Below are positions 1 to 64,000 of a DNA stretch of 64,000 nucleotides, piece after piece. Positions within the stretch are counted from its first letter, which is position 1, and each line of letters starts with the position of its first letter. Source of the stretch: Buxus sempervirens (taxonomy: Eukaryota; Streptophyta; Magnoliopsida; Buxales; Buxaceae). The stretch covers positions 40,117,439-40,181,438 of the forward strand of contig OX387191.1 of assembly GCA_947561395.2 (NCBI GenBank), given 5' to 3'. The translations under genes were made by a program, and so were the position numbers. The notes under the pieces were generated by a model that was not told where the DNA came from, did not search any database, and saw only the letters and a list, made by a program, of their open reading frames with translations.

Positions 1-156
1 GCCTACCTCAACAGAGCCCTCTCCAGAGCTCTCTCGAGAATCATCTAACGGCTCCGACAGGGTGGCACTAGAACTCGCCTCTGTCCGAGCCCGCGAAGTA
101 GAGGGCTGATCAGCAGGGTCAGCCTCCTCTCGAACACGGGAGCGACTCTTAGCCAT
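1..156 (-). CDS. Antisense plant-mobile-domain-type ORF, first exon (partial gene)
   Basis: An ATG at 154-156 on the minus strand opens a 50-codon exon (starting MAKSRSRVREEADPA) ending at position 7 before a GT donor (GAG|GTAGGC). The same 50-codon exon and donor occur at 43557-43706, where the gene continues into a plant-mobile-domain-like region. The exon is Ser/Arg/Glu-rich and predicts a disordered N terminus. The gene runs opposite to the retroelement that carries it. Being element-borne it is treated as part of the fossil; the rest lies outside the window. Confidence 0.6.
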   Translation of the reverse strand, partial: MAKSRSRVREEADPADQPSTSRARTEASSSATLSEPLDDSRESSGEGSVEVG

Positions 157-1621
157 CTGCACAGGGAAGTGTTTTATGGATCACGGTTCAAATTCATTAG
201 GAATCTTATATGATCTTTTCAAAGTTATCATGAATTGTGTTCTAAGGGAATTTGCTCTTATTTTTGTTCTCTGTTTTTGTTCAAGGTTTTTTGAGAAATG
301 ATTGATATTTCTATTCTGGTTCTAAAGCATTTTGTCCTAAATATATTTACAAGGCTTAATATCTGCTAATTTATTTCAGGATTGCTACATGAAAACAGAA
401 CAGTAAAAGGACTTAAGTAATCAGAGATCCAAACGAGTTGTGGGACCCAAAGGCCAATCATGGAAAAATTTTGACAGTCAAAGACATGCTAAAATCAGCA
501 TGGCATCTGAGTAGGCAATTTTTCCGACAATTCAAAAGGCATTGGAACATCATGCAATTCAGTGGGAAAATGTCACTAACAGTCTGCCTAAAGAGATTGC
601 AGATCAAGAATTAGCAAGACAGATTGGAGAGCCAAATCAAATTGCAGAAAAGAAAAGAAAATCCAGCTTGATACCAGCTATTCAGAGGTCAAGATGACCA
701 AATAAGCATGCAAAGATATCGAGATGGTCATGCAAAGTGTAGTTAGGAACAAGTCATGGAAAAATCATGTCAGGTGGAGCATCACCTTACTAAAGATAGA
801 ACAAAAAAGTCAGAACATGTTGAAGAACAAATCATAGCATTTGGATCCAATTTGAAGATGGGCATTTGAAATTTAGTTTATCACAGGCAGGCAACCACAT
901 CTCAAGGAATTGCAGAAATTCAGAATAGGCAATGCAGTCAAAGTAGAAAAAAACAGCAACAGCATGGCAAAGACTGATTGAGGCACCATTGGCGAACCAG
1001 TTCAAGGTGGGCAAAAGCATTGAAAATCCTACAATTTGGTGCTATCAAGGCATCACCAAAGCCACAGGCCGCATATGATCAATATGCAATCAACATTGAT
1101 GGAGTTAGCAAGGCAAACAAAGAAAAAATGTGTCTAAGGTATTCAGGATTTAACACAGCAAGAAAAAAAAGAGATGTATGCTCGTCCAATGGGTGTAGGG
1201 ATTTAACACAGCTAAGAGAAGAAAATTTTTTCCACTCACTGATCCTGTTTGCTCAGTGAGAACAGTGGGGAAATGGGCGACCAGTTGCAAGTATCAAATC
1301 CAATCAATAAGGAACAAGGAACATAGTCTAAATTACTAGAAATTGGATGAACTAATCGGCGTATGGGCGATAGTGTCAAGTTGTGGTGGAGAAAACTGAA
1401 AAAAAACCAAGCTAGGGCTTGGTCAATGCAGGAAGTGAACAATCACCAGAGAGTTTAATCCTCGCCGGAGTCAATGGGAGTCGCTGGAGTTGGTGGAAGT
1501 TGTCGGAGCTAAAGCAAGTCACCGGAAAGGATGGGCGCAACAGTCGGAGAAGAAGAGTCTGTATCCGCTCTTATCTGTCGGAGAGGAAGAGAAATGAGAA
1601 AGGTCGCGGTCTCGCGCGACA
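157..1621 (-). other. Leader and 5'-UTR intron region of the antisense gene in Tat-2
   Basis: No credible coding sequence. By comparison with 42076-43556 in Tat-1, where a leader, a CAG|GTAAGT donor and an acceptor directly before the ATG can be seen, this stretch should hold the leader and long 5'-UTR intron of the antisense gene. An acceptor-like CTGTGCAG lies immediately before the ATG here. Similarity to the Tat-1 intron is clear near the acceptor and fades away from it. Confidence 0.45.
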
Positions 1622-1702
1622 GTATATAACTTAAGGTATCCAACGAATTTTGTCAGATACAAAGAAAAGCTTGGATATCCGACTAAACATGTCGGATACC
1701 AA
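1622..1702 (-). promoter_or_regulatory. Palindrome module and TATA box of the Tat-2 antisense gene
   Basis: Read on the minus strand, two imperfect palindromes (GTATCCGAC...GTCGGATATC and GTATCTGAC...GTTGGATAC) are followed within about 10 bases by a TATA-like TTATATAC (1624-1631). Tat-1 shows the same order in front of its antisense gene at 41995-42075. I infer a promoter from position and conservation; no transcript evidence is available. Confidence 0.5.
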
Positions 1703-1827
1703 AAAAAAAAAAAAGAGAAAAAAAGAGAAAAAGAAAAGCAAAAAGAGAAAAAAGGAGGAAAAGAAAAGAAAAAGAGGAAAAAAGAGAAAAAGGAAAAGAG
1801 AAAAAAAAGAAGAAAAAGGAAAAAAAA
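1701..1827 (+). other. Long polypurine (A/G) tract
   Basis: About 127 bases are almost pure A and G on the element's sense strand, with one C. The equivalent tract in Tat-1 is the pyrimidine stretch at about 41885-41995. In both copies it lies 400-500 bases upstream of the 3' LTR beside the antisense promoter. The proper polypurine tract used for plus-strand priming is the short one next to the LTR, so this may be a microsatellite or an accessory tract. Confidence 0.6.
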
Positions 1828-1868
1828 TGTGCTACAAAGTTTGCTATTTTCACAAAAACCCATATTTT

Positions 1869-2065
1869 GGCTTAAAATCCACTTCACAGTCACAAGAGCT
1901 CAGTGGAATTTAGGACAACTTGGGGGAAACGTGTTGGTCAAAAGGAAAATATTCATTCAATTTTTAACTTGGTTTGATAAAAAAATCAATTTTCAAAAAT
2001 CTTATTTTTAGGCTTAAAATCCATTTCATAGCCACGAGAGCTCAGTGGAATTTAAGACATCTTGG
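1869..2065 (+). repeat. Pair of ~55-bp direct repeats in the element 3' noncoding region
   Basis: Two copies of a ~55-base block (1869-1923 and 2011-2065), each with the core GAGCTCAGTGGAATTT, are about 142 bases apart. The same pair is seen in Tat-1 on the other strand at about 41641-41695 and 41784-41837, so it is an ancestral feature of this family's 3' region. Confidence 0.6.
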
Positions 2066-2214
2066 AGAGATGCCCCCCCTTAAAGTTAAGGCTTTTTGGC
2101 AAATCTTCACCCAAAATTATTTTGCAAAATTAAATTAAACCAAGCAAATCATGGTTGGAGAAGCGCAATTTGGGCTTGTCTAATCTTTGCAGCTCATTGC
2201 ATTGCAACTTCCGC

Positions 2215-2227
2215 AAAGAGGGGCAGT
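2215..2227 (+). other. Polypurine tract of Tat-2
   Basis: AAAGAGGGGCAGT immediately precedes the LTR start TGTAGACACC. The matching sequence beside the Tat-1 LTR is AAATAGGGGCAGT. Position and composition fit the plus-strand primer site of LTR retrotransposons. Confidence 0.75.
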
Positions 2228-3743
2228 TGTAGACACCTCAAATTGCACAATAATTGGAAAAATTCATTCTTTCCTCTAAAACCAGCACAAAATTTGAGAA
2301 ATAAGCATTTTTTCTTGTATCCAACAACTCAGGTTGGATACAAGCGTATCCTTTTATATCCAACAGAAGTTGTCGGATACAAGCAGGTATTAATGTATCC
2401 GATGACATATGTCGGATACATATAGTTGCTTTTGTATTTGACCTGAGATGTCGGATACAAGCTTTTTGCTCAAAATTAGGGTTTTCCGAGAGTTTTCACT
2501 TTTACCATCATATCCTTCATTAAAGGAGTGGAAATCTCAGAAATAGCCTTAGGGTTAAGGTTGGTGGACTCTAGACATCATTTTGTGTCTACCATCATGC
2601 AAACCCTAACCCTAGCCTTTGCTTATAAATAGGAGGCTCCTCCTTAAGCAAAGGGCCATAAGTTGGAGATTGAAGAGCTCCGAGTGAAGAAGGGAACTGC
2701 TGCCGCACTGCTTCCAGAACCCAGGTAAGCCTAAAACCTTCTTTAAATTTTCTGTCTTACATTCTAGGTTTAGTTCTCTTCTTCAACCTTTCTGTAGAAT
2801 AAGGCCTAATCCGTGTGTATGCAAACCCTTCCTCTACTCAAAGTACCTCCAGTTGGTTTCATATTTTTTGACTCCATTTGTGTCGTGGGTAACAGATTTA
2901 CTCGGAACTGCTCAACAGCACTTTTCTGGGTTAATTTGTGATCCCCGGAGCCTGTTCCGGAGGTCACCCAAGGCACATCCAGATGAATTTTTATATGAGT
3001 CTTGTTTCATTTGAAATATGGCTCTACATACTTAATTCATGCCAAATTTCATAGATTTATATGTAGCCAATTTTTCTAAATGAATTTCCAAAATTGCCCA
3101 CTTGTCACTTTTAACTATCTTCAGCAGCAGATTTCAAAGGAGAATAACTCCTAGGATTTTAACCGGATTTAATTGAAAATTTGCATGAGTCTTCTATTTA
3201 TCATAATCTTTCAAATAAATTTGGTTTGATTCAATTTAAATTGGAGTTGAATGATTTCAAGACAAATGGCATTATCTTTTACCGAATTTTCCGGATTTGA
3301 CTCAACTTGGTTTTATGCAATTTTTGCTTTGATTTCCATCTATTGGTGATATTTCAGAAGTGATATTGACATAAAAGAGGATCTGCAATTCATTTGGATG
3401 TCTCATGTGAAGATATCACACATTTGTTTAATCCTTTTTCAAGGTTTTTGATTATTTTAGTAAGCTTTCTCATTTTTTTAGCATGAACAACACTTGGCAA
3501 CCACCTTGTGTGGGTGAATGGGGGTGCCTAATACCTTCCCTCATTCATAATCTAATCCCCTTACCCATTTCTGGATTTGATTTTCAAGTAGAGTTATTTT
3601 TACTCTAGTTTTTGCTTTTTTGCTTATTTTGAATCTTTTGGTGTCCATTCACACCTGAAATTGAATGGTGGCGACTCTTCCATTTTCGTTGAGCCTGTGT
3701 GTTGACGGAGGGGATCACCTCGGTGATTTTTTCATGTCTCACA
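2228..3743 (+). repeat. 3' LTR of Tat-2 (family LTR-A), short copy
   Basis: Begins TGTAGACACC and ends TGTCTCACA (TG...CA). U3 carries four palindromes (2317-2460) and a TATA box (about 2622-2631, CTTATAAATAGG). Downstream is a conserved leader (GAAGAGCTCCGAGTGAAG) and a donor-like CCAGGTAAGC. The copy is about 1.5 kb against about 2.3 kb for the copies at 11751 and 39180. Confidence 0.85.
2317..2631 (+). promoter_or_regulatory. LTR-A U3 palindrome array and TATA box
   Basis: Four palindromes lie in tandem at about 35-45-base spacing. The first has arms TATCCAAC/GTTGGATA around AACTCAG; later ones use TATCCGAT/GTCGGATA-type arms. About 160 bases downstream is the TATA box CTTATAAATAGG, preceded by a telo-box-like AAACCCTAA (2601-2609). 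The arrangement predicts sense transcription to the right. Confidence 0.6.
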
Positions 3744-4059
3744 ATATCAAGGTATTTGTCAAGATTTAAAGGCTCAAAAAATTCATTTATGCAATAACAT
3801 AGCTAAAAACCTGATTACCGGGAAAAATTATCTTGAAATCTTGCCTTAAAAAATTTCATTTTTTTGGGTCAAAAGTTAACAAAATTCAACCTGAAAAGTT
3901 TGACTTTGCGCAAAAGATTGAATTCGGGTCTTCTCCTTTATGGTTTTGGATTCAAATGGGTTAAAGATCTCAAATCCAATTCTAAGAATTGAAATTCCAA
4001 TAAAATCTTTCTCTCCTTCAAGATTTATCAAAAAATCATGCAATTTTGGGGTGTCTACA
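3744..4059 (-). repeat. LTR-A' fragment (older insertion target of Tat-2)
   Basis: This matches, in the same plus-strand order, the right end of the solo LTR at 29389-31486 (for example TTTATGCAATAACAT and a terminal GTGTCTACA). It is the start of a minus-oriented LTR; the rest was displaced by Tat-2 and lies left of the window. Confidence 0.65.
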
Positions 4060-4505
4060 CGCGTCAAGCCTGGTTATCGGATACAAGAAGGTCCATTCAA
4101 GAGTCCTTTGACCGTTTGTATTCAGACTTTATAAATATTTCATTTGAATAAAATTGATCGATTCGGTAGATTTTATAATTTTTGACATTCACCGAGATAA
4201 CCGCAACGGTCAATAATCTTAGCCAATTTTTATGGCGGAAATATTTATCCCGATTTACTTCTTTCAAATTAGCTTTTCCTTCTGTCCGTCAGATGCCGAT
4301 TTGAAACACATCAACGGCGTAGCATCGAGCCATCGTATCATTGCCTCAGGCAGATAACTGTCGTATCGATTAGGTTAAACCCTTCTCGATAGGGTAATGA
4401 TTTCAAATTTTATCTCCCCTCTCAAGCCTTACTCTATCTTTCTTTGCCTTTGTCTTCTTCCCTCGTCCTTCTGAAACTGCTTGCTTCTCTTTCCTAGCAT
4501 CAACC
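4060..4505. other. Unassigned noncoding stretch
   Basis: No ORF, repeat or RNA gene recognised. Its end (TCTTTGCCTTTGTCTTC and similar CT-rich sequence) resembles a leader before the ATG at 4506. Confidence 0.4.
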
Positions 4506-4770
4506 ATGGCTAAAGAGAATCTTGACGACATGAAAATCTTTTTTTAAGGTACTCAAGGCATTGTTCTTGGTCCCTATTCTTCTTTAGTTGATACCTCGAT
4601 ACCAGCCAGACTGTCCCCATCGCTTCCCTTGGTTACAGATGAAAGACAATTGTCCTGGGGTAGTTTTGCTTACCCGGATCTTCCCAAAGCTTAGCCTAGA
4701 GAATGTAGGGAGTGGAATCAGTGGGTTGCAAGATTACGTCCGTTCTTTATAAATTTAGGTATTCAAATCT
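4506..4770 (+). pseudogene. Fragment of a retroelement-associated antisense-type ORF
   Basis: Reading from the ATG at 4506 gives MAKENLDDMK, a low-complexity stretch, then WGSFAYPDLPKA and REWNQWVARLRPFF. The Trp-rich REW..WV.RLRPFF block resembles the N-terminal part of extra ORFs carried by some Tat-type elements. It stops where Gypsy-B homology begins. I recognise the style, not a named family, and it is broken. Confidence 0.3.
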
Positions 4771-5225
4771 GATAATCTCAGCCCATACAACCATGAGTAA
4801 ATCAGCCCTTCCTCTTAATGCATCCGCAACTTTATTGAGTGTCTTCAATTTATGCTTCAAGGAAAAAGTAAACGCTGGATATAGGCAATCCACTGAACAT
4901 GCATACGATTAGGCTTGGCTGAATTCTATAGGTACTCCAAAGCCTGATGATCACTATGGAGGATGAACTCTTGCTGTATCAAATAAGGTTCCCAATGTTG
5001 CAAGGTCCGCACAACAACATATAGTTCCTGCTCGTATGTACTCCACTTACTCCTAGGGTCGTTGAGCTTTTTACTGAAGAAGGTGATCGGCCTCCCCTCC
5101 TGGGATAATACTGCAACAATCCCAACACCAGAAGCATCATAGTCAAACTCAAATAACTTTTGAAATTTTCGAAGGGCAAGAATCGGTGCTGTAGTAAGAT
5201 TCTCCTTCAATAGTGCGAAGCTCAT
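4771..5225 (-). pseudogene. Gypsy-B RNase H
   Basis: The block has the Ty3/Gypsy RNase H signature: [47 protein letters not shown] and [10 protein letters not shown], continuing left to a RMHVQWIAYIQ segment and VADAL. In this family the domain removes RNA from the RNA:DNA hybrid after reverse transcription. Homology stops beyond VADAL, before any integrase. Fossil, broken. Confidence 0.8.
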
Positions 5226-5503
5226 CTCTGCTTCATTGAACTGGGCGAGCTTTTTCTATTTCAAACAGTTTGTAAGTGGTGCTACAGTGGTATAGAAATT
5301 CTTTATAAACCGCCTGTAAAAAGTTGTCAAACCATGGAAACTGTGCATGCTACTTATTGACTTCGGAACCGGCTAGTTTCGTATAGCTTTGATCATTGCT
5401 TCATCCACTTTGATCCCTTCAGCACTAACCATGAAACCTAGAAAGATCAAATCATTTGTCATAAAGCTGCTCTTCTTCAGATTAACATACAGTTTATTTT
5501 CCT

Positions 5504-6110
5504 TCAAGTTAGCCAAATTTCAAGCAAATTTTGTAGGTGTTCATCTTCACTGGGGCTGCATATCAAAATATAGTCAAAGTAGACAACCATAAATCTGCCA
5601 ATGAAAGGTCGAAATACCAGATTCATCAACTGCATGAAAGTACTAAGGGTGTTAGACAATCCGAATGACATGACTAGCCACTCATACAGCCCATCTCGAG
5701 TCTTAAAAGCAATGTTCGACTTGTCCCCCTGGCCGAATCTGGATTTGGTGATACCCACTTTTCAAATCAATTTTCGAGAATACTTTCACACCCTCTAACA
5801 TATCTAACATATCACCTAGGCATGGGATAGGGAATTTGTATTTCACTGTGACCTTGTTGATAGCTTGACTATCAACACACATCTACCACAAACCATCTTC
5901 CTTCTGGGTGAGAAATGTAGGAACCACACATGGACTCATGATTTCCAAAATCAGGCCCTTTGCAGCAACTCCATCACTTGGCCCTGTAGAATTTCAAACT
6001 CCTTCGGGATCATTCAGTAATGGGGCATATTAGGTAGGCTTGCTCCTGGAACCAAATTGATCTCATGATGTACTGTCTGCATCGGAGGAAGTCCTACTAG
6101 TAGGTTGGCA
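5504..6110 (-). pseudogene. Gypsy-B reverse transcriptase
   Basis: Recognisable RT motifs are [19 protein letters not shown] (finger/palm) and VVYFDYILICS, the position of the catalytic YxDD box in Ty3/Gypsy RT. Further right are remains of the N-terminal RT region (LVGLPPMQTVHHEINLVPG). It lies between the protease (right) and RNase H (left), the normal Gypsy order. Fossil, broken. Confidence 0.8.
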
Positions 6111-6382
6111 AGAAGAACATCCCGAAATTCTACTAAAAGTTGCCAAATAGAATCTAGGATGATCACTTTATCTTCGTATGTACTTGCTTCCCCTTTAATA
6201 ACAAGGGTGTAGACCTGCCCCTATTTCCTTCACTTCTGTATCAAATCTGGCATGATTAGGAAATTCTGGCGCTGCTCTGCTGATTTGGTTGAGGACGGTT
6301 TTCGCCGCATAGGTACCAAGATCTCCTTCATATCATCTTTGAAAAACGAGTAAGTATTGTCCTTACCCTTGTGTACAATGTC

Positions 6383-6787
6383 TCAATCAAACTGCCATGG
6401 CCTTCCCAAAAGCATATGGCATGCGTCCATGTCCACCACCTCACAAAGGACCTCATCTTTATAGTTCTTTCCAAAGGAGAATGGTACTTGGCATCTTTTG
6501 GTGATATATACTACAATCCCAATGTCCTTAATCCAGCCGATCTTATAGGGTGTTAGATGCTTCTTTGTTGGTAATCCAAGCTTGTCTACCATGGTCCTGG
6601 AGACAATTTTCTCATTACTACCACTGTCAATGATCAAGTCACACACCCTCTGCTTCATGGTACAACATGTTGTGAAGATGTTGTGCCTCTGTTTATCTTC
6701 CTTTTGTGGCATATACATTAGGCAAAAAACCACAAGAGACACCCCTTCATCTTCATGAGCCACTGCAACAGGTTCCTTTTCCTCCAC
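6383..6787 (-). pseudogene. Gypsy-B retropepsin-like protease
   Basis: The reading frame contains CDLIIDSGSNEKIVS, the aspartic-protease active-site region of plant Gypsy elements (D-S-G), and the downstream LLGRPWQFD motif that closes the family's protease domain. It would have processed the Gag-Pol polyprotein. It sits between the gag knuckle and RT. Confidence 0.8.
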
Positions 6788-6863
6788 ATGAATCTCATCT
6801 GGATATTCTTCTTCCTCACCGAATTAATCATCATGGATAGTCAGGTTGACAGTCTATAGTTGT

Positions 6864-7750
6864 GGGCATTGATTAGACCAGTGACCTGGTTGACTGCAGT
6901 GATAACACTTATCATCCCTGGCTGGAGCGTAAGGATTATTGCGTGCAGCAGGAGGGGTGGCCACCGTCCTAGGCTATTATTGTGGCTGTTGTTGCTGCTA
7001 TACTGGTGGCGTTGGCTACGCAAACCCTTGACTGCTACCTACAGTTAGGGACTGATCCTGAGGATCTGCTGCTGCTTTCCCTCTCTGATTTGATACTGTT
7101 TGCATCGCCGCTTGATTGAATCTATTACCACTATCTGCATTAAAATTCTGGCTGCTTTGTCCGTTAATCTACAATTTTGCTCATCTGGCCAATTGAATGG
7201 CATCATGCAATGTATGTGTTGGCTGCATTATAACAAGATCTTGAATATTGGTGTGTAGGTCGTCCACAAATCTAGCCACCAGTTGGCCTTTGGTCTTGAG
7301 TAGATCATTCCTAGCAGAAAGTCACTAGAATTCAAAAACATATTCATGCACTACTCAGTTGCCTTAACGACATCTTTGGAATTGCTGGAACAGGAATTGA
7401 TTGTAATCAATTGGCATAAACGGAGTCTTCATCAACTACTTCATGCAATGCCATGTTTGAATTTTATTACAATTCTGTCAAACTCTAGAAGTCTATAGCT
7501 GTTCCCACCATGCAAAAGCATCACCCTTCAGTTTGTAGGCGACCAGTTTCACCTTCTTTTATTCTATACCCATGTACTCAAAGAAGCGTTCAACTTTACT
7601 CAGCCAATCTAGAAATTCTTTGATACCCAGCTGTCCGTCAAAAGATGGAAGATCTATCCTCATACGAAAAATGTTGTTATTGCCACGCACTTCCTAATCT
7701 TGGGGGTTATCCTATAGAATCATCCCTTCAATTTCTTCATCAGTTGAATT
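6864..7750 (-). pseudogene. Gypsy-B gag, C-terminal part with CCHC knuckle
   Basis: At 6864-6911 the minus strand reads CYHCSQPGHWSNQCP, a zinc knuckle (CX2CX4HX4C). To the right are gag blocks DLPSFDGQLGIKEFLDWLSK and KKVKLVAYKLKGDAFAWWEQ, characteristic of plant Gypsy gag. The gene is interrupted at 7750 by LTR-D and resumes at 10619. Fossil, broken. Confidence 0.75.
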
Positions 7751-10618
7751 TGTAAGACCCTGAATTTTTTGATAATAATTAAGGTATAAATAAATAAAAG
7801 GAAATAGGGGTATGAATAAAGTAGAAATAAAAGAGTGGAAATCTAGAGGACTAATAATTTAAATAAATAATAATTTTAAAATAAAAGAGAAATTTGAAAG
7901 GAAATCAATTTAGGAAGATAAAAGGGTATTTTAGTAAATTCCAAAAAGGGCAAATTGATGAATTAAATCATTAAATAATTAATAGAATTGGAAAATAGAA
8001 GATTAAAATTTATTGGGTTAGGTTTGAAGTTAAATAGTAATAATTATAGCATAAAAGTGTAGAAAAAGGGCAATTGGGTAATTATAATTAATTAGTGGCC
8101 TTAATTTGGAGAAAAAGTGACTTAACTTGGTATTTAGGTAATATTTAGAAATAGATATAAAATATGGATGAAAATTTATTAAAAGTAGGAGTTTATTTTG
8201 GTCAGGGATTTAATAGATAAGGTACTAAAAAGAAAATTAGAAAGAGAAGAGAAAGGAGGAATCAATTAGAAGGTTTCCAAATCCTAATTGGACTCCTATT
8301 AGGTTAGTCTATTTAAGCAAGTCAATAGAGAAGGTTTAGAATTTCTTCTAATCAAATTATATAGAGGAAAAGGAGGAGAAAAAGGTAGCTCCCACGTTTG
8401 GGAAGTATAGAGAGAAAGAAAGAAGAAAATAGAAAGCTTACAAGAGAAAGGAGCTATTGCAGAGACCTTTGACCAACAACCATCAAAGTTAGATTAGGAG
8501 ACATTCAACCATCGAATCGACCTCAAATTTGGAGGTTTTGTTCATGATTGGTAGGGCTACAATCTGAACGGTGGAGATCTTGTTTGGAGAATCCTAGGTT
8601 GGTGTGAAAATAACATAAATTTGGATTCAATTCCGGATTCAATAGAAGATAGACTCTTGCATGTTAAGGTAAGTAGCAATCACTTGAAAACTGAAGGAAC
8701 TGCATGTTTTCCATGTTTTGATTTATTTTTGATTGATTTGATTAGATAAGATTATGTTTCATGGACACGTTTGTTTTTCATCGATGAGTTTTCATGATCT
8801 TGAAGAAAGAAAAATAGGAAAGTATTGTTGAACATAAGTTTGATCTTTTTAGATGACCATAAAATTGTAAATAATTGATACAAATAGGTTCAGAGGGTTG
8901 TAGGTGTGATTTAGGTTAATAAGAAATAAATTTAGAACAATTAAAACCAAATAAACAACCCAAAAATCAGAAAATTGGAAAATCTGGGAATTTTGCCGGA
9001 AATTGTATGGGCACTCAACAGGCCACTTGAGCGATCATGTCTAGTGCCCATTGCCAGAACTTATAATTTGGGGATTTTTAGGTCTAAATTAATGCATAAT
9101 AATTTTTCCAGTAATTTAATTATTGTAACAACTATATATGGATTAATTTGAGGTGTAGGAATAAATGGAATTAAATTTTGAATTAAGACTAATAATTTGG
9201 AATGATGAATGTAATTAGTTGTTTAAAAGAACAAGGTTGTGGAAATATTGGATTAAACTTAGTTAAACATAAATTTGGGGAGTAGAACCAACTCTTAAAT
9301 TCCAATATGGGTCTGTGTGATCTGCTGAAAGTGAAGAATAATAGAAATTACAAAATGTAATACCTTAGGTTTTAAACACAAAAGTTGGGCATTAATAGGT
9401 AATTTAATTAGAGAAGTTTTAATTATGACTTAGGAACCTTATTATTAATTATGAATGTAAAATACAACTTGTCGAAACCTTAATAATCATGATTCAAGTA
9501 CATTAACATTTATGAAATCTAATTTGGAGATTTTATTTGTGGTTTTGATTGTGTTTTCTCAAAGGGATTAATTTCGGGTTAAGAAGATTGAGACATGAAA
9601 AGTACTTGAGAATGAAATATAATAATTGATTTTGAATTACTATAATGGAGATCATGGGTTATGGAAATATGCATATGGAATGACAAACAAATTGTAAACA
9701 GGTTAAGTTGTTATATGTGTGAGTTGTGTCTAGCGGGTATAGCTGTATATGGATCCATAAGCTAAGATAGATAGTGGAGGGGTATTTATTTTGGGTTGCT
9801 TACTCTAAATTTCCGCTCGCGCTTTCTTTGCAAGTTAGTTTGCATTGGGGGGGGGGGGGGGGGGGTCCTCATATCAATAGGGTCTCATTTCAGATACCAG
9901 TTGCTGGTGAGTACCTTGTATGTGCATATTAGCGGCCATCCCTTTGTTTAGATTTAGGGGTTGCATGTTGGGTGGTACATGCCGAACTCCGTATTTCAGA
10001 TTCTAGTTACTGGTACATGAGTTTCGTGCACAATAAGTCGATGTCTAGGCCTCCTGTTTCAGTTTTCATACGGGTTTGAGGATTTTTACTAGCTTCGCTC
10101 ATAAGTCTTATGGTAACGTAGTGAATGAAGAGTATCTGTTCAAAGACTTATCTTGCTTCATGAGTCCTGTGATGTCACATGTGGTGTTTTGTATATATTT
10201 TATTGTTTATGTTGAAATTGTTTACATGGACTTGAAGTATTGCTTTTGCTTCGATTTATTGTTATACCTCATGACTATTTCATAAAATATACTGTTCAAC
10301 TGTATGCACCTTACTACTTGTTGAGATTTATATCTCACTCCGGTTTTCCCCTATTTTTCAAGTATGCTTGGAGAGATAGTCAAGTTTGGGGTAGTGTACT
10401 TATGGTTAAAATTGTGGTTATAACCATAAAACAAATTTAGAATAAATAGATTCTCATTGTAAATTAATTTGATTAAATTGAATTAAATATGCTATGCTTC
10501 CAATTGTACTTTGATATAATTAAAAGTTTAAATTCCTCATAAATTTTAGTTTGTTCTGGCCTAATTTTTTTTACTAAGACTCCAGGTTTGGTGGTTGAAC
10601 CGGATCTGGGGTGTTACA
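7751..10618 (+). repeat. Solo LTR-D inserted in Gypsy-B gag
   Basis: Starts TGTAAGACCC and ends GGGGTGTTACA (TG...CA), about 2.87 kb, with no coding capacity. It splits gag between the blocks at 7750 and 10619. The flanks GAATT (7746-7750) and ATATT (10619-10623) agree at only three of five positions, so the target duplication is decayed or the edges are off slightly. A second copy in opposite orientation is at 22456-31849, of about the same length once its nested insertions are removed. Termini and length suggest a chromovirus such as Tekay, but lineage is not proven. It contains a run of 19 G (9847-9865). Confidence 0.7.
9847..9865. repeat. Homopolymer run of 19 G
   Basis: Nineteen consecutive G within LTR-D. 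Length may be an assembly estimate. Confidence 0.9.
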
Positions 10619-10866
10619 ATATTTCCGTTGTAGACCATTGGTTGCTTTGACCTGCGACCACGATGATTTTGTACATCTTCACTTGGTTTACGATGTGAGA
10701 AATGCGGATTAATGCTGATTGTTAATGTTGTAAATAGATCCCGGATCTCTTGAAACTTGCAGTCAGTTGCTCGACAATCCTTTTCAATTCTTTGCCACAA
10801 GGCCTCAATTCCACGATCAGTGGGGATAGGGTTTTCTTCTCCTTCGTTCTGTGCCATCTCAAACAA
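10619..10866 (-). pseudogene. Gypsy-B gag, N-terminal part
   Basis: An ATG at 10864-10866 on the minus strand opens MAQNEGEENPIPTDRGIEAL, continuing to the LTR-D insertion. It lies 14 bases inside the primer-binding site, as expected for the first gag codon of a short-leader plant Gypsy element. Confidence 0.7.
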
Positions 10867-10880
10867 GGGAAAACCTCACT

Positions 10881-10891
10881 TTGATACCAAT
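10881..10891 (-). other. Primer-binding site of Gypsy-B
   Basis: Minus strand reads TTGGTATCAAA directly after the LTR end, one change from the common plant TTGGTATCAGAGC that pairs with initiator-Met tRNA. Confidence 0.65.
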
Positions 10892-11440
10892 TGACACGGG
10901 GAAGATAGAAAAGATCAAATATCATTCTGATAGACGAATTGGTCTAGATTTTGTTTTAGAAGCCGAGGAAAAATCAAGAACACAAATAATTTCTAGACTT
11001 CAATAAAAATTTTTCATTAAAAAAAAAAACAAATTGCCTAAAAAACCTTTATACATGCATTACAAGAAAATCCTAAAAGATAAAAAAATGAAACTTACTG
11101 AAAATAGTAAAATTTGAGATAGACTCAAATTCCTAAAATATAGCTCAAAATAAGAGTTTCCCCAAAAGAATGACTCAAAATGGAATTTCTTTGACCTAAC
11201 CAGAAACAATCAATTCTTTCCTAAAATAGCAAATTTGGTAATTTGAAGGCTTAAACAACAAAATTTGGCCAAAAATCGGCATACCTCATTTTCATCATGA
11301 GTCTTGCTTATTGGGTCGTTTCCAATCAGACTACCAATTTTCAGCTGATTCTGACAACGTGAGACAAATTGACCAATATGCCCTTAATTCGGAAAATACT
11401 GTTTAATGACCACAGAAGCCTCAGAACTCGTCCTACATCA
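10892..11440 (-). repeat. 5' LTR of Gypsy-B
   Basis: On the minus strand it runs TGATGTAGGACG to CCCCGTGTCA, about 549 bp, abutting the primer-binding site. The outer edge is set by the TG next to the Cassandra target duplication and could be off by a few bases. No 3' LTR was found. Confidence 0.55.
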
Positions 11441-11530
11441 CATGTAATGACCCAGACCCATACCCAGCAAGATATTGTCCGCTCTCGGCCCAATGGACCC
11501 TCATGGATTTGTTCTCAAGGGATAACACGA

Positions 11531-11592
11531 GAAAACTTCCTAGTGGTCACCCATCCTAGCATTGCTTTCATCCAAGCACGCTTAACTTGAGG
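11531..11592 (-). repeat. 5S-rRNA-like segment in the Cassandra 3' LTR
   Basis: The minus strand contains CTAGGATGGGTGACC and GTTAAGCGTGCTTGG, conserved parts of plant 5S rRNA including the internal pol III promoter region. Cassandra LTRs are known to carry this segment. It is not a 5S gene. Confidence 0.85.
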
Positions 11593-11750
11593 GCTCTAAG
11601 GGGATTTAGTCCTGTGTTATGCCTTAAGAGGCCTCTTGCTTTGTAAGGGATCACAATATTACTTATAGCATCCCCGAGCATTGTGGCATCCCAACCATAT
11701 GCACATTCTCGCCTGGTAGCTCGCCTAGTGAGATTACCCATTCACCCGCC

Positions 11751-14052
11751 TGTGAGACATGGAAAAATCACCGGAGTGACCTCCCTCCGTCAACACACGG
11801 GCTCGACGCAAAAGAGTGGGAGTCGCCACCATTCATTATTTTGAGGTGAGAATGGACACCAAAAGATCAAAAATAAGCAAAAAAGAGACAAAATAAACAT
11901 TCTAGGATAAAAATAACCCTACTTGAAAATCAAATCCAGAGATGGGTAAGGGGATTAGATTATGAACGGGGGAAGGTGTTAGGCACCCCCATTCACCCAC
12001 ACAAGGTGGTTGCCAAATGTTTATTCATGCTAAAAAAGAAAAGAGAAAGCTTGCTAAAAAATCATTAAAACTTGGAAAAAAAAAGGACACATGTATGATA
12101 TCTTCACATGAAAATCCCAATGCATTCCAGATCTTCTTTTATGTTGATATCACTTCTGGAATATCATAAAAAAGGATGGAAATCAAAGTAAAGGTTGCAC
12201 AAAAACCAAGTTGAATCAAATCCGGAAAATTCGGTGAAAAGTAATGCCATTTACCTTGAAATCATTCAAATACAATTTTAAATCAAATCAAACCAAATCC
12301 ATTTGAAAGATTATAGTAAATAAAAGATTCATGCCAAATTTCAAGTTGATCTGGTCGAAAACCTAGGAGTTATGCTCCTTTTAGGGTTGCTGTTGGGGAT
12401 TTTTAAAAGTGATGAGTGGGCAACTTTGGAAAATTGTCTAGAAAAATCCACTCCATAAATATCCGCGAAATTTGGTGTCAATCAAGTCTGTATGGCCATA
12501 TTTCAACAGAAACTAGCCTCATACAAAAACTCATTCGGATGTGCCTTGGGTGACTTCCCGAACAGGCCCCGAGGATCACAGATTGACCCAGAAAAGTGCT
12601 GTTGAGCAGTTCTGAGTAAATCTGCTCTCCACGACACAATTTAAATCCAAAAAATATGAAACCAATTGGATTTAAAAATAGACTCATACAGGAGTGCCTA
12701 AAAACAAAAATCATTCGAATCGGATTTAAAACGAACACATGGCGCTCTGTCGAAGTGACAAGTTCTGTATTTAAACCTGAACTGACTAGTCAACTTCGAC
12801 AGAGAGGTGTCAAAAATCTGCTTGATAGAAATTCATGATTTTTGGTAGGTATAAACTAGACAGCCTCAGCTTTCCCATGGTTCTAGAATCACTCCAAAAT
12901 TCATCCGGATGATGAAGTTATGAGTGTCCGAAGTTAGGGTACAGTTGCTGTCAAGTAAGCCCTAATCCGAAGAAAACCAAATCCGAAAATTGACAAAGTG
13001 TGTGCAAATTCGTGCAAGATGAACAAAAACCTTTAGAAATCATTTGAAAATATTCCAGAATTGATTGAGGCTATTTATTAGGGATTTATCACTATGAAAG
13101 CAACAAACCCCAAATATGAGCCTATCTTGCCAAGAGAATGATGTGTATGTGCAAGTGTGAAAAATTCATACAAGATCAATACAACAATATATCACGCATG
13201 CATATTCATCAAGACAAGGTTCTAAAACAGCCTAGGGTTCCGTTCCACTATCGTTTCCCTTTGTTCTCTCTCCCCGTTAAACACGGTTCTTCAAGATAAT
13301 CAAGGGTACTTTGATTATAGAACGGTTTTCAATCATTCAAAAGCCTTATGCTACATGGGTTCTAGCACTAGGGTCAATCCCCAGTCTCGTTTCTCCTAGA
13401 TCCGCCTTCACGTTTTACGGCTAGGGGAGTCTTGAGATACTTTGAGCCGGGGAAGGATTTCCATACACAAAGAAGGCTTTAATTTACTCTACAGAAAGGT
13501 AGAAGAATAGATCTAGATCTAAGAAATAAAATACAGAAAATAAAGGAGGGTTGAGGCTTACCAGTGGTTCTGGAAGCAATCCGGCAGCGGTTCCCTTCTT
13601 CACTCGGAGCTCTTCGATCTCCAAAAACTTGGCCATTTGCTTGAAGAAGAGCCTCCTATTTATAGGCAAAGGCTAAGGTCTTTGGTAGACACAACTTAAT
13701 GTCTAGCACCCTCCAACCTTAACCCTAGGGTTGTTTCCGAGATTTCCCCTCATTTAATGAGGGACAAGATGGTAACAAGTGATTTCTCTCGGAAAACCCT
13801 AATTTTGAGCAAAACTAACGTATCCGGCAACTCAGGCCGGATACACTAAGACTTTAATGTATCCGGTATATAATACCGGATACACTAAGACTGCTTTGTA
13901 TCCGGTACCTGAGACCGGATACGAAGGCAACTACTTGTATCCGGCCTGAGTTGCCGGATACAAGTAAAAAACTCATTTTCTCCAATTTTTGTGTTGGTTT
14001 TCAAGGAGATAATGATTTTTGATGATTATTTGTGCAATTTGGGGTGTCTACA
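11751..14052 (-). repeat. Solo LTR-A inserted in the Cassandra 3' LTR
   Basis: Plus-strand ends are TGTGAGACATGG and GGGTGTCTACA (2302 bp) with perfect 5-bp duplications CCGCC at 11746-11750 and 14053-14057. The TATA box (minus strand, about 13657-13665) and four palindromes (13820-13962) show minus orientation. There is no internal region, so it is a solo LTR left by recombination. Because Cassandra is split, this insertion is younger than the TRIM. Confidence 0.92.
13657..13962 (-). promoter_or_regulatory. LTR-A U3 palindrome array and TATA box
   Basis: Four palindromes have arms TATCCGGC/GCCGGATA or TATCCGGT/ACCGGATA with cores AACTCAG, ATATAAT, ACCTGAG and CTGAGTT, then the TATA sequence CCTATAAATAGG. 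The arms are G/C-shifted relative to the 2317-2460 copy and remain complementary. Confidence 0.6.
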
Positions 14053-14250
14053 CCGCCCACTCAGACAGCTACGATGCCACATACTCTCCTCCATGGGACA
14101 ATGCATCCTCGCGTTGGGCTGAATCCCCACACTTTCCGGTCAAGGCAAGTTCTGATACTATTTGTAACGACCCAGACCCATACCTAGCAAGATATTGTCC
14201 GCTTTGGGCCCAATGGGCCATCACGGATTTGTTCTCAAGGGATAATACGA

Positions 14251-14312
14251 GAAAACTTCCTAGTGGTCACCCATCCTAGCACTGCTCTCACCCGAGCACA
14301 CTTAACTTGAGG
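14251..14312 (-). repeat. 5S-rRNA-like segment in the Cassandra 5' LTR
   Basis: Same 5S-like block as at 11531-11592, with several transitions between the two; part of the 5' LTR. Confidence 0.85.
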
Positions 14313-15156
14313 GTTCCAAGGGGATTTAGTTCCGTGTTATGCCTTAAAAGGCCTCTTGCTTTGTAAGGGATCACAAGACTACTTACAGCATCCCTGAGCG
14401 TTGTGGGATCCCAACCATATGCACATCCTCACCTGGTAGCTCGCTCAGTGAGATTACCCATTCACCTGCCCACTTAGACAGCTAGGATGCCACATCACAT
14501 CTATAGGGGGCCACATACTGTTGTTGATACATTATCTAATCATGCACTTGATGCATTTTCTTATTATTGGTTTACGCGCCTGCACAACTGTATTTGTAGA
14601 TCCTTTTTGATGATCTCATGGGGAGGCCTACTTGTAGAACGACTTTCTAAATTAATGAATACTGCTACAAACCTTATATCAAGAAAAAAACAAAGAGTAA
14701 ATATGAGTAGGAGGGTCAGGTGTCTTAGTTTTAGATTGAGAAATTACAGTCAATATATGATTTCCTTGGTGAGAATACTGGTCTTATAGATTTGATTAAT
14801 CAATCTAGGGATTGTGTTCGAATAAAATTAACAGGTGAAACCAAAATTATGTATAGATGAGATTAGTTAATGATGCTTAATGCTTCTATTGGAAATTATC
14901 TTTTGATGATGAATGCATAGTAGAATTCTTTGAAATAAAATATTAATTGGAAGAATGATTTGTTTTCCTTAGTGTTGAGTTGCTTATGCATTGAGGTTAG
15001 AAGGGTAATAAATTATGAAATACAAAGTTAGCTCTTGAGATAAAGTGATTGAGGTAAAGATTCACGTTGTTAATATTATATAAAGTGGTGAATTATTATT
15101 TGTAATTCATTTATAATGAATAATTGAATGGGAGGTATTATTCGAATCAAAAAGGA

Positions 15157-15179
15157 ATATATATATATATATATATATT
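15157..15179. repeat. (TA)n microsatellite
   Basis: Alternating T and A, about 23 bases. Confidence 0.9.
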
Positions 15180-16575
15180 GCTCTCAATAAGCACTACAAA
15201 CAATGAAACCATGCATTGGGTGTTATCCCTATCTTCCAAACAAACAACACAGAGACTCTTTGGTCCATTGAATTGCCTCGACAAGATCTCTAGTATGCAG
15301 ATTAGAATCTTTTTTTTTTAATTCTTTGTTATACATAACAAGTAACTTGAGTAAAGAACGGCAACTATACCCATAATTTTATACAAGACTTTAAAATAAA
15401 GTGTGCAAAAGAATAAAAATAGGAAAAAGAGTCAAGATCGAACTTAAAAAAATGGTTTCATGGGGTGAAATGATCTTTTTGTAAGAAGAATTTCCAAAAG
15501 CCATTAATTAAAATTTTAAAGAATAGAAAATAGAAATTCTTTTGAAAAAATTACCTAAAAAGGCCATAAAATGAATAAAATAAAAGAAAATATAGTGAGT
15601 GGAAAATAATAGTTTTTGACAACAAAAAAGGTGAATTGTTCCATTAGAATAGTTACTTACTCTTTCAAGGAAATTTTTCCATGTGTAATGAAGGTTTTGG
15701 TCTATTAGAATAGATAACCACATCATTGCATCTACAAGGATGGATGACATGGCAAAATGAACTCGAAACAAACTCCCACCATTTGCAACAAATACTAAGT
15801 TGTTACAAATGACTAAACCAATCTATGAGAATGACTCAAAGTTGAACCATCCTAATAGAACGGTTCAGATCTTGTGCCTATAAAAGTTACACTTTTTCAT
15901 ACTGGGTTTGGTGGGTGGTTTTTTTTTTCCTCTTTGGTTTGGGGTGGGTCATAGATTTATTTAAAAGAAAGAACATTCCTTCACTAGAGAGCAAAACAAA
16001 TTAAAAGGCTTCAAGGAGACTCCTCTTTGAAGATCAGAATCTAGAGCTATTTTTTTTTTTGGCAAGGTGATGTATTATTATTAATTTAATAATACTTTGA
16101 TATGTAGTATTTGAGTGATAAATGCTAGCATAGAATTTCTTGAGAAGTGTGCACCTTGCATAGGATAGCTTATTGTGCAACTATTCTATCAGAACGGTTC
16201 CGTATAGTAACTATTCAAATCCATTTTTTTCTTTTTTCTTTTTTATATATCAAGTTAAGCTCTTCATTTGTTGTTAATTTGGAAGATTAATGGTCTTTTA
16301 CCCCTTAGAACATTTTCTCCTAATAGAACTAGTAAAACATTTCTATTTGCAGTTTTATAATAAAACACTAAGGCTAACTGAGCTATCAAATTGGTTGCTG
16401 TCAAAACTATCCTAACTAGTCCAACATAATGATTCAAATGTATCCCAATAAAGAAGATGAACTGACTAACAAAGTTGTATCAAGGCAGTTTTTGGGCAAA
16501 AAACCTCCCTGTGAATGGATTTTATGATAAAAATATAAACTATTTTGGTCAAGCTGAACTTAACAAAATCAAGCC

Positions 16576-16576
<1 letters not shown>

Positions 16577-16610
<34 letters not shown>
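16577..16610. repeat. Poly(A) run of 34
   Basis: Thirty-four consecutive A. A LINE or SINE tail was considered, but no upstream body or flanking duplication is visible. Confidence 0.9.
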
Positions 16611-16612
<2 letters not shown>

Positions 16613-17337
16613 GTTGTTTCCCCAACCATGTAGGTTTTGGGTACAACTGACGTATCAAATTGGTTGGACAAAGTTTCGACAGAAATCTGTTTGACACCTC
16701 GGTTCCCCAAAGAGTTTTTAAATTACGTTAAACCAATGGTCTAGATAACTCAGTCCAGACCAACAACCATGGCGTGTTTTAAGTATGTATTGGATGGCCT
16801 TGAACAAATGAATCTGTAGGTTGGGCTTTCTGTTGGATCTGATTTGAAGTAAGGTTGATAGTGTTTTGATGAATAAAATCAAAATAAATTGAAAATTCGA
16901 GAGCAAATTTATTAAACTAGCCACAATTCAAATTACGAAAATGGATGAGAAAGAAGAACTAGTCTCTTAAACCAAACAAGAAAAGAAATGTAAGCTATTC
17001 ATCTTCTTAGATTGGTTCATGATAAAATAAGCTAAACCAGTCTAATAAAACAGTTCTTTCCAAAGTGTTCAAAACTGTTTAAAATCAGAAATAAAATCAA
17101 TCCAACAATGATTGAATAGGAACCTACAATTTGTTGGGTGGCCTAGGTGTCTTAAGTGCTTCAATAGGTTACTTAGCCAAGTCTTCAGACCAAAAATGAA
17201 TTGCATGACCACCTATACTCATATCTTATACCAAAATCTGTGGTTGTGACTCCAATAAAACAAAATAGAACAAACCAATTTATTACTATATATTAAGGGA
17301 AACGGGTCTGGGGGTACATGTCAAGCTTAAAAATTTT

Positions 17338-17659
17338 TTGTATTTTTTTCTTTTCAGCTCTTCTCTCCTCTTCCTCTCTCCCCTTCTCTCTCTATCTCTC
17401 CATCTCGATTTTCTCCTCCAATCCCATTCTGAAAATCAAAGACCAAGACATCGATCAATGAGATCTCAAATCTCCTGTTTCAAATTCCACCGCATAGTGC
17501 AGGAATACAATGAGATTAGCTTCCTCTAGGGCCTTCATGAATGCTCGATGGGGGTCTTGCCCTTCCCAGGGATATCCATGTCTTCCACTTAGTTCAACTA
17601 GTTCGAACTCTTACCACAAGATGACAACGACACTTCGTTCTCCTCAGGAAACAGCAACC
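17338..17659. other. CT-rich stretch, unassigned
   Basis: Pyrimidine-rich sequence (TCTCTCCTCTTCC and similar) followed by about 200 bases of ordinary composition, leading into a tandem repeat. It resembles a 5' UTR or exon edge but gives no recognisable protein. Confidence 0.35.
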
Positions 17660-17914
17660 CCTCTTTTTTCTTTCCTTGTTCCTTCTCTCTCCTCTTCAAG
17701 AAAAGGAGGACAAAACCGCCTTGAAATCCCTGTTAAGCAAAGAGCCTCTTTCTTCTTTCCTTGTTCCTTCTCTCTCCTCTTCAAGAAAAGGAGGACAAAA
17801 CCGCCTTGAAATCCCTGTTAAACAAAGAGCCTCTTTCTTCTTTCCTTGTTCCTTCTCTCTCCTCTTCAAGAAAAGGAGGACAAAACTGCATTGAAATCCC
17901 TGTTAAACAAAGAG
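17660..17914 (+). repeat. Three-copy 85-bp tandem repeat
   Basis: Units begin CCTCTTT at 17660, 17745 and 17830, exactly 85 bases apart, and are nearly identical (AAGAAAAGGAGGACAAAAC in each). As 85 is not a multiple of three, each frame runs through different phases of the unit, producing spurious overlapping ORFs. Confidence 0.9.
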
Positions 17915-18132
17915 GATGGACGATTCAGGTTAGTTTCCCTCTCCTCTCTCTCTCTCTCATTTTTCTTTTTTATTTTTTTATTTTTTTCCTGTGTGTCAAT
18001 TTTATGGAGGGCCTAGCATGCCAGTAGGGTTCAATCTCATGTGGGTCATGTGTAACGTCCCGAACCCATACCTAGCAAGATATTGTCCGTTCTGGGCCCA
18101 ATGGGCCCTTACGAATTTGTTCTCAAGGGATA

Positions 18133-19999
18133 CACTACAAAAAAGGTCTTACCGCCGCTAAAACAACAATTACCGCCGCTAAAAACATTTCTGGCGGTAA
18201 CTGGTCTTGCCGTAAAAGATGCCGTCACTAAAGCTTTTAGCGGCGGTCAAAAACTTACCGCCGCTATTGCTCACTCATTAGCGGCGGTAACGTTCCCGCC
18301 GCTATTGCCCATTCATTACCGGCGGTAGATTACCGCCTCTATTGGTATCACTCATTACCGGCGGTACATTCCCGCCGCTATTGCCCATTCATTACCGGCG
18401 GTCGATTACCGCCGCTATTGTTATACTCATTACCGGCGGTATTCCTGCTTTTAGCGGCGGTATTTCCCGCCGCTAAAACTCATTTTAAAAAATAAAAAAA
18501 ATGAGATCATGTTTTTAGCGGCGGGAAATACCGCCGCTAAAAATCATATTAAAAAATAAAAAAAAATTTGCTGCTGTCCTTCAGCAGCATAACCGAGAGG
18601 AGAGAGATAGAGAGAGAGATGGAGAGGGAGAGAGAGAGAGAGAGAGAGAAGTAGAGAGGGAGAGAAAGAGAGAGAGAGAAGTAGAGAGGGAGACAAAGAG
18701 AGAGAGAGAGAAAGAGAGATAGAGATAGAGATAGAGAGAGAGAGAGATGGAGAGGGAGAGAAAGAGAGAGATAGAGAGAGAGAGAAGTAGAGAGGGAGAG
18801 AAAGAGAGAGAGAAGTAGAGAGGGAGACAAAGAGAGAGAGAGAGAGATGGAGAGGGAGAGAAAGAGAGATAGAGATAGAGATAGAGAGAGAGATGGAGAG
18901 GGAGAGAAAGAGAGAGAGAGAGAGAGATAGAGAGAAAGAGAGAGAGAAGTTGAAGAGAAAGAAAACATACCTTGAAGAAAAGAAGAGATTCGGCGGGTTT
19001 TTATAGAGTCGAGTTTTAGCGGCGGCACAGAGATTACCGCCGCTAAACCTTACATTTTCCGCGCCCCCGAGCTGAATTGAATTTGAAAATCGTGCTTAAA
19101 CTTTTAGCGGCGGTAATTACCGCCCCTAAATGTACATTCAAAATTGAAACGCGGGGAAAAGTCCCGCTTGTATAATTAGAAATGGTCTTTTAGCGGCGGT
19201 AACTTTCTTACCGCCGCTAAAAATAATTTATGGTTTTTTAATAAATGTCTTACCGCCTCTGAAAACCGGCTTTTAGGGGCGGTACTTGACTTACCGCCCC
19301 TAAAAATGTAGTTTTAGCGGCGCTAGATACCGCCTCTAAAGGTCCAACACAGTCGCAGTCGAGCTTTTTAAAAAAAATGAAAAAAATCCTTTACCGGCGG
19401 TGTCACCGCCGGTAAAAGACGTGAAAACAGGGTTTTACCGGCGGTTTTTAGAACCGCCGGTAAAACTTGCACATTATTTCGCCCACACCAAATTTTTTTA
19501 CGACGGGGATCGGTTTAGAGGCCCTAAAATGGACTTTTAGGGGCGGTAAAGAGATTACCGCCGCTAAAACGTCTCTTCTGGGGAGGTAATTGGCTTACCG
19601 CCGCTAAAAGTTTCTTTTAGGGGCGGCGAAGCATATACCGCCGCTAATATATATATGGCTTTTCGGGGCGGCAATGAGCTTACCGCCGCTAAAAGTGTTA
19701 TTACCGGCGGACTGCTACCGCCGGAAATAAGGCTTTTTTTGGCGGGACCTTCCCGCCAACTTGTTACCGACGGTAGATATGTTTCCGCCGGTAAAATGTA
19801 TTATAGCGGCGGTAAGTACCGCCGCTAAAGGCTATTTCGCGCTAAAAAAATGCGCGCCATAAAATTTCCGCGCGAAAAAAATGGTAAAAGAATTTTTAGG
19901 GGCAGAAAGCGCTTTTACCGCCGGTAATAGTGCCTTTAGAGGCGGGAATTAGGTTACCGCCGCTAAAAGGTGCCGCTAATTCTCTTCATTTTTGTAGTG
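18133..19999. mobile_element. Non-autonomous CACTA (En/Spm) element CACTA-1
   Basis: Begins CACTACAAAAAAGG and ends TTTTTGTAGTG, the inverted CACTA terminus, with 3-bp duplications ATA (18130-18132 and 20000-20002); removing it restores Cassandra GGGATAACACG. At 1867 bp it has no transposase. Both halves are packed with TTTTAGCGGCGGTAA and its complement, plus a CCGCCGGTAAAA variant, the subterminal repeats expected to bind CACTA transposase. The middle is a GA-rich low-complexity tract. It would depend on a transposase supplied elsewhere. Confidence 0.93.
18596..18957. repeat. GA-rich microsatellite/minisatellite
   Basis: Runs of GAGA broken by recurring GAAGTAGAGAGGGAGA units, inside CACTA-1. 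It gives an artefactual Ser/Leu-rich ORF on the minus strand. Confidence 0.9.
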
Positions 20000-20009
20000 A
20001 TAACACGAG

Positions 20010-20071
20010 AAAACTTCCTAATGATCACTCATCCTAGTAGTGCTCCCACCCAAGCACACTTAGCTTTAGGG
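20010..20071 (-). repeat. 5S-rRNA-like segment in the solo Cassandra LTR
   Basis: Third copy of the 5S-like block, somewhat more diverged (minus strand CTAGGATGAGTGATC). The CACTA element inserted just beside it. Confidence 0.8.
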
Positions 20072-20254
20072 TTCCCAGGGGATTTAGTCCCATGTTGCTC
20101 CTTAAAAGGCTTCTTGCTAATTTGGGAATCTCAAGACTACTTATAGCATCCCCAAGCGTTGTGGGATCCCAATCATATGCACATCCTCGCCTGGTAGCTC
20201 GCTCAATGAGATTACCCATTCACCCGCCCAAGACAGCTAGGATGTCACATCATG

Positions 20255-20449
20255 GATCATAAGGCTGGAAAACGCTCATACTATGGTCTTGTCCTAGTCA
20301 AAATGGAAGGATTCCCTTCCTCCTATGCTTGAGATTTTGTCTTTTGATGAGAAGGGTATCTCTCTTTCATCGTCTCTCAAGGTTTGTCTTTTCCTTTCTC
20401 TCTTTTTATTGAAAAAATATTAAGAGAAGGGCTGGGCCAATATGCCTTA
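20255..20449. other. Short unassigned gap
   Basis: No feature recognised between the Cassandra duplication and the Copia-1 LTR. Confidence 0.5.
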
Positions 20450-20634
20450 GTGGAGTGTGTATTCCATATTTTATAAATACATAAAAAAATTACATTCCAA
20501 AACTACAAAAGAGATGATTTTGAAACAGCTATACACCAATTATACATAGACTAGTACTAGCATTACTATTTTGTAGAGTAGAATACTTATCCTATAGAAT
20601 AGAATCTGTGTGAACTGATATAGGTTACTTAACA
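20450..20634 (-). repeat. Probable 3' LTR of Copia-1
   Basis: Begins (minus strand) TGTTAAGTAACC after TTTACAAGGGG, a polypurine-like tract following the RNase H end. The far edge is a guess; a TATA-like TTTATAAATAC lies near 20475. Confidence 0.4.
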
Positions 20635-22019
20635 CCCCTTGTAAACCACTGGAGAGGTCACAAACCATGAGTTTGTCTTTCAAGAATAGAAACTGGGAGG
20701 AGGTCAAACCCTTTGTAAAGATATCAGCAACTTGATCCATTGTAAGTTTATAGCGAATGCATACATCACTGTTAATCGGCTTCTCTTGAATACAATGGAA
20801 ATCAACCTCTATATGTTTAGTGCAAGCATGATAAACAGGTTTCCAGCAAGTGCAATGGCACTATGATTATTGCACCAAACTGCAGGATGGGAAATAAGAG
20901 GTATATGAAGATCCTTGAGCAACTTGCGTATCTAAGACAATTCAGCAACTACCATAGCCAATGCATGGTATTTAGCCTCTATGCTAGACCGAGATGTAAC
21001 ACTTTGTTTCTTCGCATGCCATGATATTAGACAAGGTCCCAAAAAGATTCCATAGCCAGTAGTAGAACATCTGTCATTGGGATCCCTTGTCTGGTCGAAA
21101 TCGCAATACGTATGAAGACTAAGTGTGCCTTCGCTAAAATATAAACCATGATCAAGTTTTCCCTTAATTTATCGTAGAACACGCTTTGTGGACCTCCAAT
21201 GAATGATGGCAGGAGAATCAAGATGTTGACAAAGCTGGTTGACAGGGAAGGCAATTTCAGGGCGTGTTAAGGTGCTATATTGAAGTGCCCCAATAGAGTT
21301 GTTTGTAAGCTATGGTGTCCTCCATAGGTTCATCATTAATAGTAGGCAACTTACCACCAAAGACACAGGGAGTAATGTAAGGTTTTGTGTTAAGGTGCTA
21401 TATTGAAGTGCCCCAATAGAGTTGTTTGTAAGCTATGGTGTCCTCCATAGGTTCATCATTAATAGTAGGCAACTTACCACCAAAGACACAGGGAGTAAGG
21501 TAAGGTTTTGCATTAACCATCTGGGAACGAAGAAAAACATTAAGAATATATTTGCTTTGTCACAAGTGTAATCCATAAGTGTCTCTCAAGGCTTCAATTC
21601 CTAAGAAATACCCAAGATCACCAAGAGCTTTCAAAGCAAACTCCTATTTAGGCTTTGTAACTTGGGATTGTATGAAGTTAGGATATGACCCAACGATGAG
21701 TAAATCATCAAAATATTTGAGCACAAAGATATGAGCTTTGCCATGATGTAAGTTAAATAATGAGTTGTCAGTAGTTCAACCCACAAAACCATGGTGAAGC
21801 AAACTAGTTGATAGACATAGAAACCATGCTTGACATGCCTATTTAAGACCATAGAGGGCTTTCTTAAGGCTGCAAATGTGCTCAAGAAACTTGGGAGTCT
21901 GTAAAACCATGAGGTTGCTCAACAAACACCTCCTCAAAAGTTTTTCATACAAGAAAGCATTTGAAACATCATTTTGCTTAATTGGCCAACCAAAAAAATA
22001 CAGAAAGAGGCAACACCAA
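20635..22019 (-). pseudogene. Copia-1 RT (C-terminal part) and RNase H
   Basis: From right to left: GWPIKQNDVSNAFL and HICSLKKALYGLK (Copia RT core), then DDLLL-region remnants, then RNase H ending DIFTKGLTSSQFLFLKDKL, the usual C terminus of plant Copia polyproteins. Heavily decayed fossil. Confidence 0.8.
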
Positions 22020-22773
22020 CTCACTATTGACCGAAAATTTGAATCTCAATAATTTTTGATCAAATACGATTTCACCCAGTTATAAGGGTTTTTATTTCAT
22101 AGGGTGCGAACCCATCCAGGGCATCTAGGCTACAGAACAATCCCCTTAATTACATCTCTAAGAAATTAGAGAGCACCCCTTGATTCTAACTTAAATCATA
22201 AGGTTTGACTACTTGCATGAGTGGAAATCATTTGGTTTATTTTAATTGCGACTGAACCCAGTTTAATTTGTTCGGGCCACCTATGTACCCAATTATTTGG
22301 GATCAAGTCATAATGTAGTTCAAAAGAATAATTTGAGTTTGAATTTAAGGTATTAGACCATAAAAGATCCTACCTCATATTTAATTTGGTTTATTTTAAT
22401 TAATTGGACCATTACGATCCGGTTCAATTGGGGTTTAATTTGAGTGGTTTAATGTTGTAACGCCCCGGATCTGAGTTACTTATTGAAATGGTAACTCTTC
22501 TCCGAAGGTTAATATACCACATAGGATTGTAATACCAGAGTGAAGGAAAAACATGAATAAAACAATAACTACACAATTAGAGTGCACTATAATCCCAAGC
22601 TCAATTATAAAATACCATATCTCAAGTCTAACTCACATGATCCAAGCATTTACCCATAGAGTATCGTCCTCTCCAAATCTGAAAACAAAACAAAACAAAA
22701 CGGAATGAGATACGAATATCCTAGTAAGTAGCACATGCATGCTCAAATACATTTTATATAGTTCTAAAATATG

Positions 22774-24287
22774 CACTACAAAAATTGCGACTTTTATCGT
22801 CGTTAAATCTTTAGCGGCGGTAAAGCCTCCCGTTGCTTAATACCCAGCCGCTAAACCAATTTGCGATAGTCTCAACGGCGGTACGAAATTTACCGCCGAT
22901 AATTTGGAGAAATAGCCGACGAGCTACTGCCACCAAAAGTCGTTTTACCGGTGCTAACTACTGTTGCTTAATAAGAAAATATTAACGACGGAAATAATTC
23001 CCGCCGCTAATACATAGTATCATCGGCGGTAATTACCGCCACTAAAAACCTCATGTGATCCCATTTATTTATTAGCGGCGGTACTTCCTGCCACTAATAC
23101 TTCTTAAAGAGAGTATAAGTATTTCAAAATTACAACTTCATTTGCTGGAAAGCAGTTATAAACATTTTAAGGATTATGGAAAGGAAAATTGTTTACCATA
23201 TCCTGTCAAAACTTGAAAACGTAAAGTGCAGTGATTTAGCATTCAAAACAAGCCTCCCTTGGTGACCAAAAGCACAACAAATCTTTTACAACTGTCTACA
23301 AAATTTTTTTAAAAAAAAAAAAACCCCAAAGCCAGAAGAATCTCGCACACAACTAAAGAAAAAGAAAAAAACGAAGGAACGTAAAACAAAAGTTCGACAC
23401 GCAATTTCCTTAAACTTTAAATAAAAAAATTACTAATTCTATCTTATCGTTAAATACAGACAAAGAGAGAGAGATTTGAAACCCTGGATCAACACATTTA
23501 TTTGAATACTCGAGCTAAATGAATCAATATTTCAGAGAACAAAACACAAGCATATGGAAGGAACAGTTAAAAACTTGGAGACCGCTTGTCTTAATGTACG
23601 ACCATACACGCATGAAACAACCCAAACGTTTGCTCGTGGAGTTGGAGAGAACTTTTGAAAGCAAGACTTCAAATTCATTCAATCATACATTGCAAAGGCA
23701 AATATTTTTAACCTACAAGCAACGATCGACGAACGGCAAGAAAAGAACCATACTTGAGAACGGCTGATGGCGGCTTGGTGACGGAGAAGACGGACAGCAA
23801 CGGTCAATGAGCAAACGGCTTGACGGACGGCGACGAGAAAACGGGGGAAGGAAAACCTCGGCAGCAAGAAAACCCTTGGCGGCAAGAAGAGAAGAAAACC
23901 CTAGTTCGCATAGAAGCCATTCGCGCGAATTGGGGATTTATAACCTTTTAGTGGCAGTAACTTATTACCACCGCTTAAAGAAATTTTCATCAGCGGTAAT
24001 TACCGTCGCAAAAAATTTATATTTTAATTAAGAAAAACATAACTTATATTATTTTACTCGACGGTGGTTTGCATTATTACCGGCAGATCTACCACCGGTA
24101 AAAAGACACGCTAAACACTCGCACCAAAATTCAAGTTCGTGCCATTCTTTTTAGCGGCGGTAGCATTTTACCACCGCTAAAGACTGTTTTCCATGGTGAC
24201 ACAATCTCTCCCGCCGCTTAAATTTAGGTAAGGGCTTTTAGTGGCGGTTAATAGCTACCGCCGCTAAAACTCCGCTTTTTTGTAGCG
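22774..24287. mobile_element. Non-autonomous CACTA element CACTA-2
   Basis: Begins CACTACAAAAATTGCG and ends TTTTTTGTAGCG, with 3-bp duplications ATG (22771-22773 and 24288-24290). It has the same TTAGCGGCGGTAA subterminal repeats as CACTA-1, more diverged. At 1514 bp there is no transposase. One base of the right terminus departs from the consensus. It appears older than CACTA-1 from the decay of its repeats. Confidence 0.9.
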
Positions 24288-25600
24288 ATGATTCAATTGT
24301 AAATCATGCAATAGTAGCGATAACATAGCAGTTCTGAATAATTCAGCGATAATCCATCAATCAATGTGAGATAAACCCAAGTAATACAACATGTAAAACA
24401 ATCTGTAGTATCGAATCAGAAAACGATAAGTCACAGCAGGACTCATGAAATAAGATTGCCTTTAACTAGGGTGATATCAATGTTCACTATGCCACCTCCT
24501 AGCTTATGTACGAAGCTGAGTATACGATCATCGTCTTATTGCGGGAGGACCCAACCAGTACAGAGAAGGATTGGCATGTACTATTCAGTCATAGTTCGAG
24601 TACACAATAAAATGAGGGAAAGCCACAGCCCACCAAGACAGAGAAGGCCTCATCGAGTATACGATGGAAACGCGTGCATGAACAAAGAATTACCACTAGC
24701 AAAGAACAATCCTTCCCACTATCTAGCTCCTAAATGGATCCATATAGAGCTATGCTCACTAGACTCTAAAACCAAACCAATCATGAAAATCTAGCAAGTA
24801 CAACTTATCTCAATCTCAATCATATCATCCCGAGTACACAAGACATCTCTGAGTACACAGATGCATAAACATCCCAAGTACATGGGGCATCCTCGAGTAC
24901 ACGGAGGTATAGCATCTACCACGTACATGGGCATATCAAACCATCTCTCCAAGTACATAGAGGAAAACCTAATCCAAAATCAATTCCAATTCTTTATTTA
25001 AGCACCCAAATTTTGATCAAACCAAAAAAGAAGAAAACAAAAAATGTGCTAAAAGACAGCAGAAAAGTTAAATCTTGAGGGGACAAAAGTTGACCTTTTA
25101 ATCAAGTGCAATTTGGCCACCATATTTCTTCTTAATGATTAGGAAATTCCGACACGAGTCTAACGCAACTGAGTTTGCTCAGATCGGGGTCTGGATGAAG
25201 AAGATATGGGCCATTCAAACTTAAGGGGAGCCGAAAGTTGACTTTTTGCTAAACCTCGAATCAATGGCTTAATCCTATCCCAATGGATAGAGGGCTTTGA
25301 TACGGTTCTAACGTAACTAAGTTTGCCAGAATCGGAGTTCAGATGAAGAAGATATGAGCAGTTGAAGTTTTCGGGCAGCAATGCCAGAAACTGCACACGT
25401 GGCAAAGGAACTGCACACGTGGCAAGAAGCGCAAATAAATATCTCAAGGGTGAATCCGTAAATATCCAAAATCTGTAAAATATCTCAGGGATTAAACCAA
25501 AATTGCGCAGGGGGCAATCTGCAGTTATCTCAAGTGTCAAATCGGTCAAATCCAGGGGCAATCTGTAAATATCAAAAATATTGGCAGAATAATCAGAAAT

Positions 25601-25852
25601 AAATTTCGGTTATACACAAATCGTGTATAACTGAAATTCAATTCCGGTTCATAAAGTGAAATAAAAAATTGCTCGACAGATTCTCTGATTACGTACCTGA
25701 CAGAAATTAATTGCTAATCAAGTGCAAAAGTAACCAAAATTTAATTTCGGTTACACATGGTTTATAGTATAACCGAAATTAAATTTCGGTTATACTATAT
25801 TTGCTTCATAACCAGAATTAAATTCCGGTTATTCAATTTTCGTCTATAAAAG
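25601..25852 (+). promoter_or_regulatory. LTR-B U3 palindromes (AATTTCGGTTA type) and TATA box
   Basis: Palindromes built on AATTTCGGTTATAC/GTATAACCGAAATT lie in tandem and end directly before the TATA box GTCTATAAAAGGG. In the two other LTR-B copies the same place holds TATCCGGC-type palindromes. Confidence 0.6.
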
Positions 25853-26811
25853 GGCTTCAGCAGCCCATTTGCAAGGGGTTAGCCATTTTTGCACTTAGAG
25901 CTCTCCCCTTTCTCCTCTGCCTTGCTCGTCCCCCTTCCTCACACCCCCTCACTCACTCCCAAGCCTTGAAACCCCTTCCACAAGACATCCAAACCATTCT
26001 CACTCCTTCCTCCCTCACTTTTACTCAAGAAGGAGGCTTGGAGGAGCTCTTTGGCGCCAAAAGGAGGTACCCTAGCCACTGTTTTGCCGTCAAGGGAGGT
26101 CAACACCACCCAAGGAGGCTTTCCAACCCCAAGGTAAGTTTCCCCACTGTGTTTTATTATACATATATAAAAATGGGAATGATCAGAGCATGTGGCTATA
26201 TTTTCCTTTTGGTTACTTTATGATCTTCCCTTTTTGAGCATGTTTTCTCTTCATCCCCCACTTCTTTCCTCTTTGTTCTTCATGAGAATATGATCCCATG
26301 GTAATGGGAAGGGCCGAGATTCGAAAAGAAGGGATGAGAGTCCATGGAAGCATTTTTTTTGAGTCCACACTCAATTGTTCTACAAATGGATGGTCATTCG
26401 AAAGGGGAGCATGTTCCCCTCCTCCCTTTAAATCCAATGTATCCCCTTAAAACCCCCATTATCCCTTCTTTATTTGCATGCTAATTTAGGTTATGATTGG
26501 TTTTTTTTACATACTTGCTATGCCATGAATCATGCATGCCTAGGATTAGAAATCTCACATGAATACCTTGAAAAGCATGATCCTTACACCCCATTTTCCC
26601 CCCATGGAATGTCGGCTACTATTTTTTAGAGGTCCTTGCATGATCCCCTTCCCCTTGGTTCCTAAAAACCCCAAAAAAGTGGCCTAAAGGGGCTTCTCCC
26701 CTTATCCTCAAACCACTGTGGGCCCACCTAGTGGCCCATACAGCTTCCCAGCATCCCTGGAAGTCCAAGAGGATCGATCCCCCCTCAAAAACCCAAAAAA
26801 AGTGTTTTCTG

Positions 26812-26876
26812 TGTTTGCCCGAAAACACAGTTCGGGCAAACATGGTTTCATGCATAACCGAAATCCTATTTCGGTT
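26812..26876 (+). repeat. Second palindrome pair of this LTR-B, downstream of TATA
   Basis: TGTTTGCCCGAA/TTCGGGCAAACA (perfect 12-base arms, 7-base loop) and TAACCGAAAT/ATTTCGGTTA (10-base arms, 3-base loop). About 1 kb downstream of the TATA box. Confidence 0.75.
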
Positions 26877-27939
26877 ACACTCTGTAAATACCAAAAAACC
26901 AGTTTTCAGCTCCTTAGCCCATTTCCAATCTCTTTTGTGAATAAACCAATTAACCCAATAGGGTTTCGGGTCAACCCGAGACCTAGCATGGGCCTTGGAC
27001 CCAACGGGTCCAGTTTTGAGAACCGTGGGCCTTCCAACGGGGCCCACCCAGTCCAACTAGCTCATTTGAATTAAAAAGAAAGATAATTAAATAAACCCAA
27101 TGGGCCACACCTTTGAGGCCCACCAAAAGCCCAATTTGGAAACATGCTGGATAGGCTAGGTGGTTTGGCCGTGACTCGGGCTTGGGCCTATCGGGCCCAG
27201 CTCCCTTCAAGGGAAGCCCACAAAACCAAAGGACAGGGTCCAAAACCCTAATCCACTATTGCCTTGGGCTTTCAAGCCCAAACCTAGGCAATGGGCCCCA
27301 AGCCCATGCCTAGCCCACTTTGGCTCAAATAAATGAAGATAAATCAAAATCACTTGGCAACCACTGTGGGGCCCACCGGATGGGCCCACAAACCATCTCC
27401 AGGCCCACTTCTGCATGTGAATTACTTAATCCCCAACTTGAACTTTAAATAAAATCAATAAAACCAACCAGAACCGAAAGGGGTTATTCAACGTAACCCC
27501 AAACGGGACTTGGGCTTTCACTAAAGCCCAAATTGGCATCCTGTGGGCCTTCCAACAAGGCCCACACACCAGACCCAGATCACTAGGAATGAAAAGATAA
27601 AATCAAATCAAAGGGACTCACACCACTCAAGTGGTCCCACTAGACTCAATAAAATGTGCATGTTGGCTTAGGAACCGGGTGAGATAGACCAAAATTGACT
27701 CAAACCAGGAAACCCATGGGACCAGTCATTCGACGGGGCAGACCGAGGTGTCTACGGACTTCCCCGGATCGTAACTGAGACCCTACCTCAGGATCTCAAG
27801 CCCCAGACCGCCTACTAGACAAACCTAGGCACCCAGGTGTTTGCCTGCACCCCATCAGGCAGTGGCGACTCCAACCCTCCCATTTTACCCTTCAGGAGGC
27901 TCGCGCCCACGCTGTGCGATTTCCCATGCGCACACTTCA

Positions 27940-29383
27940 TATTCAATAAAAATTCGTTTTTGTAGAATTTGCACAAAAACTGATTTGATGTAAAGATTCC
28001 ATAATCATAACAATCCTGTCTAATCTGAGGTGAAATCAAGTGCTAATAATCAAGGTTTAACCGTATTTATAAAATCAGAAATTTATAGACACAATTAGTC
28101 TAAACAATAAGTCTTATAAGTGTTTCTTATAGTCTTTCCATTTCTAAAATACTCTTTGACACTCCCCCTTTGTTTACCAATTATTTACCTCAAAGAAGGA
28201 AATATGGAATCAACTGTTTAAATAAAATATTTTTCTGTAAAATTCTTCTGGAAAATCAACAATTCAGTCTTGATAGCCTATTACAAGTTTAGTAGTTAGC
28301 ATGTAACTATTACATCCATTTTATGATCACTTGTTTGTATAAACATTATATTATATAACATTCCCTTCATTTTAATTAATTTTTCTGCAATAATCACCGA
28401 GAAGACTTTCATTTAATTCTAGTTAAGTGCTGCATACAAAAGAGTTCATATAAACTTCTACCATGGCAATTACTAAACTCCTACATGTACTTGTGTGTCA
28501 TTAAATACATTCAATATTTATTATTATGCAAATTCCTTCCCTTTTGATTACTAATTTAAACATCTCCTCACTCACTCCAATTCCATTATTTAATCTCTAC
28601 TTAATCCATAAAATTAATCCCTAATTGAACTAACCGTTTATTAGTAAGAAGCTGCTGATTTATACTCTGGGCGCCTAGGCAGCCCTGGGCGCCCAGCTTA
28701 AATGATAGACAATATGGCTATGGGTGCCCACCCCAGGGCATTGAGCAGCCCCTCGGCACCCAGCCAAAAACGAAGGAGCTGATTCCGGCAATGCAAATTC
28801 CACCTAGACTGATCTGGTCTTTTTATTCCAAACCACTTCCTAATCATTCTTACTTACCTAAAGAACTAATTCATGCATAATTGAGTTTAATCTAATCATA
28901 AAAACAACCTCCAAAGACTTAGCCGCCATTATCAGCATATTCAATCACCGAATTCAATTTTATTTATCCAATATAATCAATCAAAGCAAATCTCAGGAGT
29001 GCTACTTACATCTTAAATGCAATTTCAAGTTGTTGAAATCCTCAAATCCTCAAGTGGAGTTCTGCAATATCAACTCCATATCTTATCGCACGAGTTTCTA
29101 CTGCAGAATTTTGATTCTCCTGATCAGATCTCTACAGATTTGAATTCCTCTTCGAATGATGATAAAAGTCAATGAATTATATCCTAATTAAAGCTACTCT
29201 TACCTGAATTAAGTTGGATTGACTGAGATCTGCTGATATTTGATGAATAGAAATTATGCCGCCGATGTCTTCTAGCTCCACACCAAACAGAGACAATGAT
29301 CCAATCAAATCCTCTCTCTGATCACTGCAGGTACTCAGAATTCTCCCTCACAATCCCTAGCTCTCCTTCCTTCTGAATTCTCT
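27940..29383 (-). other. LTR-D sequence between nested insertions, noncoding
   Basis: Part of the LTR-D at 22456-31849 with no ORF of note. It contains a GC-rich palindromic patch (about 28669-28765, including GGGCGCC repeats) at the place where the other LTR-D copy has GGGCACT...AGTGCCC (about 9008-9050). Confidence 0.6.
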
Positions 29384-30674
29384 GATCTTGTGAGACATGG
29401 AAAATCAATTTAGTGACTTCCTATCATCACACGGGCTCAATAAAAAAGGAGTCACCACCATTCCTTTTTAAGGTGTGAATGGACACCCAAAATATTCAAA
29501 TAAAAGAAATAATTAAAGAAAACAAATTAGAGTAAAAATAACTCTAAAAGAAAAAAGTAAACCAGAGATGGGTAAGGAGATTAGGTTATGAACAGGGGAA
29601 GGTGTTAGGCACCCCCATTCATCCACACAAGGTGGTTGCCAAGTATTGTTCATGCTATAAAAATGCTTGCTAATAAAAATCAAAACAAAAGAAAAAGGAA
29701 AAAGAATGTATGGCTTATTTCCATGTGAATGATCCAATTAATTATAGATCCTTCTTATGAAAACAAAAGCCATTTCTTGGGCTTCATGATTGACTGAAAT
29801 CAAGACAAAGAAAACATTTCCAAAGTAAAAACTTCAAAATCTGGCTTTGAGTTAAATCCTTGAAATCTAAAAAAAAAAAAAAATTTATTTTTTACAAAAT
29901 ATTGAAGAATTGAATCTAAACAATCCAGAGCATATATCTAGCCCATATTTCTCATTAGATAAAAATCAAAACCAAAAATACCCATGTTGATGAAAAACAT
30001 CAAAAGGGGAGAGCTGAGACCGTAGGGTCTTCTTTCAAGAATGAAAAATGACTCAAGAACCAACTCATGAAACCATAGAGATTACTGGAAGGCTTCCGAA
30101 TCCAGATCTACCACATTGACAATGGCAGATCCAAGATCTTAGCCTAAACGACTAAAAACATCAAAAAACATAAAAAAGGGTGAAAACAATGTAAAAAATC
30201 AGAATATATGAAGAAAATGAGATCTAATGCTATGAATAGCATAGATCTATAGTATTCCTCCATATTTCATCACACAACCTAAACAAAATATTATAACTAC
30301 TTATTTCTAAGATTACAGCATATAGGGGTCTGCCCTACGAATCCATTCTTGTCCTCCTTTCCCCTAGAACTTTCTTCACGTTTTACGGCTAGAGAAGATA
30401 TTCGAGGTACTTGGATTAAGGTTTGGAGTTACAATCACACACAGGCTTTATACTATAGAAAGGGAGAAGATTAGAACTATCCTAGAAATTAAAACTAGAA
30501 AGTAAAGAGAAGCTTACCTGGACTTGAGAAAGCAAAGAGGCAGGGGTTCTTTTCTTCACTTGGAGTTTTCTTCTCAGCAATTCTTAGGCACAATCTTCAG
30601 TCACAATTTCACAGTAATTTCCCGGCAATTTCACACACTTTTTTTTTTTCACTCCTTTGCTTGAGGAGAGAACT

Positions 30675-30895
30675 CCTATTTATAAGCAAGAGCAGGGGCA
30701 TGGGTGGTCCTAAGAAGTTCTAGAATATTCCCATCCCATTTTAGAAACATGAATTAGGGCAAAAACGGCCACACGAAACCCTAGAGAGGAGATCAAAATA
30801 GTAACAAAGCTCAAAAATCGAGATTTTAAAAATTTGCTAAAAAGTGCCCATGTCCGCATATCAAATGTGGACATGCCTTTTCTGCATACCAAATG
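30675..30895 (-). promoter_or_regulatory. LTR-A' U3 palindromes and TATA box
   Basis: Palindromes ATGTCCGCAT...ATGTGGACAT and GCAT...ATGC-GGAC lie about 170 bases upstream of CTTATAAATAGG. Arms differ from the TATCCGAC type of LTR-A, but position and form agree. Confidence 0.55.
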
Positions 30896-30948
30896 CGGAC
30901 AGCATAGGTTTGTTCAATTTTTCACCTTTTTTGACCCTTACTGCAATA

Positions 30949-31030
30949 CTTATTTACATGTAATATCATTTAAGTAAATGTCATCGTATTTTTTAATCTC
31001 CATTTACTTAAGATATTACATGTAAATAAG
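30949..31030. repeat. Long inverted repeat next to a poly(C) run
   Basis: Arms of 32 and 30 bases (CTTATTTACATGTAATATC at the outer end of each) are complementary except for a 2-base gap, with a 20-base loop. A run of 14 C follows at 31037-31050. Within the LTR-A' U3. Confidence 0.85.
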
Positions 31031-31849
31031 CAAATACCCCCCCCCCCCCCACATTTGAATCCATTAAAAATAGTTCTAGACCCAAATTCCAAGTGAATAA
31101 AAAGTCAACTTTTCAGTTCCAGTCTAAATTTTGGTTTTTCAAGTCCGGTAAAAAATTAAACATGTTAATACCAAGCTATCCGTTAAGATTTAAAATCTCA
31201 AAAAATTCATTTATGCAATAACATGGTTAAAAACCTGATTACCAGAAAAAATTATCTTGAAATCTTGCCTTAAAAAATATTTCATTTTTTGGGGTCAAAA
31301 GTCAACAAAATTCAATCGGAAAAAGTTTGATTTTGTGCAAAAGGTTGAATTTGGGCATTTTCCTTTGGGGTTTTAGATTCAAATGGGTTAAGAATTTCAA
31401 ATCCAATGCTAAGAATTGAAATTTTCAATAAGATATTTCTTTCCTTAAAGATTTATCAAAAATCGTGCAATTTTGGGATGTCTATAGATCTCCAACACTT
31501 GAGTGACCAACAAACAAACTATCGCTCGAAAATTAGGATGCCTTTTTATAGTTGCCGCTAGGAGTTAGTTTAAAGCATGATTCCATCCTTAGGCACTACA
31601 CCTATTCCCTGCACCAGCACAAATAAATGGCTATGATCCCCTATTTGCCACATCACCAAAACACCATAAACCAACTAAATAAAACTCTAGTGATGCCCCC
31701 TTACCTAATTAAATATAATTATCCAATCTGTTCGTCTAAAATTCCCTGTTTGACCGCTTACTCTCCTTTTCTGAACTTTCCATTAATTAAATCACTTACT
31801 AAACATAATAACACAATTTTTAATGTCATTAAAAATTTGGGATTTTACA

Positions 31850-32520
31850 AACGTCTAAGGCATTGGACCATAAAAGATCATACTTTATGTTAAACCATTT
31901 GAGTTTTGATTTGGCTAATTCGATTTGGGTTAAACCACAAAGAGGAAACAATTTAATTTGAGAATATTTGATTTGATTTAATTTGAGTGGTTCAATGTCA
32001 AAGGCTTGGGACCATAGAAGATCACACCTTAATTGAACCAAGAAGTTTAATTTGCTTAATTGATTTAATTTGGGTTGAACTGTAAGGGGAAAACGGTTTA
32101 ATTTAAGAGCATTTATTTTGGTATGTTTTAATCCCAAGGCATTAGACCATAGAAGATTCTACCTTAGATTGAACCATAAGGTTTGATTTTATTTATTAGT
32201 TCAATTTAACCATTTTCCTGACTTGAATTGTGGGGGAAATAGTTTGTCCGGATTAATTGGGAAATATAAAGTGTATGGGGTTGGTTTTGAACCAATTGTG
32301 TTGCATGGCTTATGCAAAATGTCTTGATTTGGCCATGATTGATGTAATTTTAGTTTTAGAACGATTTCGGTTCAATTTAGTTTTAGGACAATTTTGGTCC
32401 AATTTAGAATATTTATGGTTTAATTTTGTTTTAGGACAATTACAGTCCAATTCAGAATATTTATGGTTTAGATTAGTTTTAGGACAATTCTGGTCTAATT
32501 TTGAACACTTTTAGAAACAT
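31850..32520 (-). repeat. Two tandem repeat types in LTR-C
   Basis: A 115-145-base repeat marked by GACCATARAAGATC appears at about 22358, 31866, 32010 and 32146; the first two are neighbouring units separated by the LTR-D insertion. A second, exactly 48-base repeat (GTTTTAGGACAATT) begins at 32380, 32428 and 32476. Confidence 0.75.
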
Positions 32521-33537
32521 TTTGGATTGGTTCAAAGCATTTTTGGGTGCTTTTAAACACTTTTATGTAAAAAAGGGAAGCAATTTTACTTTTACATCAT
32601 GAGTTTTGTTGTAATTTTGGTAAATTTAGGTTTCAAAAGACTTTTGGGATTTTTATGAATTTTCTTGGACTTTTCTGGGGGCAAATTAGGCTTAAATTAG
32701 GTAAAATAAGCAATATTGGGTCCCCGGGCTAGTTTTCTGGTTCAGGGGCTACCAGTTTAGGCTGTTTTGGCCTGGTCTAGTCGCAAGTCAAATCGGTCCG
32801 GGTGAGATGAAACAGGGCCGGAGTGCTTGGGTTTGGGTTGAGACAGGGGTGTGCAGGTCTCTTGTGCGCTTGGGCTGGTGCGCACGGGCCTGATTCGCGT
32901 TTGGGCCCAGCGCGCCTGGTCTAAAAATGCCTAGGCTTGTGCGTGGCCCGGCTCACACTCAGGGCTCGCGCACAGCCCATGTCGCGGCCTAGAACATAAA
33001 TAACCAATTTTGTCCTTGTTTTTGCCTCGAATTTGCAACCTGTACCATTTGTTGACCTCGAGATGTTTGCAGAATCATTTTTTGCCGTATTTTGGGTATT
33101 TTTGGCTGAATTTTAGTAGCATAACGCCCTTTTTAATTATTTTTCATGGGTTTAAAACCTTGTGGGAGATTCGGTGGTCCATAGAAGAACCCTAGCCTCT
33201 CCCAAATTGTATATTTTCAGGATCTTGGGACTTCAATTTTAATCGTATATGAATAACCTTCAGGGAATAAGTGATTCGTAGAAGAATCCTGCATCCTGGT
33301 TTTTTTTTTTTTTGGTAACACCTGTATCCTGGTTTGTTCATCAATCCGTAAACAAAAGAATTAAAGTGATAGAGACAGATAAGAAATAAAATAAACAAGT
33401 ATCATCCCTTTACCTGCAACCTTGAAACCTCTTGGTCGTTTGTCTCTCTATGAATGTATCCCGAGAGTTAGTAATCCCCCAAGTCTAAAAGTCCTCGAAA
33501 GTTTAAAAGTCCCCTTTTCGTTGGGAAGTCTTTGAGT

Positions 33538-34120
33538 TTTATAATAATACCCTTCCTTTGAGATGTTGACATGTGGCTTCATGATAAGGGAATGGGAGTC
33601 AGATACCGCCCATTCTCTATCGGATAGTTAACAACCATTTCCCAAATCTTTGTGCCACGTTTTGTATTTATTACGATTATTTATTTATTTATTTCTATCT
33701 CTTAAAAGATAAAGAGAGAGACGACCCCTTTTTTTTTATCGAATATATTATTTATTTATTTTTAAATTGGACTCCTCTTTTTTATTTGGAGTCTTGCACA
33801 TGCACCACTCCAAAGAAAGAGGGTCTTGCATGTGCACGATCCATGTCCTCCTTCACCTATTTTTTTTTTCTTAACCTTTGGACGTGGCATGTGCAGACGT
33901 GTCATGTTGCACATGCCACGTCATTAATTTTTTTTGGGTGGAAACAAAGTCGTGCACATGCATATCCTTCTTATTCCTTTTTTCTTTTTTCTTTTTTTTA
34001 ACTTTTCTTTTTTTTTTGGACGTCATCAGACCCTTTGCATGTTGCACGACCCTCATGCATGTTGAATGGGGGTCGTGCATGTGCATCCCCTTCATCAAAT
34101 TTTTTTTGGACGTGGCAAAC
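33538..34120 (-). promoter_or_regulatory. LTR-C U3 hairpin cluster with TATA-like sequence
   Basis: 33881-33922 is a perfect hairpin (arms GACGTGGCATGTGCA and its complement, 15 bases, 12-base loop). About 34044-34078 has GCACGACCC/GGGTCGTGC. Several CATGTGCAC copies lie around them. A TATA-like TTATAAAAC follows on the minus strand at about 33538-33550. Promoter assignment is by analogy with the other LTRs. Confidence 0.5.
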
Positions 34121-34156
34121 AATGCCATGTCACCAAATTTTTATGCAAACACTCGC

Positions 34157-34832
34157 ACTGTAGCAGGCTTTATCGTGAGACTAAATGTCTCAATAAAATC
34201 AACACCATCCACCTGTTGGAACCCCTTAACCATGCTGCAATCTGCCTTTTGTTTAATATTGTAAACCCACTTTGTTCAAATAATAGTATGACCAACAGGC
34301 GATGGTACAAGATACCATGTATCATTTGTAAATAATTCATCGAATCCATGCTGCATAGCTTACTGTCATTCCTGCGATAAAACAGCTTAAGAGAAATTGG
34401 TTGATTCAACAATATTAAACATACTAGTATACGCACAAATGGGATAATTAGAAGAATAAACAGTTGAAATTTGGAAACTATTTGGGATGAATAAAACCAG
34501 TTCTCGATCAAGTTACCATGTGATGTTGGAGAGAATTTGAATCCTAATGAGACGGAGAGGTAGTGGAACTTGGCGAAGGATGGTTTGTATCCGATAAGGG
34601 TGACAAGGTGGGACTAGGTGAGGACTGTATGGTATAGGGGGCGCTCGTTAAGGGTTGTGTTGGAGAAAATGATTGACTGGCCAAAGTAGGATTAGGCAAG
34701 TTCTCGGGTTGTCGATGAGAGTAGAATCAAGTAATTAAGTTCAAAAGACATACCTTTCATGGGAACATCTGAGGCAGTAGGAGAAGTGGAGGAGAGCCAA
34801 ACCCTATCTCGAAAAGTTTGTATATAGGAATC
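34157..34832 (-). pseudogene. Copia-1 RT N-terminal part and preceding linker
   Basis: The minus strand reads FDELFTNDTWYLVPSPVGHT, KWVYNIKQKAD, GFQQVDGVDFIETFS and VKPATVRV in pieces, the opening of plant Copia RT. It ends at the LTR-C target duplication. The right 250 bases are Ser/Pro-rich linker upstream of RT, ending at Copia-2. Confidence 0.7.
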
Positions 34833-35043
34833 TGTCCCAGAGCAAAATCAGGAGCAAAATCAGGACGTGAATGCTGACAATCAGCACCAATTTAAGTCCT
34901 CATCACCAGCAAATCTTCATGACAATCATGCTAAAAATCAGCCTTGATCAAGGCCTGTAATATGTGTAAAATCTTTCCAAAGTCAGTGTACAATCACTGT
35001 ATATATATTACTGAATATACATCAATACAAGTGGGGAAACACA
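34833..35043 (+). repeat. Copia-2 5' LTR (approximate)
   Basis: Begins TGTCCCAGAG after Copia-1 sequence; contains a TATA-like TATATATATTAC near 35000; ends at a CA about 10 bases before the primer-binding site. Edges are approximate because the 3' LTR is not in the window. Confidence 0.5.
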
Positions 35044-35052
35044 TTCTCTTTA

Positions 35053-35064
35053 TGGTATCAGAGC
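35053..35064 (+). other. Primer-binding site of Copia-2
   Basis: TGGTATCAGAGC, the standard complement of plant initiator-Met tRNA. Confidence 0.9.
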
Positions 35065-35100
35065 AACATCTCTTACGAGATTGATCCTGCTTCTATTCTA

Positions 35101-36000
35101 ATGGCTTCCTCATCTTCCTCTGTTGAAGTAACTCACCACAACGGTGGCTCTGTTCCAGCCAAGGGAACCTCTCTTATAGCTATTAACGCCACCCAACTGC
35201 AGCGACTTACAGCATCCAACTATTCTTCCTGGAGTGCAACCTTCACGTCCCTGCTCTATGGCTATGACTTGATGGGGTACCTTGATGGTACCTGTCCTCA
35301 GCCCACTCAACCAACTGCCACGTCTTCCTCTGACCTCCACGCTGCATATAATCACTGGTTTCGGCAAGATCAGCTTCTTTTGAATGCAATACTTGCCTCT
35401 GTGTCGGAAACAATCACACCATTGATTGCCACAGCCACCAATTCTCGTGATGCTTGGCTTCGCTTGTCTCGGCTTTATGCCAATCGCTCTCGTTCGAGAG
35501 TCATGTAGCTCAAGGAGAATCTCACTCTCTTGACCTATGGAGATCGCTCCATCTCAGAGTATTTGCAACACGTCAAGACTACAGTTGATGAACTAGCATT
35601 AATTGATGCTCCCCTCTCACCGGATGATGTAACTCTCTATGTTCTTCACGGTCTTGGTCCAGAATATCGCGATGTGGTAGCCCCAATCGAAACCCGTGAG
35701 AATGCTCTCTCATTTGAGGAGTTACATGACTTACTTATCTCCCATGAGTCCTATCTTCGACGACTTGATCAAGCTCAACACACATTGGTGGCCACTGCTA
35801 ATCCCACAAATCGCTGGGATAATCACCGCTTCTCTGACTCAAGCTCTCGTCCACGGCGATCTGATAATTATCGACGCCAAACCCCAGGTCGGTTCTCTCA
35901 AAACCGTGACTCTAGGTCTCGTAGGCAACCCAAGTGCCAATTCTGTGATGATATTGGGCACATTGCCAAAAATTGCCCCAAAGTGCCACAAGTCTTGGCT
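35101..36000 (+). pseudogene. Copia-2 gag
   Basis: The ATG at 35101, 36 bases after the primer-binding site, opens MASSSSSVEVTHHNGG, then LTASNYSSWSATFTSLLYGY (UBN2/retrotran_gag region) and HWFRQDQLLLNAI. Further on are SISEYLQHVKTTVDELA, an Arg/Ser-rich stretch and the zinc knuckle CQFCDDIGHIAKNCP (about 35936-35980). It would form the particle core and bind element RNA. Fossil, broken. Confidence 0.85.
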
Positions 36001-36029
36001 CATTATGCTGGAAAAACTCAACCCAAAGA

Positions 36030-36240
36030 TCGTAAATGGCCGCTAGACTCGGGGGCTTCTCATAATATCACTTCAAAACTCTCTAATTTATCCATCCATT
36101 CTAAGTATGATGGAACTGATGAGGTGGTGATTGGTGACGGCTCAGGTTTATCTGTCTCTCACATTGGCTCTCTTAATCTTTCAGTTCCTAAACGTACCTT
36201 TCAATTACCAGACACACTTTGTGTTCCTCATATTTAAAAA
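36030..36240 (+). pseudogene. Copia-2 protease
   Basis: WPLDSGASHNITSKLSNL is the Copia aspartic-protease active-site block (D-S-G-A), followed by VVIGDGSGLSVSHIGS and the closing LCVPHI. It sits directly after the gag knuckle in the polyprotein order. Confidence 0.85.
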
Positions 36241-36252
36241 AACCTTATTTAT

Positions 36253-37383
36253 GTGCATAGCTTCACAAAAAATAATAATGTCATTATTGAATTTCATCCT
36301 TATTATTTTCTTGTGAAGGATCGGACCACGGGGGCGACTCTACTTCAAGGAAAATGTGAACATGGAGTGTATCCTCTCTCGCTAGTATCATCTCCAATTT
36401 CAGTACATATTGGCGAACGGACAACAAGAACAATTTGGCATCAATGGTTGGGCCATCCAGCAAATAAAACTGTAGCCCACATAGTAAAAGTTCATCAGTT
36501 ACCCTCTACCCCTCAACCTGTTTCTCAAGTTTGCAAGTCTTGTCATATCAATAAGAGTCATAAACTGCCTTTCCAAGACTCCTCCATCTCTAGCACTGCA
36601 CCTCTTGAGTTTATCTATACTGATGTTTGGGGTCCTACACATGAACCCTCAATTGATGGATTTCGTTACTCTGTCATCTTTGTGGATCATTATACACGCT
36701 ACAGCTGGTTTTTCCCCATGAGAAAAAAATCTGAAGCTCACACTATATTTGTTCAACTTCGCTTCATCCTTGAAAAACAATTTGGTCTCCCCATTAAAAA
36801 TGTTTACTCGGACAATGGAGGTGAATACTTATCACTCAAACCTTACCTTGCAGCCCAAGGAATTGGTCATTACACCACCCCACCTCACACCCCACAACAT
36901 AATGGGCTTTCTGAACGTAGGCATCGTCAAATTACAGAAATGGGTATGGCCATGCTACACCATGCTCACGTGCCTTCTAGATTCTGGTCTCATGCTTTCC
37001 AAATTGCTACTTATCTCATCAATAGGCTTCCGAGTTCGGTCCTAGCCCATGTTTCACCCTTCAAGTGCCTCTTTAAAACACCGCCAAATTATCTCAAGCT
37101 CCGAACATTTGGATGCCTGTGTTTTCCTTGGCTAAAACCGTATGCTCATCATAAACTTGAACCCAAGTCTAAGGCATGTGTGTTTGTTGGTTACTCCACC
37201 AATCAAAGTGCTTATAAGTGCCTTGATATTACCACCAATCGAGTTTATCTCAGCTGTCATGTTTGGTTTGATGAAGGCACATACCCATATTCCAAGCCAA
37301 CCTCAACGAGCTCTCTCACTCCATCTAAGCCCATCTCTCTCCACCAAACACCCATAACCTTACCTAGCCCAATTACCCAATAG
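36253..37383 (+). pseudogene. Copia-2 integrase
   Basis: The HHCC zinc domain is seen as WHQWLGHPANKT...CKSCHINKSHKLPF. The catalytic core has IYTDVWGPTHEPS (first Asp), YSDNGGEYLS (second Asp) and a Glu after PQHNGLSERRHR. It closes with the Copia-typical LRTFGCLCFPWL and KSKACVFVGYS. It would join element DNA to the host chromosome. Confidence 0.88.
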
Positions 37384-37389
37384 CCTGGA

Positions 37390-38721
37390 TTGCCCAGCCT
37401 GCTTTCCACGGATGACAGTACGCCACAAATGGATCTTGAGAATTACACAAGTTCACATTTTCTAGTTGAGTCTTCCTTACAGCCCGATCATAGCTCACCA
37501 TCAGCTGCTTCGCCAATACACTCCACTAGTATGTCACCCACATCAGTTCAGCCCCCCATCACTACTGCACCAACTCGAACACATCCCATGGTTACCAGGG
37601 CCCAAAATCAGATCTTTAAGCCTAAGCACATGTATCTTGCTACTCGGCATCCAATGCCTCCTAGCATTGAACCTAGCTGCGTTACCATGGCTCTCCAAGA
37701 CCCCCATTGGCGACAAGCTATGAGTGATGAATTTATGGCTCTTGTCAAGCATGGCACTTGCAATTTTGTACCTCCTTCTCCACATATCAAGCCAGTGGAC
37801 TGTAAATGGATTTTTCGGGTTAAACGGAAGCCCGATGGCACCATTGATTGGTACAAGGCTTGTCTAGTGGCTAAAGGATTTCATCAAAGACCGAGCATTG
37901 ATTATAAAGAAACCTTTTCCCCAGTGGTCAAACTAGCTACTATTCGCACTGTTCTTGCCATTGCTATTTCACGTGGATGGTCCATTTGGCAAATGGATGT
38001 TAATAATGCATTTTTACATGGTTTACTGACTGAAACAGTTTATATGTCTCAACCTGCAGGGTTTAAAGACATTGACCATCCCAATCACATATGCAGGCGT
38101 CGGAAGTCTCTCTATGGGCTTAAACAAGCCCCACGGGCCTGGAATAAGGCTCTTAGTGGTCATCTCACACAAATGGGGTTTTGGCAATCCCAATCTGATC
38201 CATCTTTATTTCTTTATGAGGCACATGATGTCACGGCCTATTTTGTTCTCTACGTGGATGATTTGCTTCTCACAGGGAACTCATAAATATTTCTTCACCA
38301 GACTATTACTTCTCTTGGTGAGACTTTCTCTCTTAAGGACTTAGGTCCCTTGCACTTCTTCCTTGGCATTGAAGTAATCCCTACAACTTCTGGTATGTTT
38401 CTCACTCAGCACAAATATGTGAGAGATTTGTTGCGGTCTACCAAATTAGATGGAGCAAAGGAAGTACTCACACCCGTCTCCACATCTCAGCCACTTCTTT
38501 TGGATGATGGTAGTTCTACTGTGGACTCCACCGAGTATCGACGGGTTATTGGAAGTCTTCAATACCTTGCTCTCACTTGTCCTGACATCTCCTTTCCTGT
38601 GAATCGTCTGGCACAATTCATGTATTGTCCCACTCAAGCCCATTGGACTGTTGTTAAGCGCCTTCTACGTTATCAGGAACAATTCATCATGGCCTACTTC
38701 TGCGCAAGTCTACTTCTTTAG
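37390..38721 (+). pseudogene. Copia-2 reverse transcriptase
   Basis: After a Ser/Pro-rich linker come HWRQAMSDEFMAL, CKWIFRVKRKPDGTI, KACLVAKGFHQRPSIDYKET, SIWQMDVNNAFLHG, KSLYGLKQAPRAW and the catalytic FVLYVDDLLLTG (YVDD). HFFLGIEV and YRRVIGSLQYLALTCPDISF lead into RNase H. Fossil, broken. Confidence 0.9.
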
Positions 38722-38723
38722 AC

Positions 38724-39155
38724 GTGGTTGCCTTTTCAGATGCCGATTGGGTTGGCAATCTTGATGATCGAACCTCCACCACTGCATATATGGTGTTCTT
38801 AGGTGCAAATCCTATCTCATGGAGTACAAAGAAACAGCGGGCTGTGGCTAGATCCTCTACGGAGGCAGAATATCGTGCCTTAGCCACTACTGCCTCGGAA
38901 TTAGCATGGATCTCTTCCTTGCTCCGAGAACTTGGCATCCCATTTCGCAAACCACCACGCATTCTATGTGATAATGTGGGTGCCACTCAACTTAGTGTCA
39001 ATCCTGTACTTCACTCCTGCATGAAACACATTGCCATTGATCTTCACTTTGTTCGAGATTATGTTGAAAAAGGAGTCCTTACTGTTTCTCATGTCTCTAC
39101 TCATGATCAATTGGCGGATATCATGACTAAAGCACTACTGTGTGCTCGTTTCTAG
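38724..39155 (+). pseudogene. Copia-2 RNase H
   Basis: Contains FSDADWVGNLDDRTSTTAYM, ISWSTKKQRAVARSSTEAEY, LCDNVGATQLSVNPVLHSCM and the terminal HVSTHDQLADIMTKAL, all standard Copia RNase H blocks. The normal tail (LLRSKLGV) runs into the Tat-1 LTR at 39180. Confidence 0.9.
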
Positions 39156-39179
39156 CTGCTAAGATCCAAGCTCGGAGTC

Positions 39180-41475
39180 CGTGAGACATGCAAAAATCAC
39201 CGATGTGATCCCCTCAGTTAACACACGGGCTCAACAAAAATGTGGGAGTCGCCACCATTCAAATTTAGGGTGTGAACAGACACCAAAAGATTAAAAATAA
39301 GCAAAAGACAAATCTAGAGCAAAAATAACTCTACTTGAAAATCAAATCCAGAGATGGGTAAGGGGATTAGATTATGAATGGGGGAAGGTGTTAGGCACCC
39401 CCATTCACCCACATAAGGTGGTTGCCAAGTGTTGTTCATGATAAAAAATGAGAAAGCTTGCTAAAACAATTAAAAACCTTGAAAATAGATTCAACAAATG
39501 TGTGATATCTTCACATGAGAAATCCAAATGGATTCCAGATCCTCTTTTATGTCAATATCACTTCTGGAATATCACCAATAGATAGAAATCAAAGCAAAAA
39601 TTGCATAAAACCAAGTTGAGTCAAATCCGGAAAATTCGGTAAAAGATAGTACCATTTGTATTAAAATCATTCAAATCCCATTTAAATTGAATCAAACCAA
39701 ATCCATTTGAAAGATTATGATAAATAAGAGACTCATGCAAAATTTCAATTAAATCCGGTTGAAATCCTAGGAGTTGTGCTTCTTTAAAATCTGCTGCTGG
39801 AGATAATTAAAAGTGACAAGTGGGCAAGTTTGGAAAATCATTTAGACAAATTGGCTCCATATAAATCCATGAAATTTGGTGTGAATGAAGTATGTATGGT
39901 CATCTTTCAGATGAAACTAGCCTTATACAAATATTCATCCGTATGTGCCATGGGTGACCTCACAAACAGGCCCCGAGGATCACAGATTAACCCAAAAAGG
40001 TGCTGTTGAGCAGCTTTGAGTAAATCAGTCACCCACGACATAAATTAAATTAAAAAATTATGAAACCAACTGGATTTAAAAATATACTCATAAAGGAGTG
40101 CCCAGAAACAAAAATCACTTGAATCGGATTTAAAACGAGCAGATGGCGCCCATTCAAAGTGATAGGTTCAACAGTTTGACTTGAACTGACCTATCAACTT
40201 CGACAGAATGGTGTCAAAAATCCACTGCATAAAAATTGATGAAATTTTGTAGGCATAAACTAGACAGCCTCACCTTTCCCATGGCTTTAGAATCACTCCA
40301 AAATTCATCTGGACGATGAAGTTTTGAGTGTCCGAAGTTGGGCTACAGCTGCTGTCCAGTTTTAGGCGTTTTAAAGAAAATCAACTCAAAACAGGGATAA
40401 GGAGTGTGTGATCCGTGCAAGATGAATCAAAATCATTTGAAAACCATAAAAATATATCCCAGAATTATTTGGGGCTATTTATTCCAGATATATCACAAGG
40501 AATGCAATAAATTCGAAATATAAGCTGATTCCGACAAAAATAGGTGCTATGTGTGTATGTGTAAAAATCATTTCTTCAATAACACAGCAACATATATCAT
40601 GCATTCATATCAATCAAATGGGATTCTAGAACATCCTAGGGTTCCGTTCCATTCTCGTTTCCCTTAGTTCTCTCTCCCCGTTTAACGGTTCTTCAAGATA
40701 ATCTTGGGGTACTTTGAATATGAAACGGTTTTCATAGAATCAAAAGGCTTATTCAACAAGGTTCTAACACTAGGATCAATCCTCAGTCTCGTTTTCCCTA
40801 GATCCCGCTTTCACGTTTTACGGCTAGGGGGAGTCTCGAGGTACTTTGAGTAGAGGAAGGGTTTTCATACACACAGATTAGGCCTTATTCTACAGAAAGG
40901 TAGAAGAAGAGAACTAGACCTAGAATGTAAAGACAGAAAATTTAAAGAAGGGTTTAGGCTTACCTGGGTGTTTGGAAGCAATGCGGCAGCGGTTCCCTTC
41001 TTCACTCGGAGCTCTTCAATCTCCAACTTATGGCCATTTGCTTAAGGAGGAGCCTCCTATTTATAGGCAAAGGCTAGGGTTAGGGTTTGCATGATGGTAG
41101 ACACAAAAGAATGTCTAGAGCCTACCAACCTTAACCCTAAGGCTATTTTCGAGATTTCCACCCCTTTAATGAAGGATATGATGGTAAAAAGTGAAAACTC
41201 TCGGAAAACCCTAATTTTGAGCAAAAAACATGTATCCGACATATCAGGTCGGATACAAAAGCACCTATATGTATCCGACATATGTCGTTGGATACATTAA
41301 TAGCTACTTATATCCGACAATTTATGTCGGATATAAAGAGGAATGCTTGTATCCGACCTGAGTTGTCGGATACAAGAAGAAATGCATATTTCTCAAATTC
41401 TGTGTTGGTTTCAAAGGAGATAATGATTTTTGCCAATTATTCATTATTTTTACTGTGCAATTTGGGGTGTCTACA
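39180..41475 (-). repeat. 3' LTR of Tat-1 (family LTR-A), full length
   Basis: Plus-strand ends CGTGAGACATGC (consensus TGTGAGACAT) and GGGTGTCTACA, 2296 bp. TATA box on the minus strand at 41057-41066 (GCCTATAAATAGG); palindromes 41231-41373; telo-box-like AAACCCTAA on the minus strand near 41083-41091. The left edge abuts Copia-2, so the presumed 5-bp duplication would be GAGTC (39175-39179); its partner is outside the window. Confidence 0.9.
41057..41373 (-). promoter_or_regulatory. LTR-A U3 palindrome array and TATA box (Tat-1)
   Basis: Four palindromes of the TATCCGAC...GTCGGATA type, two with loops CTGAGTT or ATATCAG, upstream of GCCTATAAATAGG. It would drive Tat-1 sense transcription (minus strand) from the equivalent 5' LTR. 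Confidence 0.6.
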
Positions 41476-41488
41476 ACTGCCCCTATTT
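41476..41488 (-). other. Polypurine tract of Tat-1
   Basis: Minus strand AAATAGGGGCAGT directly beside the LTR start TGTAGACACC. Confidence 0.75.
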
Positions 41489-41994
41489 GCGGGAGTTGCA
41501 AAGCAATGAGATGCAAAGATTTAGACAAGCCCAAATTGCACTCCCTTAACCATGATTTGCTTGGTTCAATTCAATTTTGTAAAATAATTTTTTTGTGTGA
41601 AGATTTGCCAAAAAGCCCTAACTTTAAGGGGGCATCTCTCCAAGATGTCTTAAATTCCACTGAGCTCTCGTGGCTATGAAGTGGATTTTAAGCCCCCAAA
41701 AATAAGATTTTTGAAAACTGATCTTTTTTTCGAACCAAGTTAAAAATTGAATGAATATTTTCCTCTTGACCAGCACATTTCACCAAGTTGTCCTAAATCT
41801 CACTAAGCTCTCGTGGCTGTGAAGTGGATTTTAAGCCAAAATAAGTTTTTTTTTTCGTGAAAATAGCAGACTTTGTTGCACATTTTTTCCTTTTTCTTTT
41901 TTTTCTTGCTTTTTCATTTTTTTTCTTTTTCTCCTTTTTTCTCTTTTTTATTTTCTTTTTCTCTTTTTTCTTTTCTTTTTCCTGTTTTTCTTTT
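41489..41994 (-). other. Tat-1 3' noncoding region with direct repeats and purine tract
   Basis: Holds the two ~55-base repeats (about 41641-41695 and 41784-41837) and a long pyrimidine stretch on the plus strand (about 41885-41995; purine on the element strand). No coding sequence. Confidence 0.6.
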
Positions 41995-42075
41995 GTATCC
42001 GACGTAGATCGTCGGATAAGAAAGGGCTCCTGTGTATCCGACATGTTCTGTCGGATACATTAGTTCATATAAGTC
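41995..42075 (+). promoter_or_regulatory. Promoter-like module of the antisense PMD-type gene
   Basis: Two palindromes (GTATCCGAC...GTCGGATA and GTATCCGAC...GTCGGATAC) are followed by TTCATATAAGTC (TATA-like, 42066-42072) on the plus strand, away from the LTR. Tat-2 keeps the same arrangement (1622-1702). Confidence 0.5.
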
Positions 42076-43556
42076 ACGTGTGGCCACGACTCTTCCTCTT
42101 CCTTTCTTTCTTCTCCGATTGCAAACAGCGGACACAAGCCTCCTTCTTCTCCTCCGACTGTTGACATTCCTCTTCTCCGGCGACTTCCCGCGACTCTGGC
42201 GACTTGCATTGTTGCCGATGATAGCTCTTGACTCTGGCAACACTCCGGTGATCACCCATTCATGGCATTGACCGAGCCCTAGCTCAGTGTCTGATTTTCG
42301 GCGAGTTCACCACTTGGTGTTGGGGTACCATCCTCTGGCGATTACTTCCAAATCCCGGCGACCACTTGCAATCCATTGTTCTTGCTTGCCACAGTGACTG
42401 GTTGGTTCTATTCGGCAGTAAACTTCTCTTCCTATAGCTACTTCCAATTTCAGGTAAGTTCTTGAACCACCTTTTGCCATGCACAATTAATCTCTCAATA
42501 GCATGCTCTAGCTATTCTGAACATCGATGCTCCATACTAGTTTCAATGCTTTCTGTGACACTATAACTCCCAATCAGATGGCGCATTGACTTGAACTTAG
42601 TATGATCAGATGCAATTTTGCTTGTTGTGATCAATGCATGTTCTATGAATATAGCTTTGATGATGCTTGCCAATCAATATCTTTAAATTGACAATGAGTA
42701 AGACCCCTGGATTTTCTGCCGGTGGTAATTTTTGCCCATTTCTCTTGCCATGCTGTTCTCTTTTTTTGTTTTTTTTTTTTCAATTTGCCTTAACATCCCA
42801 ATTTATCCTGCCAATTCTTGAGCTGTGATTCTTTAACCCTGATTGCCTGTGATAGTATCTGAGAACTTCAGATTGCTTGCCGGTGGTATTTATTGAACTA
42901 CTAATTGCATGCTGGATTTTTTCTATAATTGGCTTGGATCTCCCAACCTTGATCCGATTTTCTGCAATTCTTTAAGATTGATCGGCCGGTGGTCTTTTCC
43001 CACCGAAATGTATGATTTTTCAGATGACATGCTGCTGATACCATGCTGCAATTTTTCTTGAATTCTGATTCTCATACCATGCTGCAAATTTTCTTGACTT
43101 GAAATGTATTTCTAATGTTTCGAGGGAACACAATTTCAAATGCTCATCTTCAAATGCTGTGATTTATTCCTTTTTTCTCAATCCGCCTGGATTTTAGTAT
43201 ACTTTTGATCAATGCGGTGCTCCAACTACCAGAACCATTCCATGATTGGTTATTGGACTCCACCGTTTGTTTGGATTTTTGATTAGCTAAAACCTTTTGC
43301 TTTGGCGTCACTGTCCCACTTTCATGTAGCAGTCCTGAAATAAATTAGCAGATATTAAGCCTTGTAAATATCCTTAGGACAAGAAGTTGTAGAATCAGGA
43401 TAGAAATATCAATCACTTCTCAAAAACCTTGAACCGAAACATAGAACAAAAATAAGAGAAAATTCTCTCAAAACACAATTCATGATAACTTTGAAAAGAT
43501 CATATAAGATTTCTGATGAATTTGAACCGAGATTCATAAAACACTTCCCTGTGTAG
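42076..43556 (+). other. Leader exon and 5'-UTR intron of the antisense PMD-type gene
   Basis: A CT-rich leader runs to a consensus donor CAG|GTAAGT (42453/42454). A CTGTGTAG acceptor lies directly before the ATG at 43557, giving a 5'-UTR intron of about 1.1 kb. No ORF of note within. The splice sites are predictions. Confidence 0.5.
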
Positions 43557-45554
43557 ATGGCTAGGAGTCGTTCTCGCGTTCGAGAGGAGGCTGACCCTGC
43601 TAATCAGCCCTCCACTTCGCGGGCTCGGAAAGAGGTGAGTTCTAGTGCCACCCTGTCGGAGCCGTTAGATGATTCCAGAGAGAGCTCTGGAGAGGGCTCT
43701 GCTGAGGTAGGTTTCCCAATTCTTTCTTTCTCTTCTTGCTTCCCTTGAAACCGACTTCGCTTATTCATTTCTATTTTTAGCCTGTTGTTGCTTCTGCTCG
43801 AGGTCAGGGTAGAGGCCGAGAGAGAGGCGGAGGTAGAGTTGGTGAGAGGGGCCAAGGCCGAGCCACAGAGAGAGGAGCTGAGGGCAGGTCGGGGCTTCAG
43901 GCCAGGAGGGTGGTGCTGCAGCTTTCCGCCTAGGGATCTCTATGGAGCTGAGAGCGTCTGTTCATGATACAGAGCTCTTTAGTGGTTTGGATAGCCACCC
44001 CTCCATGTGCATCCGGGTCGATGTGCCTCTTCAGTATCCTCCTTCTCATCTATGAGGCAGTTGGGGGAGATTCAGTGAGCTGGCGTAGATGCTTTCTCCG
44101 GCACTCAGGCGTGAGTTCGGCAGGTGCCGCCTGGATTATTTTCTCAGCATCCCTTTGTTCCGAGCCGACCATCCCCTTATCTTTGCCATGATGGAGCGGT
44201 ATTTTCCGGAGACGCAGTCATTCCATCTGCCGGACGTGGAGCTGGGGATCCACCCTTCCGATTTTGTGATGATCACAGGCATTCCTCTGATGGGGCGGAC
44301 TATCATTTTGGATCAGCCTTCGGCAGCGGACATCGGCCTTCTCTTGGGATATCAAGACCTGCCTGATGCTACTTGGGATGGGCGGAGCGGTCGTATCTCC
44401 ATTAGCTGGCTGCAGGAGAGCCTTACTAGACACTATGAGGGGAGATACGCGACCATTACCATGGAGGATGCAGCCTTTGCACCCATCTTCCGGCATGTGT
44501 TTCTGCTGATGCTCGAGAGTTGCTTCCTCCAGGAGGACACGACCAGTGTTAGTCCTCTCTTTTTGGATGCTTTGAGAGATCTCCACCAGACCCCGCCAGT
44601 TAGCATGAGGTCGGCTCATATATGGGACTATCTTGGCTGGATTGTGCCGGGTAGTTCGAGGCCTGGCTGCTCCGAGAGGTGATGGAGTTAGCTGCTGGTT
44701 CTTCTGGTAGATCCTGCAGATATTAAATTCATCTGTCTTGTCTTATTCCTTAGGCTTCACCTTCTTTTATCCTTGACTGATTTCTCTTTTGCCAGGTGTT
44801 TATGTACACCTACATGACTTACTTCCGCCCATCTTCCGTGCCTGGTGTTGCTGAGTTCCCTGTTGCCCTGTGGTGGTCCGTCCAGGTCAAAGATGTAGAC
44901 AAGAGTTAGCCTCGTACTGCTCGGGTTCACTTGGACCGTGCCCGATAATCTGATGTAAAATTCTTGATCCCTTTCTCTTTTATCTCTTCCCCTGTACCTT
45001 GTGTAAGCACCTTATTTTTGCACCCCTGGAAATGCTGAAAATGAAAACCCTGGCAGAAAGTCAAACCTTGAGGGGACAAAAATTGACTTTTTGATCCAGT
45101 GATAATTGGCCACCTTGCATTATCTCAATGGATAGAGAATCCCAACATGAGTCCAACGCAACTGAGTTTGCTGGAATCGGAGTCCGGATGAAGGTTCTGC
45201 AGGCCGGTCAAACTTAAAGAGGGGCCGAAAATTGACTTTTTATCGAACCCCGTGCCAGGTGCTTAGCCCTATATCATTGGATAGAGGGCTCTGATACGAG
45301 TCCAACGCAATTGAGTTTGCTCAAATCGGAGTTCAGATGAAGGAGATATGAGCTGTCGAAGTTTTTGAGCAGAAAAACCAGAAACTGCACACGTGGCAGC
45401 CAACGCAGCAAAATATCTCAGGGACCAAGTCTAAAATATCAAAAAGTTGCGAAATATCTTAGGGACTAAACCAAAATTTGCAGGGGGCAATCCGTAAATG
45501 TTCAAAAGTGTCAAATCGGTCAAGTTGAGGGGCAAATCCATAATTTTTTGATTT

Positions 45555-45820
45555 GTATCTGATGAAATATGCCGGATACACATGCCTCAGTGTGTGACAG
45601 ACATTATTCATCGGATACAAGGAGATTTTCCAGCGAGATTCGCGCCGATCCCCCGACAAATTCGCGGCGCCATTAATTTTTCGAATAATTGTGTTTTGTA
45701 TCCGGCATTGAATGTCGGATACAAACAATCTATAGTGTATCCGGCATTGAAGGCCGGATACACATAAGGGCATGTGTATTCGGCCTGAGTTGCCGGATAC
45801 ATTAAGTTTGCCTATAAAAG
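45555..45820 (+). promoter_or_regulatory. LTR-B U3 palindrome array and TATA box
   Basis: Palindromes with arms TATCCGGC/GCCGGATA and variants, the last with core CTGAGTT, end about 12 bases before CCTATAAAAGG. Confidence 0.6.
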
Positions 45821-46880
45821 GCAAACAGCAACTCAGTTTCGGGGTTGGCTTGGTTTTTGCTGTTTTCCCTTCTTCTGCCCCTTTACACCTGCTCCGAAAT
45901 CCCTTCCTTTTCACCCTACCTTGCTCCCCAAACCAAAAGACGTTTTCTCTAAGACTCTCCCATCATCTCCTCTCTTCTTTTTCTCTATTGTGCCTAAGCA
46001 AGGAGGAGGCTGCCTGCTGTTGGTGGCCAAAGGAGCTGCTCCAGCCCTCATCTCTACTTCAAGGAGGCTCTACACCTTGTTCCAGGGTTCATAAACACCA
46101 AGGTAATGTTTCCCATGGCTTGTTGTTCAACATAAATAAAAATAGGCTTATTCTAAGCATGTTATATATTCACCATCCTTAGCTTGCTTTCTTCCTTAGA
46201 ACAAATCTGTCTTCATGGTAGTTTGGCATGTGTTATCCTCTTCTTCTCACCGCATGAAAATCTCCAAGTAAGGGAGATCCTACGTTTGATTCTATGGCAG
46301 AATGAGAGATGGCCCCTCACAGTTTTGGCCATCTCAAGCTACTGTTTTGGTCTTATTGGAGCTGTTTTTAAGAGGAAGCATGTTTCCTCATACTTCATCC
46401 ATTGTATCCCACGTTAACCCCTCTCTTTCCCTTCTTTAGATATTTATGCTTAGATGATTTCGCATTTTCTTTGAGCATGAGGTTGGTAATGGGCTGTGTT
46501 GTTTATGATAGGGCTGTTTGTGTTAGATCATTCAAGCATATTGTTTGAAGCATGTGTTCCTCCCTACCCCCACTATAACATCTTCCAAGTTGCTGCCATG
46601 GGTAATAAGCATGCTCCCTTTTTTACATATACAGTTATACATGCCCCAAACATGACCTCATGCACATGCGCTTTCTTACTAGAATCATGCTAAGTTGTTC
46701 CTTTATTTGTTTATCATTTGATCTCCGCACGTGTGAGCACACGAAAGAAGGCAAGAATGAGGTTTCCCCCTCTCTCTGTACCAATGTGGGCTCACACAGG
46801 AGCCCACACAATCGTTGGAACATCCTAGGAAGCCTAGAAACCCCACCCCTATGCAAAAATCTGAAAAAAGGGCTTCTGTA

Positions 46881-46988
46881 TGTTGATCCGGCAACTCAGG
46901 TCGGATCAACAAAGCCCCATTCGTAGCCGGCAAAAGATGCCGGATACACAGAGCCCTGTGTGTAACCGGCATCTTAGGCCGGCTACAC
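46881..46988 (+). repeat. Second palindrome cluster of LTR-B, downstream of TATA
   Basis: TGTTGATCCG/CGGATCAACA around GCAACTCAGGT, then GTAGCCGGC...GCCGGATAC and GTGTAACCGGC...GCCGGCTACAC. Arms differ from those upstream but remain complementary. Confidence 0.7.
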
Positions 46989-49415
46989 TGCCAGAATGTT
47001 ATTTTTGCTGTTTTGTGATCTTGTGTTGTTTTGTTGGTTTGATTGATCAATCCGGACGAACCAGAAGGTGCTGTTTTGTGATCTTGTGTTGTTTTGTTGG
47101 TTTGATTGATCAATCCGGACGAACCAGAAGGGTTTCCGGGTCACCCGGAAACCCAAGATGGGCCATGGACCGACCCGGTCCAAATTGATTCTTGGTGGGC
47201 CTTCCAATAGGGCCCACTCAGCCCGTCAAGCTTACTTTTGCTAAACAAAGATAACCAAATTGATTGAATGGGCCAAACCCATTGGAGGCCCATCAAGGCC
47301 CAACTTGGGGCATGCATGTTTAGTTAAGTTGTGGTTTGGTCGAGACCACGGGTAGGGCCTATCGGGCCCACTAAGCCCATTGAACCAAGTTAACTTAGGG
47401 TTTCCAAACCCTAACTTAGGAAGCCTTGGGTTTTTAAGCCGAAGCCCAGGTAAAGGGCCCCAAGCCTAAGGCCTGGCCCCCTTTGGCACAGTTAATTAAG
47501 GTAATCTGAAATCACTTGGCAACCCACTGTGTGGCCCACTCACGGGCCCACAAAGCAATCCAGACTCACTTTTTGCATGGAAATCAAATTTAATCAAACT
47601 TGAACCATTAAATAAAATCAATTCATTTGAACCAAGCCCAAAAGGCTTCCCAAGCTAGAATGAGACCCACCAGGGGATACGTGGGCTCAACCAAGCCCAC
47701 CAAGGAATCCGCGGGCCTTCCAACGGGGCCCACCCAATCAGACTCATCTCATCTTTCACTAAAAAGATAAAATCAAGTAAAGGGACCCACACTGCTTTGG
47801 CGGTCCCACCAGACTTAACCGAATTGAATGCTGGATTAAGAATCGGGTGAGTGAGAGACCAAAAGTTGACTCAAACCAGGGAAACCTATGGGACCCGTCA
47901 CTCGACAGAGTGGACTGGGGTGTCTACAGACTTCCCCTGACCACAACCGAGAACCTACTTAGAATCTCAAGCCGCAAACCAAGCCTTAGTAGAAGAACTT
48001 AGGCACCCAGGTGTCTGCCTGCACCCCATCAGGCAGTGGCGACTCCAAACAATCTTGAGGCACGCATCATTCTGCATGCGCCTCGTCGTGCGACCGAAAT
48101 CAGGTGCGCACACCTTGCCTTGTTTGTATATGACCAACATTTTCCTTCTTCGCAGCTCCTCCTGGCCTGCCTTGATGATGTGGATATTGGGGTTGCCCGC
48201 GAGATGGTAGTATAGGACGCTTTTGAGTGAGACCTCCGATGTCAGCCCTACCAGTGCTTCCTTGGGAGGCTTGGTAGGGTGATGTATCTGGGAGAGCGCC
48301 TGTATATCAGCACACAGGCGTGCCCCGTATCCTAGTTCCCCCTCCTCCTGTGGGTCCCGACACGCTCCTTCTTGGTTTTGATATTGGCTAGTTTGATCAG
48401 TATCAGGATGCGGAGGGGCTTACAGTAGCTGGGGATTATGACGAGTGGATTAGGAGGGTGTCTATTGGGTGCCTGATGGATCGACCCACTCGTGCCGGGG
48501 TGACAGAGATTGGCGGGATCTATATCCGAGTGCATGATGACACTGTGAGTTTCATGATCTTCATCTTCTCATCTTATTTCCTTCAATTCTGTGTTTATGA
48601 CTCTAACTCCGCTCTTATTGACAGGTATATGAGCTAAATGCTCTACGGGATCAGTTCCAGAGTCAGCGGGCCGTGATCGATGATATGATTGTGGAGCATG
48701 ATGCAGTCGTGGCCCAGAGAGATTCCTAGATCAGAGAGCTGGAGGCTCTGGTTGCTGAGCTCAGGGCTAGACAGGTATCTGACTCTTTACAATTTTATCT
48801 CTTTCATTTCTATGCTTCTTTGCTATTCTGATATGAACTGCTTGAATTTTGCAGGGTCCAGTCCCAGATCATGGTTCTGCCTTCAAGCCCGATTTTCTTG
48901 TTCCTGATCCATCTCCGGTTTGGGCTATCGATCTTGAGGACGCCCCAGCTGCTGACTCGGTTGTAGTCCCTGTGCCCGCTGCTCCTATGGATCCTGTGGG
49001 TCCTTCATCTCCAGTGGTGGTTCCTGAGCCAGAGGATATCCCTGCTGCGGACCTGGTTGAGCCGGATCCCCTAGTTCCTGCTGCAGACACCCCTGGTAAG
49101 TTTTCTTTAGTTTCACCTCTTTGGTTTATCTGGATAGTTCAATTTCTGACTCTTTCTATTGACCCAGCTATTTCTGTTCCTGGCCCTTCTTCTGCTGCTG
49201 CCGGGCCTTTTAGAGCTACGAGAGCGGAGACCGCTGTGGCTGAGGGTCCAGTTGAGCCTGTTCCTACTGAGCCTGAGGCTTTCTCACTAGATTCTGCTCC
49301 TGACCCGCCTCCAGATGTTTCGAACTACTGCTTGGAGTATCAGATACAGTCCATTGTGGGCCGGATGCCTCACCATGCCGCCACGCGTATCATTTCCCAT
49401 GTCTTTAGTCGTTGA

Positions 49416-49670
49416 CCATCTCAAGGTAGAGGACGCGGGGATGATCCTGCACAGGAGTAGTAGATTAGGAGTTCTATGTATTTATATCATCCCTTGTAGA
49501 AAGAAACTTGCATATATATATATATATATGAAATTTTTTTTTATTCATTCTCTCTTGCCTTGACCTCTTTTCTTTTCAATTTCATGCAATTTAGACTTGT
49601 ATACAGGTGAAACAGGTAAAAAATTCAGAATTTTCTTCCTTTTCTTTTTTTTTTTTTTGCCTTTTTTCTT
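49416..49670. other. Short spacer between the two antisense genes
   Basis: Noncoding; includes a (TA)n run (about 49513-49530) and a T-rich tract. Presumably the 3' end of the PMD-type transcript. Confidence 0.5.
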
Positions 49671-49671
49671 T

Positions 49672-49832
49672 GTATCCGATATATCAGATCGGATACATTA
49701 AAACCTCTTTGTATCCAATATAATTTGTCGGATACATTAACATCCCCTTGTATCCGACATTTTTCATCAGATAAGAATAAAACCTTTTGTATCCGATCTG
49801 ATATGTCGGATACATTAAAACATTCTATAAAA
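49672..49832 (+). promoter_or_regulatory. Palindrome array and TATA box of the DUF7745-type antisense gene
   Basis: Four palindromes (TATCCGAT...ATCGGATA, TATCCAAT...GTCGGATA, TATCCGAC...ATCAGATA, TATCCGAT...GTCGGATA) end about 10 bases before TTCTATAAAAGC (49824-49832). The ATG at 49943 lies about 110 bases downstream. This is the LTR U3 layout, in a non-LTR position. Confidence 0.6.
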
Positions 49833-49942
49833 GCAATGGGCCTCGGGATTTGAGTCATTTTCACGACTTTTTGAGTTTAGAAAACCCCTTTTTCGCCTTT
49901 TTCTTCCTTCCATTGATTCTTAGCTTGCTCCCATCATCCCCA

Positions 49943-51627
49943 ATGGATTCCGGATCATCTTCTGCCCCATTGTTGTCTGTCCACGTAGCCTCCCCTGCAA
50001 AACAACCTCTTAGATCAAAACCCCATAACCTCACTAGGTATAGCCCTGTAGATTCATTCTACACTAGGTGGGTTAACTCTATGACTCTTGATGAAGAGAG
50101 GAAATGGGATTCCACCCATCTAGGCCATGTTCTGCTTATCCCAAAGATTCCCTTCAAGTGGGAGATTATTGAAGCTATGATTGGTCACTGGGTACCTGAC
50201 CTAAACCTTTTCCGTTTTGGAAACCATGAGATGAGCCGAACCATTGAAGAGGTTGAAACTATCCTGGGCTTGAGGTTTGCAGAAAAGGTAGTGAACCCAC
50301 CCCTTAGGCCCAGTTACAAGAAAGAGGCCTCTACTTTCCTGGGTATAAGGAAGAAGGATTTAGGGGATTCTGACACCCTTTTGACTTTGTCCAAGTCTTT
50401 TCTGACTGAGAAGCTCTTGAGGGGGGAGAACAAGGAAGCCAAGTTCAATGCCTTAACCTTGATAGTGGTTAACCAACTGTTCTTTCCACGGGATGACGAT
50501 GAGGTAGACTTGGCCCTCATCTCAGTTGTATGCCAGGTTAGGGAGCAGGAGAGATTGGCCCCTATGATTTTGGGAGAGATGTACCAGGCTTTGACTGATT
50601 GCTATTATAGGAAGAAGAAGCGCTTCCTATCATGTACCCCTATCCTGCAGGTAAACTTTTTTCTTCTTTTTTTTCTTTTTGCTTTTTTTTCTTTTTCTTT
50701 ACAATATACTGAAATATCCCTCCTCCTTTGCAGCTTTGGCTACTTGACCACCTGAGTCAGATTGAAGAGATCAATCGACACTTCTTCCCAAGCTTGAAAA
50801 TTCCCATCTTGATGAACAACCGGGGGTGTCCTGATATTCTAGGGGGTAAACAGGGCTGGTTTACTTTCTTAGCTACACTCCAGGATGATCAGGTGAGGTG
50901 GCCTGGTACTTATCAGCCCAATGCAGAGACTGTGATCAGCTTCCGAGACCGCAACTTTTTGGTTCTGGCTGGCTTGAGACATGCGGTGCTTTACCTCCCT
51001 TTGCGGGTTCTTCGCCAGTTTAGAGCAACCCAGGGGATTATAATCCCAAGTGGATATGAGGACCATCTTGGGCCACTTTCACCAGCCACCATGAAGCTGA
51101 ATGCTTGGTTGATGAGGGAGTGGTCCTATGTTCGTTTTATGCGGAGCCCAGTCTTCTCAGTGTCCCATGTAAAGGATTATCTCTTCTGGATCAAGGAGCA
51201 GATACAGAGTCAGGCCCCAGTACCCGAAGATCCTCCTGCAGTCTTGGCTCCTACTTATGAAGACATTCTGGAGTCTTAGAGAGCCTCTCACAAGCGACTT
51301 CAGCAGATATGGGTACGAGAGACCAAGGAGCTCAGGATACGGGGTGTTTATCTGGAGAGGCAGCTTGAGGAGCAGATATCTCGCCGTACAGCTATGGAGG
51401 AGAAACTGGAGGAGCAGAGGCAGGCCCGCCGCTTTGAGGTCCAGATGATACGGTAGAAGTACCAGGATGCTTTAGCTAGCCTTAGGAGCATGCGGATTAG
51501 ATAGACCCTTTCAGATGAGGTCATTTCCTTCTTGGGTGATCCCGCTGCAGAAGGGGCTTCTGGAGTCATTGCAACTCAGGCAGCTCGGATTCGGGAGCTT
51601 GAGGAGCAGCTAGGAGACAGAGACTAG
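49943..51627 (+). pseudogene. Antisense DUF7745-like gene of Tat-1 (two exons, coiled-coil tail)
   Basis: Starts MDSGSSSAPLLSVHVASPAK. Blocks WEIIEAMIGHWVPDLNLFRF, GNHEMSRTIEEVETILGLRF and ALTLIVVNQLFFPRDDDEVD are followed by intron 50651-50733 (CAG|GTAAAC ... TTTGCAG), then LWLLDHLSQIEEINRHFFPS, PDILGGKQGWFTFLATLQ and PLRVLRQFRATQGIIIPSGY. The order (GHWDP-like motif, T.EEY-like helix, WL..H segment, aromatic W...L block) is what I associate with plant DUF7745 proteins, often found in retroelements. The C-terminal part is an Arg/Glu-rich coiled coil. The first exon is fully open. A few breaks lie in the tail. Role unknown. Confidence 0.6.
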
Positions 51628-52605
51628 CCTTATTTCCTGCACATTTTTTTTCTTTTTTCTTTTCATACCTTTGTACGAAAGCAAACTCCAATAGTGGAAG
51701 GACAAAGGATTTAATTCAAAAATAAATTTTTTATATTATTGGCCTCAGAATGCTCAGATGCTTGTAAAAACAAAGGTTTTATGAAAAGTATTTGATTTAT
51801 CATCACTGTCCAAAGTATAGTTTTTTCTTTTTTTAATTTTCTTAATTTTTTTTGAAATTTGGTCCATGCACTTAATCACCCATAATTAAAGGAATTAAAA
51901 CCAGGTTAAATAATGAAAAGGGTAATCCAAAAAATAATGAGGGATCAAAAACCGTCAATCTTAGGACCTTTAGAGTCATCCCCAAATGCTTTTTCTTCCA
52001 AAACTGACCCATTTTGCTTAGTCTCAATATTCATGCTGATTTCGTTTCAAGCTTAGATCCCCATGATCAACTCAACTTCTGATTTTTTTTCTTTTTGCCA
52101 ATATTGCCCCTAGCGCCAGTTACGGTTTTCACTAGGGCCAACTTCTGCATTCTGTCATCACCAATTTTACCCTGACATTTGAATGAACAAAACTAAGATC
52201 ACCGAGGGCTTAAAAATAGGACGAAACAAAGGCTAGGCTTGGTTTATGAAAGAGAGGGTATTAAAGGCCCAAAATTTTTCAAATGTGGAAATAGGTCAAC
52301 CGGACTTACAGTCATGATTTAACCCTTTTTCCCCAAATTGCATTCTTTGCATCTCTTTTCACACTTGGTTTTCATTTGCCATTTTTCATTGCCTTTTCTC
52401 TCTTTTTTCATTTTTCTCATTTTTGCCCCAATTGGCCTTGTCCCAATTTGCTTTGCCCCAGTATAAAGCTGTAAGTCCGGTTTAGGTTTATCAAAGAAAT
52501 GAACCGGCTCAACTTGGCTAGACTAGGGATTAAAATTTTGAATGAAATAAAGAAAGATGGCCTCAGATCATTTCCTAGTAATGTTCAATCAAGGAAAATA
52601 CCTTT
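51628..52605. other. Spacer between convergent antisense gene and pol, with inverted repeat
   Basis: AT-rich noncoding sequence where the plus-strand DUF7745-type gene and minus-strand pol converge. It holds the inverted repeat at 52298-52482. Confidence 0.6.
52298..52482. terminator. 14-base inverted repeat between convergent genes
   Basis: AACCGGACTTACAG (52298-52311) and its exact complement CTGTAAGTCCGGTT (52469-52482), separated by 157 bases. A role in transcript ending is only inferred from its position. Confidence 0.35.
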
Positions 52606-52665
52606 TTACTGCATTAGAGTTAATTGCTCAGGAAAATCTGTCCCATCCATTTCTGTTAAGATGAG
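52606..52665 (-). pseudogene. C-terminal tail of Tat-1 integrase/pol
   Basis: The minus strand reads TEMDGTDFPEQLTLMQ then a stop, the usual end of Tat pol (after the GGALIL motif). It continues the reading at 55870, across the LTR-B insertion. The stop is taken as the natural end of pol. Confidence 0.7.
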
Positions 52666-53710
52666 TGTGCGCGCGTAGGAAACGCGGTACGGGGTGATTC
52701 GGAGTCGCCACCGCCTGATGGGGTGCAGGCGGACACCTAGGTGCCTAATCTTGTCTATTTAGGGCTTGTGGTCTGCGGCTTGAGATTCTAAGTCGGTTCT
52801 CGGTTGTGGTCTGGGGAAGTCCGTAGACACCCCAGTCCACCCCGTCGGATGACGGGTCCCGTGGGTTCCCTGATTTGAGTCAGCTTTTCCTATTTGGCTC
52901 TCATCCGATTCCTAATCCAGTATGTAACTTGGTTAAGTCTTGGCGGGACCACCTGAGTGGTGTGGGTCCCTTTAGTTGATTTTATCTTTGCTTAACTTAA
53001 GTGATCTGGGTCTGATTGGGTGGGCCCCGTTGGAAGGCCCACGGTGCCCTTGGTGGGCTTGGGTAAGCCCATGTGCCCTTGGTGGGCCTCTGTCTAGCCC
53101 TAGGAGGCCCTGTGGGCTTTGGATAATGAGTTGGTTTTACATTGGGGTTCAAGTTTGATTATTAAGTCACTTTCATGCAGAAGGTGGGCCGGATTGGTTT
53201 GTGGGCCCCTTAGGTGGGCCCACATGGTGGCCAAGTAAGCTTAGTTTATCTTATTTAATTTTGCCAACGTGGGCTGGTCACTGGGCTTGGGGCCCGTGAT
53301 CTAGACTTTGGGCTTGAAAGCCCAGTGCTTCGAAGTTTAGGGCTTGCACCCTAACTTGGCTTGATTAGCGGGCTTTGGCGAGCCCGACAGGCCCTAGCCC
53401 ATGGTCTCGGCCAAACCATGCAATCCATATACTAATCCACACATCAAGGTACGGGTGGGTCGCATTGGGTTTGGCCCATCCGATTAGATCGGTTGGTTTC
53501 ACTTAATCTTGCTTAAGTTGCATGCTTTGGTGTTTATTGGGCTTGGTGGGCCCCGTTGGAAGGCCCACTAATGAGCCAAGTTGGACTGGTTGGTCCAAGT
53601 CCCAAGTTGGGTTTCCGGGTGACCCGGATACCCTGTTGGTTCAGTTGGTTTAGCTTCAAATCCTTCAAAAATTCGGCAAAGGATCAACAATGCACAAAAT
53701 ACACTTTCTG

Positions 53711-53857
53711 TGTGTATCCGGTAACTCAGGCCGGATACACAGGGTCTACAGGTGATCCGGCCTAGGCAGCCGGATACACAGGGGCCATAGGTTATCCGGC
53801 CTTAGCTGCCGGATATACCTAGGCCACAGGTGATCCGGCCTGAGTTGTCGGATCACC
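53711..53857 (-). repeat. Second palindrome cluster of LTR-B, downstream of TATA
   Basis: Four palindromes: GTGTATCCGG...CCGGATACAC, GTGATCCGGCC...GCCGGATAC, TTATCCGGC...GCCGGATAT and GGTGATCCG...CGGATCACC. The flanking arm bases differ from one palindrome to the next, with matching changes on the other arm in the first and last. Confidence 0.75.
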
Positions 53858-54875
53858 CTGAAATGGCCTCTTTTTTGGTTTCTGCCTTTCGGGATTGATT
53901 CCAGGGGGTTCCTAGGGCATCCTAATGGTCTGGTGGGCCCCCGTGAGGGCCCACATTGGTTCAGATTTGGGAGAAGCCACATTCGGCTTCTCCCTTTGGG
54001 TCTTTTTAGCGATGGAAAGGGGATGCAAAACAGTGGGGAAGGGGTTCATGCTTGCAGAAAATGGTCTTCCAATTGGGGAGGAAAGCATGCCAACTTATCA
54101 AAATAGCTAAGTAAGAACCCTAGCAATATGCATGGACAGGGCACGAATCAAGTACATAAAGCATCAAAAACTGCATGTTCGCACAATCTAAACATACATG
54201 TCATTACGTATGCAAAAGAAGACACAAGGAGAGAAAAAAAAGCAGCCAGGCCTAATTCCAGTCTCATGCTTTCAAAGAACTCGAAGAAGGGAAAGAGAAG
54301 GGGGCTTATCATAGGGGTACATTGGATGAAAAGGGGAGGAACACTCTCCTATAGATCCTCAAAATAGCACACTAAAAAACCACTAAAGCCAGTAAAAAGA
54401 GACTCTCATGTTTAAAAAAAAAAGAGCCTACGTGGGCTTCTTAGCCGGGTGGACCCTTATGCCAGAAAAATGAAACTACTTGCATGCTTAGCATGGTAGG
54501 AACATGGCCCCATGCAAAAAGAGGAAACCACACAGCAACATTTTCAGAAAAATACGAATTTAATATATGTTGGATCTAACATGGTGAGGAGTCTTACCTT
54601 AGGTTTTAAAACCTTTTTTGGGATGTGTTGACACCTCCTTGCAGTAAGGAAGTGAGCTGGAACTCCTCCTTTGGCCACCACAGCACTTCAGTCCTTCTTG
54701 TTTCAACAAGAATGGAGAGGAGAAGGAAGAGATGAGAGTGGCTTGGGGTGGTATGGGGAGGTGATGGGAGGCTAATAGGGTTGGAAGAGATAGGATTCGA
54801 GGTGTGCAGGTGAGAGAAGAGAGCAGGAGAAAGAAAAAAATCAAAGCCCACCCCGGACTGAGCTGCTATTTTTGG

Positions 54876-55141
54876 TATTTATAAGCAACTTAATGTATCC
54901 GGCAACTCATGCCGGATACACTAAGCCCCTCCTTATCCGGCCTTCAAGGTCGGATACACTGGCTTCTCTTTGTATCCGGCAACTCAGACCGGATACATGA
55001 CTTAATCATTTCAAAATTTAATGCCGCCGCGAAGTTGTCGGGCAATCGGCGCGAATCTCGCGCGAATATCTTTATGTATCCGGCCTTCAAGTCCGGATAT
55101 GAAGGAGAGGCAGTGACTCCGGCATATATGACCGGATACAA
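54876..55141 (-). promoter_or_regulatory. LTR-B U3 palindrome array and TATA box
   Basis: Minus-strand palindromes TATCCGGC...GCCGGATA and variants, the last ending within about 10 bases of CTTATAAATACC. Confidence 0.6.
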
Positions 55142-55869
55142 GTTGAAAAATTATGGATTTGCCCCTCGACTTGATCGATTCGACCGATTCGACACTTTTT
55201 AACAATTACAGATTGGTCCCTGCGAATTTCAGTTTAGTCCCTGGGATTTTTATTAAGTTTTGGATATTTAAGATTTAGTCCCTGAGATATTTCGCTGCAT
55301 TGGCTGCCACGTGTGCAGCTTCTGCGCCACGTGTGCAGCTTTCGGCTTTGCAGCCCGGGAACTTTGACAGCTCATATCTCTTTCATCTGAACTCCAATTT
55401 GAGCAAACTCAATTGCGTTGAACTCGTATCGGAGCCCTCTATTTAATGTCATGGGGGTAAGCATTTGGCATGGAAATCAAGGAAAAGTCAACTTTTGGCC
55501 TTCCCTTAAGTTTGACCGCCCTTAGAACCTTCATTCGGACTCCGATTCCTGCAAACCCAGTTGTGTTGGACCCGTGTCGAAATTCTTTATCCAATGGCAT
55601 AGATCAAGGTATTTGGCACGGAATTCGAGGAAAAGTCAACTCTCGGCTCTTCCTCAAGTTTGACCGCCTGCAGAACCTTCATCCGGACTCCGATTCCTGC
55701 AAACCCAGTTGCGTTGGACCCGTGTCGGGATTCTCTATCCATGGAGATAAAGCAAGGTGGCCAAATTTTATCTGATTAAAAGGTCAACTTTTTCACCCCT
55801 TAGGGTTTGACTTTTTAGCCGGGTTTTGCATTTCTGGCTTTTCGGGAGCGCAAAAATGAGGTGCTTACA

Positions 55870-57250
55870 ATGAGTGCACCCCCTGACAGGACCTTCTTGA
55901 TGCCATACGGCCCTTCCCAATTTGGCTTGAACTTACCACGAGGATCTTCCAAAAATGGTAAGATTTTCTTTAGCACCAAGTTTCCTTCTTGGAAAGTTCT
56001 GGGCTTCACCTTCTTATTATAGGCCCGGGCCATTCTCCTCTGGTACAATTGCCCATGACAAAGCCCTTTCAATCGTTTCTCTTCTATCAGGTTGAGTTGA
56101 TCATGTCTTGACTATATCCATTCGGCTTCTTCCAATTTAGCTTCCATGAGCACTCTAAGTGATGGGATTTCTACTTCCACTGGCAAGACTGATTCCATCC
56201 TATATATTAGGGAATACGGGGTTGCCCCAATTGAAGTCTAGATTGAGGTTCTGTAGGCATGTAGAGCAAGCGGTAGCATTTCATGCCAATCCCTGTAACT
56301 CACTACCATTTTCTGAATGATTTTCTTTATATTCTTATTTGCTGCTTCCACTGCCCCATTCATCTTTCGCCTGTACAGAGCAGACTTGTGATGGGTAATC
56401 TGAAACTACTCACACATCTTCTTTATGTCCTTGTTCTTAATATTTGAAGCATTGTCTGATACTATGGCACTTGGCAGTCCATAGCGACAAATAATATTGT
56501 GCTTCAAAAATTTAATGACATGGTTGCTTGTGATATTCACATATGAAGCTGCCTCTACCCACTTGGTAAAATAGTCAATCGCTGCCAGGATGAATCTGTG
56601 CCCATTCGATGCCTTAGGGGAAATCATACCGATGACATCTATGCCCCACATAGAAAAGGGTCATGGTGATGTCATGCTGTGCAACTCACTTGGAGGTGCC
56701 TGCTTGTTATCTGCATAGATTTGACATTGATGACACCTCCTGACATGTATACAGCAATCACGCTCCATGGTCGACTAGTAGTATCCCAACCACAGGATCT
56801 TCTTTGCTAGCATGTGTCCATTTATATGGGGTCCACAAACTCCTCCATGTACAGTCTCAATCAGCATTTCCGACTCAGCCTTAGCAACACATCTGAGCAG
56901 AATATCGTTATGTGACATCTTGTACAAATTTCCACCACTTAGCAGGAACTGACCAGCCAATCTATGTATTGGCTTGTTCTTAGTAGAAGTGGCATTTTCT
57001 GGCAAACTCCGATTGTTCAAAAACTTTTTGATGTCTTGAAACCATGGTGCTTCTTCTTCGAGTGCTTCCTCTAGAACGAGACAGTAAGCCGGTTCATCTC
57101 TGACCTCAATTTCCAGTGGTTTGATGTCTACCCCTTCTGGCATGTTGACCATTGAAGCCAATGTTGCTAGAGCATCCGCGAACTGATTCTTGGCCCTTGG
57201 CATATAATTGAAGGAAATTCGAGTAAAATTTGTGCTTATTTCTTCCAAAT
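55870..57250 (-). pseudogene. Tat-1 integrase
   Basis: Right to left: the zinc domain (VHGGVCGPHINGHMLAKKIL then a CHQCQ block), catalytic core GIDVIGMISPKASNGHRFIL, AAIDYFTKWVEA and AIVSDNASNIKN, then the C-terminal YNKKVKPRTFQEGNLVLKKI and KPNWEGPYGIKKVLSGGAL. No chromodomain is seen, as usual for Tat. The end is displaced by LTR-B and resumes at 52665. Fossil, several breaks. Confidence 0.88.
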
Positions 57251-57251
57251 A

Positions 57252-57608
57252 CTAGTGATAGGGGATCAATTTGTGATCCTTGGTTTTCCATTCACCAGTT
57301 GTTTGGAAGATGATAAGACTCGAATCCCCGTATACGTCAAGTTCCTCCACTTTATGATCTATGGCGGCTTGCAACCCAATTATGCATGCTTCGTACTCCG
57401 TGATATTATTGGTGCACTGGAATCTCAACTTCACTGTGATCGGGATGTGTGAACTATCTGGTTTGACCAAGACTGCCCCTATTCCATTTCCATTCATGTT
57501 GGTGGCCCCATCGAAGAACATCTGCCAAGAACTCTCACTTTTCTCCTCCTCAGTAAACAGAATTGCCTCATCTGGAAAGTTGGTCTTCAAAGGTTGGTAT
57601 TCTAGCAA
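57252..57608 (-). pseudogene. Tat-1 second (archaeal-type) RNase H
   Basis: WQMFFDGATNMNGNGIGAVL, FQCTNNITEYEACIIGLQAA and LDVYGDSSLIIFQTTGEW contain the D..E..D pattern of an active-type RNase H. It lies between the Gypsy RNase H and integrase. A second RNase H here is a known hallmark of the Tat/Ogre group. Confidence 0.85.
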
Positions 57609-57698
57609 AGGATGTGCAGCCAGGTGATCAGCTATGGCTTGACCCTTGATCGCCTTCTGAGTAATGTACGTGAGTTCAAACTCGGATAGTAGTAGTTG

Positions 57699-58920
57699 CT
57701 ACTTTGCCGTTCTGCCAGTCAGTGCCAGTTTCTCAAATAAATATTTCAAAGGGTCCATCCGGGATATCAATAGTGTGGAGTGACTAAGGAAGTAATGCCT
57801 TAGCCTCTGAGTTGCCAACACTAGAGCACAACAAGTCTTTTCCAATGGTGAGTACTTGGCTTCATATTCTATGAATTTTTTACTCAGATAGTAAATTGCC
57901 CTTTCTTTTCTACCAGTCTCGTCATGCTGCCCCAAGACACATCCCATCGACGTTTCCAACACTGACAAGTACAGGATTAGTGGTCTTCTTGGAGTTGGTG
58001 GCACTAGCACAGGCGGGTTCAATAAATACTCCTTGATTGTATCAAAGGCCTGCTGGCAATCGTCATTCCAGACCATCGGGTTATCCTTCCTCAGAAGTTT
58101 GAAAATTGGTTCACAGATAGCAGTGAGTTGTGTTATGAACCGGCTTATGTACTGAATTCTTCTGAGAAAACCACGAACCTCCTTCTCTGTTTTGGGTGAT
58201 GGCATCTCAATTATGACCTTGGCTTTAGCCCGGTCGATCTCAATCCCTCTTCTGCTCACGATAAATCCCAGCAACTTCCCTGATGTAGCCCCAAAGACGC
58301 ATTTTGCCGGGTTAAGCCGTAGACTGTACTTCTTGAGCCGATCAAATACTTTCTTTAGATTGATCAAGTGGTCCTCTTCTTTGCATGATTTGGCAATCAT
58401 GTCGTCTACATAGACCTCCATCTCCTTGTGGGTCATGTCATGGAATAGTGCTGTCATGGCCCGCTGGTATGTTGCTCCGGCATTCTTGAGCCCAAATGGC
58501 ATGACCGTGTAGTGGAATGTGCCCCAAGGTGTGATGAACGTTGTTTTCTCTTGATCCTCTTTAGCCATCTTGATCTGATTGTATCCCGAGAAACCATCCA
58601 TGAATGAGAATAGGCTATGTACCGTAGTATTATCGACCAGGATGTCGATGCGTGGAAACGGAAAATCATCCTTTGGGCTTGCCTTGTTCAAATCTTTATA
58701 GTCCACGCACATTCTGACTTTCCCGTCCTTCTTTGGTACTTGCACTATGTTTGCGAGCCACTCGGGGTACGTAGAGACTGCCAAAAATCCAGCTTGAAAT
58801 TGCTTGACCACTTCGTCCTTGACCTTTAGGGTTCATTCAGGCTTCAATCTTCTCAGCTTCTGCTTGATTGGCTTAACCCCTGGCAAAATTGGCAACTTGT
58901 GCACCACCATGTAAGTGTCC
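57699..58920 (-). pseudogene. Tat-1 reverse transcriptase and Gypsy RNase H
   Basis: WLANIVQVPKKDGKVRMCVD, FPRIDILVDNTTVHSLFSFM, DGFSGYNQIKMAKEDQEKTT, VMPFGLKNAGATYQRAMTAL and the catalytic MEVYVDDMIAKS are textbook Ogre/Tat RT. The RNase H follows (LETSMGCVLGQHDETGRKER, YYLSKKFIEYEAKYSPLEKT). A frame of about 370 codons is open here, the longest intact RT block in the window. A short N-terminal part (LRRLKPEW) lies just to the right. Confidence 0.92.
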
Positions 58921-60075
58921 AACCCCGGCATGTCCCGATACGACCAAGCGAACACATCTTTGCTGTCTGCCAAAAACCGCTACATTTCATTTTGTTTCAC
59001 ATTAGACGGGCATGCCCCGATTTTCACTATTTTTGGGTCATCTTCGGTCCTAAGATTTATTGATATGGTCTCCTTAATATTAGGTTGGACCCCCCTTTTC
59101 ATGACATTCCAATTGATATTTAATTTCTTTTGGAAGGTCTTCTTCTTTGACCTCAGTCTCTTCTTCGATCCCCATGAGATCAAAGTCGAGCTCAAGGTCG
59201 AAGTCATATTCAACCTAGTCCAATTCGGTTTGATTATATGGTTCATAAGTGGTTTGAACCTTTTTGAAAAAATTAAATTTTCTAGAAAAAATAGAAAAAT
59301 CTTTTTGGGTTTTTTTGTGAGCCTTCTGCAAAAACTCTCCCTGAAGACGAAGGCCCATTAAAACTTTCAAGGAAATGGCAATCCACTAATGGAGTTTTTT
59401 TTGGAAGTCGCGTTTGTTTGCCAATCAAACACTACTTCAAAGGTAAGGGGAGTTTCCTTCTAATTATTTAAGAAAAGTTTTTAAGGAGCCAGGGAAATTC
59501 TGCAAGCCTGCTTCTCAAGCCCAGAATCCGATGCCATCATCACTGGGTGGGTTGTACTGCCCTTTTCTGCTACAGGGCCCAGTCCGGATATGACCTCATC
59601 CGGAATCTTTACTGCTGCCTAGTCAATGAACGGCAGCTCCTTGTCACCACTAGCCCTTTTGCCTTCAGTCATGGCGAAGAAAGCCCCAACATCTTCAGCG
59701 TAGTCTGTCTGTTGCTCTGGCTGTGGCACAGGCCCGCCCAACGTTCCAAGCATTGGAGATGGGTTATAGGGTTGCAGGGTTAGAACAGAAGGCTTTTGGA
59801 ATGGGTTGATATTGTGGTAGGGAGGTTTGGATTGATCCATGGGCGGAGACTGTTGGATAATGCAAGAGGGTTTTAGAAAATTCTTCCTTAAATGAGGGAT
59901 TTTTCCTTTTCTTCTTTTCTTTCCTTCTTCATGCTTTTGCCTTATCCAGCGTCTGGGTTTAAAGCCCAACCCTACTTTAGGGACCAGCTTCTTTGCCTTT
60001 ACTGGCTCCAACATCCCCTGTAAATTAATTCCCAGGCCTTTCCCTAGGTGAAAGTGGTATTTTCCATCAATTTCC
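58921..60075 (-). other. Linker between Tat-1 protease and RT
   Basis: Low-similarity region with Pro/Gln-rich pieces (PPMDQSKPPYHNINPFQKPS). Ogre elements are known to remove an intron between protease and RT; a comparable intron could lie here, but I cannot set its edges. Confidence 0.4.
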
Positions 60076-60640
60076 TTACCATCTTCTCTGCAGTAGTCCC
60101 TTTCTTTTCTTTTTTCTCACACCCCCCGGTATGAAATTGACCGTTTCAAATTGAAACGAGTGAAATGCAATCTTATCAACAGTCAAATCTACATTTATCA
60201 AGGGTACATCAGGTGACACAATGGGAGGCACCAAGTTCTCAGCTAGAACTGTTATCACCCTTTGCCATCTTATGTGTTTCACCCTTTGGTGGAGCGTGGA
60301 TGGTATTGCCCTAACCGAGTGTATCCACGGGCTCCCTAGGAGCAGATTGAAGGCTGCGGGTATATCGATCACCTCAAATGTGATGTTGAAGATATTCGGT
60401 CCGATTGTGACCGGCAGTTCAATCTCCCCTAGGAAGTGTGTCTTAGAGCTATCAAAAGCCCTCACTATCCTCCCATTCTGGTTGATCTTCGACTGATCAA
60501 GACCAAGCTTGACAAAAGTGATTAACGGGCAAACGTTTAACGCCGACCCGTTGTCAATTAAAACCTGTGCCACCATGCTGCTCTTACAAAGCACTGTGAT
60601 ATGCAAAGGGTCAACATGGTAGCACCCACTTGGGTTTATC
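60076..60640 (-). pseudogene. Tat-1 retropepsin-like protease
   Basis: VAQVLIDNGSALNVCPLITF is the Ogre/Tat active-site block (D-N-G-S), with FLGEIELPVTIGPNIFNITF and FNLLLGSPWIHSVRAIPSTL closing the domain. It is continuous with gag in one long frame (60076-62415), as expected for gag-pro. Confidence 0.88.
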
Positions 60641-63090
60641 TCACCTTCAGAGAAACTTATTACATTATGTGACAAGATTTGACCAACTATTTTGCCTAGT
60701 TGGTCCGGATCGATAGTCTGGGATACATGTGCACTCTGTAGCACCCTTAAAAATGTGTCCTTGTGCTTTTCAGAATTTAGCAAAAGGACCAGAATTGAAA
60801 TCTGGGCCGGGACCTTGTTTAGCTGATCCACAAGAGTGAATTCACTTTTTTTTATTATTTTTATGAGGTCTGATGCCTCATTTTTTGTACCTTGGGGGGT
60901 GTCTTCTCCTACCTTTGCTTTTCCTTTTGATTTTCTTTTTTCTTCTGTTTCTTTTCTCTCTCTCTCCAACTCTATTTCTTTTTCTTTCTCTTCAACCCCT
61001 GCACATCTCCCCGACCTCGTTATGAGGTTCACCTCCTCCTGGTTCTGGTTCCTGACCACTGGAACCGTAGCCGTGACCCCTTCGCTGTAATTCCATGGTA
61101 CAACGGCCTCAGAATAGGCCAGTTTCGGGACATTAACCACCAATGGCTGGAGTTTGGACCGGGATGTTTGGGCCGGTCTAGGGACACTGTAGGAAGCAGG
61201 AATGTTTACAACCAAGGGTTGGAGTTTGGACCCAGATGTGGCTGATGGATCGGAAAAGGTGATGGATGCAGTGGTGGGGTCAAGATTGATGACCAAGGGA
61301 GCTTTTGGTGGCTTGGCTGGTGAACAAGTGGGTGGACTGCAATTGAAGACCAAAGGAGGCCTTGCAATGTTTATTTGGGCCATAAGAGAGGAGACCCGGT
61401 TCAGAGAGGAGCTAATGTCCTTAGCAGCATGATCATTTTTTTGGGAGACCACATTGACATCCTCCTTTTCTTTCTCTTGAAAAAAATGGACCTTAACCGA
61501 GGTCCCCACGGGAGCTATAAGTTGAGATGGGTCAAAGGCCCTTTTCTTGGTAGATATGGCAGTGATGGAGTTGGACGGGCCTGCCCCATTGTGGTAAGGC
61601 AGGGGGTTTTGCCCGATATCATTTCCCGACGGGGCGTGCGCAGCATTATTAAAAACCAGGGCCTTCTGATCCAACAGTTCCTGGACCGCATGCTTCAGCA
61701 TCCAAAAAGTGTTTGTGGAGTGCCCTGGTGCACCCGTGTGATAGTTGCAAGTGACTGTTGGATAAAAATTCCTCCCCTTCGAGGCATTTGGGTTGGGCTC
61801 CTTCAGGGTTACATACTCCACTTTTAGCAGGGTCGGTAACAGTTGGGAAAGAGACACGGGAAGAGGAGTAAACACTCTGCTCCTCCTTGCTGCCATCCAG
61901 GCCTCCCTCTCTTCCTTAGTAAAAGCCCTCCTCTGATTTGCTGGCACGGAGGGGGAGAAATTGACATTAAGTGGGGTTTGGTATGACTGCTGGACTTGTT
62001 GGGGTGCAGAGATGTTGACATGGAGCGGTTTCTTGGAGGGAGGAGCTTGTACCAGGTTTACTTCCCCTTCTTTCCTGGTTCCGTTCTTCTTGAACCCAGT
62101 TCCCTTTTTCTGTGCCAGGGAAGCGGAGGAATCAGATTGCCCGATCAAAGTAGAGTGGTCAATAAGCTTTCCCGACCTGACCCCTTCCTCGATCCGGTCT
62201 GCCACCTGCACCAGGACTGCAAAATTGATGGTGATCTGACCCACCAAATGATTGTAAAAGGGCTGGCCCAGCGTGCTTACAAAGGTCGAGATCATTTCGG
62301 GCTCCAACATTGGCGGCCTGACCTGGGAGGCAGCCTCTCTCCACCTCTTAGCATACTGCCGTATAGATTCCTCTTTTCCCTTACTTATCTTCATCATGTC
62401 GTACCGGTCTGGCACGATCTCAGAGTTGAACTTGTACTAGTCCAGAAAAGCGTCGGCCAGGTCCTTCCACCTCCTGATTCTGCCATTGTCCACAGTGGCA
62501 AACCACCTTAGAGCCGACCTGGTCAAACTCCTCTGGAAGAGTTGGATCAGAATGCTGTCATCCCGGCCAAACTGGCACAAAGCCCCACAGTACAATTTCA
62601 AGTGGCTCATTGGGCAGCCCGTGCAGTCGTATTTATCAAAGTTCGGGCATTTGAACTTGGCCAGTAGGCATACATCTGGGTACATGCACAGGTCGTCAAA
62701 GGTGGTACCTCCATAGCTGTTTCCCCCCTTCACCTCCTTGAGTTCTTCTTGGATCCTCTTTATCTTGTGCAGGAGTTTCTTTTCCATCTCCTCCCTAGCT
62801 TTTTCTTTTTCCATTTCCTTCTCATACTCCGCAGTGTTTTCCCTGATCAGAATAGGTTCAGGGACTGGCTCAGAAATGGGTTCAGGCATGGGTTGAGCAG
62901 GAGGTGGAATGTAGGCTTGAGGTGGTGGTGCTTGATTGGAGGCTGAGGCTTGGTTTTGGGCCTGGGCCTGTTGGGCCTGAGCCGCCAGTAAGTCTCCTAG
63001 CATCTTGGCTAATCCGGCCACTTGCTCTTGCAGCTGAGCAAAGTCTTGTGTGGGTACAGTGGCTTGAGCTTGATTCTCTTCAGTATTCAT
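60641..63090 (-). pseudogene. Tat-1 gag
   Basis: An ATG at 63088-63090 opens MNTEENQAQATVPTQDFAQL with a Gln/Ala-rich segment and a Glu/Lys-rich coiled coil (KEMEKEKAREEMEKKL). The gag core follows: CPNFDKYDCTGCPMSHLKLY, SALRWFATVDNGRIRRWKDL and ESIRQYAKRWREAASQVRPP. A zinc-knuckle-like CNYHTGAPGHSTNTFW lies at about 61700-61760. The rest is Ser/Pro/Lys-rich linker up to protease. Few breaks. Confidence 0.88.
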
Positions 63091-63271
63091 GGTGCGGGCT
63101 TTTGATTTGGTTACGGGAGCAATGATTGTAAGTAAGTGTACCTAGGGAAGGGAAAGCAAAGAAACATGTCAGCTTCCATTTAACCTGAGTCACACTCCTA
63201 TAAATGCAGATAAGTAGGTTAGGTGAACACCAGTCCAGATTTATTTGTTTTTTTTTAATTTTAATTTTAAT

Positions 63272-63282
<11 letters not shown>

Positions 63283-63302
<20 letters not shown>
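63283..63302. repeat. (TA)n microsatellite
   Basis: About 20 bases of alternating T and A between gag and the minisatellite. Confidence 0.9.
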
Positions 63303-63303
<1 letters not shown>

Positions 63304-63319
63304 TTTTTTTTTGATTTTT

Positions 63320-64000
63320 GATTGTTGGAATATTCTAGGGCTTCCAAGGGTCCCACAAGATTTGATTGGTTCTCATGACCAAACAAAAGTTTCTTGGAAT
63401 ATTCTGGGGCTTCCAAATGTCACACAAATTTTTGATTTGATTGGTTCTCGTGACCAAACAAAGATTTTCTTGGAATATTCTGGGCTTCCAAGTGTCCCAC
63501 AAAATTTTGATTTGATTAGTTCTCGTGACCAAACAAAGGTTCTTTTGGAACATTCTGGGGCTTCCAAATGTCCCATAAATTTTTGATTTGATGTTTCTCG
63601 GGACCAAACAAAGGTTTTCTTGGAATATTCTGGGGCTTCCAATTGTCCCACAAATTTTTTGATTTGATTGGTTCTTGTGACCAAACAAAGGTTTTCTTGG
63701 AATATTCTAGGGCTTCCAAGTGTCCCACAAATTTTTTGATTTGATTGGTCCTTATGACCAAACAAAGGTTTTCTTGGAGTATTCTGGGGCTTCCAAGTGT
63801 CCCACAAATTTTTTGATTTGATCGGTTCTTGTGACCAAAAAAAGGTCTTCTTGGAATATTCTGGGGCTTCCAAGTGTCCCACAAATTTTTTGATTTGATT
63901 GGTTCTTGTGACCAAACAAAGGTTTTCTTGGAATATTCTGGGGCTTCCAAGTGTCCCACAAATTTTTTGATTTGATTGGTTTTTGTGACCAAACAAAGGT
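63320..64000 (-). repeat. ~76-bp tandem repeat in the Tat-1 leader
   Basis: About nine copies of a 67-80-base unit containing TTGGAATATTCTGGGGCTTCC and GTGACCAAACAAAGG, running to the window edge. It lies upstream of gag in the presumed 5' leader. The units give overlapping repetitive ORFs on the minus strand which I do not regard as genes. Confidence 0.9.

Follow-up and report, generated by a model that had tools for sequence, protein, structure and literature searches.

Many palindromic boxes of repeated motifs have been described upstream of the TATA box in the LTRs of Sireviruses (Ty1/copia), with further palindrome clusters 5' of their additional env-like gene (Bousios et al. 2010, PMC2829016). 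Short tandem non-coding motifs that change together between related families have been described as the targets of VANC in VANDAL elements (PMC5735166). In the Ty3/gypsy lineage, the Tat clade is distinguished by a second RNase H placed between RNase H and integrase, and 57% of Ogre elements have been reported to carry a plant mobile domain (PMD) (PMC6317226). What the PMD does in gypsy elements has been stated as unknown (PMC9289625, PMC5418596), and regulatory roles for antisense extra ORFs have been put forward as proposals (PMC7264820, PMC11963269). A promoter motif has also been tied to PMD-domain proteins, namely the 'DOWN' motif, which occurs in genes that depend on MAIN/MAIL1/PP7L (PMC7156037, PMC9899485).

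The palindrome arrays of the window (the whole 64-kb stretch of DNA analysed here, with three copies of each of the LTR families LTR-A and LTR-B) resemble the Sirevirus boxes in lying upstream of an LTR TATA motif and of an additional gene, and in having CCG/CGG in the arms with diverged flanks (PMC2829016). They differ in having a CCG-n11-CGG core, against CGG-CCG with a short or no gap in Sireviruses (PMC2829016), a 39-bp step and a PMD gene as the accessory gene, and in that LTR-B2, the sole LTR-A or LTR-B element with pol in the window, is a Ty3/gypsy rather than a Ty1/copia element and carries two RNase H domains. The palindromic-box layout of the copia Sireviruses recurs here in gypsy elements. 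The earlier note on this DNA knew of no named LTR motif like these palindromes, but with Sirevirus boxes upstream of the TATA and 5' of the env-like gene (PMC2829016) the layout is already known in kind, and the interesting parts are the link to PMD genes and a switch of arms in LTR-B3.

The likeness to VANC targets lies in the tandem, non-coding, co-changing motifs; VANDAL is a DNA transposon for which VANC binding was measured, whereas the present arrays are known from sequence alone, and the main text of the VANC paper is without the word 'palindrome' (PMC5735166). As in Ogre/Tat elements with PMD extra ORFs, the second RNase H of LTR-B2 lies between RNase H and integrase; the accessible account of Ogre/Tat is without a promoter array, which is seen here (PMC6317226). 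The 'DOWN' motif has a different sequence and belongs to host genes rather than retrotransposons (PMC7156037, PMC9899485). Among the top-ranked papers in searches of the open-access literature, and in the portions of them consulted, palindrome arrays were not described for Ogre/Tat LTRs or PMD promoters.

The classification of LTR-B2 was based on its pol region.

LTR-B2 pol, 56412..58811, minus strand: RT and RNase H at 57699-58811, second RNase H at 57255-57698, integrase core at 56412-56660

Profile matches were to RVT_1 and RT_RNaseH, to RVT_3/RNase_H and to rve, all on the minus strand, and the order of RT, RNase H, second RNase H and integrase fits the Tat clade, Ogre/Retand type. The LTR-B ends are followed by TGGCGACTCC, a candidate Ogre-type PBS, and no TSD could be assigned. 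Also in the LTR-B2 element, a 786-residue open frame (60076-62436, minus strand) had no significant Pfam match, and the G-patch-like stretch after it (59622-60116) scored just under the cut-off. A pol region for LTR-A was not found within the 64-kb window.

The palindromes were placed in a frame of 27 bp, consisting of two 10-bp arms flanking a 7-bp loop, with the next unit starting 39 bp on. The LTR-A palindromes are of the type TGTATCCGRY-n7-RYCGGATACA, and the U3 arrays are as follows.

LTR-A1 U3 array, 2316..2459, plus strand: four palindromes in 39-bp steps
LTR-A2 U3 array, 13819..13962, minus strand: four palindromes, inner bases of G type (the starting observation)
LTR-A3 U3 array, 41231..41374, minus strand: four palindromes

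As the earlier note had reported, all three LTR-A copies have four palindromes upstream of the TATA motif, and the four arm pairs that it quoted were all found. All 12 LTR-A U3 units fit the 27-bp frame, and in the three copies each unit starts exactly 39 bp from the next. From the centre of one half-site (TATCC or GGATA) to that of the other is 18 bp within a unit and 21 bp where the 12-bp spacer lies between them. The recurrent loops that had been described were also recovered, in LTR sense AACTCAG in 3/12 units and CTGAGTT or a variant differing at one or two bases in another 3/12. The TATA motif lies 164, 154 and 165 bp downstream of the last unit in LTR-A1, LTR-A2 and LTR-A3 respectively.

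When the inner gap was set at 11 bp and no more than 4/16 mismatches were tolerated, the window gave 41 hits, against 1–7 for each of five first-order Markov sequences, in which five gap lengths were permitted rather than the one used for the window. Inverted repeats with perfect arms of at least 8 bases and loops of at most 12 numbered 101 in the window, AT runs and CACTA-like repeats included, and 12–19 in the five Markov sequences. The palindrome arrays are real, non-random and promoter-linked. Pure chance as their origin, and CACTA-type subterminal repeats or insertion hot spots as their identity, were rejected by reasoning.

The earlier note had tied the palindromes to LTR-A, and their distribution proved to be wider, with 42 scored units in 14 clusters across the window. 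These clusters are located in the LTR-A U3 regions (three), within LTR-A elements (two), at far, U3 and downstream sites of LTR-B, and ahead of the ORF that lies at 49.9 kb. Arms match at 6 to 10 of 10 positions per scored unit, and neighbouring scored units are separated by 39 bp in 27/28 steps and by 38 bp in the other. Of the unit starts, 53830 and 26814 were taken from the inverted-repeat scan and 25807 was placed by hand on the 39-bp lattice. Two weak LTR-B3 far units exist beyond the 42; they were left out of the scored set and included in a comparison of 44 units in 15 clusters. The motif GTATCCG, by which the arrays themselves were defined, occurred 45 times in the 1,392 bp of 12 arrays (those of LTR-B3 left out) against four times in the rest of the window. 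The three LTR-B relatives share roughly 71–79% DNA identity in their matching pieces, and their extents and arrays are listed below.

LTR-B1, about 45002-48035, plus strand: from DNA matches, ends approximate
LTR-B1 far array, 45554..45619, plus strand: two weaker palindromes, arms matching at 7 and 6 of 10 positions
LTR-B1 U3 array, 45697..45801, plus strand: three palindromes, TATAAA at 45813, 11 bp on
LTR-B1 downstream array, 46883..46987, plus strand: three palindromes, about 1.1 kb past the TATA
LTR-B2, about 55869-52713, minus strand: from DNA matches, ends approximate
LTR-B2 far array, 55075..55140, minus strand: two palindromes, arms matching at 7/10 positions each
LTR-B2 U3 array, 54894..54997, minus strand: three palindromes with one 38-bp step, TATAAA 10 bp on
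LTR-B2 downstream array, 53713..53856, minus strand: four palindromes
LTR-B3, about 25000-27861, plus strand: from DNA matches, ends approximate
LTR-B3 far array, 25588..25652, plus strand: two weak switched TAACCGAA-type units, 38 bp apart
LTR-B3 U3 array, 25729..25833, plus strand: three TAACCGAA-type palindromes in the register of LTR-B1, TATAAA 11 bp on
LTR-B3 downstream array, 26814..26879, plus strand: two palindromes with switched arms

The first loop of the LTR-B3 downstream array is AACACAG, where LTR-B1 and LTR-B2 have AACTCAG. By eye, no TATA motif was seen adjoining the downstream arrays of the three LTR-B copies; they lie about 1.0–1.1 kb past the LTR TATA and are not accounted for by the reading proposed below.

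The remaining arrays lie within the LTR-A elements and ahead of a second PMD gene near 49 kb, and are given here with the neighbouring TATA-like motifs, located by pattern alone, and coding sequences.

LTR-A1 element internal array, 1635..1700, minus strand: two palindromes, on the strand of an antisense accessory gene, TTATATAC 5 bp on
LTR-A1 counterpart of the LTR-A3 PMD gene, first coding stretch, 1..156, minus strand: remainder beyond the window
LTR-A3 element internal array, 41994..42059, plus strand: two palindromes, same strand as the antisense PMD gene
TATA-like motif ATATAAG, 42067..42073, plus strand: 7 bp past the LTR-A3 internal array
PMD gene antisense to LTR-A3, 43557..44679, plus strand: predicted exon limits, putative link to the promoter
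Array before the second PMD gene, 49671..49814, plus strand: four palindromes
TATAAA, 49826..49831, plus strand: 11 bp past the 49-kb array
PMD/DUF7745 gene, 49943..51276, plus strand: ATG at 49943, predicted splice between two frames

The distance from the last palindrome to TATAAA is thus closely similar at LTR-B1, LTR-B2, LTR-B3 and the 49-kb PMD gene (11, 10, 11 and 11 bp), and the TATA-like motifs of the LTR-A3 (ATATAAG) and LTR-A1 (TTATATAC) internal arrays lie at 7 and 5 bp. The unit end reads GGATACATTA in 4/6 of these close promoters and GGATACCTTA at the LTR-A1 internal array; LTR-B3 differs. Degenerate palindrome-like units were observed past the TATA-like motif of the LTR-A internal arrays at 1560-1586 and 42110-42136, their centres 75–77 bp from the nearest array unit.

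Both PMD genes pass the gathering score of Pfam PF10536 (34.9 bits). For the gene antisense to LTR-A3 the domain was matched at 44089-44679 (E 2.3e-9, 37.3 bits). For the 49-kb gene the frame at 49850-50755 matched DUF7745 (E 6.8e-18) and PMD (E 5.7e-10, 39.3 bits), and the frame at 50713-51276 matched DUF7745 weakly and below cut-off (E 0.02). The two PMDs are strongly diverged, with 26% identity in a forced alignment and no significant BLAST match between them (E 6.0). Each follows an internal array on the same strand, and the LTR-A1 internal array leads to a homologous first coding stretch: that of the LTR-A3 PMD gene, from 43557, has 90% identity over 52 aa to the window at 156-1 on the minus strand. 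The 49-kb ATG lies about 110 bp past its TATAAA. In LTR-A the PMD coding start lies about 1.5 kb past the TATA-like motif, so the link between promoter and gene rests on a predicted leader intron. We infer that the TATA-like motifs are the promoters of the downstream PMD genes. The PMD genes are located near LTR-B, without assignment to LTR-B.

No significant relative of 49943-50752 was found among PDB sequences (best E 0.21), and NCBIfam profiles gave no match to four proteins. A search of viral contigs for PMD relatives matched three stretches by pattern, none of which was confirmed. The AlphaFold single-sequence model of 49943-50644 was too poor for use (mean pLDDT 43.5).

The earlier note had reported that the arms change between copies and yet stay complementary. 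The paired changes are real, and the covariation runs mainly across whole arrays, less within single palindromes. Between LTR-A2 and LTR-A3 (four units) seven positions had changed on both arms, 7/7 being paired in both copies, and three on one arm; between LTR-B1 and LTR-B3 (five units) the corresponding figures were 17, with 15/17 paired in both copies, and seven; the p-values for both-arm against one-arm changes (Fisher, 1.5e-5 for LTR-A2 and LTR-A3; 3.5e-8 for LTR-B1 and LTR-B3) presume independent positions, which array-wide change violates. The LTR-B comparisons used three U3 and two downstream units per copy, with the far and further downstream units left out. LTR-B2 and LTR-B3 differed by 19 both-arm changes (15/19 paired in both copies) and seven one-arm changes, and LTR-A1 and LTR-A2 by six and seven. 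Two of the six comparisons gave little support for pairing, namely LTR-A1 with LTR-A3 (one both-arm and six one-arm changes) and LTR-B1 with LTR-B2 (four, of which 1/4 was paired in both copies, and seven).

The observed arm match of 0.864 fell to 0.738 when right arms were shuffled over all units (observed value reached by 0/5000) and to 0.836 when they were shuffled within clusters (reached by 30/5000). The within-cluster shuffle keeps most of the arm match, so the covariation signal is largely array-wide. Position 9 is A in 32/32 half-sites of the LTR-A1, LTR-A3, internal and 49-kb arrays, and G in 8/8 half-sites of LTR-A2, in 15/20 of the far and U3 arrays of LTR-B1 and LTR-B2 and in 12/14 of their downstream arrays. 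Position 10 is C in 15/20 half-sites of the same far and U3 arrays and A in 10/10 scored half-sites of LTR-B3. The LTR-B3 clusters carry TAACCGAA where their relatives have TATCCGGC, with both arms switched together, and the switched half-sites of LTR-B3 relative to LTR-B1 and LTR-B2 would provide a natural specificity swap.

Similarity across the 44 units in 15 clusters was compared by part of the unit. Within arrays, identity was 0.84 for outer arms, 0.78 for inner bases, 0.40 for loops and 0.44 for spacers; between arrays it was 0.77 for outer arms, 0.47 for inner bases and 0.40 for loops. LTR-A2 aligned to LTR-A1 and LTR-A3 without an indel over 144 bp, with outer-arm identities of 0.88 and 0.92 and spacer identities of 0.44 and 0.47. 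Outer arms were kept no better than loops between LTR-B1 and LTR-B3 (0.67 each) and between LTR-A1 and LTR-A3 (0.89 each). Duplication or conversion of whole units would drag loops and spacers along, so selection by a common reader of the half-sites is the simpler account. Arm mismatches on the sense strand (n=57) comprised 20 G-T, 20 A-C and 17 others, with no wobble excess; 40/57 are of the kinds left by transitions, which would be expected from the decay of methylated sites.

We propose, with a probability of roughly 0.7, that these are phased arrays of dimer sites controlling the LTR promoters and the internal PMD promoter via one regulator. A single DNA-binding protein, sequence-specific and dimeric (or multimeric), would bind the palindromes, whose alternating half-sites make up a phased array. 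Such an array would control the retrotransposon promoters from upstream and would also precede the accessory PMD gene's internal promoter, placing LTR transcription and PMD expression under a common regulator, either a host factor or the PMD protein. Arms that change together without loops and spacers, and the lack of G-U bias, favour dimer sites over RNA hairpins and whole-unit duplication. The regular spacing, the spacer length kept without its sequence, the near-fixed TATA distance and the co-change of half-sites were counted for the proposal. Counted against it were the LTR-A U3 arrays, which lie 154–165 bp rather than 5–11 bp from the TATA, the LTR-B downstream arrays, the predicted leader intron needed to link promoter and PMD gene in LTR-A, the two copy comparisons in which outer arms were kept no better than loops, the basis in a single 64-kb window, and the 39-bp step, which does not equal an integer number of helical turns. 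With its row of sites at both the LTRs and the apparent PMD promoters, the system has the look of a docking platform used in common by one regulator; protein binding, its positive or negative effect and co-regulation at the arrays are predictions from the DNA sequence. A cis-element common to LTRs and PMD genes would give the question of PMD function a concrete DNA target.

The reader may be a host transcription factor, with the sites recruited by the elements and the PMD gene a passenger on the same promoter module. Heat-shock elements recruited by ONSEN offer an analogy. A half-site common to two LTR families and two diverged PMD genes is most simply read by one host protein, and repeated, sometimes palindromic boxes are known as LTR cis-elements (PMC2829016, PMC10760457). 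The presence of TAACCGAA for TATCCGGC in LTR-B3 of the same genome would, however, imply a further host paralogue or else another kind of reader, and we hold this identity tentatively, at a little under even odds.

Alternatively, the element may encode the reader itself, as its PMD protein alone or in a complex, which would exert self-specific control of the LTR and of its own promoter by VANC-like logic; we consider this rather unlikely. Both internal arrays with a gene body in the window precede PMD genes, and the concerted half-site switch of LTR-B3 resembles motifs evolving with VANC (PMC5735166). Against this, one site type is common to two highly diverged PMDs, no PMD match was obtained in the frames scanned from pol to the 3' LTR in LTR-B2, and the inner bases of the 49-kb PMD promoter are of A type whereas the neighbouring LTR-B1 is mostly of G type. 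The published MORC1 DOWN motif, CATGCAGTTT, is also unlike the array arms. It is unlikely that PMD proteins read the palindromes in a self-specific circuit in which protein and sites co-evolve and families differ in code (TATCCGRC against TAACCGAA). If such a circuit were true, retrotransposon regulators would be the ancestors, or evolutionary relatives, of the host PMD silencing factors MAIN and MAIL1.

The earlier note had suggested selection on the palindrome itself, as a dimer-binding site or a DNA/RNA hairpin; the dimer site fits, and the hairpin is less supported, with no wobble excess and six clusters 5–11 bp from TATA-like motifs. Loop 1 is the reverse complement of loop 4 at 6/7 positions in LTR-A1, 7/7 in LTR-A2, 5/7 in LTR-A3, 7/7 in the 49-kb array and 7/7 in the LTR-B2 downstream array (4, 2, 4, 3 and 0 matches for loop 2 against loop 3), so each whole four-unit array forms an inverted repeat. 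This symmetry may mean that the loop holds a second, oriented site, or that the array has a role at the RNA level. The predicted fold of the LTR-A2 array has an energy of -92.6 kcal/mol (z -15.2; reached by 0/200 shuffles) and runs end to end, unit 1 being paired along unit 4. Arrays acting as RNA hairpins, whether they yield small RNAs, are targeted by them or form a structural part of the genomic RNA, would agree with this fold and with the small RNAs drawn to Sirevirus palindrome clusters (PMC10760457, citing Bousios 2016). Every palindrome folds well, however, so the strong fold does not discriminate; arm mismatches show no G-U excess, and arrays upstream of the PMD-gene TATA-like motifs would fall outside those messages. 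We regard RNA hairpins as quite improbable. That no site is selected at all, the arms being kept matched by unit duplication, gene conversion or template switching, appears very improbable. In its favour, inner bases are alike array-wide, as homogenisation gives, and quasi-palindrome correction provides a mutational route. Against it, loops at 0.40 both within and between arrays and spacers at 0.44 would confine the tracts to about 10 bp or less, and the near-fixed TATA distance at six promoters is left without explanation.

Other sequence collections and features of the window were also surveyed. A single-unit scan of viral contigs gave five stretches, roughly the chance number by our own estimate, and a two-unit scan gave no matches there; the one two-unit match in genome contigs, on a Mycolicibacterium chromosome, was taken as chance. 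Rfam at gathering scores gave no match in the whole window, including a stretch near 14190-14300 that resembles Cassandra/5S-like sequence. The LTR-A2 copy is bracketed by 308-bp direct repeats of 91% identity (11443-11750 and 14163-14470). Ty1/copia gag, integrase and reverse transcriptase domains occur in three successive open frames at 35530-38286 (plus strand), which stop shortly before the LTR-A3 end at about 39181. A likely non-autonomous CACTA-type element at 18133-19999 has the ends CACTACAA and TTGTAGTG and many interior CCGCCGCT/AGCGGCGG repeats, several of them as palindromes, and another CACTACAA occurs at 22774. At the window end, 63322-64000 is a tandem repeat whose units recur about every 77 bp.
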